Positions 1-64,000 of a stretch of DNA of 64,000 nucleotides are shown here, piece after piece. The stretch is from assembly GCA_025617745.1 (NCBI GenBank), contig CM046866.1, positions 14,577,725 through 14,641,724 of the forward strand. The letters are read 5' to 3'. Numbering within the stretch: position 1 is the first letter of the stretch; the number at the start of each line of letters is the position of its first letter. Under the pieces are notes generated by a model. It saw only the letters and a program-made list of their open reading frames with translations, did no database searches and was not told the DNA's origin. The position numbers were made by a program, and so were the translations under genes. The DNA comes from Heliocidaris erythrogramma (taxonomy: Eukaryota; Echinodermata; Echinoidea; Camarodonta; Echinometridae).

Positions 1-20
1 AGCTATTGCGATGGAAATTT

Positions 21-75
21 GTCCGTCGTCCGTCGTGCGTCGTGCGTCGTCCGTCGTCCGTCGTCCGTCGTCCGT
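21..75. repeat. 7-bp minisatellite (GTCCGTC)n
   Basis: About eight tandem copies of a 7-bp unit, GTCCGTC or GTGCGTC, lie next to each other. The downstream 76-370 stretch, with CCCAGGGG-type palindromes and a repeated CTTCTTCTCCA word, looks like an interspersed repeat of unknown class. Confidence 0.85.
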
Positions 76-403
76 TAACTTTTTACATTTTCATCTTCTT
101 CTCCAAAACCCATGATGGAATTCAACCAAATTGGTAGGAATCATCCTTAGGGGTAGGGGACCCAAAGTTGCTAAAATGGTACATGTGGCCCCCAGGGGGG
201 CCCAGGGGGAGGGCCCCCAATTGTAAAAGCTATGTAAATTTCAAACATCTTCTTCTCCAGAACCAGGCATAGCTCAGACTTGGTATTTTGTATGGAGATA
301 CCTCTATAGATGAAGAATGAATGTTGTTCATGAAATTTCTCTGAGTGGCCCTATAGGGGCCCTGTGGGGGTAACATGCTGGAGGGGGGGGGGGGGGGGGG
401 GGG

Positions 404-903
404 NNNNNNNNNNNNNNNNNNNNNNNNNNNNNNNNNNNNNNNNNNNNNNNNNNNNNNNNNNNNNNNNNNNNNNNNNNNNNNNNNNNNNNNNNNNNNNNNN
501 NNNNNNNNNNNNNNNNNNNNNNNNNNNNNNNNNNNNNNNNNNNNNNNNNNNNNNNNNNNNNNNNNNNNNNNNNNNNNNNNNNNNNNNNNNNNNNNNNNNN
601 NNNNNNNNNNNNNNNNNNNNNNNNNNNNNNNNNNNNNNNNNNNNNNNNNNNNNNNNNNNNNNNNNNNNNNNNNNNNNNNNNNNNNNNNNNNNNNNNNNNN
701 NNNNNNNNNNNNNNNNNNNNNNNNNNNNNNNNNNNNNNNNNNNNNNNNNNNNNNNNNNNNNNNNNNNNNNNNNNNNNNNNNNNNNNNNNNNNNNNNNNNN
801 NNNNNNNNNNNNNNNNNNNNNNNNNNNNNNNNNNNNNNNNNNNNNNNNNNNNNNNNNNNNNNNNNNNNNNNNNNNNNNNNNNNNNNNNNNNNNNNNNNNN
901 NNN
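404..903. other. 500-base assembly gap
   Basis: Exactly 500 N, the usual placeholder length. The sequence enters the gap through a poly-G tract of more than 20 bases, which probably stopped the reads. Any open frame that crosses it is an artefact. Confidence 0.99.
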
Positions 904-1054
904 GACGTAATACTGCACTGTAACAGGGATGGGTGCAGGGAAGGGGGAATTTCCCTCTTCCCCCGCTTTTTCGCTCTCGCTTTTTTTTTTCTTGTTTAAT
1001 GGCTGAATAGGAGGGGCCATGGCTCCCCTGTGCCCCCTGTCTACGCCAGTGCGT

Positions 1055-2200
1055 ATATCCATGCATATAGCTAGAGGGAGCGATTTGATCTTGCTATGTT
1101 TCTGTGGTTTAAAGTAGAACACTAATGATTTTAAATACTGGCTTAATACTTATTATTGCATAGATGGCATAAATTAAACAAGGTTATCCAAATTTAAAGC
1201 TTTGAAACATTTGAATTAATGATTATTATCAATTATAAAACGGTAAAATACAGCCCCCGATATAGCAGCTGAAAAGCTCCTTGAACGCTGCTGAGATGTG
1301 TGACGACACAAGAGGGGCGAGTCCTGTTTAAGCAGACGATGTCCCATAACATTATACACATTTTTCAGTGCCTGTTTTGTCATCTCCTCTTCACTTATTT
1401 CTCTTACTTGACTAGCGTCAGTCTTAATGTTAGTCTGTTGCCTCACTCTTAACTTCGTGTATGGTATTATTTTGATGAAAAATGCAGCGTTAAAAAAATA
1501 AAGGAATCAGTCACTTGTAAACAAAATAAGACGCCATTGTATTTTCAGCTGCTTGCACCGGGCATTATCGGCGTTTCAAGAGGGAACGAATACCATCCAG
1601 CTATTATTCGCAGGGCTTTTCAATTTGAAAATGGGGTTTATTTCATTGCTCATTGACCCTTCTCCTGTGTATTTACAATCAAACGGTTTTATTTATCAGA
1701 ATCAGTTCACTTTCCCTTTTAGAATGGTGTGAAATAAGGCCATGTTTAAATGTACCAAACTCTTTATAATTTGATAAATAATTGCATTGCAATTACGTTC
1801 ATTCATTATGGGACGTCGTCTGCTTAAGCAGGATCGATCCCTCGTATGACGACATCAAAACATTGCTATATTTCTGGCGAATCCTCGGATATTCCACATG
1901 CTGAGAAGAGCTTTTATTTATGTTGTTTTTATAATCATCATATACGCAGTTGACATAAAACCTATACGATTGCCATCTGTAAGCTTCCCAATTTCTAGTG
2001 ATACATTAATTGCCATATTTGTGATTTTCTTCAGTGTTCTACTTTAATACTCGAGTGAAATTAAGGCCATGAAAACATAGCATGCATAATTAGCGGTACG
2101 TCCCTTTTAAAGGATACAAAAATGAGAAAAAAATGAATTTATGGTCATTTTCTTTTCAGGGGGATTGGGAGGACCGACGGATTGACTTTTCCCTACTTCT
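1055..2200. repeat. Interspersed repeat, copy 1, split by a transposon
   Basis: Bases 1055-1108 and 2048-2200 match, in order, the uninterrupted stretch at 3420-3660. Shared words are the ATCCATGCATA start, GGGAGCGATTTGATCTTG and the end GATTGACTTTTCCCTACT. The intact second copy shows the empty site of the element inserted here. Confidence 0.75.
1109..2047. mobile_element. Non-autonomous TTAA-target DNA transposon
   Basis: The ends are inverted copies of TTAAAGTAGAACACT, and TTAA is present on both sides, as expected for piggyBac- or Kolobok-type target duplication. The related repeat at 3420-3660 runs straight across the site. Inside, a second imperfect inverted repeat of about 50 bp lies at 1295-1350 and 1803-1856. 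No transposase frame is visible; the 76-codon minus-strand frame at 1216-1446 is not recognisable. The left end of another copy lies at 9951-10043. The superfamily is not settled. Confidence 0.65.
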
Positions 2201-2422
2201 AAAACTCGGTCGCTTCGCTCACTCGCATAATTTCGTTCAAATTCCAATTGACTCTAATTTCTTCTTTTTTTTTTTCTTTCTTTTTTTTTTTTTTTCTTTT
2301 TTTTTGGGGGGGGGGGGGAATCTGCCGCTGTGTCGCGTTGCTCCCTCGCTCATATCATAACTCCGGGTTATGTGCATCAAAACTCACGTAGTGTCATCAT
2401 TTCTAAATTTAAAACGCTCATT

Positions 2423-2680
2423 AGAGGTGTTGTGGATCAGTGGATAAGTCCCCGGACTGTGAACCACGGGGTCCGGGGTTCGAATCCCACCGCAGCACTA
2501 GCGTTCTTTGACGTTAATCTACATTTGCCACTCTCCACCCAGGTGTTAAATAGGTACCCGGTAGGATGGGGAAAGTTAATGCCCTTTGCTTAGCATGTGT
2601 GCGCTTAACAGGCGACTGGCTGGAATGCTCCCCAGGGAGTGGAGAATGTGCATACATTGTGTGCGGACTAATACCCCCCC
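2423..2680 (+). mobile_element. tRNA-derived SINE, copy 1
   Basis: A tRNA-like head is followed by an unrelated body. The A box TGGATCAGTGG is at 2433-2443 and the B box GGTTCGAATCC at 2477-2487. The acceptor arms (GTGTTGT and GCAGCAC) can pair using G-U wobbles, and the anticodon loop reads CTGTGAA. The body recurs at 6893-7152. This copy loses the family's 3' tail at a poly-C tract near 2675-2692. Confidence 0.8.
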
Positions 2681-2751
2681 CCCCCCCCCCCCGGCGACCA
2701 CCGTGAAACCATAAAGTTACATACCGTGACACTAAACTGTGTGTATGTATA

Positions 2752-2789
2752 ACCAAGGAGTTATCACGGACCTGTGATAACTTCTTGGT
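2752..2789. repeat. Perfect-looking 16-bp-arm hairpin
   Basis: ACCAAGGAGTTATCAC and GTGATAACTTCTTGGT flank a 6-base loop and differ at one position. It lies between the SINE and the next repeat. It may be the core of a small inverted-repeat element; no function is evident. Confidence 0.7.
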
Positions 2790-2903
2790 ATAACTCTATG
2801 CGTAGCTGTACATGTCCTTGTGCGCTGTGCGAATGAATAACGCGTGTGAAGCCATACATGCGGATATGGCCTTGGAGTCTATGCTTGAAGTATACACACG
2901 TTT

Positions 2904-3240
2904 CGCGGTTCTAATTACTCCCTGCGGAAATTCAATGTTTAAAAATGAATTTATGAAATATGGACAGCACGTCCATGACCCCTCAAGGTCATGGTCAAAA
3001 ATGACTACTAGCTTTTTGAAGAACTGAAAGGGGCCCAAAATCGAAAATTTTTCGACCCCTGCCTGGCGCCCACGGTTCCCACCACTCTAAGAACCATTCC
3101 CCGCCCGTGGGTACTAAAAGGCGGGGACCGAAAGGGCCAGGGGAGGCGCCTATTCAAACCAAAAAAGGCCCAAATCCTTAGCGTAATATATATATAGATA
3201 TATAGATAGAAGACTAGCAGAAGCAGCCCGTGGACATCCA
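2904..3240. repeat. Two-copy interspersed repeat, copy A
   Basis: Aligns by eye with 8518-8765: TTCAATGTTTA, CCCGCCCGTGGGTAC, GGCGCCTATTC and CCCAAATCCTTAG occur in the same order in both. Both copies end in an AT run and a small palindrome, CCCGTGGACATCCACGGG here. Bases 2965-3062 also match one arm of the palindrome at 7755-7968. The class is unknown. Confidence 0.75.
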
Positions 3241-3419
3241 CGGGGGCTAGCTGTGTTTATGATTAATTACCGTACCGTATATTGTCACAATAATCAAGTG
3301 AATAATAAAAAAGTCGGGTAAAGTTGTTTTTTTTTGCCAAGAAGTATTTACAACATGTAAGTATGTGTTATTTATTCTGAAGAAAATACATGATATGCAT
3401 ATAACTATGTTCGAGTAAA

Positions 3420-3660
3420 TTTATATCCATGCATAGAGCTACAGGGAGCGATTTGATCTTGCCATATTTCTGTGGTTTTATACTCAGAGAAATGAAGGCC
3501 ATGAGAACATAACTTGCATAATTAGCAGTTTGTCCCTTGTAAAGGATGCAAAAATGAGGGGGGGGGGGAAGAATTTAAAGTTGTCATTTTCTTTTCAGGG
3601 GGATTATTGCCTCCATATATGGGTCTTGGGAGAACCGATGGATTGACTTTTCCCTACTAC
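3420..3660. repeat. Interspersed repeat, copy 2 (uninterrupted)
   Basis: The intact counterpart of the repeat split at 1055-2200. It has gained a short poly-G run near 3558. A poly-C/G stretch follows to 3780 with no gene. Confidence 0.7.
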
Positions 3661-4149
3661 CCTCCCGTCACCCCCAGCGCGAGGGGAGACGGAATTAATA
3701 ACCTATACGTATTAATATCATAGTGGAAATATTTTCGAAGGACATTTTGGTGGTGGATCTCCTAGACCTCCCCTCCCCCGAATGATGTCTACAAATCGGC
3801 TTAGTCTGTCATATGTGTTCTGAAGAAAATACATTTTCATCTTGATGAAGACTAAATGATATAAAGACTATAAAGACTATAACCTTTCCCTTGCTCGCAA
3901 ATTTTTCTGGATTAATACTTGATTTTCTGTTTTTTAGTGGTGACCTGGTGACCTGACTTATGAGAGTAAACTCTGCAGATCCAGCTTTTGCTTTGCCGCT
4001 TCGATAGTGGATCACTATTGGTAAGCAGATTTTTGGGGCTTTTTCTCTCACATTATAGCTCCGCACAACTAACACTAGAATAGCACATACGCAGTTTCGT
4101 ATTTCCCGCCAAATTGGCAAGGGTCACTATATATCTTATACCCCCTATT

Positions 4150-4561
4150 ACCAGAGGACTCTGCATCGGGCACCCCGGGCACAGATTTTGAGGGAGATTT
4201 TCAGACTGTTGGGCAATCTAGAAGACGCATGAAAAAGCGAAAAAATACGCGAGGGAAGCCAAAGCGTGGAAAATTTTTCGCTAAGGGCGGACTCATCATC
4301 TGAAAAAGAATTCCAGGACAATACTGTCTTTCGTACCCCAACAGCCGACACCAAATCACCAAACCTGAAAGTTTTCATCAACCCAATTGACAGAGAGAAA
4401 AAAGAGAATTTCTTGAACACAGCCACCAATGAAGAGTTGATCATCTTTTTTGTCAGACTTCTGGTCAACGTTGTTTAAGACCAGTCAGAGGCGGAGGTCT
4501 TGTCTTTTATCAAGGCAGCCGCTGAACGACTTTTGCTTGTAAACCAAGCACAAGTGAGTTA
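4150..4561 (+). pseudogene. LINE ORF1 C-terminal remnant
   Basis: Translates to a basic, Ser/Arg/Lys-rich stretch followed by a segment (FINPIDREKKENFL, then an AAAERLLLVNQAQVS end) comparable in position to the ORF1 tail of copy 2. It contains one in-frame stop near 4478. Its stop codon overlaps the ORF2 ATG region by a few bases, the arrangement expected of two-ORF LINEs. Confidence 0.55.
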
Positions 4562-4573
4562 ATCAAACTCGTC

Positions 4574-6860
4574 ATGTTCGCGCTTCTAATAGTGCAATGG
4601 AATGCGCAGGGCAAGTACGGGCATGGGGAAGAACTGATTCGTTATCTAAACGCAAAAAGAATGAAACTGTACATTTATTATGTTTACAAGAAACTTGGTA
4701 TACAGACAACCATGCAATTGAAATCCCCAATTATACATTTCTAGAAGCAGGAACACCCAACGAAGAGGTGGATGTGCCTTTTACGTTCATAACTCTTTAA
4801 ATTATGATTATCCATGCCTGGAGACAAGCACTGAAATGCAATTGATAAATATACACCTAGATATCTCTGTTATTTCGATAGTTAATTCTTATAATCCATG
4901 CAAAAAGTTAGAGGAAAGCGATATGAATTTACTGTTGCATCACGTAAAAGAACCTACAAAATTGATAATATTAGGGGATTTTCAACTCACTCGGTGGGGA
5001 AGTGCGAAGGCTGACAGCAACCGGAATTTAATTGAAAAACTTCCTCATACAAAATGATATGTTTGTCTTGAATGATGGTTCCGGGACCAGAATGGACCCC
5101 CACACAGGTAAATTATCTTGCCTTGATTTATCAATTACCTCCTCGTCTTTAGCAAATAAATGTGAGTGGCAAGGTTTACAAGATAAACTTGGCAGTGACC
5201 ATTTTCCCGTCAAAATGGATATATATTTTAGAAAACAAAATTTAACATGTGACCCAAACAACTATCCAACTAAGTGGTCCTTCAGAAATATGAACTGGAA
5301 ACATTTTGTGAGAACATGCGAAAAACATTTGAAATCTGATTCCTGTAACAAATTAGATTCACCTTCGACCTATAACCTTTTCATGAAGTGTATTATAGCT
5401 GCTCTTCATGAGTCTGCTCCACAGTCCAGAAAACATAAACAAAATCCAGTCCCTTGGTGGAGAAAGAAATAAGGCTAAAAACAAGTTAAGAAAATATCCA
5501 TGTCAAGAGAATCTTAAGACCTACAAGAAAGCAGAAGCTCAACGCACTATCAGACAGGCCAAAAAGAAATATTGGAATACCTATAGTGCTAAATTAGATC
5601 CGTTTACACCACTCTCACACATTTGGCGCTTCGTAAAGAGATTAAATGGTCTGCAAACCAAAGCAGCGAATAATATGTCTGTCTTGGTGGTTGATAATAA
5701 GACCATGAGTGACAATAAAGAGAAAGCAGGCGAATTCGCAAGTATTTTATTTTTACTGGGGAAAATAAAACCAACAACAGAATAGATGTAGAAATATACA
5801 AAGCATTCAATACTCTCCCCTTAAAGGAAACGGGACATATGAAATTGGCAATTAATGAAAACTTCAAAATGAAGGAACTGGAAAGTGTCTTAGAGACAAA
5901 ACACACTTCAGCTCCTGGTGAGGACAACATAGGCTATCAAGTTTATAAGAACTTTCCAGTAATTGCTAAAGAAAAGATGCTTCTTTTAATCAATCAAATT
6001 TGGGAAACCGGGGAAATCCCGGCACCGTGTAAACACTCTATACTGACTCCCATCTTAAAACAAAATAAAGACCCCACGAAAACAGTTTCATATCGTCCCA
6101 TTGCCTTAACATCATGTTTTATGAAAGACTACATTTTTTTCTTGAAAAGCATGATTTGTTATCCTCAATACAGATTTCGAAAGGGACGATGCACTGTAGA
6201 TAAAATCGTACACCTAGTAAATTAAATACAAAAGAACTTGGAAACTAGACTTAGAGAAGGCATTTGATTTCATGTGGACCAAATGACTTTTAGTCAAATT
6301 AAGTAAGCTTGGACTCAAAGGTAATTCTCTATCTGCACAGTCTTTTAACACAGCGTACATTTCAGGTACGAATAGGAAGACAACTCTCTCGTACTATGGA
6401 AACAAATAAGGTCTTCCGCAAGGTAGTACCCTTAGTCCGGAATTGTTCAATATAATGCTACATGATATACCTGCCTCATCCAATGTGCATAATTTGCTAT
6501 ATGCAGATGATTGTGTAATCTGGAACTCTGGAAGCGATCTTTAAAGAGAAACTAGCAAATATATTCAGAAATTTAAATGTACTGAAGGAATGGTTCTTGT
6601 CATGGGGTTTAAAAATATCTCATAAGAAAACAGTCCTTGTACTGTTCTCCCGCTCGAATAAAGAAGAACACTTCCAGATATCTCTTAACAAGAAAATTCT
6701 TGCTCCTCGAAAGGAACACAAATATTTAGGTGTCAAAGGTGCAAGAAGAAAATAAATATCCTGAAATGTATTGCTTACGCTAAATTTTGTAACAATGTTC
6801 AAGAAATTTTACAAGTTTATAGAGCTATTATACGTTCCCTTATTGACTACGCAGGCGAAG
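4574..6860 (+). pseudogene. LINE ORF2: endonuclease and reverse transcriptase, decayed
   Basis: The start codon at 4574 opens MFALLIVQWNAQG, the first APE endonuclease motif. LQETW gives the catalytic Glu, IILGDF the Asp motif (the usual Asn after it reads Gln), and SDH the catalytic His near 5196-5204. The reverse transcriptase begins at about 5839 (SAPGEDNI), continues with ILTPILKQNKDP and SYRPIALTS, and has the YADD active site at 6500-6511. Known role of the family: nicks target DNA and primes cDNA synthesis on it. The frame is broken repeatedly (for example before 4836, at 5472, 5785 and 6225), so this is a fossil. Confidence 0.85.
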
Positions 6861-6892
6861 CGTATGACTCCGCATCTACAAACATAAAGAAC

Positions 6893-7152
6893 CCCGAGGT
6901 CCGGTTTCGAATCCCACCGCAGCACTAGCGTCCTTTGGCAAGACGTTAATCTACATTTGCCACTCTCCACCCAGGTGTAAATGGGTACCCGGTAGGATGC
7001 GAAATGTCGTTTGCTTAGCATGTGGCGCTTTACAGCGACTGGCTGGAATACTCCCCAGGGAGCGGATAAAGTGCACACATTGTGTGCGGGCATGTCAGAA
7101 TCCAATGACCGGGGTAATAATATATCTGTAAAGCGCTTAGAAACACAACCAT
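6893..7152 (+). mobile_element. SINE fragment, copy 2, embedded in LINE copy 1
   Basis: Starts inside the tRNA-like head at the B box (TTTCGAATCCC) and continues through the same body as the SINE at 2.4 kb. It then has the family's 3' part CTGTAAAGCGCTTAGAAACA. Neither the A box nor the microsatellite tail is present. LINE sequence lies directly on both sides. Its 3' end pairs with the minus-strand SINE tail at 63058-63165. Confidence 0.8.
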
Positions 7153-7336
7153 GGGCAACATTGGGCTAAATCAGAACCTTCTACTTTTAAATACGCACGA
7201 AACGGGTCTGTGTGATAGCTGTGGAATGCCAGAAACTACCACACACTTTCTAATCAAATGCCTCAGATATATAATAGAACGGACAATGCTATTATTTGAA
7301 ACTGTCAGGAGGAAAGGAACATTGAATGATTATTAA
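7151..7336 (+). pseudogene. LINE ORF2 C-terminal Cys/His segment
   Basis: The frame contains CDSCGMPETTTHFLIKC, the CX2C-X7-H-X4-C zinc-like motif at the end of ORF2 in RNase-H-bearing I-group LINEs (CG...ET..H.L..C). This is the end of LINE copy 1 after the SINE fragment. The RNase H region expected before it is absent. Confidence 0.7.
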
Positions 7337-7539
7337 GCTCATCAGAGTATCTACACCAAAAACCATTAGTGGCCTTCGTAAGAGATTCACGTAGATTCAC
7401 TTACCTATAAAGTTGGAGCACTTTGTCTTTATCTATAGAAGAAAACCTTTGTCCAGAGAAATTATGTACATTGTATTCCATACAGTATGACAAATGTTCC
7501 GTCATACTTCGCTTGAATTATAACTACACCATATATCAT

Positions 7540-7720
7540 TATCATAATAGTATTATGCTATTATTATTACTATATTTATATTACACTATACTATATTATG
7601 GTGCATTACGTTAATATGCACCATGTTATATTATATTATATTATATTACATCATAATTATATCATACCCTAGTATTTACATTACCCTGTGTTATCTTATG
7701 ATATCATATTATGGCATATA
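7540..7720. repeat. TA-rich tract with internal hairpin
   Basis: A run of TATTA/TATAT words. ATGGTGCAT and ATGCACCAT around 7599-7625 form an inverted pair. No coding signal. Confidence 0.6.
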
Positions 7721-7754
7721 CTTATGGATGACAGGAAAATTTATGTGTAAAAAG

Positions 7755-7968
7755 ACCTTGACCCCTCAAAAATGGTCAAAAATGGCGCCAAAAATGACTA
7801 CTATCTTTTTGAAGAAGTGAAAGTGGCCCAAAATCGAAAATTTTTTTCGTCCCCTGCCTGGTCAAGGTCATCACAGCATTAAATTTTCGATTTTGGACCA
7901 CTTTCACTTCTTCAAAAAGATAGTGTTCATTTTTGGCGCCATTTGGCGCCATTTTTGACCGTGACCTT
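7755..7968. repeat. Long palindrome, arms of about 85 bp
   Basis: The arms at 7763-7850 and 7882-7968 are inverted copies, containing TTGGCGCCATTTTTGACC, CTATCTTTTTGAAGAAGTGA and CCAAAATCGAAAATTT. The spacer is about 30 bp. One arm also occurs within the repeat at 2904-3240. Probably a foldback element. Confidence 0.8.
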
Positions 7969-8517
7969 CCTGATCACTGTACGTCTAGCTGTTTGATCAT
8001 ACAAATAGTAATATATTAGATATAAGAAAATTTTGTTGAAATATATGTATATATTATATTATATAGTTAGGTCGAGAGTAAAGCATGCACAGTATTGGCT
8101 AGGAAACATATACTACTAACTGCACCATAGGACAAACGCCCAGAATGTCTGCCAAAAATTTATTTTGAAAAGTAATCATCCAGAATTATATGTACATATA
8201 TACCAGTATTAGTAAGTATTTTGTTTCATGTTTTTCTTTCCGGGAAGGAGACGTTCCTACTGATAGGCATCGCATTATCCTGACCGGTTGTAATTGTGAT
8301 TACTTCATTGAATTCTGGTATTATATTCATGCATTGTTCATACTTCGATAATATTCACTATTGATTGTGATGTATGATTGTAATTTGTTCAAGAAAAACA
8401 AGGGTGGAAAAAATTAATTCAATCAAAATCAAATCAAAATACACCAATTGAAGTTTCTCCCCTTCACAGGTAAACGGTATGGGTTAGGGCATCACAGAAG
8501 GTACTTTTTCGTGCGTA

Positions 8518-8765
8518 CGGCAGAATTATTACTCCCTCCGGGAATTCAATGTTTAGAAATGAATTTATTAAATATGAACGGCACGTCAGCCCTTAAAAAG
8601 TGCCTCCCAACCCTCTAAGAACCATTTCCCGCCCGTGGGTACCAAAAGGTGGGGACTGAAAGAGCCAGGATAGGCGCCTATTCGAACCCCCAAAAGGCCC
8701 AAATCCTTAGGGTAATATATATATATATATATATAGATCTAGCGCAACCCGTGGAAATTCCACGT
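8518..8765. repeat. Two-copy interspersed repeat, copy B
   Basis: Counterpart of 2904-3240. It lacks the inner segment with the AAATCGAAAATTT word, and ends in an (AT)n run and CCCGTGGAAATTCCACG. Confidence 0.75.
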
Positions 8766-8933
8766 GTTTTTGAAAGAAATTTTAGGATGGGCATTGTGGT
8801 GTTTGGGGATCAATTAAGATTGGTTGTTGTATGTTTCCTTTTTTTCTGTTATTTTTTTCTGTTTTTTTTGTTTGTTGTTGTTGCAAATTTTGCTGCAGCA
8901 TGTATGCCCGTATATTTTTACACATATACGTAT

Positions 8934-9350
8934 CAAGTGGCGGACTCAGGGGGGCCTCGGCCCCTACCCCCTCCCCCCTGGTGGGAATTTCTGAAAAAGT
9001 CACAGAAAAATTTGTACAAAAAATGTGTTGCCCCCCCCCCCCCAACCCCCCCCCCCCCCCTTGGCCTCAAGGAGGAGGGGGGGGGGGTGCTTTGAGTGAT
9101 GGGTTTTGTTTTTTGTTTTTAACTTTTCACATATTTTTTTGATGGGAAAGTCGGAAATGGTGGTGACTTTTGACCTTTTATTTCTTTTTCTTTTTTACTT
9201 ATTTTTACTTGACTGTCAAAAAAATTTTCGACGGGAAAGTTGGAAATGGTGGTGACCTTTTACCTTTTTTGGGGGGGGGGGATTTTTGAAGAAAAAGTGG
9301 GTCTTTTGGGGGGCCCCACTTTCTTGGAAAATCCTGCACCTGCCACTGCC
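8934..9350. mobile_element. Probable hAT-like poly-C/poly-G element
   Basis: Left end AAGTGGCGGACTCAGG and right end CCTGCACCTGCCACTG are imperfect inverted copies of the GTGGCGGA...CAGG terminus, which has a clear 8-bp TSD in the element at 36817-37079. The interior has C runs of 12-18 near 9030-9060 and a 40-bp direct repeat (GGGAAAGT.GGAAATGGTGG) at 9142 and 9232. I could not find a clean target duplication. Confidence 0.5.
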
Positions 9351-9469
9351 ATATCATCTTTAAGAAAAGAAATTTTTATTTTGAGGTTGTTTTCCCGTTT
9401 TGCATGTTTAGTTAAAAAGTTTAAAGATAGTAGGGGATATTGAAAAGTTGATTTTAAAAAGACAGAGGG

Positions 9470-9860
9470 AGAAATACACATGAAAAATGACAGGTAGACG
9501 AAATTGAAATAAAAGAAAGAGAGAGATGAAGATTTAGTATATGGTTGGGATATTATGTAAAGATTGAGAGACAGATAGAAACATAATTAGGGACAATAGG
9601 GAGAGGGAGAAAATGAAAGAAAAGGAGAGGAGATAAAGAGAGTGAGGAAGGGTGAGGCAATGAGGGAAGGAAGATAGTGGCGGTTGATGTAATAGAAGGT
9701 ATAGTTTTAGTTTCATTTAGAATAGTATTAGAGGAAGGAAGGGTAGGAGTTTAGAGGTAGAAACATAAAAGAGAGAGAGGAGACAGACATAGAGAGTGAG
9801 AGAGAGAGAATGATAGATGGTAGTGGTGTGGAAAGAAGATTGAGGTAAACATGGAATTGT
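9470..9860 (+). repeat. Purine-rich low-complexity tract
   Basis: Mostly GAGA/GGAA words on the plus strand. No gene. Confidence 0.7.
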
Positions 9861-9950
9861 CAAGAAATAGAGTTGTTTTGACAATGTTTTGACAATGACT
9901 ATGACTACTACAAAATCAAACTCAAGAAGAAAAAAAAAAAATATATATAT

Positions 9951-10043
9951 ATTAAAGTAGAACTTTTATGATTTTAAATGTTGGCTTAATACTTATTATT
10001 GCATAGATGGCATAAATTAAACAAGGTTATCCAAATTCAACGC
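9951..10043. mobile_element. Left end of a TTAA-type element
   Basis: About 90 bp matching the start of the element at 1109: TTAAAGTAGAAC, then CTTAATACTTATTATTGCATAG and GGTTATCCAAATT. No matching right end was seen, so it is truncated. Confidence 0.65.
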
Positions 10044-10139
10044 TTGTATACGTTCAAACACACATGTAGGACACCATGTTTCAATATGCTTGGTATTTGA
10101 CTAATCAAGTTAACAACAATGACAAAAATATGAGCATAC

Positions 10140-10376
10140 CCTTGCAAGTGTGTTCTCGTGCAATCCATTCAAAAGCCATAGTAGTTCGCCTGAAGGATTG
10201 TTCAATACCAACGCCCCTGTGCCAAGGCCATACATCTTTGCAACAACTTCATGATCAGATCTTTCGGCAATGGTGATACTGAATGTATCAAGACTCTTAC
10301 AATGCCCTAACGCCAATGCCACATTGTAGCCAGCGCCTTTGGGTAACGAAGGAAGCCATATTTGCAGAACCTTCAC
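10140..10376 (-). CDS. NLR gene, leucine-rich exon (partial gene, most downstream exon seen)
   Basis: A 79-codon exon between an acceptor (TATTTCAG) and a donor (GTATGC), in phase 0 at both ends. It encodes VKVLQIWLPSLPKG... and ends in WLLNGLHENTLAR. It resembles the exon at 13727-13939, which ends RVFTGLHEAVLEK, so the two look like copies of one exon type in a leucine-rich C-terminal region. It lies downstream of the NACHT exon on the same strand, with compatible phase. Known role of such regions in NLRs is ligand sensing and autoinhibition; that is inference here. No terminal exon or poly-A site was recognised further left, so the gene's 3' end is not placed. Confidence 0.6.
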
Positions 10377-10719
10377 CTGAAATAGCGAGCAAGAAATAAA
10401 ACAACTTGGTACCAATGGAAATGTATATAATTATGTAAAATGTGGAGACCATGAGCAAAGTCTACTTGCGTGATGTGCTAATCATCGACATTATGCAGCT
10501 AAATTGCTATAACAGGAAAAATAACCACTCCGTTTGATCTTCATATTATACATCTATCTCTAACCATCAGTGTAGTAAATTGACGCGAAAGCGTTATAAC
10601 GGTTTAGCGTTAAATTTGCTGATTGGTACGCAAGCCCCGAACAGCAAGGTCATACGGTAGAGTGATTTTCCTAGTCTCTTATTAGTCGTTCGCCCGTATT
10701 TGAAGCAAAAGTTGTGAAT

Positions 10720-12025
10720 ACTAAAAAGGAAGACAGAGAGAAGAAATACATAAAGAAATAAAATGAAGATATAGAGAATAAATATATATATAATATATAA
10801 GGAAAAAAGATGATATAAGAAAAAAGGAGAAATACATAAGGAAACAAGGAAGACAGAGAGCAGAAAAACAAAGGAAAACATAAGGAGAAAAGAAGAGAGA
10901 AGAAAAACAAAGAAATACATAAGGAAAAGGGAAGACAGAAGAAAAACAAAGAAATACATAAAGAAAAAAGAAAGGCAGACAGAAGAAAAAACAAAGAAAT
11001 ACATAAAGAAACATAAAGGAATATAGAGAATAAAAACAAAGTAATACAAAAGGAAAAAAGGAAGACAGAGAGAAGAAAACTAAGAAATACATAAGGAAAA
11101 ATAAAACAAAGAGTAGAAAAGAAACACATAAGGAAAAATGAAGTCAGAAAAAAGAAAAACAAAGAAATACATAAAGAAAAAAGAAAGGCAGAGAGAAGAA
11201 AAAATTTAAGAAATACATAAAGAAACATAAGGAAGATATAGAGAATAAAAGCAAAGTAATACACAAGGAAAAAAGGAAGACAGAGAGAAGAAAAAAACAA
11301 AGAAATACATAACGAAACATAAAGAAGATAGAGAGAATTTTTAAAAACAAAGTAATAAAAAAGGAAAAAAAGGAAGACAGAGAGAGGAAAACCAAAAGAA
11401 ATACATAAGGAAAATAGGATGACAGAGAGATGAAAAACAAAGAAATACATAAAGAACATAAAGAAGATATAGAGAATAAAAACAAAGTATTAAAAAAAGG
11501 AAAAAAAGGAAGACAGAGAGAGGAAAACAAAAGAAATACATAAGGAAAATAGGATGACAGAGAGAAGAAAAACAAACATATAGATAAGGAAAAGGAAGAC
11601 AGAAAGACGAAAAACAAAGAAATACATAAAGAAACATAAAGAAGATATAGAGAATAAAAACAAAGTAATAAAAAAAGGAAAAAAGGAAGACAGAGAGAGG
11701 AAAACCAAAGAAATACATAAGGAAAATAGGATGACAGAGAGAAGAAAAACAAAAATATACATGAGGAAACCGGAAGACAGAAGAAAAACAGAGAAATACA
11801 TAAAGAAGATAGAGAGAAGAAAAACAAATAAATACTTGAAGAACTAAAAATAAGACTGAGAGATGAAAAACAAAGAAATTCATGAGGAAAAAGGAAGACT
11901 GAGAGATGAAAAACAAAGAAATACATAAAGAAATTAAAAGGAAATAGAGAGAAGAAAAACAAAGAAATACATGAGGAAAAGAGAAGACAGAGAAAAGAAA
12001 AACAAAGAAATTCATCAGGAAAGAA
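10720..12025. repeat. Polypurine minisatellite in the NLR intron
   Basis: The plus strand is almost wholly A/G with a few C/T. Words GGAAGACAGAGAGAAGAAAA and CAAAGAAATACATAAGGAAA recur about every 40-45 bp. From about 11330 to 11800 they form a higher-order period of roughly 180 bp, which includes AAGATATAGAGAATAAAAAC. The minus strand reads as Phe/Leu/Ser-rich open frames of up to 310 codons, only because polypyrimidine DNA lacks stops. Confidence 0.9.
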
Positions 12026-13141
12026 TGCTGCCACGCCAGCCGTTTTGGTAATCATACACACGTGGATATTGGACAAACGACGATGCCATTACATCTATCA
12101 GGTGTTCTTTTCAGATGCTTGAAAAAGATGAATTATGATTTAGATTTATTTGTAGGAAAACGCTATGGTAAACAAAAATATCGGCGAGGATAGATTGATC
12201 AAGTATAAATTTGTCTTTTTTGAAGTATCGTCCGTTTGCTTTCGATGCCGTCCCTGTGAATTTAACGATTGCTAGCGCATCTTGGAATCGTTCATGCCTT
12301 CTCCATTCACATAGGGCATTGTAGGGTTTGCGTGCAAATTATCTTGCACAGTGGACCGCGGGAAGTGATCTCCTGGCAATCGATTAACTATTTTGACGTC
12401 AATCGTATTACGGGTTTGCGTTATAACGGTTTTGCGTTAATTTAGTACACTGACCATGCTAACATGGATTAGATCTGCACAGTGTAACCATCCTCGGTAA
12501 AATGTGTTCCTATGAAGCCCTCGTGAAATAAATCCCAAGGGGGGGGGGGGGCACTCAGTATATAATGTGCGGTGGGTATGTGCCGCCGAGATGACCCCCA
12601 ATTTTACTCTCGAGTTTTCGTTCCAAAGCATACCATGTTTTTCTCGTTTCTTCATTCATGCTGAGCGCATGCATGCGAATTAAACCAGCTTATACACACA
12701 CCATAAACTTGCCATGACACAGAGCGTATTTAGCTAATGGGTGTTTATGGGAACCAGTTCCGTAGCATATTTATATTGTAATCCAGTTCCAAAGACCCCC
12801 TTTTTCCAAAATGTTAGTAGTTCCTATACATGATACGCTCGGTCCGAAGCCCCCCTTTTTGTCTACCACCTACCACTTTTGCGGGTCGAGTTCCGCCGCC
12901 CCCTCCCCCGGTATAAATTACTAACAAATGGAGAGAAATATGTAGACCCGTATTCCTAAACTTCATATTCAGATTGTTCGTACTCTTGCAAAATATTAGC
13001 TAATCAAAGCCCCTAATTCTTAGCAAAGAATACCGTATTCCAAACCAATCATTCGTAAAAATTGCAATAAAATACAGTTGAAATAACAGATCCTCTTTAT
13101 CAGAAAAAAAAAATGTGTTACTTTTTTTTCTAGTTCCATAC
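12026..13141. other. No gene recognised (intron of the NLR gene)
   Basis: Unique-looking DNA with a poly-G run near 12540. It lies between two NLR exons, so it is presumed intronic. Small exons cannot be excluded. Confidence 0.5.
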
Positions 13142-13309
13142 CTGTGACAGAAGTTCCGGATGCAGTTCGTTCATCAAGGCGCATATGTTTCCCCCTTTAT
13201 CAACATTGATGTTTACCTCATTGACATGTAAGCATTGCATCGTCAGCGATGGTAACATGTTTGTCTCTTCTCCACTAAAGTTCACGCCAGTGATGTCCAA
13301 GCGATATAT
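13142..13309 (-). CDS. NLR gene, 56-codon leucine-rich exon
   Basis: Acceptor CCTTTTAACAG and donor CACAG|GTATGG enclose exactly 56 codons, phase 0 on both sides. The peptide starts IYRLDITGVNFSGEE and ends LHPELLSQ. IYRLDITG parallels INRLHIST at the start of the next exon upstream, suggesting repeated exon units. Its place after the NACHT exon supports its being part of the C-terminal solenoid. Confidence 0.6.
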
Positions 13310-13726
13310 CTGTTAAAAGGACATTTCAAATTACTATTCATGCTGTATGTATTATTTACCACTTTTACCTAATACAGGAATTGTCCATTTTCTTGCCCTT
13401 TTTTACTTATAGGAAGTGTAAAGGGCTTTGATACTTATTCAGAATATTTGCTAACGTCATAAAATGCATTTCTATTCTACTCCCATGTCTAATTTGTTAA
13501 GAATATGACGCATGTGGACGGTTCTTGATCATATTCATTAAATCGAATAGAAATGGCCATTGCTTTGCATATGGCGTGAATCACTATATCATTATTTTGT
13601 CAGTGAATGAGTGAATTGTTTCTCCTAAGTTTGCGAATTATATCTACTGGGTCTGGAAAATTAATAACATTGAAGGAAATCATCTTTGGAGCAAAATATA
13701 AAAGGAATACGAAAATCAATATTCGC

Positions 13727-13939
13727 CTTCTCTAAAACAGCTTCATGGAGACCTGTAAACACACGAAGGATCTCCTTTGATGCAGAGTTCATTACCAGAC
13801 ATCCATCCCTCAAGGTCATCGAAGATGTCTTTTCTTCCACAAGAAGCTCACCGAGAAAGGGTAGATTTTCAGTGCTAGCGGCAAATTTTTCTGCGAGAGC
13901 CATAGTCAGTTTTGGAGTTGAGATGTGAAGTCGATTGAT
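13727..13939 (-). CDS. NLR gene, leucine-rich exon following NACHT
   Basis: Acceptor CCACCTGCAG is followed by INRLHISTPKLTMALAEKF in phase 0, which continues the NACHT exon's phase-0 donor. By alignment with the exon at 10140-10376, the exon should end after LHEAVLEK. There the minus strand reads AAG|GCGAAT, a GC instead of a GT donor. Either a GC-AG intron is used, the exon is longer, or the site is damaged. Without a donor the frame reads on to a stop near 13661. The assignment to the NLR rests on strand, phase and similarity to its neighbour. Confidence 0.6.
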
Positions 13940-14334
13940 CTGCAGGTGGCAAGAAATTTCAACTCTCTATTGGATTTGATAACAATGATCTACTGATATA
14001 GGGCAAACAGGTTTTTTTTTAATATTCTAATGTCCTAAAAAAAATTACGCTTTACAATTCACCGTAAAGCGAGGGGATTATAATAATAAAAAAGGATGTT
14101 ACCACAATTTCTTCTAAAGGCCAAACCACAGCGAAAAAAAATCATTAATTAAAGAATATCAACCCCACCCCTATCTCTCCACTCACACAAATAAATGTCT
14201 TGTATCCAGGACGTATTTATACAGTGTTGTAGGCCATTTAGATTTTGTATATATTGTTTAAAATCATTTATCTCAATTTCGCATTCAAAAGAGAAAACAC
14301 TGATACAATCTAGCATTCACCAATTTAGACCAAC

Positions 14335-15854
14335 CTGCTTCTTTGACGTACTTGGAAGTTTCATGAGACCAAGTGCCGTGTACACTGTAGGTGATTGCAA
14401 CAGCATCGCACCGTCGCCAATGCATTTCTGAACTAGATCCGAAGGTTCTCCCGAGAGGTCAGTCGACTCTGATGAGCAGTCAAGAAGAATCCGGTACTTC
14501 TCTTTGTCAGACACGCCCGGTGCTCCCAGTATTGTCCTCATCACCTTGACACATATGGGTTTTTTTGTCCCAGCAGCAAATCGAAGAAGATTTTCGTAAT
14601 CCAGGAGACGCTTAGGCCACCTTTCCTTGGTTGCTAGATACTTCCCAGCTGCGTGCTCTTGTGCAAGTTTGTGATAGAACTCAACTGTTGTCACTTTTGT
14701 TGGACCTCCCGCAGTTACGTGTCTCAGAGTAGTCGTAGTACTGGAAATGATTCCAAGCTGTATTCCTACATCATACGCTTCAGGTACGTCTTTGAAGTCA
14801 TCTGGTGTGAAAACAAGCTTATTCTTGTCTGCCAGTAATCCGAAGAGGGCCACTTTACCGAGTCCAATGACTATTCTATGAAACAAGTCGTCACTTAGCT
14901 TCCTACCCTTCTCTTGCAAATGATGTCGAAAAAATGTATTTACGCTGTCGAAGAGGGCGGTTTGGGTTGTGATCCCGACTAGTAGATCCTCACTCCATAG
15001 GTGGCACACCATCATTGTGAAGAAAGGAATCGACGTAAGTTCCTTGATCACGTCATTCTTGGCTAGATACACTTTTAGGCTGTTGCTTTTTTCTTCCTTG
15101 TGAGAGAAGAATTTGTCGATGTACGTTGCAACATTCTCAGGTGTGAAGCCCTCAATCTCCATTTTTGCGTACACCAACGGCAGATCGCCTTGATTAAAGT
15201 CCTCCTCAAGATGAGGACGAGTCGTGGCTAATATTCTGCAGTTTCTCAATGTCTTGCATTGAAGAGCTGACACGAGACTGTTACTTGGTATCCCTTCCTC
15301 TTCCTTGATTGTTCCTGCATATTCATCCACGCCATCCATGATGATATGGCATATCTCTTGGTTCTTCTCGATGAATCCTTCGATTGATTCTGGAGTAAGG
15401 CCTTCAACATCATCCAAAAGCTGTGATGTAATGGCTTCTCCCAGAGACATCATTTGACCAACATCACGCAACTTGAGGACAAACAGAAGGGGTAGATCTT
15501 GAAGAGTCGATCCTTGCATGTTCATGATCCATTCGTAGGCTAACTTAGCGACTGCAGTAGTCTTGCCTTTACCAGCTGCAGCCAGAAGGAGGATTCGATC
15601 CGGTTTCATACCATCAACCTCGGCCGAGAAGATATCATGCACAGATCCTTTTAGAACAACCCGTTTGATTTCGTTTCCTTCACGATCTCTCTTCACCATT
15701 GTGACGATCGTGTAGATACCCTGGACATCTGTTATGTTCTCTTTATCCCATGGCCTCAACTGTATCTTGCATGTTGACTTTTTGTACCGGTCCATAAGCT
15801 TCTTCTGGCAGCCGTGTACCGTAAGGTTATCCGTTATTGGCAAGGAATAAACAT
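14335..15854 (-). CDS. NLR gene, NACHT-domain exon
   Basis: A single 1520-nt exon between acceptor CTCTTTTTTAG and donor AAGCAG|GTTGGT. It encodes about 506 residues with no internal stop. Walker A is AAAGKGKTTAVAKLAYEW about 90 residues in. The Walker B / acidic motif is HIIMDGVDEY about 80 further on, and sensor-like ILATTRPHLEE follows. A helical/winged-helix part ends with FYHKLAQEHAAGKYLA, matching the F.H...E..AA.yL signature of NACHT ATPases. Known role of the family: nucleotide-dependent oligomerisation of cytosolic immune receptors. The Met near 15912 is not the start: it lies in the intron, and the first two exon bases complete a codon begun in the Death exon. All catalytic motifs are intact, so the gene may be functional. 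Confidence 0.9.
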
Positions 15855-16959
15855 CTAAAAAAGAGAAATTAATAATAATTATTAAAAAATACCTACATGC
15901 AAAAACAGGCAAAACATTTTTTTATAAGGATTAAAAATCGAAAACCTTATACATAAGATGTATGCCATGCAAAAAAAAATAACCTGAATATGTTTCATTA
16001 ATAATAACGCTCTAGAATAAGCTATACCACTGTCATTATAGCAAATGTTTGTCTTTAGTTATACAACGTGGCTTTTTTTTTTCACGCTAAAATAAAAATA
16101 CACCTGTCTCTATTTGTTAGCCCACGGGAGTTTCATATGTGGTTTTTGTTTTATATACATTTCATACAGGTCAAAAATGAGAAGAATCATGTAATTCAAA
16201 CCACAACGGACTGCTTGGTGCAAAAAGCTGCTTACAGTTAAAAAAAAGTGTCCGTAGACTTCCGAATTTCTCCGCAAGGTTGAAAAAACGTACGCCGGAA
16301 AATACGGTATTAACACTTAACCTATATCAATAGATGTCTGCTAGTAGAAATAAAATTTTCTAACGACAATTTCTTCACCTAACAATTTACATGTGTAACA
16401 CATAGTTTTTTCTATACTATGAATGAAGAGTTATGGAAAATAAAACCGATCAATTTTTATTTTATTCACGTTTATGAAATTCATTAAAGGGTTGGGGTCA
16501 CTCCCAATGTACTCTATCCCGTGAACCACCATTTCGCTTTTCCAGTACACAAAATATGTCACTTCTATGTGCTAAGGAGTGCTTTAAACAAGTATATGAT
16601 AAACTATCAAACACCATATCGTGCAAGGAGGACCTAATAACTAATGTCAGAAGAAATTGGGACAGACCAATTAAGACATTGATTGATAAAATCAAGCAGT
16701 GGGCGGGATGTCAAATGAGCAGCCACCTAAATAGCTGAAAACAAAATGTTATCATCCTGTTACTCTAGATCCATCACATTGTCATCCGAAACGCCCCGAA
16801 CCTGAAGGGTGCCATTTCAAACTAAACAAAGCGCCAGTTTTAATCAACAAAAGGTTCCCTACTAAAATTTCCGATTTATAAACCTCTTCTTAGAAATAGA
16901 ATTCCCCCCTTGCATCCTTCCCCGAAATGTAAAATTATATATACAGTAAATATTAGTAC
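15855..16959 (-). other. NLR intron between the Death and NACHT exons
   Basis: Flanked by donor AAAT|GTACTA and acceptor TTTTTTAG. The phase is 1 on both sides: T joins AT to make a Tyr codon. No other gene or repeat was recognised inside. Confidence 0.65.
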
Positions 16960-17277
16960 ATTTAGGCGGGGTTGCCGCTTTCGGGAGTAAGTCTGCAAAT
17001 CGGGCCATTCCAGAATCGATGAGAGACTTCTTGAGGATAGCTTGTTGATCTCTTGGAACCGTCTTGTCTCTCCAGTCGTAGAGCATATCTAGAGTACCCT
17101 TGTATGTTACCCTGCCCTCCCTTCTGTTAGCATCTCGGTATTTCTCTATCGCCACTTCATCGAAGCCAAGATGTTTCGCCAGCTCTCCAGCGTGGTCATC
17201 CGTCCGAATATCTTCAGCCAAGTGTAACAGAAAAATTTCGTCAACTCCGACTTCCGCTACGGTAGTTTCAGTGAGGT
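16960..17277 (-). CDS. NLR gene, Death-domain exon
   Basis: The acceptor TTCGTTCACACAG opens a 318-nt exon. It encodes LTETTVAEVGVDEIFLLHLA, then LAKHLGFDEVAIEKYRD and MLYDWRDKTVPRDQQAILKK, ending LLPKAATPPK. The six-helix spacing and the LG...IE.....LY.W motif are those of a Death domain. This adaptor fold pairs with other Death proteins in apoptosis and innate signalling. It needs two bases to complete a phase-1 codon, so at least one coding exon lies upstream (higher coordinates). The internal Met at 17221 is not the start. Death followed by NACHT is the usual plan of echinoderm NLRs. The donor, GTACTA, is weak but gives the right phase. Confidence 0.8.
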
Positions 17278-18088
17278 CTGTGTGAACGAAAGAAAGACAA
17301 TTATATTAAGAAGCATGCAGGGACGCAAATATGGCTTAAGAAAATGGGTTTAGGATGATCTGAAAGTCGGGCGATTCCAAGCGTTGCAGAATGACATTTG
17401 CAAAGCATGTTCAAGTTTGGAAGAAGAATATCATGAACATCGTAAAAAATATTTTCAAATTTGATAGTACAATACAAATACGAGGCAATTTTACAACTGC
17501 TGAGTTTCATGTCCGCCATTCATAAGATTTGTGAAATATTCATTATTATAATTGCTTCGTTACGGAATAACACAAAATGGACATGACTTTTCAATCAGAA
17601 TAAGTATTGTTCAAACTCTGAGAACTTTCAATATGTATCCGGTTTTCAAGATTGCTGTGGCATTCTATAGTATGTTAGTTTTGATATGTCAACATGTTCC
17701 CGGAAATCTGTTTGAAAACATTTGAAATATGATGCGAAATAAGAAAGGAAACAGCGTCTCGAAATGACCGTTTATACGGAATAACTTTTGAAAGTCAATG
17801 AAAAATAGTGAATACAGTCCGTCCCAGAAAAAACGAAACCGAGATTCATCGACGTTTAATCATATCTTAATCACAATTATGATTAATAGATGATACATAT
17901 TTGCAAAGCTTGGATCCTCTTCTCTCATTTGATGCCACCCATATGATACATATTTCACGAATGAGTGAATTATGAATCAGGGTTACCAGAAAGCAGTTTG
18001 GCCAACGATATCTGAATTTCAAAGAGATAATCACATTCATAGAACGTTCATTCTCTTCCCTTTCATAGGAACCTCTATCGGGAAATAA
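17278..18088. other. No gene recognised
   Basis: AT-rich DNA upstream of the Death exon. I see no exon that would supply the missing 5' part and no clear repeat. Confidence 0.5.
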
Positions 18089-18379
18089 TGAGCCAGGGAT
18101 GACAAAGCTCTGTTGGTGTAAGTTGATGTTTGCATTTCCATAATTATTAAAGGCTCCTAGATCGTCCCCATTCTCTTAGCATAAATACTAGTTGCTCAGT
18201 TGCTAACTGCACGGCACGTACCTCACCCACTCCATTTTGCTGACGATCAGCCATGCATGAACTCTTTTCTCTTGTTTGTTTATTGCTAGGACAGGCAACC
18301 AGTGCAAACGGATTCGTTTAATAAATCATGGAAATGCAAGCATCACGTTCCACCAACAGAGCTTTGTTATCCCTGCCTC
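18089..18379. repeat. Inverted-repeat element, arms of about 50 bp
   Basis: CAGGGATGACAAAGCTCTGT...TTTGCATTTCC at 18092-18140 is repeated in reverse at 18328-18377 with a few mismatches. The interior of about 190 bp is unrelated. Probably a MITE; no target duplication was identified. Confidence 0.6.
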
Positions 18380-18420
18380 ATTTTTCCCGTCGCGTTGACG
18401 CAAATGCCGCCGTTCGTCCA

Positions 18421-18560
18421 AAGTCCCTCCCCCCCCCCCCCCCCCCCCGGCTTAGTCCGAAAGGGTGGGTAGCGTCCTGTCGCGTTGACACACACACATA
18501 CCCACACACGCGTATATAAAACCCACCCAGACACCCACATACGCCCACACACAGAGAAGA
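18421..18560. repeat. Poly-C tract and (CA)n microsatellite
   Basis: About 22 C in a row near 18427-18448, then CA/CCCA repeats from 18487. CGCGTTGAC occurs directly repeated on both sides of the C tract. Confidence 0.75.
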
Positions 18561-18713
18561 CAAACCACGTAGGTGACAAGATTAAGGCAGGGTTTGACGA
18601 GGAACGCATACAATTGCATTCAGGGGGTGGCTTAGAGCATCCCCTCACCCAAAAAATTTTGTTGTAAATGCTGAACCGACATATTATTTTGTCATGTCAT
18701 TCAATGACATTTC

Positions 18714-19026
18714 TTCCTTAAATTGTACAATTTTGGGGATACCAAATAAGCTAAAATCAGTCACACTGCAACATAGTCACGTGACCTTTTGGGGAGAAAA
18801 ACTAATATTTTTTCTTTGTAAACATACACACCTGAGAAGTATAAAGTAAACAAACAAAGAGTAACTTTATTCCTTAAGTCGTACATTTTTTTAAATTCAA
18901 GATAAGCTTAAATCGGTCATACTGCTACATAGTCACATTACCTTTTGCAGCGACATATGAGCCAGGAAGAAAATCTCATTTTTTTTTTCCTTTTGTGAAC
19001 AAAAACTCCTGAAAGTATTAACGAGC
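18714..19026. repeat. Diverged tandem duplication, unit about 155 bp
   Basis: TTCCTTAA..GTACA.TTTT, CAGTCACACTGC.ACATAGTCAC and a later AAAAACT/TTTTTT pair recur in the same order in 18714-18868 and 18869-19026. No coding potential. Confidence 0.6.
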
Positions 19027-19927
19027 AAACCCCCAAACAAGTTGCCATTTTGCAAAATCATGTCCTGGGCCCTGTAACCTAAAAACTTACAATTGATTGT
19101 ATCTCCCCCAAATCGATCGTATCTCTTCGAATCAGTATCTTTACAATTATATCTCTGTATCATAGACAAGTTATGACTGATATCAATTGTATCTTATGAC
19201 GTCATTTCAATGTATCTTCCTCGAATCGATTGAAACTGGATCAACTGGTAAGTCAAAATAAGCAAAAGCCTGATCTTAGAGAGAATATTTTGATAATATT
19301 CTTGACTTTTAATAGTCTCAGAAACATAAAATTTTGTGAGTAATTAAACAAACATGTAGAGAGTACAACTGCATATGTTTCATTCATGTAGAAAAACTAC
19401 TGCTTTCATATTTTAGGGCTGTTTCAAGTAGGTGTATGTTTGTTCGACATATTTATTGATATTTCCTATAAATAATGTAAATAAAATAATGCGCAGCCAA
19501 AGCACACTCAGCAAAGAATAAAAGTCAGTATATGCTTTTTTGACACGAGTACCGAAAGAAGCTTTAATAGTCTCCTGGCCCTTTATGGATGATGGGACAT
19601 GTCAGAAAACAACTAATACCAAAACATATGGTATGCATTTTTAAAATCTTTAGTCCCGTCTTCAGTGGTAGAACACTCGTCGGTTAAGAAGAGATTCCCG
19701 CGTTTCCTCAATGAAGTTCGGAAACAAAAAGTGGAGGGAAACAACAGAAAACGAAAACTGAGAAAGAAAAGGAAAATAAAGAGAGAGATGGAGAAGAAGA
19801 GAGAGAAAAAAAAAGAAAGAAAGAAAGAGAGAGAGCGAGATGAGAAGAGAAGGGAGACTGGGACGTCATGCATATGCATCACAATTTGTGGATAGGATTC
19901 AAATGTTTAAATTAAGCCGGTGAAATG
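19027..19927. other. No gene; purine-rich tract at 19730-19860
   Basis: Includes a stretch at 19085-19250 in which GTATCT recurs irregularly, and a GAAA/GAGA tract. The Lys/Arg-rich frame over the latter is low-complexity. Confidence 0.55.
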
Positions 19928-20692
19928 GTAGCCTTCAATAAAGGCGGCTGTGCTGCTCTGTCGATCTCCTGGTCGATACTCGAAACGCTCGGAATAGTCC
20001 TCTGATTGCGCGGGAAGTCGACACAAACGTCATCAATATTCATGTCTTCAAGACGGCCGAGACTGCATGCATCATGCAACAACCTTCCCTAATCGGGCAG
20101 TGCGACTTGTTAACATTTTAACATACAGCCAGATTTAAACGTAAACCGTTGACTGAACTCTATTGTCCAGCGCGTGTCACCAATCAAATAAAAGGAACCG
20201 TAACGGAAAATATTGAGCTCTTCCATTATTCAGTGGGGACCAAAAAGGGCAGATAGCGGGATAAAGCTGAAATTATGTATACTTTTCTTTTCTCTTGATA
20301 TAAACTCCACTCACAAATATATGTTTGTTCATATTTCAAAAAGAAAATGGTCAACAGTCATACTTTTCTGATATAAATTATGTGGAAATTATCATGTCCT
20401 ATTTCCGATAACAAATATTTTTACTTTCCCCATGTTTGGAATCAGCTGAGCGGTCTCTTCACAAAATCTATTGATTGGTTTATTTTCTCTACCATGAACT
20501 GAATTATTCATGAAAGAATAATAAAATTCACGAAAGATTTCAAAGCTAAACATAAGAAAACAACAAGTAACGTTGACGGGTGCGTAGAGGCTATGTGCTG
20601 AGCAAGACTTCCCGTGCAATAATCAGAGGATAATTCCGCGGGATTCGAAGATCGAAAACGGGATCAAAAGAGCAGCCTCGATTAGAGGCTAG
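19928..20692. mobile_element. Probable MITE with diverged inverted ends
   Basis: The left part (TAGCCTTCAATAAAGGCGGCT, CTGTCGATC, CCTCTGATTGCGCGGGAAGT) recurs in reverse order and orientation at 20585-20692. Each end is itself a small palindrome of AGCCT..AGGCT type. The interior has no transposase. Confidence 0.5.
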
Positions 20693-22317
20693 TGAAATGA
20701 CTGCAACTACTACCTAAATTGACATGGTGTCTTTTTTCAAACATCGCAGTTATATTTTGATGGCAAAGATGTTCAGTGATGTTCAGTAGGCCTATTCTAG
20801 GGGATGCTCAACTTGATGCAATTTTTATATCCCGAGGAATTGTTCTATTTTGTTATATTCTTCGTTTAAGGTAAGACTTATCCTGTTATTATTAATAACC
20901 TTTAAGTGTAGATGTAGAGAGATGGAGAAGGAGAGAGAGGGAACAAAAACAAAGAAAGAGACAGCAAGAGAGAGAGATGAGAACGACTAGGGCGACTGTG
21001 CAGTTGCTATATGAATAGAGTAGGCTTCTATTATGATGCAGGATAAGATGGAGATCTGATATTAGTATCCAATGTCTGTAAATGCTCATGTTTTGTATAA
21101 ATAAACAATTAATTGCTTGCTTATAAGCCAAATTCTTTTAACGACCCACACTTGTCAAACAATGTGAAGTTTCTCTTTCTGGAAAAATGCGCTGGGCTGT
21201 ACAGAATCTTTGTATCTATCTATACGTATCCCATCTAACTATTTATCTATCTATATATTAATCTATTAATCTATTCACATACGCATCCATATATCCGCAA
21301 TTAGTTTTTAGTTTCATTTTAATTAGTGTATAGAGACCTACATGGACATTTTTCCTCTACTATTCGATTTTTTTTTCTTCAAGGCTTTGGAACTATTAGT
21401 TAGGATAAATAAGCCCATTGTTGAGAGGGCACAAGTATTGACTGTCATGTAGTTTAAAATTCATACCGATTGTTAATAATGTAATTCTGAAACCTTTGGA
21501 GAAGGTATGATTTGTATCATAACACCAAAACCAAGCTCTCAAAATGTGTGTGTGTGTGTGTAATTGGGTTTTTACAGACGTGTATCAATCAGATATGATT
21601 ATTTACGTCTGGGGACCCACTTTTAACGTGACTCAGTCTCGAACCTGGGTCAGCTGAATCAGTTTATAACTTCCACTGTTAGCTGGATTACGGGCGTACG
21701 CCACAACGCACAGTTCTCTATCCTGTCAAGGCTACAGAGGGCGCCCTTTCATTTTTTAAAACTTGTGATCATTTGATAACTCATTTTTCAGCTAGCTGAA
21801 TACTATTATTTTATTGGTATATGCACTATCAGAGTTTGCTTTTAAGTATTGACATCATATATATCAATACATTGCAAAATTTATCATTATTACAGATAAT
21901 TTATTTTCAGTAGGGTGCCCCCCCCCCCCTTTAAGTCACTCTTACGTACCATATGCATGAGCTTTAAGTTAACATTGTTTTCACTTTTTGATATAAAAGC
22001 ATAGAGATCGCAAGAGCAATTTTCTGAAGTAAGAAAATCATTTTAATGCGAGATCTATTTTATTTCCCATTGAATTTTGGCAGCCAATCAGAAATCGGTA
22101 TTTTAATGACGTCATAGGTATTTGAAAATATTTTTGCTGGATTCTACAGGTCTGAATAACCATAGACCCATCATTTAAGTTTAAATTTTCAGTAAAACCC
22201 AGTGAATGTGAATTTTGACGCACTTTGGGGCGGTTCCACGGCCCATGTCATGTATAGAGAGAGAGAGAGAGAGAGAGAAAGAAAAAACTATGACAGGCTA
22301 ACCTATTTGACTGTTGT
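20693..22317. other. No gene; GA- and TG-microsatellites
   Basis: GA-rich 20905-20985, (TG)n at 21546-21561, a C run at 21918-21930 and (GA)n at 22255-22280. Otherwise unremarkable AT-rich DNA. Confidence 0.55.
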
Positions 22318-23200
22318 ATTAGACCAAATGGATATTAGACCAAGTGAACATTAGACCAAACAGTTATTAGACGAACTGAGAATTAGACCAAAAGATAATT
22401 AGACGTAATGGTAATTAGACGAAGTGATGATTATACGATGTGGGTGTTAGACCAACAGGGTTTAGACAAAATGGCTATTAGACGAAATGATAATTGTACC
22501 ATTTGGTTATTAGACTAACTGGATTTAGCCAAAATAGATATTGGACCAAGTAAGCTTTAGACGAACTGATTATTAGACCAAGTGATGTTTAGACCAAATG
22601 GGTTTATACCAAATGGGTATTAGACCAAATGGGCTTTAGACGAACTGGCTATACACGAAGTGGTGATTAAACGAAGTCTGACAGGTACACCGTCGCTTGG
22701 TCTACCACCACTTGGTCTAATTACCAGTTCGACGAACTCCAAGTGGTCTAACTTCATTTTGTCTACAACCAGTTTGTCTACTTACCATGTCGTCTAATTT
22801 CCATTTGGCCTAATAACCAATTCGTCTAATACCCAGTTTGGCTAACCCCATTTAGTCTAAAACCCATTAGGGCTAATTTTTACTTCGGCTAATTTTCACT
22901 TCGTCTAATTCCGAATAGTCTAACCGTCATTTTGTCTACAAGCCACAAAGTCTAATATCCATTTGGGCTACACCTACTTTGGCTAATACCATATGGTCTA
23001 CCTATCATTTGGTCCAATTCCATTTAGTCTAATAACCAGTTGGGCTACTTATCATTTAGTCTAACTGTCATATGGTCTAATGACCATTTGGTCTAATATC
23101 CAATTCGTCTAATAACCAGTTAGGCTACTAATCTTTTGGTCTAATTTCATATAGTCTAATGACCATTTGGTCTAATTACTATTTATTCTTCTGGCCATTT
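22318..23200. repeat. Inverted pair of degenerate 16-bp word arrays
   Basis: The first half (to about 22676) is an array of TTAGACCAAATGG-like words spaced 15-17 bp. The second half (from about 22693) is the same word reversed, CCATTTGGTCTAA. Variants alternate CC/CG and A/G at fixed places (gacCaa, gacGaa, aaAtgg, aaGtgg). The turning point is near 22685. The whole behaves as a degenerate palindrome of about 880 bp. Confidence 0.85.
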
Positions 23201-25084
23201 AGTAGCAAGTTGAGAAAGGAAATTTTAAAACAAATGAAAATTCAAAGAAATCATCTACTTAAATGTGCATTAAAAGAGTTATTCACCTTGCTGTTGCTTA
23301 TATCAAGATCAATATCCCTACATTTTATATATTAATTATTTAATTTATTAAAATCAATTACTTAGTATTATTTTTTAGTAATCAAAACATTCATAGGTCC
23401 CCTCTTCCTTTCATGACTTAAGTAGAAGAACGTGATTTTGTATTGCACTTCAAAATTATTTTTGTTGGGTTCATAATCAGTTAATATTCATGTTTCTTAT
23501 TTGATATATGATCGGTGGCGTAGCTAGGATTTTTTACAAGAGGGGCAAATTCTGCTTGAAGGGAGATCCGTATTTTTTTCTTCTCGCCAGCCCTCCGAAA
23601 CTGTGTCCCCAGGTCTCGCTAAGTTCCTACTCAAAGGTGTCACGCTGTTGTCATATCAAGAACTAAATATTCTGCCATTAAGCTTCTCTGATTCTTTTGA
23701 GCTATGCAAACTGCTTTTTTCAGGGGCGGCGTTACCGGGGGCAGGGGCGGTTGCCCCCTATGAGAATTCAAGTGACCAAAAAGAGAGATAGACAGCTCGA
23801 GAGAGAATAAAAACGAAAAAGATAAGGAGAAGAAGAAAGAAAAAGAAAGAAAAGTATGCAACTACTACTATTATTATTATCATTATTATTATTATTATCA
23901 TTATTATTATTATTATTTGTTCATCTAAAACGTATATCAACTCGCTCGTTGGCTGGGGGGGGGGGCACAATTCCCCCCCCCCCTCACCTTTCCAAGCGCC
24001 CAAAAATTGTCTCCTGCTACCCACAAAAATGCCGCTCTTTATACTTCTTCACTGCCTTCTTTTTCTTCTTTTAAAGTCAAATTATGTTATGCGAGGAAGC
24101 GAAGGGCTAGGGACCGAGCAGCACTATTTTTTTTTAATTCATTATTTTTTTTACCCTCCCACATGGGTTCCTTTATTCATCATCAACATAACAATTTTTA
24201 CAAAAGATCGTGTATATATATATGTTGTTTTTTCCATGATTTGTACTGTAAATACTTAAAACAATAAAGTATACCATAATATAACAAAATATGCAGCCGC
24301 ACAGCGGTGTATTGGATAGTTTGACAAAATATACGTTGTGTACAATAATGTATTACGTACAAAACAGGCAAAGAGAACATGAACCTTCAGAAACATTGGG
24401 AGAAATTAAACCATTTTTATCTTCTTTAAGATTTATCTTTGATATATACTTTTCCATATCATAATATGTTTTGATAGCTGTCTAAACTTTTTCAAACCTT
24501 GGTAATTGACTTTTACATTTAGCAGCTGCTGAAAATATTTCTTTTTTTACAACGATTGAGATACAGTTAAAGGGCGTTATTATGACTTCCATTCAATCCA
24601 AACTATTTATTTTGGTGTGTGAGTTTAACTTTTATATTGGTTTTCAGGGGCGGATCTAGCTTTTTTCCAAAGGGGGGGGGGGGGGGTGACCCAACCAGGG
24701 GCGGATCCAGGATTGGCAAAATTCGCTCGGGGGGGGGGGGATTATGGGGGGGTCCAGTTTCCCTCCATAATTCCCTATTTTGAACCCCCGTAAGTGATGT
24801 TTTCCTGGCATCTACTAACGCAATGGAGACCATAAAAAGCAGTCCTGTGATATAGGAACATACTGTGTGGACATATTATGATGGCGTTTTTCTATGCACA
24901 TTAAATTTTTACTTTTACATATTTTACATATTACAGATATCGGTATTTTTTTTTTAATTCAGCTCAGGAAAGAGTCGAGTCAGGACAGCTAGCACCCCCC
25001 CCCCCCCCCCACCGGCCCCCAGGCCCTTTCAAAAAGCTGTCCAGGGATGGCCAACAAAATGACGCATAGTGTTGTTGGTAGGTG
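23201..25084. other. Repeat patchwork without a gene
   Basis: Contains hAT-like termini in fragments (GGTGGCGTAGCTAGGA near 23514, CAGGGGCGGATCTAGC near 24645, CAGGGGCGGATCCAGG near 24702). It also has (ATT)n/(ATC)n at 23868-23925 and G or C runs near 23956, 24676, 24730 and 24994. None of the fragments has both ends visible. Confidence 0.6.
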
Positions 25085-25670
25085 CGTAGACGAAAAGGGA
25101 ATAGCCCAACAGGCAATTAGCCTTAGTGATAATTAGACAAAGTGATGTTTAGACAAATTGGCATTTAGACCAACTGACAATTAGACTAAATGGGAAATGG
25201 ACTAAATGAAAGTTAGACCAACTGCACATTAGACCATATAAATGCCATGTAGACCAAATAGACACTAGACCAAGTGGATTTTAGACAAAATGCATGTGGA
25301 CCAACTAGTTTTAGACTGACTGGGAATTAGACAAACTGACATTAGACGAACTGGTAGTAGACCAAGTGACAACAAAATAAAGTAGACGAAATGGTAATTA
25401 GACCAAATGATAACTAGACCAAGTGATAATTAGCCCAAGTGGCCATTAGACCTTCTGGTTATTAGACCAAGTGCAAATTAGACCAAATGAAGAGTGGACT
25501 AAAAGGGTTTAGCCCGAATGAAGGTAGCCCATCTGGAAATTAGACCAAGTGGTTTTAGCCCAAGCGTGCGTAAACCGTCTAAAATGGTTTTTAGACGAAA
25601 TGTTGATTAGACGAATTGGTGATGGACGAAGTGTTGTTAGACCGAATGATGTTAGACCATTTATCTATTA
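25085..25670. repeat. Second TTAGACCAA word array (one orientation)
   Basis: About 36 degenerate 16-bp units in the same orientation as the left half of the array at 22318. AGCCCAA and AGACGAA variants are present. No inverted partner is adjacent. Confidence 0.85.
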
Positions 25671-26290
25671 GTTTTATTTGTTGTAATTTTGAAATACATG
25701 TGGTAAGCCGTACCTTCCTGTTAGGTGTATTCAGGGAATGGTGTATTTCTACCTGTTACAGTTATTCAAGGATTATTGTAGCCTTTATGTTTGATTGGTA
25801 CGCAACTATATAATGGGATCCGGGACTCTGATACTTTGTTGTCTATTTTATGTTTTTGTCGTTACAGTTATTTGTGATGTCAAACAGTTATTTGTGATGC
25901 CAAGTTAGTAATTGAGCGATTGTAGTTGTTCATTTATGTAGTCCTGCTCCTGGTTAATATTCAATGATTTTGTTCTCTGTGATAATGGAGAGTTGATTAC
26001 TGTGTTATTGATTTCTTTGATTTTTAATGGTTTTAATGTACAGTACATGCCAGATTTGTAGTGAATCTCATCCATGCACTCTTGGTGGCTTGTGTTGGCT
26101 GCTATATTTTGGCCATAGCCCATAGTTGTTAGTTTTGTTGTTCATCATTATTGTTTTCATATTGCATGTTTTGCAATACAATGGGGGCAAGGCTTTTGGT
26201 TTGACAAAAAAAAAAAGATTTTGTATATTTGATAAGGCTGTGCGGTTGCCCATGTTTTATAAGATATTCTTATGGCACGAAAAAGAGACA

Positions 26291-26330
26291 TGATAACGAA
26301 GCTTTTCGACCTGCACTCATCAAGTTATCA
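26291..26330 (-). ncRNA. Hammerhead-like motif, less conserved core
   Basis: The minus strand reads TGATAAC, TTGATGA, GTGCAGGTC, GAAA, AGCTTC, GTTATCA. Stem I is 7 bp and the GAAA element is intact, but the first core base is T rather than C. Mirror image of the motif at 26369-26408. Confidence 0.5.
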
Positions 26331-26368
26331 CGCAGGTATATAACAAATTACTTGAAATTATACCTGAG

Positions 26369-26408
26369 TGATAACCTGATGAGTGCAGGTCGAAAAGCTT
26401 CGTTATCA
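26369..26408 (+). ncRNA. Hammerhead ribozyme-like motif, type I
   Basis: Order: TGATAAC (stem I), CTGATGA (core), GTGCAGGTC (short stem II and loop), GAAA (core), AAGCTT (stem III, self-complementary), C (cleavage position), GTTATCA (stem I partner, 7 bp). Both invariant core segments are present. Stem II is weak, with one certain pair. The palindromic stem III with no loop suggests activity as a dimer. Hammerheads of this sort are known in Penelope-like elements. Confidence 0.6.
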
Positions 26409-26539
26409 TGTCTCTTTTTCGTGCCATATTGAAATTTTGCAGTACCAAGAGATATTATTATGTTATGACAGCTTATGGTTTGTGCTTGTTTGGTTGTCAA
26501 GAATGGAAGGGAAGTGACAGTGCATTTGTAGGTTTTGAA

Positions 26540-26950
26540 GGGTAATTAGTCAGTTGGGCTGTACATGTAGTTTATTATTGATGACATGTGCATAGGTTAT
26601 TTTGAAAAAGGGCAATGAGTAAATGTAGTCAGTTGGGTTGTACATGTAGTTGCGTATGTCATTTTGAAAAGGGCAATGAGTAAATTGAGTTGTATAGATT
26701 ATATTTGTACCTTACCGCATGTTTATGGAGTGGGTATTCTTTAATAATTTGATATCCGTTTCATGTGTCACGCTGACACCAAATACATGTACATGTATTA
26801 TGAATATCTGTTTTGGGTTTACAGAGTTTTACACCTATATGGTTAAGTAGCCCTTCATTTTGTAATACAATGTACATGTACATGTATTATGAATATCTGT
26901 TTTGGGTTTACAGAGTTTTACACCTATATGGTTAAGTAGCCCTTCATGGA
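26540..26950. repeat. Two small tandem duplications
   Basis: A roughly 80-bp unit with CAGTTGGG.TGTACATGTAGTT and AAGGGCAATGAGTAAAT is present twice (26547 and 26628). A nearly perfect 79-bp unit starting TACATGTACATGTATTATG occurs at 26784 and again 89 bp further on. Confidence 0.8.
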
Positions 26951-27461
26951 AGTCATACGGTGTATTGCTATATCATGAAGAGAAGGGAAAGAAAAAGGCA
27001 GTCACGCCAGTATTTTGTTATTGTGATATGAGTCAGTCTACAAATGTGAAGTGAATAGCGCCACCTGGCGTCGCCCTCTTGGCCATGGTAATAAGCATGG
27101 TAACAAGCAGAATCTAGAGCGGGCGACTTTTTCAAGAGCTCCTTAGCTGCGTTATTTATCCATAGACATTTTGGCTGGAAAATTAAATCTGCTCCTCCAC
27201 TACACCCAGCGGCAACGGTGCCAACAAGTAGCCGCCACCAGCCCTTCGACCTACACCCATCTTTGGCTTCTGTCCAGTCTACTTCTTATAGCTTCTGGCG
27301 AAATCCGACTTCGTTCCAGTCGAATAGTTTGTGGAGGCTGGGGTTACCCACAGGCGTTCCCATGGTGATATTGTCACTCATTTTCATACTTTTCTCCACG
27401 TATTAATAACATTACAATAACAGGTAAGAGGTTTATTAATTCATTAACATGCGCATGAGAT

Positions 27462-27803
27462 ATGGCGTACTCTAGTTCTTTGTCCTCAGGAGAAGAGGAT
27501 TACAATAACGCAGCAGATAATCCAAAATTTCGGGATACACCGGAGGTATTATCTTCCGATGGTCACACTCTCCGTGAGGAGAGTGATGACGATTCAAATT
27601 GTTCATGGAAAACGGCAATGAACAGAAATTCTGTCAGATCCAAGAAAAGGGCAAGGGTTAGAAGCAATAGCGATGGTATGTTAAATACGAATAACAACAA
27701 GATTCCTAAATTCTCAACTCCAATGCATTCAAGTAGGAAGGTGGTTATTGTTGGTCTGGAAAAAAATGCAGTGCTAATAAGCCACTTCGGAGATGCAATC
27801 TGA
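27462..27803 (+). pseudogene. LINE ORF1, N-terminal part
   Basis: Starts MAYSSSLSSGEEDYNNAADN. It is an acidic then basic, disordered-looking N-terminus (SVRSKKRARVRSNSD). The frame stops at the MITE target site. Between 27909 and 28190 the ORF1 frame is lost. The words GGTCATCTGTACCA (27926) and GGTCATTTGTACCA (28164) flank this piece and may be the target duplication of another small insertion. Confidence 0.6.
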
Positions 27804-27900
27804 CATGGGCGTCAATCCGAGTAGAGAATCTATTGTTCATGGGGCGGGGGGGGGGGGGGCGGCTATGATGAATAGAGTGACGTCACGATTTCCGCCCATG
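27804..27900 (-). mobile_element. 97-bp hAT-like MITE, copy 1
   Basis: Perfect 8-bp terminal inverted repeats, CATGGGCG...CGCCCATG, are flanked by the 8-bp target duplication CAATCTGA on both sides. The interior has a poly-G run and GAATAGAGTGACGTCACGAT. It is oriented opposite to the copy at 39662. Confidence 0.9.
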
Positions 27901-28189
27901 CAATCTGAGCATGAGCAGATAAAGGTCATCTGTACCAAATTCTAAAACCCACTGACACTTATATTCGATATGTGCTCATGAATGTCATGTAATCATTATT
28001 CAATTATGCACTTATGGTGCATTCCATGATATCCAGGTGGAAGTATTCTTTTTAAAGGGGGAAACAAAAGCTATTCATGAGGCACCTCTATCACTCCCAG
28101 AGTTATTTTTCTGAAGTGCACATAAAGGGACCCTCCATGTCTAAAATATTTGTGGATATTTGGGGTCATTTGTACCATGCGCTAACCCC

Positions 28190-28739
28190 GAACTGGCTTA
28201 TCAAGTGCGGGTTTACAGAGAAATTCATGATCTTGTTGGAAAACTTGTAGGTATGGTTAAAGTAAAAAATATGTTGATTTTGACATGTGAGAATGAGAAA
28301 CAAATTAAAACCCTGTTACAGTTAACATAGTTGGCTGGTTTAGACGTAAAAACTACACGTTATGAAGAAGATCAGGTGGTTACAACGAAAGGGGTCATCC
28401 ATAGAATCGATACTCAAATCAGCAATGAAGAAATAGCAGATGTATTAAGAGAACAGAATGTAATAAATGCTAAGAGATTTAGGAAGAAGATCAATGGAGA
28501 AATGGTACCCACTCCATCGGTACTTATTACTTTCAAAGGTAAAAGTAAACCGGATTCTGTAAATTTTCTCTATGAGATTAGGCGTGTGGATAACTTTGTC
28601 CCACCCGTGACAAGGTGTCATCAGTGCCAACTATTTGGTCATATGAAAGATAATTGTAAGGGTAAAATACGTTGCGTGAGATGCGGAGGCGAACATGAAT
28701 TTGACGCTTGCGCACAAAAGGAAAACAGGAAGTGCTATA
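28190..28739 (+). pseudogene. LINE ORF1, middle part with zinc knuckles
   Basis: Reads NPELAYQVRVYREIHDLVGK, then one stop at 28328, then a long frame. The frame ends in CHQCQLFGHMKDNC (CX2CX4HX4C) and CVRCGGEHEFDAC (CX2CX3HX4C). These are the gag-like knuckles of ORF1 proteins in I/Jockey-group LINEs, which bind the element's RNA. It ends in KCY at the insertion point. Confidence 0.8.
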
Positions 28740-28947
28740 TAAGCCCGCCTCACACTGTGCGATTTCCTGCGATATCGCGTCGCATCGCAGGAGATTGCCC
28801 GAGACCGTGCAGTGTGAGAGGTCTTGCGACGCAACAGCAGGCGATTTTTCCAATATCGCAAGCAATCGCCTCGCATCGCAGGGTTTTGAACATGTTCAAA
28901 AATTTTGTTGCGATGCGATGCGATGCGATGCGATTTCCATCTAGTGG

Positions 28948-29105
28948 ACAGAGGAACAACGGAGAAAGGGGAGGAGATTCTCCTTCAAATGTGGCAGAAT
29001 AGCCGGATAGGCCATCATTATTTAACATCAGCCTGCCGGCCTATCACAATCGCGTGACAAAAGACAGAATGAAGATGGAAACATGTTACGAGTTTGGATG
29101 TAACC
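28948..29105 (+). pseudogene. MADF-like exon inside the TIR element
   Basis: SLFNISLPAYHNRVTKDRMK matches the LYD.s...Y.N...r...W pattern of MADF domains. The expected N-terminal helix (EEILLQMWQ) is in another frame just upstream, so one frameshift separates them, and a stop lies before PDRPSLFN. The exon ends at a good donor, CC|GTAAGT. The partner exon was not found. Probably the remnant of the transposon's own DNA-binding protein. Confidence 0.5.
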
Positions 29106-30980
29106 GTAAGTAATTTGATGAAATTGTGCACTATGCATTTTTTATCGCACAATTTTTTTGCATATGTAGTCCCGTACATAGGATTTGATTGGAGTGTGAT
29201 TTCATCGTTTTGCGCAGTGCAGGAATGGGTCGAAGATCTGACATGAGTCTTGAGTATGGCTGTTACTTTGGATGGGAATTTTACCCTGAAAATTTAACTT
29301 AATCGTTTTGGCGAACCTCACTTGGTCTGGGATTCTCATTGCCAAATCATACCAGAACTTGAAGTCTGGTGCACACATTTGTACATTAATATATTATCTA
29401 GGCCTAAGATTAACTAATTTGTGGGATGCTAGTTTGACTTAAGTCAAGACCTACTTTGTAACTCTAATTTCTAAATCTAATTCTAAAAAGGAATCTAATT
29501 AACCTAGTATAATAGTAAAGTAAAACAAAGAAAGTTACTAGGCCCTAGATCTAAATTACTTAGAGACAAATAAATGTAAAAACCCCATGCATATTACTGA
29601 CCTCTAACTTTTTTAGGGACTACTATTCCCCCAAAATTCGGACTCCTTTCATCTCAATTCTAACCCACAAAGTACACTCAACAGCGGCAGAAGCAGTGAC
29701 AAGAGTAACTATACACAGCCCTGTCGCGCCGTCTGGTCGGGCTATGACAAGAGTTGTACTATAAAGCCTACTAGTAATAATAATAATAATAATAATAATA
29801 TTCAGTTCTTGTATAGCGCATAACACATTGCCTTGGCATGTCCCTATGCGCTTGTATAGCAGAAAAAGAAATAACAGCATATAGAATATATAGAACTGCT
29901 TTAAAGCAAGAAAAACAAAGTACATTTGGTGTTCGGCACTGGGTTCATATGCATGCAAATCAAGTGTAGTCTAGGTCTAGTCTTCGTTGTGGGCACAAGA
30001 AGAGGAACTATGTTTTTACATAAATAATATGTAAGTTCATAGTTGACTCGTCTAAGTTAGAAGAGAGAGTGTTGCAGCTGGCAGCTGGCCGAAGAAGTAC
30101 GGTATGTACGGTTATTAAAATAATTTGGCCCCCAGGGCGCTGGACCGACGCTTGCCTCGTTTCGGTACCTCAACTTCCCTGAGATATGGGCTCGGCAGCC
30201 ATGTCCATCAGTGCTTACATGCGTCGTAAACAGCATACAAATTTTAGGTAGCTGCTTTTCTCGTTGGTATTTTTTTTTTCAATATACATAGATGTATTAG
30301 ATCTATAATATTTTTCAAAATTTCCCCTCTCTTCTAGGATTCTTTGCCATGCTGGATAAATGGATTTTATTTATATTAATTAATAGGTCGATATATTTTG
30401 CATCTCAGTTTTTGCACTCTACTATTATCCACAGCTCACCCAATACTAAGCTGAGTTGAGATGACAGGCAAATTTATTTCAGGTTTTTGCTCAAATTTAT
30501 GATTAAGGATCAAAGAATTCTTCATTATTCAATTTGTAAGGAGTCGTACTGAAAGTGAGGTTTTGGGTATCATTTACCTTGTTCACAAAACAATAAGTGT
30601 TTAAATTCTTTTATAGCTGCAATGTATTTTACTTCCCATTATTCAAACATAATCTCTTTTTCAGTTAACCCATTGCCTTCTGGAATCAGGTGGGTCCTGT
30701 ATCAAGTTTTGAGCAAACTTTAGGGAATAAGAGAATTCAGCAGTCAACAGCTACATGTTAATACTTTGAAAGTTATTGTGAGATCTACTTTAGATGATCA
30801 TGATTATGTTGTACTATTTGTTTCAGAATATTCATATTGATAAGTTAAGAATGTATTTTAAAATGTCATTAATCACAATGTAAGAAAGTTTGTAACATGT
30901 TTCTAGCTTTTGCCCCCCCCCTTATTTTTTTTGCATAGCTCATTTTCTAATTGAAACTTATTTTTACTATCTTTTCATAG
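29106..30980. other. Non-coding interior of the TIR element
   Basis: AT-rich. The only recognised feature is the SINE tail at 29766-29855. A first exon of the leucine-rich gene would be expected here, but I could not place it. Confidence 0.5.
29766..29855 (-). mobile_element. SINE 3' tail with (TAA)n
   Basis: On the minus strand: GCGCATAGGGACATGCC, then ATGCGCTATACAAGAACTGA and (TTA)n. The GCGCTATA-plus-microsatellite end parallels the SINE tail at 63058-63165 but the body differs, so it is a different subfamily. Confidence 0.6.
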
Positions 30981-31117
30981 GATTTTTCAAGCTGTCTCTT
31001 GGAAGCTGTTCTGCAAGCAGTATACCATCTCATGAGAAACGCAGTGCTATCAACCCTCGATCTTTCCCACAATGCACGCACTGTAATGTCAAAGAAATTG
31101 CCGTGGAAAAGTTACTG
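30981..31117 (+). CDS. Leucine-rich-repeat gene (LRRC20-like), exon a
   Basis: Acceptor CTTTTCATAG, donor TTACTG|GTAAGA. It encodes DFSSCLLEAVLQAVYHLMRN, then LSTLDLSHN, an LRR core. The arrangement parallels the first LRR of vertebrate LRRC20 (LDLAECKL....IYKVLRN...LITLANN). Vertebrate LRRC20 is a small LRR-only protein of unsettled function. The exon ends in phase 2, whereas the next recognised exon needs phase 1, so an exon is missing, unseen or damaged. It lies inside the 8.9-kb TIR element, so it may be a captured copy rather than the parental gene. Confidence 0.6.
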
Positions 31118-31785
31118 GTAAGAATTGAGACTTTTAAAGAAAATTATAACTTGTCATGCAGGTTCCTTTTTTTAAAACTTTTACCTTGTCTTGTTTCTTT
31201 TATTTTGATTGAATTTAGTTGTTCAAAAAGATAGTCGTATAATTTGCCGAGAAATAACATGAACACAACAGATACCAGAGGGACGACACCTTTAATTCAT
31301 TCAAATAAAATGCTTAATTTTTATTTAATCTGTCAAAACATATTTTTATAAATGAATAGATTTTCATTGATTTTAATTGCAATTGCACAAAATTATTTTG
31401 AATGTATTGCATTCAGGCTGAGCGAAGCAAAGAAATTCTGGATCTTATCTCTTAATCAGTTTTTATTCTTTGTCAAACATCTATCCAGTAAAGTGTATTC
31501 AAGTACAGTATAATATGCTGATAATTTGTTTGCTGTTTGATTTAAGCAGGGAAATGTAATTAACTCTTAGTTACATTTCCCTGATTTAAGCCAGTGAGAA
31601 TGAGTTTGATTGTAGAGTAATCAAGGGTGTTACTAAACTGATGGATTTAGTTAATGTACCCTTTTTTTCTTTTTGTTATTAGCTCTTTATTACTTATCAT
31701 TGTACCTCTCATGTTTTATTAATGAAGCTGTAAACATCTCAGATAGCATCTACCAGATGAAATCTACCAGATGACCATCCTATAG

Positions 31786-31887
31786 AAGCTATAAATGCCT
31801 CACACAACCAAATATTCGCCTTGCCAGAGAGTTTCTATGAACTGTCATCGCTCAGAATTTTAGATTTGAGTGACAATGAAATCACAG
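31786..31887 (+). CDS. Leucine-rich-repeat gene (LRRC20-like), exon b
   Basis: Acceptor CATCCTATAG, donor ATCACAG|GTATGT. It encodes AINASHNQIFALPESFYELS followed by SLRILDLSDNEIT, one and a half canonical LRRs (LxxLxLxxNxI). No stop interrupts it. It corresponds to the central LRRs of LRRC20-type proteins. The following intron carries the inverted Penelope-like insertion. Confidence 0.7.
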
Positions 31888-32318
31888 GTATGTTCTCTTA
31901 TTTCTCACTCATATGTCTGAATAAATATGAAATGTGAATACATTAATAATAAGGATTGAAAACCAGGAATGAATTCAGCTTGTGCTGGACTTTGCTGGAT
32001 TTCTGTCTTGTATCGAGCAAAACAAAATTCCCTATTTATTCCCGGTAATTATGATTTTTGGAATCCAGCTGCCAGCCCTTCCCAGGTAAATTACATCCAA
32101 GGTTATAACATAATTTAGTCCAAAAGGGGGCTGCAGGAAAAAAAATCCTCAAAAAGCCCTTTTATGTCTTTGTTTTTCTCTAAGGGTGGGGGGGGGGGTT
32201 GGCCTCTTCAGTTTTCACTTCACCCCATGAATCTGCATGCATGTATGTTTGAAATAAATAAATAAGTGCTTGGTACTGCAAAATCGGAAAATAGCGTTAA
32301 ACACGGACATAATATGTA

Positions 32319-32362
32319 CAAAATACTAAAGCTTTTCGACATGCACTCATCAGAGTAAATTC
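32319..32362 (-). ncRNA. Hammerhead ribozyme-like motif, left arm
   Basis: Exact mirror of the motif at 33431-33474, on the minus strand. Confidence 0.6.
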
Positions 32363-32491
32363 GCATGAATGAACAGAACGCCAGAAAACGAAACAATATA
32401 ATAGAGCCGAAGGAACAGTGGACGCTAAATAGCGCGATATGATTGGCTGAACAAGGTTAGGTCTAGTAACAGCCGTTCGGTCGAACAAATG

Positions 32492-32830
32492 CTAAAATAA
32501 CGCAAGTGTTCTTACGAACTCCTTCTGACGGCACAAAATGGGGTCAGTAAGCCGAATGTATGATGCCTCGAGCATGCGCAGGTGATTAAAACTTCTCGCT
32601 CGGCTGAGAACCCTGAACCAAGATGAACAGTATTGTTCCGCGCATTCTTGGTTATTCGATAGATGGTAAGCAATGGCCGACTTGCCACTATCCACGGAAG
32701 TAGGCACATTTAGTTGTGTACAAGAGCGTGAAGGTTGTGGGCGCGCGTTAGTTTGACGATTTCGGATTGACTTGGGCACATGTTGGCTAATGCGATCTGC
32801 TAACCGTTGGGTTGTGCGTCCTATGTATCT
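32492..32830 (-). CDS. Penelope GIY-YIG endonuclease end, inverted copy
   Basis: Minus-strand frame starting RYIGRTTQRLADRISQHVP and ending RQKEFVRTLALF, the same as the right arm. The N-terminal residues before RYIGRT come from the spacer read backwards and have no meaning. Only part of the endonuclease domain is represented. Confidence 0.75.
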   Translation of the reverse strand, partial: RYIGRTTQRLADRISQHVPKSIRNRQTNARPQPSRSCTQLNVPTSVDSGKSAIAYHLSNNQECAEQYCSSWFRVLSRARSFNHLRMLEASYIRLTDPILCRQKEFVRTLALF

Positions 32831-33301
32831 GGTGTTTTCCCTGCTGTTGAAGCGCGTGTGGTATTTACCACTCATAGAATGATCTCGTCTGTCCGAAAGG
32901 ATGTGCTCCCTATTACGCATTGCAGTAATGTTATTTACGAATTTAAGTGCCGATGTGAAGCTCGGTACATAGGACGCACAACCCAACGGTTAGCAGATCG
33001 CATTAGCCAACATGTGCCCAAGTCAATCCGAAATCGTCAAACTAACGCGCGCCCACAACCTTCACGCTCTTGTACACAACTAAATGTGCCTACTTCCGTG
33101 GATAGTGGCAAGTCGGCCATTGCTTACCATCTATCGAATAACCAAGAATGCGCGGAACAATACTGTTCATCTTGGTTCAGGGTTCTCAGCCGAGCGAGAA
33201 GTTTTAATCACCTGCGCATGCTCGAGGCATCATACATTCGGCTTACTGACCCCATTTTGTGCCGTCAGAAGGAGTTCGTAAGAACACTTGCGTTATTTTA
33301 G
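32830..33301 (+). CDS. Penelope-like GIY-YIG endonuclease, C-terminal part
   Basis: The frame reads RVVFTTHRMISSVRKDVLPI, then VIYEFKCRCEARYIGRTTQR and LADRISQHVP. VIYEF stands for the GIY strand, YIG follows, and the CxC pair lies before it as in Penelope-like proteins. GIY-YIG nucleases nick DNA; in these elements the nick is thought to prime reverse transcription. About 150 residues are present, all from the end of the polyprotein; the reverse transcriptase that should precede it is not here. The frame is open to the stop after RTLALF. Confidence 0.8.
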
Positions 33302-33430
33302 CATTTGTTCGACCGAACGGCTGTTACTAGACCTAACCTTGTTCAGCCAATCATATCGCGCTATTTAGCGTCCACTGTTCCTTCGGCTCTATTATATTGT
33401 TTCGTTTTCTGGCGTTCTGTTCATTCATGC

Positions 33431-33474
33431 GAATTTACTCTGATGAGTGCATGTCGAAAAGCTTTAGTATTTTG
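33431..33474 (+). ncRNA. Hammerhead ribozyme-like motif, right arm
   Basis: TACT (stem I), CTGATGA, GTGCATGTC, GAAA, AAGCTT, T (cleavage position), AGTA (stem I partner). The cores equal those at 26369-26408, while stem I differs on both strands in a compensating way (TACT/AGTA against TGATAAC/GTTATCA). This covariation supports a real RNA fold. Stem II is again weak. Confidence 0.65.
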
Positions 33475-33653
33475 TACATATTATGTCCGTGTTTAACGCT
33501 ATTTTCCGATGTATGTTTGAGTAATACTGGCATCCATAATTTCATGATTCACAAATTAAAATCCATATTTGAATATTAATAAGAACAAATGAAATGACAA
33601 TACATTTGGTTTTTCTATCAATGAAAAATTAAATACCGTACATGAATTTCAAG

Positions 33654-33811
33654 CAAATGTGCAACTCTTTGGCATGTCTGTCATTGAAGAAATCAACTTG
33701 GAGCACAATCCCATACCTGGTGATACCTACTCAGAACTTTTACAATTGTCTCAGGAATCCAACATCAAACCGTTAATATCTGAGCCGTCTCCTTCAGATC
33801 ATATGGATTGA
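33654..33811 (+). CDS. Leucine-rich-repeat gene (LRRC20-like), last exon
   Basis: The acceptor ATTTCAAG is plausible but not strong. The exon encodes VQLFGMSVIEEINLEHNPIP, then GDTYSELLQLSQESN and a short tail ending SDHMD before TGA. INLEHNPI is an LRR core; LRRC20 proteins end similarly with an INL.FNPL repeat and a short tail. Downstream, AATAAA-type signals occur near 34785 and 36349, so a long 3' UTR is possible. The Penelope insertion lies in the preceding intron. Whether this copy is transcribed cannot be told. Confidence 0.6.
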
Positions 33812-36800
33812 AGGTGGTATTTTCTTTGTTCAATCCCCCCCCCCCCCCCAATCACTCCCACACTTGGAAATTATGTTGTCAGCATAGTAGTCTCCAAACA
33901 CAGACCCTAATTTGACACTTAATCAGAAAATCATTGTCTTGAGAGAAGCCTAATTCAGCTACCTTCTGGTCATGTCAGGAGCAGCTATAGTACATGGCCT
34001 ATGGTAGTCTTACAGTGCAGACACTCTTTTAAAACTGACCAGGGTTACTGCCTGCAAACTATCAGTATAGGGCCATTCACAAACGGGGCAATGTTGATTT
34101 TTGGAAATCGGTACTAGTTTTTGAGACATTATTCAAAGCTTTTTATGTATGTGGACATGAAATCTCTGAAAATAGTGAGATTCTAGTTGTTATTCAAATT
34201 GTCATTACTAACTTTACAGTTAAATTACTTTGCAGGCACAAAACTTTGTCAATTAGCATAATTCAATATCCAGATTTAACCCCTCATAGTTCATAAGGCT
34301 TTCCTATACTAAGGTTTTCTTGACACAGACAGTGACATAGCCAGCATATGGTGAAGCCTATACACCCTGGTTCCAACTATTTGGAGACAATTCCACTGTC
34401 CTGATCAACAGCCTCCAAACCAACTTTGAGGGACCCTGGTTTAAAACTGAATCCCGTCTTTCAGATGGCATTTCTATGCCCAAAAGTAAATAATCATGTC
34501 TGATTAATATGTGTCTGTAAAAACCCACTTGTAAACATTGGTGCAATCATAGCTAACAGAAGCAGTGGCAGATTTAGGGGGGGGGGGGGCACATCCGGCC
34601 CGTACCCCCACCCTTTTTGGAAGAAAAATGTGCATTGTGCCTCCCTTTTTAGAACGGAAACCTTTCTATTATATGATAATTGTATTGTTTGTTATACAGT
34701 ATACTATATATTGATGATTCAAGCAAAATTTGCATTTGAAAAATGTAGTTACTTGAAAATTGGGAGATGAAACGTTTTTATTTTCAATAAATCATGTGAA
34801 CTACTGAGAATCCATGAAATAAATGTACAATCAGGAACAACATCTAATAGCACAACTCTCTGTCTCAGCTAGTTGTGATTCAAATGAAAAAAACAAAAAC
34901 AACACCAAGTCCATGCATGAGCAGGGGAAAACAAAATTGCCTTATCAAAATGATTGTCTTTCAATTACATGTATTTTTCTTTTGTTGGGGGGGGGGGGAA
35001 ACTATGGTTTGTTTCATTACATGTTACAGGTTTTTAATAATTACAGAATTTCTTTTCTGTTTGTATTGCTGAAAGAAGAAAAAAAATATTCTAGTGTGCT
35101 TGCACTTCCTTCATACAATCTTGTATTATATGACTGGAAGGCATTCTATGCGATGCATTTTGTTTAGCCTCTGCTATAAAAAGAAAGTGCGAATTGTAAT
35201 TCTTTACATTTATCAGACAAGTATAATAATGATTAACAATTATGATTAACAATCTTGTGAAATGAAATTTAAATTTGGGTTTATTGCAATTACTGTGCCA
35301 AAATATAAGATTTGTATTTCATATTTAATAATAGGATAACTATTATGTATGTATAAACTGTACTTCAAAAAAACATGTTTATAGACTTGATAAATAATTG
35401 TCGATTTTTTTTCTTCATTATCAGAATATTTATATAAATAAGGATTCACAACTTCAACAAACAACTGAATATTTTTATACAACTTGTTAAATGTCATCAA
35501 TTTCCAATTTGGTTTCTAGCAGAAAGAAAAAACACAAAACCCACTCAACATTATTCACCCGCTTGTACCTTATTTGGGTTATTTAGAGTTTCGCTCTAAT
35601 AGAAGACCTCAAAAAAGTGCTTTCCAAATGTCAACATAAGATATGATTGCTTATATCATGTTTGTGCAGAAATGTAATTTGATATTTTCGAATCATTGAT
35701 AATGAAAAAGGTGAGAATGAAAAAAGTGAGAGAGGGGGAAAAGGATACAGAAACATATGAAGGAATTTTATTTAATACTGGATCTATGATTTTATATATG
35801 GTGTGTTCTCATGAAAGTGAATATACATGTTATGTAAATGTTGATCAAGAAATGATATTATATTTGTATAGCTAATTTGTGTTAAGATACTATTTAAGAT
35901 CATGATGTGCATAAAACAAGTAAAAAATGGTTGACAATGACAAATATTGAAATGCTCCCCCAGATAGAAATATGTAACTCTACATATACATGTAATTTGT
36001 ATACTAATATTTGTTATAATATTGGTAATGTTTCTTGAGGTATTGATTTGATATTAAGCAGATGTTCCACTAAATGTAATGCACATGGTTTGTTTGTTAA
36101 AATGTATACATAAACAGAGGTGGGGCTGTGTTTTCATTTCAGGAAAATGGACCTTGTGTGTTTACTGGAACTATGCTTGACTCACTGTAAGCACATTCTC
36201 TCTCTCTCTCTCCCTTTCCCTCTTTCTTTCTCTCTTTTCTTTTCTTTTATCAAAATCATTTCATTTGTATTTCCCATAAAATAGAGTAACTTTTCTTTAA
36301 CATGCAGCTTTCATCTTGCTATTGTAAGGGATATTCAGCACGTCTCCAATAAAGATGCATGATACCTATGTCACTAACAGCTCGGTGTTTCACTCAGTCC
36401 TATGTGAATATTGTTTACTGAGAGGGGATGTGAGAGAGTTCCAGAGAGAGAGAGGGGGAGGGGGTGGAAATAATTATAGTTCTAATAGTCATTGAGAAAT
36501 ATTAAGAGAGCAATAGCGGGGGACAGGAGAGAGAAAGTGATGTGGAGAAGCAAATAAAGAATGATATAGATAGAGAACGGGGGAGGGGCAAAGATCGGGG
36601 CACATCCAAACTTTTAAAGGGGCGGGGCACACACAGAAAATACCTGACAATCAAACAGAAGAAAAATAAAAAAAAATAAACAGATGAATGCTCGGAAACC
36701 ATTACCCTATTAAACCCATACTTCTGATGAAATAACGCCCAGAGCAATTGTCACCGAAGCAAATGCCGGATCACCGCTTAATTAAGACAATGAACTGATT

Positions 36801-36816
36801 CTATTATAATTCATAT
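33812..36816. other. Non-coding interior of the TIR element, right part
   Basis: AT-rich DNA, perhaps partly the 3' UTR of the leucine-rich gene. It holds a hAT-like terminus at 34568 (CAGTGGCAGATTTAGG plus G run), G or C runs at 33838, 34578 and 34986, (TC)n at 36195-36245 and a purine tract at 36425-36570. No transposase frame was recognised. Confidence 0.5.
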
Positions 36817-37079
36817 CATTGGCGGATCAGGGGGGGGGGCACTTCCTGCCCGTGCCCCCCCCCCTTTTTGGAAGAAAAGTATGCATTTTGACCATAGACG
36901 ATCCGCCATTTTCTTACTGAGCGAATTTTGAAGGTTTGGCGAAAATTTGTCCCCCCCCCCCCCCCCCCTCCACTGAGCAACTTTTCGAGAAGCTGGCGAG
37001 ACCACAAAAATAGGGTCTACTTTTTGACAAACTTTCATTTGCGTGCCCCCTCTTTTACTCAATCCTGGATCCGCCCCTG
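36817..37079. mobile_element. 263-bp hAT-like MITE with poly-C/G tracts
   Basis: Ends CATTGGCGGATCAGG and CCTGGATCCGCCCCTG are imperfect inverted repeats. The 8-bp duplication ATTCATAT abuts both ends exactly. The interior has G and C runs of 10-20 bases. It defines the terminus seen in several partial copies elsewhere in the window. Confidence 0.85.
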
Positions 37080-37615
37080 ATTCATATTATCAATATTTCA
37101 TTCTGCCAAGAAAAAACCAACAAATCGGTGAATCCAAAATAAACACAGTTCAAGAGAAGTCAAATGGATGTCGGGGAAAAAATAAATCGATTAACTAAAT
37201 AACTATAACCCGAAGTTCATCTTTTCTTTTCCAATCCATCTAACTTTACATAGAATAAAAAATGTACCTCTCCCCTAAATGTTGGTTACCTCATTTATAA
37301 TTATAAGTCTCTATACTAATTTCAATTACTACATAGGCTACACATTCGTTACACATGCGTTTCATGTCTTTTTTATTTAAAAAACATAATTACCTTTCAA
37401 GTTTTAGGAATTTTGTTTACGTGTGTCAGTTAATACTACTACAAATCGCGTTATCAGTAATGAAGTACGCATGCGCGAAATGCTAAAATCGCACAGTGTG
37501 AGACATGAATCGCAGATCCTGTGGTAGCCTGCGATGGCCTGCGATATCGCTTTGCATCGCATCGCATCGCATCGCAAGTGATCGCTTGAAAAATCGCACA
37601 GTGTGAGGCGGGCTT

Positions 37616-39416
37616 TAGATGTGGAGATAATCACTCGGCGGCGTATCAAGGATGCAAATCTAAGCAAATACAAACAATTAAATTGAATGAAAAGCTCACA
37701 TACGCGCAAGCGACAAAAGTGTATCCCACTCAGAAAAATGTAAATGTTGTAGAGACGACTAATAACACAGTCAACACGAGTAACTCCAAAGAGAACCCTC
37801 AAAGTAAACGGAACAAATTAGATTCCAACTTAAATTTACAGAGTCCTGGACATGAAACAAACCCTCACTCCCATATCCCACCCGCGACTCGAGTACACAA
37901 GAGAAAAGAGAAAAGGCGGGAAAGAGACAGGGATTCTGAGCAGGGTTCTTCAAATAATATTCAAACTGGCTTTCCCAATAATGTGACATCATTAGATTTG
38001 ATTATGTTCATTCTGGTTGCGATACGTAAGTTACTTCTTTCTGAGAACGATGATCAATTTGTGGAAGCCGCTGTCAAAGCTGGTAAAGATTTTTTTAAGG
38101 CAGACAATACCATGGAAGTGGTAAAATGCCGCCTTATTAAAATGACACAGCCCGTTTCAGATATAACTATAATACAATGGAATGCACAAGGTATGATTTC
38201 ACATGATGCGGACTTTTTAACGCCAATATTTGATAATAATTTATTGGGTTCTAACCCAGATATTATGTGCATTCAGGAAACATGGTTTAATGACTATAAT
38301 GTGTCCTTTATTCCGAATTACATTTGTGTCTGTAGAAATAGACCAGATGGTAGAATAGGTGGTCTAGTTATATATTTTAAAAAAGATATTACTTTCCAGG
38401 TTATGAACGTTAAAGGGAATATCGAATACCAAAGAGTTGATATTTTTTCAAAGAAAGGGATTATTTCAACTTTTAATTATTATAATCCATGTAAAAAGAT
38501 TGAAGTGGAAGAATTAAATGAGATGGTTAGAAATGTGCCAGGGAGGATCATAATTCTGGGCGATTTTAATAGCCACAACCCACTCTGGGGGAGCAGTAAA
38601 TTAGATGCAAACGGCAGAACCGTAGAGGCTTTTATGGAAGATCAGGATCTAGCATTGCTAAATGACGGTTCTCCAACGAGGTTAGACCCTCATTTTGGAA
38701 CATATTCAATGCTAGATTTATCTATAGTTTCCAAGGAACTAGCGTGTAAAATGGAGAGGGAAGTACGGTCTAACAACTTTGGCAGTGATCACAATGCGAT
38801 TGTTATTAAATTGAAACAGTCGGGCAATACGATTATACATGAATACACAGATATGGGATTTAGATGGAGTTTTAGAAATGTAAATTGGGAAGGGTATAGA
38901 AATGCAATAAAAGAGGAATTATTAAATCAAGAGTATAATAGTGACTTTAAATTAGATATTCAAAGTCGATACAACGCCATTGTTAATGTTATTCTGAATG
39001 CGTCAAACAGGTACATTCGTCGAGTTCGACTAGAAGGGGGGAAAAGAAGTAAAATAACTCCCTGGTGGAACGAGGAGTGTCAAAAAGCAGTTGCAGAGAG
39101 GAATCATATTAAAAACAGATTAAAAAGGTATTATGACATAAATGATGTTAAACAATACTTACAAAAGAAAGCCTTTGCACAGAAGGTACAGAGAAGGGCT
39201 CGTTTCGACTATTGTTCTCAATACTGTGCTAGAATGAATAGATTTACAGACATAGGGAAAGTGTGGAAACAGGTGAAAGGAATGCGAGACAGAACAAGGA
39301 ACACTCACATTTTTCACAATCGAATCGTCGATGGTAATATGGTAAGTGAGTCTAAAGATAAAGCAAACGCCGTGTCATCCTTTTTTTCAAATCTATTGAT
39401 AGATCATTTTCCGTAA
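37616..39416 (+). pseudogene. LINE ORF1 end fused in frame to ORF2 endonuclease
   Basis: Resumes ORF1 at RCGDNHSAAYQGC, the third zinc knuckle. It then runs from LNEKLTYAQA without a stop through a basic region into ITIIQWNAQG, the start of the APE endonuclease. Endonuclease motifs: CIQETWFND (catalytic Glu), IILGDFNSHNPLWG (Asp/Asn), SDHNAIV (catalytic His). Then comes the linker with PWWNEECQKAV. In LINE copy 1 ORF1 and ORF2 are separate. Here a run of seven T at 38090-38096 lies just before the join, a possible slip site. The frame ends at 39416 before the reverse transcriptase. The endonuclease domain itself looks intact. Confidence 0.85.
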
Positions 39417-39429
39417 ACGATAATGAAAT

Positions 39430-40822
39430 TGATGATGCTCTATTTACCCACATTATGGATGATGACTGTATTAATGATGATTTTAATATGAATGAGTTGA
39501 GGAACGTTTTAAAAGAAATGAGAAACTCCGCTCCAGGTAAGGATGACATTTATGTGATTATGTTAAAAAACTTGCCCCCAATAGCACTTGTTTACATATT
39601 AGAGTTATATAAATTAATGAAATCTGGGAAAATTCATGTTTTCCAAGCCAGTGGTATGAAGCATGGGCGGTAATCGTGACGTCACTCTATTCATCATGGG
39701 GGGACGACACAATAGCCGTCCCCCCCCCCCCCCCCCCCATGAACAATAGATTCTCTACTCGGATTGACGCCCATGGTATGAAGTTGTCCAGATACCTATT
39801 TTGAAACCTGGAAAAGAAGTGACGGATGTGTCATCTTACAGACCAATTTCGTTATTATCTTCCCTCTTTAAAGTCATGGAAAAAATGATTAAAAATCGGC
39901 TGACTTGGTATTTAGATAAAAATAAACCCAATTCAATCAGGATTCCGTAAATATCGAAACGTCAAAGATCATTTAATCAGACTCGAGACCGACATACACT
40001 CAGCATTGAGTGAGAAAAAATGTATTGTAGCTGTTTTTCTAGACTTGGAAAAGGCATATGACTCGTTATGGAAAGGAGGTCTCATAAAAAAATTGTCAAG
40101 GTTAGAAATTCATGGAAAATTATTATGTTTTATTAAAGCTTTCTTAAAGAATAGATATTGTAATGTTAAGGTTAACAATTGTTTGTCGGAAAATTATGTG
40201 TTAGAAAACGGTATCCCCCAACGAGTTCTTTAAGTCCTGTACTTTTTACTTTCATGTTGAATGACTTAAAGATTAACGAAAGTGGAGTTAAATTATCATG
40301 TTATGCCGATGATATTGCAATTTGGTTTTCTGGTTCCAACTTAGATCTGGTTCGCCAGAGACTTCAGGAAGCCCTCCATGAAATTGAAATTTGGTGCTGG
40401 AGGTGGAAATTAAAGATTTCACACACCAAGTCGGTAATTTTGGTATTTACCAATAAACAAAAGAAAGACATTGCTTTGAAAATAAATGGGCATGTTTTGC
40501 CTCATTGCGAGCAGTTTCTTGGTATGTGGCTGGATTATAAACTAACTTGGTCGGTCCATATCAACGCACTTATTGAGAAGTGTAAGAAAAGATTAAATTT
40601 ATTACGTTGCGTTTCAGGAACAACATGGGGAAATAAGTATGAAATTTTGATGATATATATAAAGGACTTATTTTATCTGTTTTAGACTATGGCAGTGAAA
40701 TGTATGATTCTGCGTGTATATCTCTGAAGAAAAAGCTAGACGCTATACAATACAGAGCACTAAAAATTATTACAGGGACTATACATAATGTATCCTTGGA
40801 GGCTCTACAGGTGTTAACCGGG
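39430..40822 (+). pseudogene. LINE ORF2 reverse transcriptase, decayed
   Basis: SAPGKDDI starts the domain, followed by a MITE at 39662. After it come ISLLSSLFKVMEKM, AVFLDLEKAYDSLWKGGL (catalytic Asp of motif A) and YADDIAIWF at 40302 (motif C). Later GMWLDYKLTWSVHINALIEK and LDYGSEMYDSACISLKKK lead toward the thumb. The reading frame changes several times (for example near 39940, 40210 and 40685). It ends abruptly at LEALQVLTG, where a minisatellite begins. Confidence 0.85.
39662..39775 (+). mobile_element. 114-bp hAT-like MITE, copy 2
   Basis: CATGGGCG...CGCCCATG termini with the 8-bp duplication GTATGAAG on both sides. Same family as 27804-27900 in inverse orientation, with a longer poly-C run (about 19). 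It interrupts the LINE reverse transcriptase. Confidence 0.9.
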
Positions 40823-40825
40823 TTA

Positions 40826-41115
40826 CATGTCGTTTTTCCGAAGGTTCGTATTTCCGAAGGTTCGTTTTTCCGAAGGTTCATAATTCCGAAGGTTTGTTAT
40901 TCCGAAGGTTCGTTACTCCGAAGGTTCGTTTTTCCGAAGGTTCGTTTTTCCGAAAATAAAGTAGGGTTCATAATTCCGAAGGTTCGTATTTCCGAAAATG
41001 AAAAAGGGTTCGTATTTCCGAAAATGAAAAAGGGTTCGTATTTCCGAAAATGAAATAGGGTTCGTATTTCCGAAAATGAAAAAGGGTTCGTATTTCCGAA
41101 AATGAAAAAGGGTTG
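40826..41115. repeat. TTCCGAAGGTTCG minisatellite
   Basis: Begins with 16-bp units of TTCCGAAGGTTCGTAT type and changes to 25-26-bp units of TATTTCCGAAAATGAAAAAGGG type. TTCCGAA recurs throughout. It directly abuts the broken LINE reverse transcriptase. Confidence 0.9.
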
Positions 41116-42165
41116 TAAATTTAGAGAATACGGCGTCAATCCGTATTTCGTATAGGGAGGAGGGGAAAGACGGCCAAGTGTAAAGATATTAATTTCGTAC
41201 TCAATAATCATAACAATGATGATAACAATTATAATAAAATCCAAAGAAATAGCCATTATTATCGTAATTTCTATCAATATTATCATTATTATTATTATTA
41301 TTATTATTATCATCATCATTGTTCCTATTATACTAACCAATATTTGTGAGCGAGCGTAGAGAGCGAGCGCCTCAGGGATACATATTTCATTTCTCATAAA
41401 ATGATATTGCTTCGGTGATTACAAATACATACTGATGTATTGAAGAAAGTGAATGATCGGATTCCGGATTAAATTTGCTACAACGAAATTGGCTTGAAGT
41501 TATTTATATAATGTATATGTATAAGTTCCAAGTAGATCTTTACAAGCAGAACATGGCCACGTAATGTTTTGAAAAGGGGATCTGATGCCTCTTGGCAGAA
41601 TATCATACTCCCCCGTTTCTACAATTTGCAAGCGAGCGAAGCGAGTTAGAAAAAAATAAAACCCTCTTTTTTAATTGTAATGGAAATGCAATTTCGCCAT
41701 CAAAGGACAATTATAGAACATGTAATAATGAGCCATGAATAATATTACTTAACCCTACTACCGAATATGGAATATGTGGGCACTTCACTCGCCCTAATGA
41801 AGGGCGTTCCCTGTCCCAAAATATTCCGTTTCTAAATGTGACGCGCTAGTGAGCAAGTAAAAAAAAAGGAGATATTGTCTATAGAATAATGATTTTGTTA
41901 CCAGATAATCCAAACAATTATAACATTTTGAGTACCTTCCCGCCCACAGATAAGGATAGCCGACCATCTCGATTCCCAAAATAAAAGGATGTTCGGGCAC
42001 CACGCTGCTGGATTCCAGCGAGCCAAACATTGACACTTTATTATCTTTAAGATGTAGTTACTTCGTCAACATTCAACATAAATTGTGATTAAAAAAGTAT
42101 ACTATGAAAAGTGTATACTAAAAATAAGGTGGGGGCGTCCTGCATCCCTAGCCCTCACAGCCATC
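41116..42165. other. No gene; (ATT)n/(ATC)n at 41277-41330
   Basis: AT-rich spacer without recognised coding sequence. Confidence 0.55.
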
Positions 42166-42299
42166 TATTACAGAGTTTGGCCAACTCGGCTCCATGTAGG
42201 TAGCAATATGGCGCTTGTTGCTTTGTTAGGCAAGCACTAAACAAAGGAATATACGTCATGTTGTGCCCAAATAAACCGAGTTGGCCAAAGTCTGTAATA
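42166..42299. mobile_element. 134-bp MITE with 24-bp inverted ends
   Basis: TATTACAGAGTTTGGCCAAC and GTTGGCCAAAGTCTGTAATA are inverted copies at the two ends. TA at both edges fits a TA target, as in Tc1/mariner-like elements. Confidence 0.75.
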
Positions 42300-42432
42300 T
42301 GGCTCTACAAGCCCTCCCCTCCGGTCCCCAAAACAACAACAGCAATAAAAACAACAACATAATATTACAGAGAGTTCATAAAGGAGTCACTGCATGCTAT
42401 GTTTAATAAATAGCCTGGCAAGTAGCACAACA

Positions 42433-43099
42433 TATGTGACCCGACGCCTCAAAACCTACAATAAGTCGCCAAAATTATATTTTTTGTTTTATACATTTTC
42501 TGAAAGTATAGATTCTCAGCTTTCCAATGGTATATCACTTGCCTAGTTTACTCAATGATTACACCTTTAAATATCACATTTAGAATCAGTATGTAACCAG
42601 CAATCAATAACTCCTATTCAGAAAAATGGTCATTTAAGTTCGGAACAAAAGAGTGCTAAACCTTCGCTCTCTGTGTGCGCCTAAAGTAAAACTGGGTATT
42701 CAAATAGCCATAGCAACCGGTATGAAGGGATTATCAGATTAGGCTGAATTTTGGCACCCTGCTCTAGGAGGACCTATTCATTACTCACTCCAAAAATCAA
42801 TTTAATACCTTTAGAGGTAAAGTAGTAATTTGGCATTGAACGAAAGTATTACAAAAGCTCTCCAAACATTCGTTATTGCTCGACAGGTGAAAAAAGGAGT
42901 CATTTTAAAATGCCGCAAAAACATATTTCTAAGTCGAATTACGACTCACAAACTTGAGACATGATAGAATGATAATGAAACTACCCATTTCTATCAAAAA
43001 CAGAAATTCGACTGATCCAAGGAAATTTACTATTTTGAGCTGTTTGCTACGTTGTGGTCCGTGCGACCTATTGTAGGTTTTGAGGTGGCGGGTCACATA
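42433..43099. mobile_element. 667-bp MITE with inverted ends of about 37 bp
   Basis: TATGTGACCCGACGCCTCAA...CAATAAGTCGC at the left is reversed at the right as GCGACCTATTGTAGG...GGGTCACATA. No transposase inside. The ends sit in ATAT, so the target duplication is ambiguous. Confidence 0.75.
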
Positions 43100-43415
43100 T
43101 TATAACAAGCATATTATTGATACGTATAGGTTATAGGCCAATTATACGATCATGACAAGGCATATAAAAGAAGCAATAGTAGAGTAACCGGTGCAATATC
43201 TAAGTCTGGTCGCATAACTCCATACAAAATGACATCGTCATCGTAATTTAGGATAGTCCACTTCATAATAACAATTGTAATAATAATAATAATAATAACA
43301 ACAATGACAATAATATCAATAATAAAAATTATAATACTGATAATATTAGTAATAATAATAATAAAAATGCTAATACAGATATTTCTACTACTAATAATAA
43401 TGATAATAATGATAA
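43100..43415. repeat. (ATA)n microsatellite spacer
   Basis: AATAAT/AATAACAAT repeats precede the first array unit. Confidence 0.65.
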
Positions 43416-45205
43416 CTAGATTTTAATTCGTCATGAGGACGAATTAGGTGGTCTGTCTTTCAATTTGTACGATCATGATTGTAATCAGGATGATCATAAT
43501 AATGGGGAAATGCTAAACTGAAGATAGGATGTCAAGAAATGCCATGAATGGAGATGCTTCTTGAGGACAGGAATGTAGCAAAATGTGTAACGGTCATTGT
43601 AAAACGATTATGGTGAAGATGATAATGGTGATTATGATGATTATAATGATATAATGATGGCGATGGATATAATAATAGCGATGATGATCATGACGGTGAT
43701 GATGATACAGGATACTTGGGAGATTAACCCCATAGCTCTAATACAGGACAGGAAATCATAATTTCCATAGGGTTGTACACAAACTACTGCACATTACTTT
43801 CTAATATACATAACATGGAAAATAAGGCAGTTTATTACATGATTTGTGATTGTTTATGTTATAATAGTCGAAGAGGATGGTAAAATGACAGGCAAAAAGA
43901 AGCAAAAAAAAAAAAAAAAAAAAAAATCGGCCCCGGGGATCGAACCAGGTACCTTGACCATGGTAGTCATGTGCTTTACCGATAGACTAAAATATTTCCC
44001 ATAGAGATAACACGTAAACGAAAAACAGGATTCTCGAATCCCATTTGGTAGTTCAAAATAGGGCATGATCCCGACATCTGATCAAAATTTGGAGACCACC
44101 CTTATGAAAGCTTATAGTCTCAGCTACAACATATTAAAATCTGGAAGGAAATAGACCAAAAATAACTGAGATACAGCTCAGAGAACGATGTCATGTAGAT
44201 TCATGATTAAAAAAAAAATCATCTTCCATAGACATAACACGCAAATAGGGACAATTCTGACATGTCGTCTTTAATTGAAAATTTCAGTGTGATGACGTCA
44301 TCCAAATGAATAATAATGAGCACTCATGTTATAGAGAATTGTCTCAGCTATAACATATCGAAATCTGGGCGAAAAACTGCCAATAATTAAGAATCTAGAG
44401 CCAAATTTGCATGAATGTGATGACGTCAAAACATGAAAAATGGAAATTTTGAATTCTGGCGCCATTTTGATGACGTCATAATGTATATAAGGGTCAAATG
44501 ATACATGAAATGAAATCTATGATTTATACCCTACCTGATGATGAAAAAAAATTGGGAGGTTTCTGGACTATTTAAAGAGCTAGAGTTAATTTTGTAGAGG
44601 CATGTTTTTTCACGTTTTTACGTTATTTTTGCCATAGACGCGCGCACGGATTTTGAAATTTGACGCGCGCGTGTGGCATTATGGAAGGTCGATATTGACT
44701 GTAAATAGTTGGAAATTGTCAAGAATAGTGTCATGAAGACGTAACATGCGAAAAAACGGCGTTTTAACGTTCTCTACGCGCTGCGTGCGCGCATAACGCG
44801 CGCACGGACGCTCACGGACGGAAAATTTTAAAATGCTTAAAATGTCCTGAACAATACTGTAATTTGATTAAAAAGTGATTTTGACCATTTTTAAATTTTG
44901 ACGTGCGCGTACGTGCGCGTCATGATGTGCGCGCGGATTTTGATGACATTTTATGTCGACCCTTGACCTGAATTTAATGTATGTCAAATATGGTTCATTT
45001 TTGATGACTCGTTATGAAGATATGATTGATAATGTGATTTCACAAAATGGCGCCTGGATGACGTCACGATGACCTGATGACCTTGAAATAGATACCCGAG
45101 CTTGATCTGATATGTCCTGATGACTGTAGAGATTTTGATAAAAATTGACTCAGACGATATTGAGGAATCATGGTAACAAGAAAGTGGTGGAAAAATAAAA
45201 ATAAA
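43416..45205 (-). mobile_element. Array unit 1 (1.79 kb), Helitron-like
   Basis: The left edge CTAGATTTTAATTCGTC, with hairpin AATTCGTC-ATGAG-GACGAATT, is the unit's 3' end when read on the minus strand: stem-loop, AATT, CTAG, then T in the flank. Contains GATGAT microsatellite (43610-43710), a tRNA-like segment of type A (43927-43998), four TGACGTCA sites and CG-rich blocks near 44640-44930. It ends without the GACAGACCACCT dyad. Confidence 0.65.
43927..43998 (-). ncRNA. tRNA-like segment, type A
   Basis: Minus strand: A box-like AGTCTATCGGTAAAGC, B box GGTTCGATCCC, and the 3' side CCGGGGCCGA followed at once by a run of more than 20 T (Pol III stop). The acceptor stem does not pair and the T stem has one mismatch, so it is not a tRNA gene. 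SINE-like promoter at best. Confidence 0.6.
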
Positions 45206-47727
45206 CTAGAATTTAATTCGTCATGAGGACGAATTAGGTGGTCTGTCTTTCAATTTGTATGATCATAATAATGGGGAAATACTAAACTGAAGATTGGAAG
45301 TCAAGAATGCCACGCATGGAGATGCTTCTTGAGGACAGGAATTTAGAAATATGTCTGAAACGGTAATTGGAAGATGTGATAATATTTGTGCAAGATAACA
45401 ATCATAATGATGATGATTATCATGACGGTGATACTATATCATCACCATCATCATCATTATATCATCATAACAGTGATGATGATAATGAAGTTGATGATAA
45501 TCATCAGCATCATCATGAAAATCATGGCAGTGATGATGATAATGATGGTGATGATAATCATGATGATGATCATTATATCATCATGACAGTGATGATGATA
45601 ATGATGTTGATGATAATCATGATGATGATCATTATAATTATCATCATGACAGTAATGATGAAAATTATGTTGATGTTAATCATCATTATCATCATCATCA
45701 ACATCATGAATATGATAACAGTGATGATGATAATGATGTTGATGATAATCATGATGATGATATAATGATGATGATGACGGTGATGATGATGATGATGATG
45801 ATGATGATAATGGTGATGACCATGACTGAAATGATATTGATCTTAGCCATGCCAAATATGAAAGAGAAATGAAATTTAGTTATGAAGATACAGCCATGAG
45901 TTGATTTTTACAAAAATGCCACCTGGATGACGTCACAATAATCTTATGACTTTGAAAAAGATGCGGGGACTTGACCTTATTAGGATTGATGACTGACGAA
46001 AATTTGAAGATAATTGACTATGCCAACTTTGAGAAATTGTGATATCAAATAGCACTATTTGACATAGCAGGATACTTGGGATATAAAGCCCATAGCTCTA
46101 ATACACGACAGGGAATCACGATTTCCATAGGGTTATACATAAACTACTGCACACTACTTTCCAATAGACATAACACGCAAAATAAGGCAGTTTATTACTT
46201 GGTTTGTGCTTGTTTATGTTATAATAGTCGAAGATGATGGTAAAATGAAAGGCAAAAAGAAGCAAAAAAAAAATGTTTTTTTTAATGGACCCACCGGGGA
46301 TCGAACCTGGGTCACCGGAATGAGAGGCAAGTGCTTTGACCAATAGACCAAAATATTTCCCATAGAGATAACACGTGAACGAAAAACCGGATTCTCAAAT
46401 CACATTTTGTAGTGAAAAATTGGGCATGATCCCGACATCTGATCAAAATTTGGAGACCACACTTATGAAAGCATATAGTCTCAGCTATAACATACTAAAA
46501 TCTGGAAGAAAATAGACCAAAAACAACTGAGATACAGCTCAGAGAACAATGTCATGTAGATTCATGATTCGAAAAAAAATCATCTTCCATAGACATAACA
46601 CGCAAATAGGGAAAATTCTGACATGGCATCTTTAATTGAAAATTTCACTGTGATGACGTCATCAAAATGAAAAATGGTGGGAACTGATTTTGTAGGAAAT
46701 TATCTCAGCTACAACATATCAAAATCTGGGCGAAAAACGACAAATAATTACGAATCTAGAGCCAAATTTGCATAAATGTGATGACGTCAAAACATGAAAA
46801 ATGGAAATTTTGAGTTTTGGCGGCATTTCGATGACGTCATAATGTTTATAAGGGTCAAATGATACATGAAATGAAATCTATAATTCATACCCTACATGAT
46901 GAAGAAAAAAAATTGGGAGGTTTGTGGACTATTTAAACAGCTAGAGTTAATTTTGTAGAGGCATGTTTTTGCACGTTTTTTCGTTATTTTCGCCATAGAC
47001 GCGCGCACGGAATTTGAACTTTGACGCGCCCGTACGACCTTATTATTGATTGAAATTGATTTCAAGATGATGGAAATGATGAAGAAAAGTGTCAGGATTG
47101 CAAATCAATCGAAAGAACAGCGTTTTAACGTTATTTACGACTTGCGCGCGCGTAAAACGCGCGCGCGGATGTTTACGCACGGAAATTTTTGAAATGCTCA
47201 AAATGACCTGAAACGTGTGCAGACTTGATCCTACGTTATTTTGAGCATTTTAAAATTTTGACGCGCGCGTACGCGCACGTCATGACCTGTAGATGACCTG
47301 TGAGGACATGACTTGATGACCCATCATGTGAAGTTTATGTGATGTGAACATAGTTGATTTTTGATGATCGATTATGAAGATATAATCGATTTTGTAAATT
47401 TACAAAATGGCGTCTTGATGACGTCATGATGACCTGATGACCTCCAAAAGCTTACTGGACCATGTCCATGATTGACCTCATAGATGACATGAAACTCGAT
47501 GATATTGACCTGGCCGATTTTGAGATGTGGTGGCCACAACAATTTGTAATAAAAAGAAGAAATAAATAAATATTAAAGAAAATTCTGACAAAATTAAAAG
47601 GAGGTCTGTCATAAATGACAGACCACCTAATAATAAATAATAAATAAATAAATAAAGAAAGAAAATTCTGACGAAATTAAGAGTGGTCTGTCGACTACGA
47701 CAGACCACCTAATTATAATAATAACAA
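45206..47727 (-). mobile_element. Array unit 2 (2.52 kb), Helitron-like, long type
   Basis: CTAGAATTTAATTCGTC edge and hairpin as in unit 1. ATC/ATG microsatellite 45405-45830, a type-B tRNA-like segment at 46285-46352, and five TGACGTCA sites. It ends in two consecutive dyads (47622-47650 and 47679-47708) of the form GGTCTGTC...GACAGACCACCT. That is the complement of the ATTAGGTGGTCTGTC found just inside the other end. Confidence 0.65.
46285..46352 (-). ncRNA. tRNA-like segment, type B
   Basis: Minus strand: A box TGGTCTATTGGTCAAAGC, loop-like CTCTCAT, B box GGTTCGATCCC, 3' side CCGGTGGGTCCA and then a T run. Resembles Glu/Gly tRNA in the arms; the acceptor 5' strand is absent. Confidence 0.65.
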
Positions 47728-49540
47728 CTAGAATTTAATTCGTCATGAGGACGAATTAGGTGGTCTGTCTTTCAATTTGTACGATCATGATTGTAATCAG
47801 GATGATCATAATAATGGGGAAATGCTAAACTGAAGATAGGATGTCAAGAATGCCATGAATGGAGAAGCTTCTTGAGGACAGGAATGTAGCAAAATGTGTA
47901 AGGGTCATTGTAAAATGATTATGGTGATGATGATAATGGTGATTATGATGATTATAATGATATAATGATGATGGCGATGATATAATAATAGCGATGATGA
48001 TCACGACGGTGACCATAATAATGATGATGATACAGGATACTTGGGAGATTAACCCCATAGCTCTAATGCAGGACAGGAAATCACAATTTCCATAGGGTTG
48101 TACACAAACTACTGCACACTACTTTCTAATAGACATAATACGGAAAATAAGGCAGTTTATTACATGATTTGTGATTTTTTATGTTACAATAGTCGAAGAG
48201 GATGGTAAAATGACAGGCAAAAAGAAGCAAAAAAAAAAAAAAAAAAAAATCGGCCCCGGGGATCGAACCAGGTACCTTGACCATGGTAGTCATGTGCTTT
48301 ACCGATAGACCAGAATATTTCCCATAGAGATAACACGTAAACGAAAACGGGATTCTCAAATCACATTTTGTACTGAAAAATTGGGCATGATCCCGACATC
48401 TGATCAAAATTTGGAGACCACACTTGTAAAAGCTTATAGTCTCAGCTACAACATATTAAAATCTGGAAGAAAATAGACAAAAAATAACTGAGATACTGCT
48501 CAGAGAACGATGTCATGTAGATTCATGATTCGAAAAAAAATCATCTTCCATAGACATAACACGCAAATAGAGAAAATCTGACATGTCGTCTTTAATTGAA
48601 GATTTCAGTGTGATGACGTCATGAAAATGAAAAATGGTGGTGACTGATCTTGTAGAGAATTGTCTCAGCTATAACATATCAAAATTTGGAAGAAAATCGA
48701 TCACCTATTACTGAAATATTAGCAAATGAATACAAAAATGATGACGTCATTTTTTCAACATCATTTTTTTGAGTTCATATGCAAATATGATGACGTTAGA
48801 ACATGCGATCGGCAAAAATTCTGCATGAATTCCAATCTACAACTCACAGGCTTTCATAATATGTACAGAAATTTGGGGGGTTTCCTCGCGTTCTGACGAG
48901 CTATGGCGGATTCTAGATAGGCATGTTTTTACCACTTTTTACATTAGAATGCCCATTGACGTGCGCACGAATTTGAAAGTTTGACGCGCGCGTACGACAT
49001 TATGGAAGGTCGAGATTGACTGTAAATAGTTGGAAATTGTCAAGAATAGTGTCAGGAAGACAAAATATGCGAAAAATGGCGTTTTTACGTTCTCTACGCG
49101 CTGTGTGCGCGCATAACGCGCGCACGGACGCGCACGGACAGAAAAATTCAAAATGCTTAAAATGTCCTGGACAATACTCTAATTTGATTAAAAAGTGATT
49201 TTGAGCATTTCTAAATTTTGACGCGCGCGTACGTGCGCGTCATGATGCGCGCGCGGATTTTGATGACATTTTATGTTGACCCTTGACCTGAAGTTCATGT
49301 GTGTCAAATATGGTTCATTTTTGATGACTCGTTATGAAGATATGATTGATAATGTGATTTCACAAAATGGCGCCTGGATGACGTCACGATGACCTGATGA
49401 CTTTGATAATGATAGGGGCACTTGATCTGCTATGGCCTGATAATTGACGAAAATCTGAAGAAAATTGATCGAGTTGATTTTGAGAATTCACGGTCACAAG
49501 AAATAAGTTGAAAATAAAGAATAAATAATAATAATAATAA
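47728..49540 (-). mobile_element. Array unit 3 (1.81 kb), Helitron-like, short type
   Basis: Same plan as unit 1: type-A tRNA-like segment, no terminal dyad, ends in (AAT)n. Differs from unit 1 from about 48650 on, where a segment with TTACTGAAATATTAGC and GTTTCCTCGCGTTCTGACG replaces part of it. Confidence 0.65.
48251..48313 (-). ncRNA. tRNA-like segment, type A
   Basis: As at 43927; B box GGTTCGATCCC followed by a long T run on the minus strand. Confidence 0.6.
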
Positions 49541-51759
49541 CTAGAATTTAATTCGTCATGAGGACGAATTAGGTGGTCTGTCTTTCAATTGGTACGATCA
49601 TGATTGTAATCAGGATGATCATAAAAATGGGGAAATACTAAACTGAAGATAGGAAGTCAAGAATGCCATGCATGGAGATGCTTCTTGAGGACAGGAATGC
49701 AGAAAATGTGTGGAACGGTCATTGGAAGATGTGATAATATTTGTGGAAGATAACAATCATGATAATGGTGATGATTATCATGATGAAGGTGATATAATGA
49801 TGGTGATGACAATAATAATAGCAATGATGATCATGACGGTGATGATATTATATCATCATCATCATCATGAATATCATCATGACAGTGATGATGATAATGA
49901 TGTTGAAGATAATCATGATGATGATCATTATATCATGACAGTGCTGATGATAATGATGTTGATAATCATCATCATCATCATCATCATGAATATCATCATG
50001 ACAGTGATGATAATGAAGTTGATGATAATCATCAGCATCATCATGAATATCATGACAGTGATGATGATAATGATGTTGAGGATAATCATCATCATGAATA
50101 TCGTGACAGTGATGATGATAATGATGTTGATGATAATCATGATCATCATCATGATTATCATCAACATCATTATCATTTTGAGAAATTGTGATATCAAAGA
50201 GGACTAATGATATTGCAGGATAGCTTTAATACACGTCAGGGAATCAGATTTTCCATAGGGTTATACATAAACCACTGCACACTACTTTCTAATCGACATA
50301 ACACTCAAAATAAGGCAGTTTATTACGTGGTTTGTGATTGCTTATGTTATAATAGTCGAACAAGATGGTAAAATGAAAGGCAAAAAGAAGCAAAAAAAAA
50401 AAAAAAAAAATTTAATGGACCCACCGGGAATCGAACCTGGGTCACCAGAGTGAGAGGCAAGTGCTTTGACCAATATACCAAAACATTTCCCATAGAGATA
50501 ACACGTAAACGAAATCGGGATTCTCAAATCCCATTTTGTAGTGAAAAATTGGGGATGATCCGGACATCTGATCAAAAATTGGAGACCACACTTATAAAAG
50601 CTTATAGTCTCAGCTATAACATACTAAAATCTGGAAGAAAATGGACCAAAAACAACTAAGATACAGCTCAGAGAACAATGTTATGTAGATTCATGATTTA
50701 AAAAAAAATCATCTTCCATAGACATAACACGCAAATAGGGACAATTCTGACATGGCATCTTTAATTGAAAATTTCACTGTGATGACGTCATCAAAATGAA
50801 AAATGGTGGAGACTGATTTTGTAGGAAATTGCCTCAGCTACAACATATTAAAATCTGGACGAAAAAACGACCAATAATTACGAATCGAGAGCCAAATTTG
50901 CATAAATGTGATGACGTCAAAACATGAAAAATGGAAATTTTGAATTCTGGCGCCATTTTGATGACGTCATAATGTTTATAAGGGTCAAATGATACATGAA
51001 ATCATATCTATGATTCATACCCTACCTGATGATGAAAAAAAATTGGGGGTTTATGGACTATTTAAAGAGCTAGAGTTAATTTTGTAGAGGCATGTTTTTG
51101 CACGTTTTTACGTTATTTTCGCCATAGACGCGCGCACGGATTTTGAACTTTGACGCGCCCGTACGACGATATTATTGATTGAAATTGATTCCAAGTTGAT
51201 GGAAATGATGAAGAAAAGTGTCAGGATTGCAAATCAATAAAAAAAACAGCGCTTTAACGTTATTTACGACTTGCACGCGCGTAAAACGCGCGCGCGGACG
51301 CTTACGCACGGACAATTTTGAAATGCTCAAAATGACCTGAAACGTATGCAGACTTGATCCTACGTTATTTTGAGCATTTTAAAATTTTGACGCGCGCGTA
51401 CGCGCACGTCCTGACCTCTAGATGACCTGTGAGGTCATGACTTGATGACCCGTCATGTGAAGTTTATGTGATGTGAATATAGTTGATTTTTGATGATCGA
51501 TTATGAAGATATAATCGATCTTGTAAATTTACAAAATGGCGTCTTGATGACGTCACGATGACCTGATGACCTCCAAAAGCTTAATGGACCATGTACATGA
51601 TTGACCTCATACATGACATGAAACGCGATGACATTGACATGGCCGATTTGAGATTTGGTGGGAACAACAATTTGTAATAAAAAGAAGAAATAATAAAAAT
51701 AAAGAAGAAAATTCTGACAAAATTAATAGGTGATCTGTCGATATCGACAGACCACCTAA
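49541..51759 (-). mobile_element. Array unit 4 (2.22 kb), Helitron-like, long type
   Basis: Same plan as unit 2, with one terminal dyad (51728-51757, GGTGATCTGTCG/CGACAGACCACC). It joins the next unit directly: CACCTAA|CTAGAATTT. Confidence 0.65.
50416..50480 (-). ncRNA. tRNA-like segment, type B
   Basis: B box slightly changed (GGTTCGATTCCC) and followed by a T run on the minus strand. Confidence 0.6.
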
Positions 51760-53085
51760 CTAGAATTTAATTCGTCATGAGGACGAATTAGGTGGTCTGT
51801 CTTTCAATTTGTACGATCATGATTATAATCAGGATGATCATAATAATGGGGAAATACTAAACTGAAGATAGGATGTCAAGAATGCCATGAATGGAGATGC
51901 TTCTTGAGGACGGGAATGTAGCAAAATGTGTAACGGTCATTGTAAAATGATTATGGTGATGATGATAATGGTGATTATGATGATTATAATGATATAATGA
52001 TGATGGCGATGATATAATAATAGCGATGATGATCATGACGGTGATGATAATAATGATGATCATACAGGATACTTGGGAGATTAACCCCATAGCTCTAATA
52101 CAGGACAGGAAATCACAATTTCCATAGGGTCGTACACAAACTACTGCACACTACTTTCTAATAGACATAATACGGAAAATAAGGCAGTTTATTACATGAT
52201 TTGTGATTTTTTATGTTATACTAGTCGAAGATGATGGTAAAATGACAGGCAAAAAGAAGCAAAAAAAAAAATTTGTTATGGACCCACCGGGGATCGAACC
52301 TGGGTCACCGGAATGGGAGGCAAGTGCTTTGACCAATAGACCAAAATATTTCCCATAGAGATAACACGTAAACGAAAACGGGATTCTCAAATCACATTTT
52401 GTACTGAAAAAATTGGGCATGATCCCGACATCTGATAAAAAATTGGAGACCACACTTGTAAAAGCTTATAGTCTCAGCTACAACATATTAAAATCTGGAA
52501 GAAAATAGACCAAAAATAACTGAGATACTGCTCAGAGAACGATGTCATGTAGATTCATGATTCGAAAAAAAATCATCTTCCATAGACATAACACGCAAAT
52601 AGGGAAAATTCTGACATGGCATCTTTAATTGAAAATTTCAGTGTGATGACGTCATCAAAATGAAAAATGGTGGGAACAGATCTTGTAGAGAATTGTATCA
52701 GCTATAACATATCAAAATTTGGAAGAAAATCGATCACCTATTACTGAAATATTAGCAAATGAATACAAAAATGACGACGTCATTTTTTCAAAATCATTTT
52801 TTTGAGTTCATATGCAAATATGATGACGTTAGAACATGCGATCGGCAAAAATTCTGCATGAATTCCAATCTACAACTCACAGGCTTTCATAATATGTACA
52901 GAAATTTGGGGGTTTCCTCGCGTTCTGACGAGCTATGGCGGATGACTTTGATAATGATAGGGGCACTTGATCTGCTATGGCCTGATAATTGACGAAAATC
53001 TGAAGAAAATTGATCGAGTTGATTTTGAGAATTCACGGTCACAAGAAATAAGTTGAAAATAAAGAATAAATAATAATAATAATAA
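51760..53085 (-). mobile_element. Array unit 5 (1.33 kb), internally deleted
   Basis: Nearly identical to unit 6 up to about 52942. The sequence then jumps from CTATGGCGGAT to GACTTTGATAATGATAGGGG. About 530 bp of CG-rich sequence present in unit 6 is missing. The tail matches that of unit 3. Confidence 0.65.
52279..52345 (-). ncRNA. tRNA-like segment, type B
   Basis: Identical to the one in unit 6, including GGGAGGCAAG on the plus strand. Confidence 0.6.
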
Positions 53086-54946
53086 CTAGAATTTAATTCG
53101 TCATGAGGACGAATTAGGTGGTCTGTCTTTCAATTTGTACGATCATGATTATAATCAGGATGATCATAATAATGGGGAAATACTAAACTGAAGATAGGAT
53201 GTCAAGAATGCCATGAATGGAGATGCTTCTTGAGGACGGGAATGTAGCAAAATGTGTAACGGTCATTGTAAAATGATTATGGTGATGATGATAATGGTGA
53301 TTATGATGATTATAATGATATAATGATGATGGCGATGATATAATAATAGCGATGATGATCATGACGGTGATGATAATAATGATGATCATACAGGATACTT
53401 GGGAGATTAACCCCATAGCTCTAATACAGGACAGGAAATCACAATTTCCATAGGGTCGTACACAAACTACTGCACACTACTTTCTAATAGACATAATACG
53501 GAAAATAAGGCAGTTTATTACATGATTTGTGATTTTTTATGTTATACTAGTCGAAGATGATGGTAAAATGACAGGCAAAAAGAAGCAAAAAAAAAAATTT
53601 GTTATGGACCCACCGGGGATCGAACCTGGGTCACCGGAATGGGAGGCAAGTGCTTTGACCAATAGACCAAAATATTTCCCATAGAGATAACACGTAAACG
53701 AAAACGGGATTCTCAAATCACATTTTGTACTGAAAAATTGGGCATGATCCCGACATCTGATAAAAATTGGAGACCACACTTGTAAAAGCTTATAGTCTCA
53801 GCTACAACATATTAAAATCTGGAAGAAAATAGACCAAAAATAACTGAGATACTGCTCAGAGAACGATGTCATGTAGATTCATGATTCGAAAAAAAATCAT
53901 CTTCCATAGACATAACACGCAAATAGGGAAAATTCTGACATGGCATCTTTAATTGAAAATTTCAGTGTGATGACGTCATCAAAATGAAAAATGGTGGTAA
54001 CAGATCTTGTAGAGAATTGTATCAGCTATAACATATCAAAATTTGGAAGAAAATCGATCACCTATTACTGAAATATTAGCAAATGAATACAAAAATGATG
54101 ACGTCATTTTTTCAAAATCATTTTTTTGAGTTCATATGCAAATATGATGACGTTAGAACATGCGATCGGCAAAAATTCTGCATGAATTCCAATCTACAAC
54201 TCACAGGCTTTCATAATATGTACAGAAATTTGGGGGTTTCCTCGCGTTCTGACGAGCTATGGCGGATTCTAGATAGGCATGTTTTTACCACTTTTTACAT
54301 TAGAATGCCCATTGACGTGCGCACGAATTTGAAAGTTTGACGCGCGCGTACGACATTATGGAAGGTCGAGATTGACTGTAAATAGTTGGAAATTGTCAAG
54401 AATAGTGTCAGGAAGACAAAATATGCGAAAAACGGCGTTTTTACGTTCTCTACGCGCTGTGTGCGCGCATAACGCGCGCACGGACGCGCACGGACAGAAA
54501 AATTCAAAATGCTTAAAATGTCCTGGACAATACTCTAATTTGATTAAAAAGTGATTTTAAGCATTTCTAAATTTTGACGCGCGCGTACGTGCGCGTCATG
54601 ATGCGCGCGCGGATTTTGATGACATTTTATGTTGACCCTTGACCTGAAGTTCATGTGTGTCAATTATGGTTCATTTTGGATGACTCGTTATGAAGATATG
54701 ATTGATAATGTGATTTCACAAAATGGCGCCTGGATGACGTCACGATGACCTGATGACCTTGATAATGATAGGGCACTTGATCTGCTATGGCCTGATAATT
54801 GACGAAAATCTGAAGAAAATTGATCGAGTTGATTTTGAGAATTCACGGTCACAAGAAATAAGTTGAAAATAAAGAATAAATAATAATAATAAAGAAAATT
54901 CTGACGAAATTAAGAGGTGATCTGTCGATACCGACAGACCACCTAA
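53086..54946 (-). mobile_element. Array unit 6 (1.86 kb), Helitron-like
   Basis: The start copies unit 5 almost base for base and the second half copies unit 3. It has a terminal dyad at 54914-54943, then CACCTAA|CTAG. It looks recombinant between the short and long types. Confidence 0.65.
53604..53670 (-). ncRNA. tRNA-like segment, type B
   Basis: Same sequence as in unit 5, followed by a T run on the minus strand. Confidence 0.6.
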
Positions 54947-57279
54947 CTAGAATTTAATTCGTCATGAGGACGAATTAGGTGGTCTGTCTTTCAATTGGTA
55001 TGATCATCATTGTAATCAGGATGATCATAATAATGGGGAAATACTAAACTGAAGATAGGAAGTCAAGAATGCCACGCATGGAGATGCTTCTTGAGGACAG
55101 GAATGTAGAAAATGTGTGGAACGGTCATTGGAAGATGTGATAATATTTGTGGAAGATAACAATCATGATAATGGTGATGATTATCATGATAAAGGTGATA
55201 TAATGATGGTGATGACAATAATAATAGCAATGATGATCATGACGGTGATGATATTATATCATCATCATCATCATGAATATCATCATGACAGTGATGATGA
55301 TAATGATGTTGAAGATAATCATGATGATGATCATTATATCATCATGACAGTGCTGATGATAATGATGTTGATAATTATCATCATCATCATCATCATGAAT
55401 ATCATCATGACAGTGATGATAATGAAGTTGATGATAATCATCAGCATCATCATGAATATCATGACAGTGATGATGATAATGATGTTGAGGATAATCATCA
55501 TCATGAATATCGTGACAGTGATGATGATAATGATGTTGAGGATAATCATCATCATGAATATCGTGACAGTGATGATGATAATGATGTTGATGATAATCAT
55601 GATGATGATCATGATTATCATCAACATCATTATCATTTTGAGAAATTGTGATATCAAATAGGACTTATGATATTGCAGGATAGCTTTAATACACTTCAGG
55701 GAATCAGATTTTCCATAGGGTTACACATAAACTACTGCACACTACTTTCTAATAGACATAACATGCAAAATAAGACATTTTATTACTTTGTTTGTGATTG
55801 CTTATGTTATAATAGTCGAATAAGATGGTAAAATGAAAGGCAAAAAGAAGCAAAAAAAAAAAATTTTTTTAATGGACCCACCGGGGATCGAACCTGGGTC
55901 ACCGGAATGAGAGGCAAGTGCTTTGACCAATATACCAAAACATTTCCCATAGAGATAACACGCAAACGAAAAACGGGATTCTGAAATTCCATTTTGTAGT
56001 GAAAAATTGGGCATGATCCCGACATCTGATCAAAAATTGGAGACCACATTTGTAAAAGCTTATAGTCTCAGCTATAACATACTAAAATCTGGAAGAAAAT
56101 AGACCAAAAACAACTGAGATACAGCTCAGAGAACAATGTCATGTAGATTCATGATTCGAAAAAAAATCATCTTCCATAGACATAACACGCAAATAGGGAA
56201 AATTCTGACATGGCATCTTTAATTGAAAATTTCACTGTGATGACGTCATCAAAATGAAAAACCGTGATAATTGATCTTGTAGAGAATTGTCTCAGCTATG
56301 ACATAGCAAAATCTGGGCGAAAAACGACTAATAATTACGAAACTAGAGCCAAATTTGCATAAATGTGACGGCGTCAAAACATGAAAATTGGAAAATTTTG
56401 AATTCTGGCGTCATTTTGATGACGTCATAATGTTTATAAGGGTCAAATGATACATGAAATGAAATCTATGATTCATACCCTACGTGATGATGACAAAAAA
56501 ATTGGGGGGTTTGTGGACTATTTAAAGAGCTAGAGTTAATTTTGTAGAGGCATGTTTTTGCACGTTTTGACGTTATTTTCGCCATAGACGCGCGCACGGA
56601 TTTTGAACTTTGACGCGCCCGTACGACCTTATTATTGATTGAAATTGATTCCAAGTTGATGGAAATGATGAAGAAAAGTGTCAGGATTGTAAATCAATCA
56701 AAAAAAACAGCGATTTAACGTTATTTACGACTTGTGCGCGCGTAAAACGCGCGCGCGGACGCTTACGTACGGATATTTTTGAAATGCTCAAAATGACCTG
56801 AAACGTGTGCAGACTTGATCCTACGTGATTTTGAGCATTTTTAAATTTTGACGCGCGCGTACGCGCACGTCCTGACCTCTAGATGACCTGTGAGGACATG
56901 ACTTGATGACCCGTCATCTGAAGTTTATGTGATGTGAATATAGTTGATTTTTGATGATCGATTATGAAGATATAACCGATCTTGTAAATTTACAAAATGG
57001 CGTCTTGATGACGTCACGATGACCTGATGACCTCCAAAAGCTTAATGGACCATGTCCATGATTGACCTTATACATGACATGAAACTCGATGATATTGACC
57101 TGGCCGATTTTGAGATTTGGTGGCCACAAGAATTTGTCATAAAGAGAAGAAATAAAAAGAAAATTCTGACAAAATTAAAAGGTGATCTGTCGATACCGAC
57201 AGACCACCTAATAAAGAAAGAAAATTCTGACGAAATTAAGAGGTGGTCTGTCGACTACGACAGACCACCTAATAATAAA
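54947..57279 (-). mobile_element. Array unit 7 (2.33 kb), Helitron-like, long type
   Basis: Closely follows unit 4, with one extra microsatellite block near 55510-55570 and two terminal dyads (57179-57208 and 57240-57270). It contains the short plus-strand frame MIDLIHDMKLDD...WWPQEF near its right end. Confidence 0.65.
55873..55936 (-). ncRNA. tRNA-like segment, type B
   Basis: As in unit 2, with a T run on the minus strand. Confidence 0.6.
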
Positions 57280-57695
57280 CTAGACTTGAATTCGTCACGA
57301 AGACGAATTAGGTGGTCTGTCCTTAAATTGGCACGATCATGATTGTAATCAGGATGATCATATTAATGGGGAAATACTAAACAGAAGACAGGATGTCAAG
57401 AATGCCATGAATGGAGATGCTTCCTGAGGACAGGAATGTAGCAAAATGTGTATCGGTCATTGTAAAATGATTATGGTGATGATAACGGTGATTATGATGA
57501 TTATAATGACATAATGATGATGGCGATGATATAATAGTAGCGATGATGATCATGATGGTGATGATAATAATGATGATGATACAGGATACTTGGGAGATTA
57601 ACACCATAGCTCTAATACAGGACAGGAAATCACAATTTGCCATAGGGTTGTACATAAACTACTGCACACTACTTTCTAATAGACATAATACGGAA
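57280..57695 (-). mobile_element. Array unit 8, 416-bp fragment
   Basis: Starts with the variant edge CTAGACTTGAATTCGTCACG and its compensated hairpin AATTCGTC-ACGAA-GACGAATT. It is cut at AATACGGAA, where unit 9 begins. Confidence 0.65.
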
Positions 57696-58994
57696 CTAGA
57701 CTTGAATTCGTCACGAAGACGAATTAGGTGGTCTGTCCTTAATTTGCACGATCATGATTGTAATCAGGATGATCATAATAATGGGGAAATGCTAAACTGA
57801 AGATAGGATGTCAAGAAATGCCATGAATGGAGATGCTTCTTGAGGACAGGAATGTAGCAAAATGTGTAACGGTCATTGTAAAATGATTATGGTGATGATG
57901 ATAATGGTGATTATGATGATTATAATGATATAATGATGATGGCGATGATATAATAATAGCGATGATGATCATGACGGTGACGATAATAATGATGATGATA
58001 CAGGATACTTGGGAGATTAACCCCATAGCTCTAATACAGGACAGGAAATCACAATTTCCATAGGGTTGTACACAAACTACTGCACACTACTTTCTAATAG
58101 ACATAATATGGAAAATAAGGCAGTTTATTACATGATTTGTGATTTTTTATGTTACAATAGTCGAAGAGGATGGTAAAATGACAGGCAAAAAGAAGCCAAA
58201 AAAAAAAAAAAATCGGCCCCGGGGATCGAACCAGGTACCTTGACCATGGTAGTCATGTGCTTTACCGATAGACCAGAATATTTCCCATAGAGATAGCACG
58301 TAAACGAAAACGGGATTCTCAAATCACATTTTGTACTGAAAAATTGGGCATGATCCGACATCTGATCAAAAATTGGAGGGCTTACTAATGAAAGCTTATA
58401 GTCTCAGCTACAAACATATTAAAATCTGGAGGAAATAGACCAAAAATAACTGAGATACTGCTCAGAGAACGATGTCATGTAGATTCATGATTCGAAAAAA
58501 AATCATCTTCCATAGACATAACACGCAAATAGGGAAAAATTTGATTTGACATGTCGTCTTTAATTGAAGATTTCAGTGTGTGTGATGACGTCATCAAAAT
58601 GAATAATGGTGGCAAGAAGTCTCGTAGAGAATTGTTGCAGCTATAACATATCAAAATTTGGGAGAAAAACGACCAATAATTACGAATCTAGAGCCAAATT
58701 TGCATAAATGTGTGATGACGTCAAAACAAACATGAAAAATGGAAATTTTGACTTCTGGCGCTATTTTGATGACGTCATAATGTTTATAAGGGTCAAATGA
58801 TACATGAAATCATATCTATGATTCATACCCTACCTGATGATGAAAAAAAAGTTGGGGGTTTATGGACTATTTAAAGAGCTAGAGTTAATTTTGTAGAGGC
58901 ATGTTTTTGCACTTTTTACGTTATTTTCGCCATAGATGCGCGCACGGATTTTGAAATTTGACGCGCCCGTACGACTTTATTATTGATTGAAATT
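57696..58994 (-). mobile_element. Array unit 9, runs into the gap
   Basis: Same variant edge as unit 8 and type-A contents. The sequence stops at the N block, so the array's length is unknown. Confidence 0.65.
58213..58275 (-). ncRNA. tRNA-like segment, type A
   Basis: As at 43927 and 48251. Confidence 0.6.
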
Positions 58995-59494
58995 NNNNNN
59001 NNNNNNNNNNNNNNNNNNNNNNNNNNNNNNNNNNNNNNNNNNNNNNNNNNNNNNNNNNNNNNNNNNNNNNNNNNNNNNNNNNNNNNNNNNNNNNNNNNNN
59101 NNNNNNNNNNNNNNNNNNNNNNNNNNNNNNNNNNNNNNNNNNNNNNNNNNNNNNNNNNNNNNNNNNNNNNNNNNNNNNNNNNNNNNNNNNNNNNNNNNNN
59201 NNNNNNNNNNNNNNNNNNNNNNNNNNNNNNNNNNNNNNNNNNNNNNNNNNNNNNNNNNNNNNNNNNNNNNNNNNNNNNNNNNNNNNNNNNNNNNNNNNNN
59301 NNNNNNNNNNNNNNNNNNNNNNNNNNNNNNNNNNNNNNNNNNNNNNNNNNNNNNNNNNNNNNNNNNNNNNNNNNNNNNNNNNNNNNNNNNNNNNNNNNNN
59401 NNNNNNNNNNNNNNNNNNNNNNNNNNNNNNNNNNNNNNNNNNNNNNNNNNNNNNNNNNNNNNNNNNNNNNNNNNNNNNNNNNNNNNNNNNNNNN
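58995..59494. other. 500-base assembly gap
   Basis: Placeholder N block inside or at the end of the tandem array. The true distance is probably larger. Confidence 0.99.
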
Positions 59495-61290
59495 ACTTTC
59501 TTGCAACACCCCATAAGAGTACATTTTAACAGTTATTATAAGTGGAGTATCAACGAAAGATGGGGTGTCGGGTACGTAACCTAAAAAAAAGATAACATCC
59601 CCATCAAATAGTTTTCAGAATACCGATTTAAGGGTATTTTAAGTGTATGTTTTAGCTTTTAAACTTAGTATAGAGTTTAACATAGAAGTTTTCAGAATAC
59701 GGCCCACTGTCAGATATTAACAACTTACTTCTTAAATACAAAAAAATATGTATACAAAATGGGGAAACAAAATTGACAGGATTTGTGAACACAGGAGACC
59801 GTCATCATGAGCGTTTAACTTGATGATCATTTCAGGATCTCGTAAATTCGCCTCTCCCCCCCCCCCCCCCCCCTCCAGCAGTCGGCGTATATAGTTCATA
59901 AATGGCTTGAAGGGTTGAAGATTTGAAAAAAAATATGTAATTGTTTTGCTCGCTATATCATGTAAGTTTCATATAACTCCTGCTAAAATATTGCGCCCCC
60001 AATATAGGATAAAGTGTATAAAACAGCATTTGCAAAGGAGTTTAACTTTTGAAATAAATCTCAACTTCCGGTAGCCTTGCTGAATTTCTCGACTATTTCT
60101 TAAGCCTATGTAGGGTTTTCGTTAGTTTTGCTCCCGATTGTAGAAGTGAGTGAATTGAAAACAGTTTATCAATATATAGACTTCGAGCTTATCTACCGCT
60201 CAAATGCGGTGGTCAATTGCAAAATTTCCTGGGTAAAATGCACAAGAAATTGCGCTTTTTATGGTTAAAAATGGAAAAATTTGCCGCTCGGTTTGTTTTG
60301 AAGTTTGAAGTTCATTTGTTCCTCATTTACATCAAAACAATTTTTCAGAAACGATATTACAAGCATATTTGTCAATTTTCAAAACATAGGGATAAAGAAC
60401 TCAAATCAAGTACAATGTACAGTAAATAAGTAGAAAGTTTGAGAGATATATATATATATTATATGAACGACTGGCAAATAGAACAAAAAAAATAAAATGT
60501 GGGGAGCCTAAATAAACAGCATTGCTTGTAAATGATTAGGCTCCCGTATAGAGTAATTAATTCTGGTTGGGATGCAATAAAAAGGCGAGACAGATTAGAA
60601 GTATCAGATTTACAAAAGCACAAGGAGAGCAAAGCTCAGAATGTGGTCGGAGTAAAGAAACTAAAAAGACGAAAGAGAAGAAGGAAAAAAAAGAAGAAAA
60701 AGCAGAAGAGAAAGAAGAAGGAGAAGAAACAAATGTAAATGCATGACAATGTAACACAAACAAAGTACATGTGACCACCTGTCCGTTTAACTCTTTCAGT
60801 GCCGATGGCAGGCACGTATATGTGACAAATAGACCTGTCATTTCCATTCACCAAGTGCTCGACCACAGGTTTGGTAGTCAATATATATCAAAAGTTTAAG
60901 CATAAATCAAGCATTCTAAATATGATTATAATTATATGCTACCATAGAAAATTTCAGAGAAAATTGCAGATTTTGAAAAACATTGAAAAAAGGTAAACAA
61001 ATGAAAACCCAATATATATTGGACAAAACAAGAAACTCAATGTAATTTTCAATAATTCTTATGCATAAAGTTGGGTAAAGTAATAATGTTTGGTGTCATA
61101 AGAAATGGCACTAAATTTGCTACAAGTTTTGTCCATAATATTTTGTGAAATAATAGATTGTTAGTGAAGTGCAGACATTTGAAAATAAGCATTGATCACA
61201 TTTTTGGTAAAATGTTGAAGAGAGCTAAACCCACTGGCACAGTAAGAGGTAGGCCTAAAGGAATTGTAGGAGCTAGTGCTACCAACTAGT
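59495..61290. other. No gene recognised
   Basis: AT-rich DNA with a C run near 59857 and an AAG-rich tract at 60660-60735, which yields a spurious Lys-rich frame. Confidence 0.55.
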
Positions 61291-61299
61291 TATATTCAG

Positions 61300-61685
61300 G
61301 CTGTTCAAGAATTTGGATCCAGTGAAGGTGATTGTTTTGTTTGCAAAAAACGGTGCGAGTTCGTGGGAGGTGGAAATGGTTTGTCTAGTTGGATAGGAAC
61401 TTTAATTTTCTCCATTCGAGTTATGGAGCTATTTCCCCATGCCAGTATACAATAGTTAAGATAAGGCAAGATTAGGGCAGAACAGAGTATAAGCATAACA
61501 TGAGAAGGTACAAAATGTTTCAACTTGTTCATTACACCTGAATTACGTGACAAAAGTTTACATAAGTAATCAATTTGAACTTTCCATGTTAGTTTGCTAT
61601 CTACTATGAAAACACCCACAATTTGGTAGATTCAACCTGGGCGATAATTTTAATGTTTATTTGTATATTACCTGGTAAGGTTTAT
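61300..61685 (-). pseudogene. LINE fragment (CR1/L2-like), end of reverse transcriptase
   Basis: The minus strand encodes GNIQINIKIIAQVESTK, then after a frame change VDSKLTWKVQIDYLCK and LKHFVPSHVMLILCSALILP and LNYCILAWGNS. These match the thumb region of CR1/L2/Rex-type reverse transcriptases (LGV.ID.kLtW..HI....k......L......l....L.Y....WG). No active site is present. It is a different clade from the two large LINEs. Confidence 0.75.
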
Positions 61686-61876
61686 ATAGAATTACTAAAG
61701 AACGCAACACCTGAGATCTGCAATTTCAACGACACCACTGAGACAATGATATTGATTTTTGTTTTATAAGTTAGAATATTCCGAGTAATATTACATCTAT
61801 TTTGGGTAAGGTGTCTTGATTCTACTGTTATTTCTTTGAGGCAATGTCGTTTTCAAAATTTGCTACTTTTGTGCCC

Positions 61877-61961
61877 TTTGTCATGCTTGAAGCTGCGAGA
61901 AATTTGCGCATGTATGGTAAGCCGGCATGCGCAAATTTCTTGCTGCTTTAAGCATGACAAA
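61877..61961. mobile_element. 85-bp foldback element abutting a splice donor
   Basis: TTTGTCATGCTTGAAGCTGC...GCGCATG and CATGCGCAAATTTC...AAGCATGACAAA form arms of about 36 bp with a 12-bp loop. It starts a few bases inside the intron of the Death-domain exon. Confidence 0.75.
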
Positions 61962-61965
61962 TTAC

Positions 61966-62224
61966 CTTTTTGTAGGAAATCTGCCTGCTTTGGGAATTCC
62001 TCACGCAGTTTGTCGAGAAGGGAGCTAAGTACATCGCTAGTACAGTCTGAGTTTGAGTTTCGCCATACTTTCAACATCCGTAGAATTCCTCCGTCAGTGT
62101 CTTTGTCGACAAGGTTGACATATCGTTTGGCGAATCCTAGCTGCTCACCAAGTTTTATGAGGTCTTCTGGCTTGAACTGCTGTGCCAGCAGGTCCAAGTC
62201 ATTGTCAGTTACAGAAGAAGCCAT
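61966..62224 (-). CDS. Death-domain first exon, NLR-like or adaptor gene
   Basis: The ATG at 62224 opens MASSVTDNDLDLLAQQFKPE, then LIKLGEQLGFAKRYVNLVDK, GGILRMLKVWRNSNSDC and LLDKLREEFPKQADFLQK before the donor AAAAAG|GTAAT. The helices and the LG...Y......W....sd..L...L motif are those of a Death domain. The exon ends in phase 1, which is the phase required by the Death exon at 16960-17277 on the same strand. It could therefore be the first exon of that NLR, or of another gene whose next exon is in the gap. The next recognised sequences downstream are a LINE fragment and the satellite array. Confidence 0.75.
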
Positions 62225-62843
62225 CTTTTCACATGTGCTCTGCTTTTAACATATCGGAAAAAAGAAAATATGAGAACATAATCAAAATCCATGTATCTAT
62301 TTAAGATAATATTCCAAGAGCCTTCCCGAAATAACCAACCAATCAAGCCCATCATTATGTATCTGTTGCCTTCCCGCCTTAATTAATCAATTACGCTCAT
62401 TCTGTTTGTATCCACATGATGTGAACCTGAGTATTCTAATTGTCTTAAAGATAAAGTTCAGTTCTTGTTATGCAATCACATTTTGAAAGAAACTGCTTTG
62501 AAGCAATTGGAAAAGGTTTATTATGTATAGTACCTAAGAATTGGTGTATACTGTGAGGGTTTTCTTAATGAGAAGAGATTGACTGAATCTTACTGAAAGT
62601 CACATGAACTACAGAAAAGGGTGTATAGGACTATAAATATGTGGCATTGAAGTGTGGTCCCAACCTTTCAGCTATTTCTCGTCATATTTCGAATATGAGG
62701 GGATTTGAAGAGCTATCCTTTTCAGGATACAATTATTCATTATATCCTTCCATACTGTCATGAAAAAAAACCCCAAAAATCTCAATTATTTCACTTTCAC
62801 CGACCGTAGTGCCTATCCCGAAAGAAACGCCTACAAGTTTGAC
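62225..62843. other. Upstream region of the Death exon, no features
   Basis: AT-rich. It should contain the promoter if 62224 is the start codon; no TATA box or other element stands out. Confidence 0.5.
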
Positions 62844-63057
62844 TAGTGGCGTATAAATTACGACGCCCGGGGAAAACAATGAAGTGCCCCCCCCCCCCCC
62901 CCCCAACTTACCCAAACTTATATACTTTATTGTACACGCGAGAAAGCAAAGCGACCGAGCGTTATGTCTTAGGGATTTTCTACAACCAAAATCCATGCAT
63001 TTTACCCAGGACAATCAGTAATTACGCACTGCAATTGAGGGTTAAAGATTCGAATTT

Positions 63058-63096
<39 letters not shown>

Positions 63097-63694
63097 TTCC
63101 GCTTTTATATAGCGCCTAATACATGGTTGTGTTTCTAAGCGCTTTACAGATATATTATTACCATTGATAAACGGTTTTCTATTCATTTCCTTCCCAAATG
63201 GGGCGCAAAACCATTGGTAAATTTATCGTGGAATTTAGGGATGCAGCGGAAAGTTGCGTTTTCTTTCAAATGTTGAACCTTTTCAAATTTTATCCACTTT
63301 ATCCTATAATAATAGGGGCGCAATATTTAACAATAGGCTGATGAAAGTTGCAGGAGCCGTGGAGGGGGAGGGGCACTGATTTGATTTCGCTCATTAATTT
63401 TGAACCTATTTTCCGAGGTTTTATGAAACGTGTCTACTCAAAAGAAAGTGCTCCCCCCCCCCCCCTCCCCGAGCAACGAGATTTAAACTTTACTTGCAAA
63501 CTTTTGAAGCCTTTAAAAACGCTATTGGTAAAATATATGCTGGAACATGATGCAAGGAAGCAGACTGAGTTGTAGAAAATGTTCGCATTTTACGAAAAAA
63601 AAAGGATTTCTGGTGCCTTTTTGCCTTTTGTGCTTCCTATCTTTTGCTTGCGCCTCCCCCCCCCCCCCCCCCCGCCTCCGTGCATACGCCACTG
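62844..63694. mobile_element. 851-bp hAT-like non-autonomous element
   Basis: Ends TAGTGGCGTAT and ATACGCCACTG are inverted, and the 8-bp duplication AGTTTGAC abuts both exactly. The interior has poly-C runs near 62887, 63455 and 63657 and a nested SINE tail. No transposase. Confidence 0.85.
63058..63165 (-). mobile_element. SINE 3' end with (TTA)n, nested in the hAT-like element
   Basis: The minus strand reads TAATATATCTGTAAAGCGCT, TAGAAACACAACCATG, then GGCGCTATATAAAAGCGG and (TTA)n. The first part equals the 3' end of the SINE at 6893-7152, so this shows the tail that copy lacks. Confidence 0.8.
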
Positions 63695-63702
63695 AGTTTG
63701 AC

Positions 63703-64000
63703 AAAGCTCCGCCTGACGGACCACTTCTCAAAGAATGTATAATTATCGCTTGGCTCTTGGGGATACTGCCCATGATCTTGATAAGCAATAGTTCGGAAGT
63801 CGCAGCAATGTGTCAACAAAACAGTACCCTTTCAAACCAGGGAGGTGGAAGAGTCCCTTGTCAAACTTATTGAACATGTGCACAGAAGCGCAGACAAGAT
63901 CGGTACCATGTCAACTCTCGTATTCACGGACTTGACCGTACCACAGCGTTCGATCTTGTACTGCATGGGTGTCCGCCAATCGTTGATTCCGTAGACTAAC
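63703..64000. other. No gene recognised
   Basis: Non-repetitive-looking sequence with no clear coding signal. Confidence 0.45.

Follow-up and report, generated by a model that had tools for sequence, protein, structure and literature searches.

A PIF/Harbinger-type transposon family in Heliocidaris erythrogramma that appears to have captured a whole LRRC20-like gene

In a stretch of 64,000 nt (the window; all window coordinates are positions within it), a LINE is interrupted by a DNA transposon with a leucine-rich-repeat (LRR) gene inside it. The best explanation, to which we give a probability of about 87%, is that a non-autonomous PIF/Harbinger-type element captured a whole four-exon LRRC20-like gene, after which the gene decayed and the element was amplified in trans. 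The evidence consists of the element's ends and target site, a family of copies with a shared interior, a chain of matches to an intact predicted gene elsewhere in the genome, and lesions that the copies have in common. Gene capture by a Harbinger-like transposon had already been proposed in a first-pass annotation of this stretch, and it is still the best reading, given the same interior in many copies and the intact gene without terminal inverted repeats (TIRs) on contig C20.

Ends, target site and copies of the element

The two ends are inverted repeats, as the first-pass annotation had it: 28741 to 28765 and 37591 to 37615 are 100% complementary over 25 nt in inverted orientation. Comparison with other copies sets the bounds of the element proper (AGCCC...GGGCT) at 28742 to 37614. 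It is a single unit with perfect 24-bp TIRs, and the TIR of the family is AGCCCGCC. The features at and near the ends are as follows.

28331..28736, + strand: interrupted LINE, left part, with ORF1
28742..28765, + strand: left TIR, AGCCCGCCTCACACTGTGCGATTT (from end comparison, other copies and a genome-wide pattern search)
28970..29104, + strand: first exon, MADF-like; an 8-nt insertion shifts its frame, and its donor is GTAAGT
37591..37614, - strand: right TIR (from end comparison, other copies and a genome-wide pattern search)
37615..37617, no strand: right target-site duplication, TTA (three other LINE copies have TTTAGA there)
37615..39413, + strand: interrupted LINE, right part, with an endonuclease domain (PF14529, 2.7e-21)

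The surrounding LINE is itself repetitive, and its uninterrupted form is present elsewhere in the genome: the joined LINE flanks (241 nt) gave 40 scored places (of 96 candidates), all of which span the join, with 92 to 96% identity. The three of these 40 places that we read all have AAGTGCTTTAGA[T/C]GTGG, with TGCTTTAGA at the insertion site. Two of the three keep the CFRC codons of the zinc knuckle, and the third has CFRR. Because the uninterrupted copies show TTTAGA, the target was TTA and not TA. Taking out the element with one TA would thus come close to rebuilding the zinc knuckle, as had been claimed, but not quite: in the window, TTA stands at the right end, and on the left the duplication has become ATATA (28737 to 28741). 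A second stretch of endonuclease- and reverse-transcriptase-like ORFs, at 4722 to 6222 of the window, looks related to the LINE at 37615 to 40682.

We then searched the genome for the 24-mer TIR with up to 2 mismatches, which gave 183 forward and 189 reverse sites, or ends for about 186 elements; the reversed control pattern had 0 sites in either direction. To pair the ends, we used the first 100 of these sites, all of which are exact matches on contigs C1 to C6. Eighty-two of these make 41 +/- pairs (up to 30 kb apart) and 18 are unpaired. Among these 41 pairs, 31 span 6.5 to 10.5 kb, 3 are shorter and 7 are longer (median, 7790). A scored match to LRR exon 4 lies within 28 pairs and is missing from 13, with 150 of 339 candidates scored; once matches to exons 2 and 3 are added, 33 of the 41 pairs contain at least one LRR exon match by our own count. 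The segment reported at 8.9 kb is real (8.87 kb), and it belongs to a multicopy family. The first-pass annotation had suggested a genome search with both ends, and in most of the copies examined these ends flank the same LRR gene.

The three short pairs are one MITE of 101 bp and two others below 6.5 kb. The MITE (L054 42-142, at C4:5532871) consists of just the family's two ends and has TTAA flanks on both sides. We considered it as a clue to the origin of the family and dropped it, as it holds nothing besides the ends. The seven long pairs, of 13.7 to 22 kb, were considered as candidates for an autonomous element and rejected: six hold an exon-4 match and the seventh (C2:14549862) holds matches to exons 2 and 3. 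Since all seven have LRR exon matches, they look like cargo copies with insertions.

For a closer comparison, we fetched 20 copies, chosen by best left-end match. The 400-base flanks of these copies and of the window copy have no mutual similarity at E of 1e-5, and the mean pairwise substitution between copies is 1.9% (range, 0.9 to 3.8%; L011 was left out because it shares too little). The left flank ends in TWA in 19 of 21 copies. With the window copy included, both ends were readable in 14 copies; in 10 of these the left and right duplications are the same, TTA or TAA, as expected of the 3-bp TWA duplication of PIF/Harbinger, and in L010, L016, L027 and the window copy they are not. From the target-site duplications and the unrelated flanks, we infer that the element was mobile. 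TTA is a target typical of PIF/Harbinger, and the duplications and the ends together point to this superfamily. Grapevine PIF elements, as described in PMC2528002, have TAA or TTA target duplications.

LRR exon 3 is covered by 17 of the 20 fetched copies, and by 12 of the 13 that have both ends inside the fetched stretch. The others (L011, L025 and L026) have a deletion or other sequence in its place. The exon-4 matches within the TIR pairs were counted independently of how these copies were chosen. Past the 1.0 kb that it shares with the family, L011 (1-3571, stored orientation) leads into other ORFs, which we take to resemble a RecQ-type helicase and a PHD finger; its right end is not within the fetched stretch. 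L025 contains what looks like a nested LTR retrotransposon with long open frames (3257-8784). The right end is duplicated in L016 (825-2005, stored orientation): it is found, together with its flank, TTAGAAGATCGATT, at two places separated by 1.2 kb.

These copies also bear on whether two independent short MITEs might flank a host gene in the window by chance, with no capture. A 101-bp derivative made of just the two ends does exist. However, many unrelated sites have this interior between these ends, which already refutes the idea, and the LINE is uninterrupted elsewhere; we see almost no chance that it is correct. The first-pass annotation had allowed that the ends might prove to be separate short MITEs. 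Instead, the copies share an interior, and just one of the 41 pairs is a MITE.

We did not find a transposase. Pfam searches of ten window ORFs, eight of which are in the element, did not identify one, and none was seen by eye in the other ORFs of the element that we looked at. Nor did we find an autonomous copy of the TIR family among the copies examined, and a search against Rfam gave no match. Besides a DDE transposase (DDE_Tnp_4), PIF/Harbinger elements have a second protein with a Myb/SANT/MADF domain, and a MADF-type exon had been reported here. This exon has a good donor and recurs in the family, but the match is weak: it scores 14.8 bits with an X at the frame break, or 16.4 bits if read through the 8-nt insertion, and the Pfam cut-off is 22. 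Across 28 family sequences, the 8-nt insertion is present wherever the exon could be read, except that one copy has 7 nt instead. A separate autonomous MADF family was rejected, as the places that we compared with the TIR list (150 of 189 candidates were scored) fall inside this family; a full-length match without stops, at C1:47311719, sits within a family TIR pair.

The prevalence of the cargo raises another possibility: the cargo-bearing form may have replaced its own parent because its 5.5 kb of host DNA favoured it, for example through regulatory sequence or through small-RNA silencing of the host gene. This is suggested by the 33 of 41 pairs (among the listed sites) with an LRR exon match, by the three pairs below 6.5 kb, and by the autonomous copy that was not found. 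We consider this explanation unlikely.

The LRRC20-like cargo gene and its decay

The exon-4 search also led to a locus without the element. At C20:18285925-18293739, there are four predicted exons, all GT-AG, that join in frame to encode 180 aa with a strong match to LRR_8 (5.1e-28). The predicted protein is 31% identical over 154 aa to a human LRRC20 sequence, and judging from its sequence it is a small LRR-only, LRRC20-like protein. LRRC20 is an ordinary animal gene. We found no TIR within 16.6 kb of the C20 gene at up to 7 edits.

When profiles of the copies were compared to this locus with nhmmer, element positions 896 to 6394 (of the 7441 bases of copy L024) matched C20 2865 to 15116 as a chain, with a best E of 8.8e-79; the reversed control gave one match, with E of 0.0013. 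On C20, the chain starts some 60 bases ahead of the ATG, takes in the introns and ends about 4.4 kb past the stop; stretches of introns 1 to 3 and of the 3' flank match. The chain has gaps (element 996-1068, 2660-2796, 3013-3391, 3741-3928 and 4181-4672, for example, and also the second half of exon 1) and one match that is out of order (element 1735-1826, E of 4e-8), and there are weak minus-strand matches to C20 (E of 0.0035 to 0.005). For the outer parts of the element (1-895 and 6395-7441), the sole match to C20 is on the minus strand (6764-6906, E of 0.0047). The captured segment measures 5.5 kb or more. In the window, its parts are as follows.

28742..29625, + strand: 5' part without a C20 match, presumed to be transposon sequence
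29626..36560, + strand: putative captured host segment with the LRRC20-like gene; it begins about 60 bases upstream of the ATG, includes the introns and later insertions, and extends to about 2.7 kb past the stop (from the nhmmer chain to C20)
29680..29713, + strand: relic of coding exon 1 (its first part), with the start codon lost
30981..31117, + strand: relic of exon 2, with an 8-nt deletion relative to the C20 gene
31728..31887, + strand: relic of exon 3 (LRR), with a 2-nt insertion and the ACAG|GTATGT donor kept
33662..33811, + strand: relic of exon 4 with the ancestral stop; the acceptor and the first codons are lost in the window copy
36561..37614, + strand: 3' part, presumed to be transposon sequence, with one weak minus-strand C20 match (E of 0.0047) and otherwise none

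Exon 3 alone matches LRR_8 with E of 3.4e-7 in the form that other copies have, from which the window differs at two residues. The three exons of an LRRC20-like gene that the first-pass annotation recognized are all confirmed, but the gene was more than these three: a fourth, exon 1, survives in its first part as a relic. The annotation had also argued from introns that the capture was genomic and not derived from mRNA, and had suggested comparing the LRR exons with a parental gene. That comparison could be made with the intact predicted gene on C20, which has no TIR, and because the element and this gene have introns in common, the argument holds. What was captured is, as far as the alignments indicate, a genomic copy of the whole gene, from before the ATG to past the stop. 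With introns kept, as opposed to a retrocopy, and with a predicted parent that is not associated with a transposon (the C20 locus has no TIR and the chain is confined to element 896-6394), the element would be classified, in the features tested, as a Pack-TIR of PIF/Harbinger type.

The element family is 63 to 69% identical to C20 in two aligned stretches with exons, and 66 to 86% in the main local matches. Because identity is only 63 to 69%, the C20 gene need not be the direct donor; either the capture would be old or the donor would be another copy of the gene. The same low identity, as compared with a difference of about 2% within the young family, might suggest that the cargo came from another species and that the element arrived by horizontal transfer. 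We give this a slim chance. Intermediates with fewer lesions in the same genome (L049 and L050) suit a long residence instead, although they could be old duplicates of the gene too.

The captured gene has lost its reading frame. We looked for the lesions of exons 2 to 4 in 28 family sequences, and every sequence that could be read has them: 22 of 22 for the 8-nt deletion in exon 2, 24 of 24 for the 2-nt insertion in exon 3, and 23 of 23 for a 1-nt deletion in exon 4. The last count leaves out the window copy, whose acceptor is deleted, so that its exon-4 lesion cannot be read. The ATG of exon 1 is also lost, in the one copy that we compared. (An 11-nt insertion in exon 2, which we had considered, was rejected: relative to C20, 8 nt are deleted.) All three LRR lesions are absent from the C20 gene. 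As the three frameshifts are common to the readable copies, the cargo is very likely dead, that is, a pseudogene in those copies, and it most likely does nothing as a protein.

Conversely, might the LRR gene be the transposon's own useful gene, with the C20 gene as a domesticated copy? An LRR exon match is found in 33 of the 41 pairs among the listed sites, and exon 4 is free of stops in nearly all of its scored matches, though short frames may stay open by chance. However, frameshifts in exons 2, 3 and 4 are common to the readable copies; the C20 locus lacks a TIR and also, save for one weak match, both end regions; and its protein resembles LRRC20 (against the human sequence). An origin of the gene within the transposon is therefore very unlikely, and capture of a host gene is our preferred reading.

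Two forms of exon 4 can be distinguished. By our own count, 33 of 150 scored exon-4 places (of 339 candidates) reach at least residue 48, one of which is the C20 gene, and the remaining scored places end earlier, mostly at residues 30 to 36. These early ends fit a 17-nt deletion in exon 4, which is present in 17 of 17 copies that we read. The window copy has the longer form. In a tree of exon 4 (28 rows, midpoint root), C20, then L049 and L045, lie outside the family; few of its forks (4 of 24) are well supported. L049 (on C10) lacks the exon-4 lesion. L050 (on C2) lacks the lesions in exons 2 and 3 and has one earlier frameshift in common with the older copies. Each may be either an element copy from early on or an old duplicate of the gene. 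LRR-like loci also occur as pairs: C2:36009900-36010846 and C2:36059133-36060084 are 49 kb apart, and C7:5557297 and C7:5645302 are 88 kb apart. These pairs may be paralogues, or old copies that were duplicated locally.

Proposed history and comparison with known elements

Under the capture reading, a non-autonomous PIF/Harbinger-type transposon would have taken, at the DNA level, a genomic copy of a whole four-exon LRRC20-like gene, together with introns and DNA downstream of it. The captured gene would have decayed through frameshifts, and the composite of about 7.4 kb would have been moved by a transposase supplied in trans. Amplification would have had at least two steps, with one form that has the full exon 4 and another that has the 17-nt deletion, and would account for the ends of about 186 elements; the copy in the window, with its full exon 4, would have landed on TTA inside the LINE. 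We infer this order of events. The capture might have come about when two neighbouring elements transposed as a unit, or through gap repair or template switching, and we favour neither route. Published models include two neighbouring elements that are moved together (PMC8903248) and fork switching with gap filling (PMC8277862).

In plants, TIR transposons are well known to capture genes. PIF-superfamily elements with captured gene sequence, as here, include Pack-PIF of maize (PMC8903248) and Pifvine-3 of grapevine, which also captured exons and introns (PMC2528002). As these papers describe them, some of these captures are multicopy, and grapevine PIFs mostly have TAA or TTA duplications, as in our family. 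However, the maize and grapevine cases involve plants and parts of genes, whereas ours involves an animal and a whole gene.

In animals, the first-pass annotation had called a transposon that carries an intron-containing gene uncommon. The survey of Tan et al. 2021 (PMC8277862) describes 370 Pack-TIRs in 100 animal genomes, four of these Pack-TIRs being multicopy; in that survey, such elements are rare and nearly always single copy. Because the survey covered 81 vertebrates and 19 invertebrates, this rarity may partly reflect sampling. The Pack-TIRs of the survey are mostly hAT and TcMariner, and the word "Harbinger" is absent from the available text of that paper (PMC8277862). In the open-access PMC literature that we searched, no title or beginning of an abstract described gene capture by a Harbinger element in an animal.

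Like our family, the animal Pack-TIRs of PMC8277862 are TIR elements with duplicated host DNA, and the multicopy ones have distinct target-site duplications and a distant parent. The frog Pack-TIR in that paper is 291 bp and is found at three places, whereas here at least 5.5 kb and a whole gene are carried by a family with ends for about 186 elements. Ssk-FB4 of Drosophila is more similar in that nearly a whole gene, which is drawn with introns, was captured and moved again (PMC8277862). It differs in its number of copies (four in populations), in the length of its TIRs (about 700 bp) and in its MULE-like character, and it is presented as a young protein family, while the cargo here is broken (PMC8277862). 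Turmoil-1 of Caenorhabditis elegans also has host coding sequence inside an animal DNA transposon, but in the available account its host sequences lie within the inverted repeats (PMC2572040), which is not the case here.

If the capture reading is correct, then this family shows that a whole gene with introns can be taken up by an animal PIF/Harbinger-type element and brought to a copy number of three figures as the gene decays. With graded lesions, possible relics and an intact predicted gene in one genome, the capture, the decay, the amplification and any effect on the host gene become testable.

Later changes in the window copy

At 8.87 kb, the window copy is long because of later insertions, chiefly a palindrome of 1.26 kb.

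32253..33508, no strand: later insertion with 545-nt inverted arms, a GIY-YIG-like ORF and a 12-bp duplication, ATGTATGTTTGA

The arms of this insertion are identical, and it has a tail of AATA repeats. Its GIY-YIG-like ORF scores 18.2 bits, against a cut-off of 22.6, and the insertion resembles a truncated Penelope-like insertion. Relative to L024, the window copy has a further short insertion near 29777-29965, and it lacks 57 bases around the exon-4 acceptor. Finally, the element contains short repeats with G runs and C runs at 34580-34639 and 36830-36890 of the window, which are about 82% alike; one of them also matches L045 on C7.
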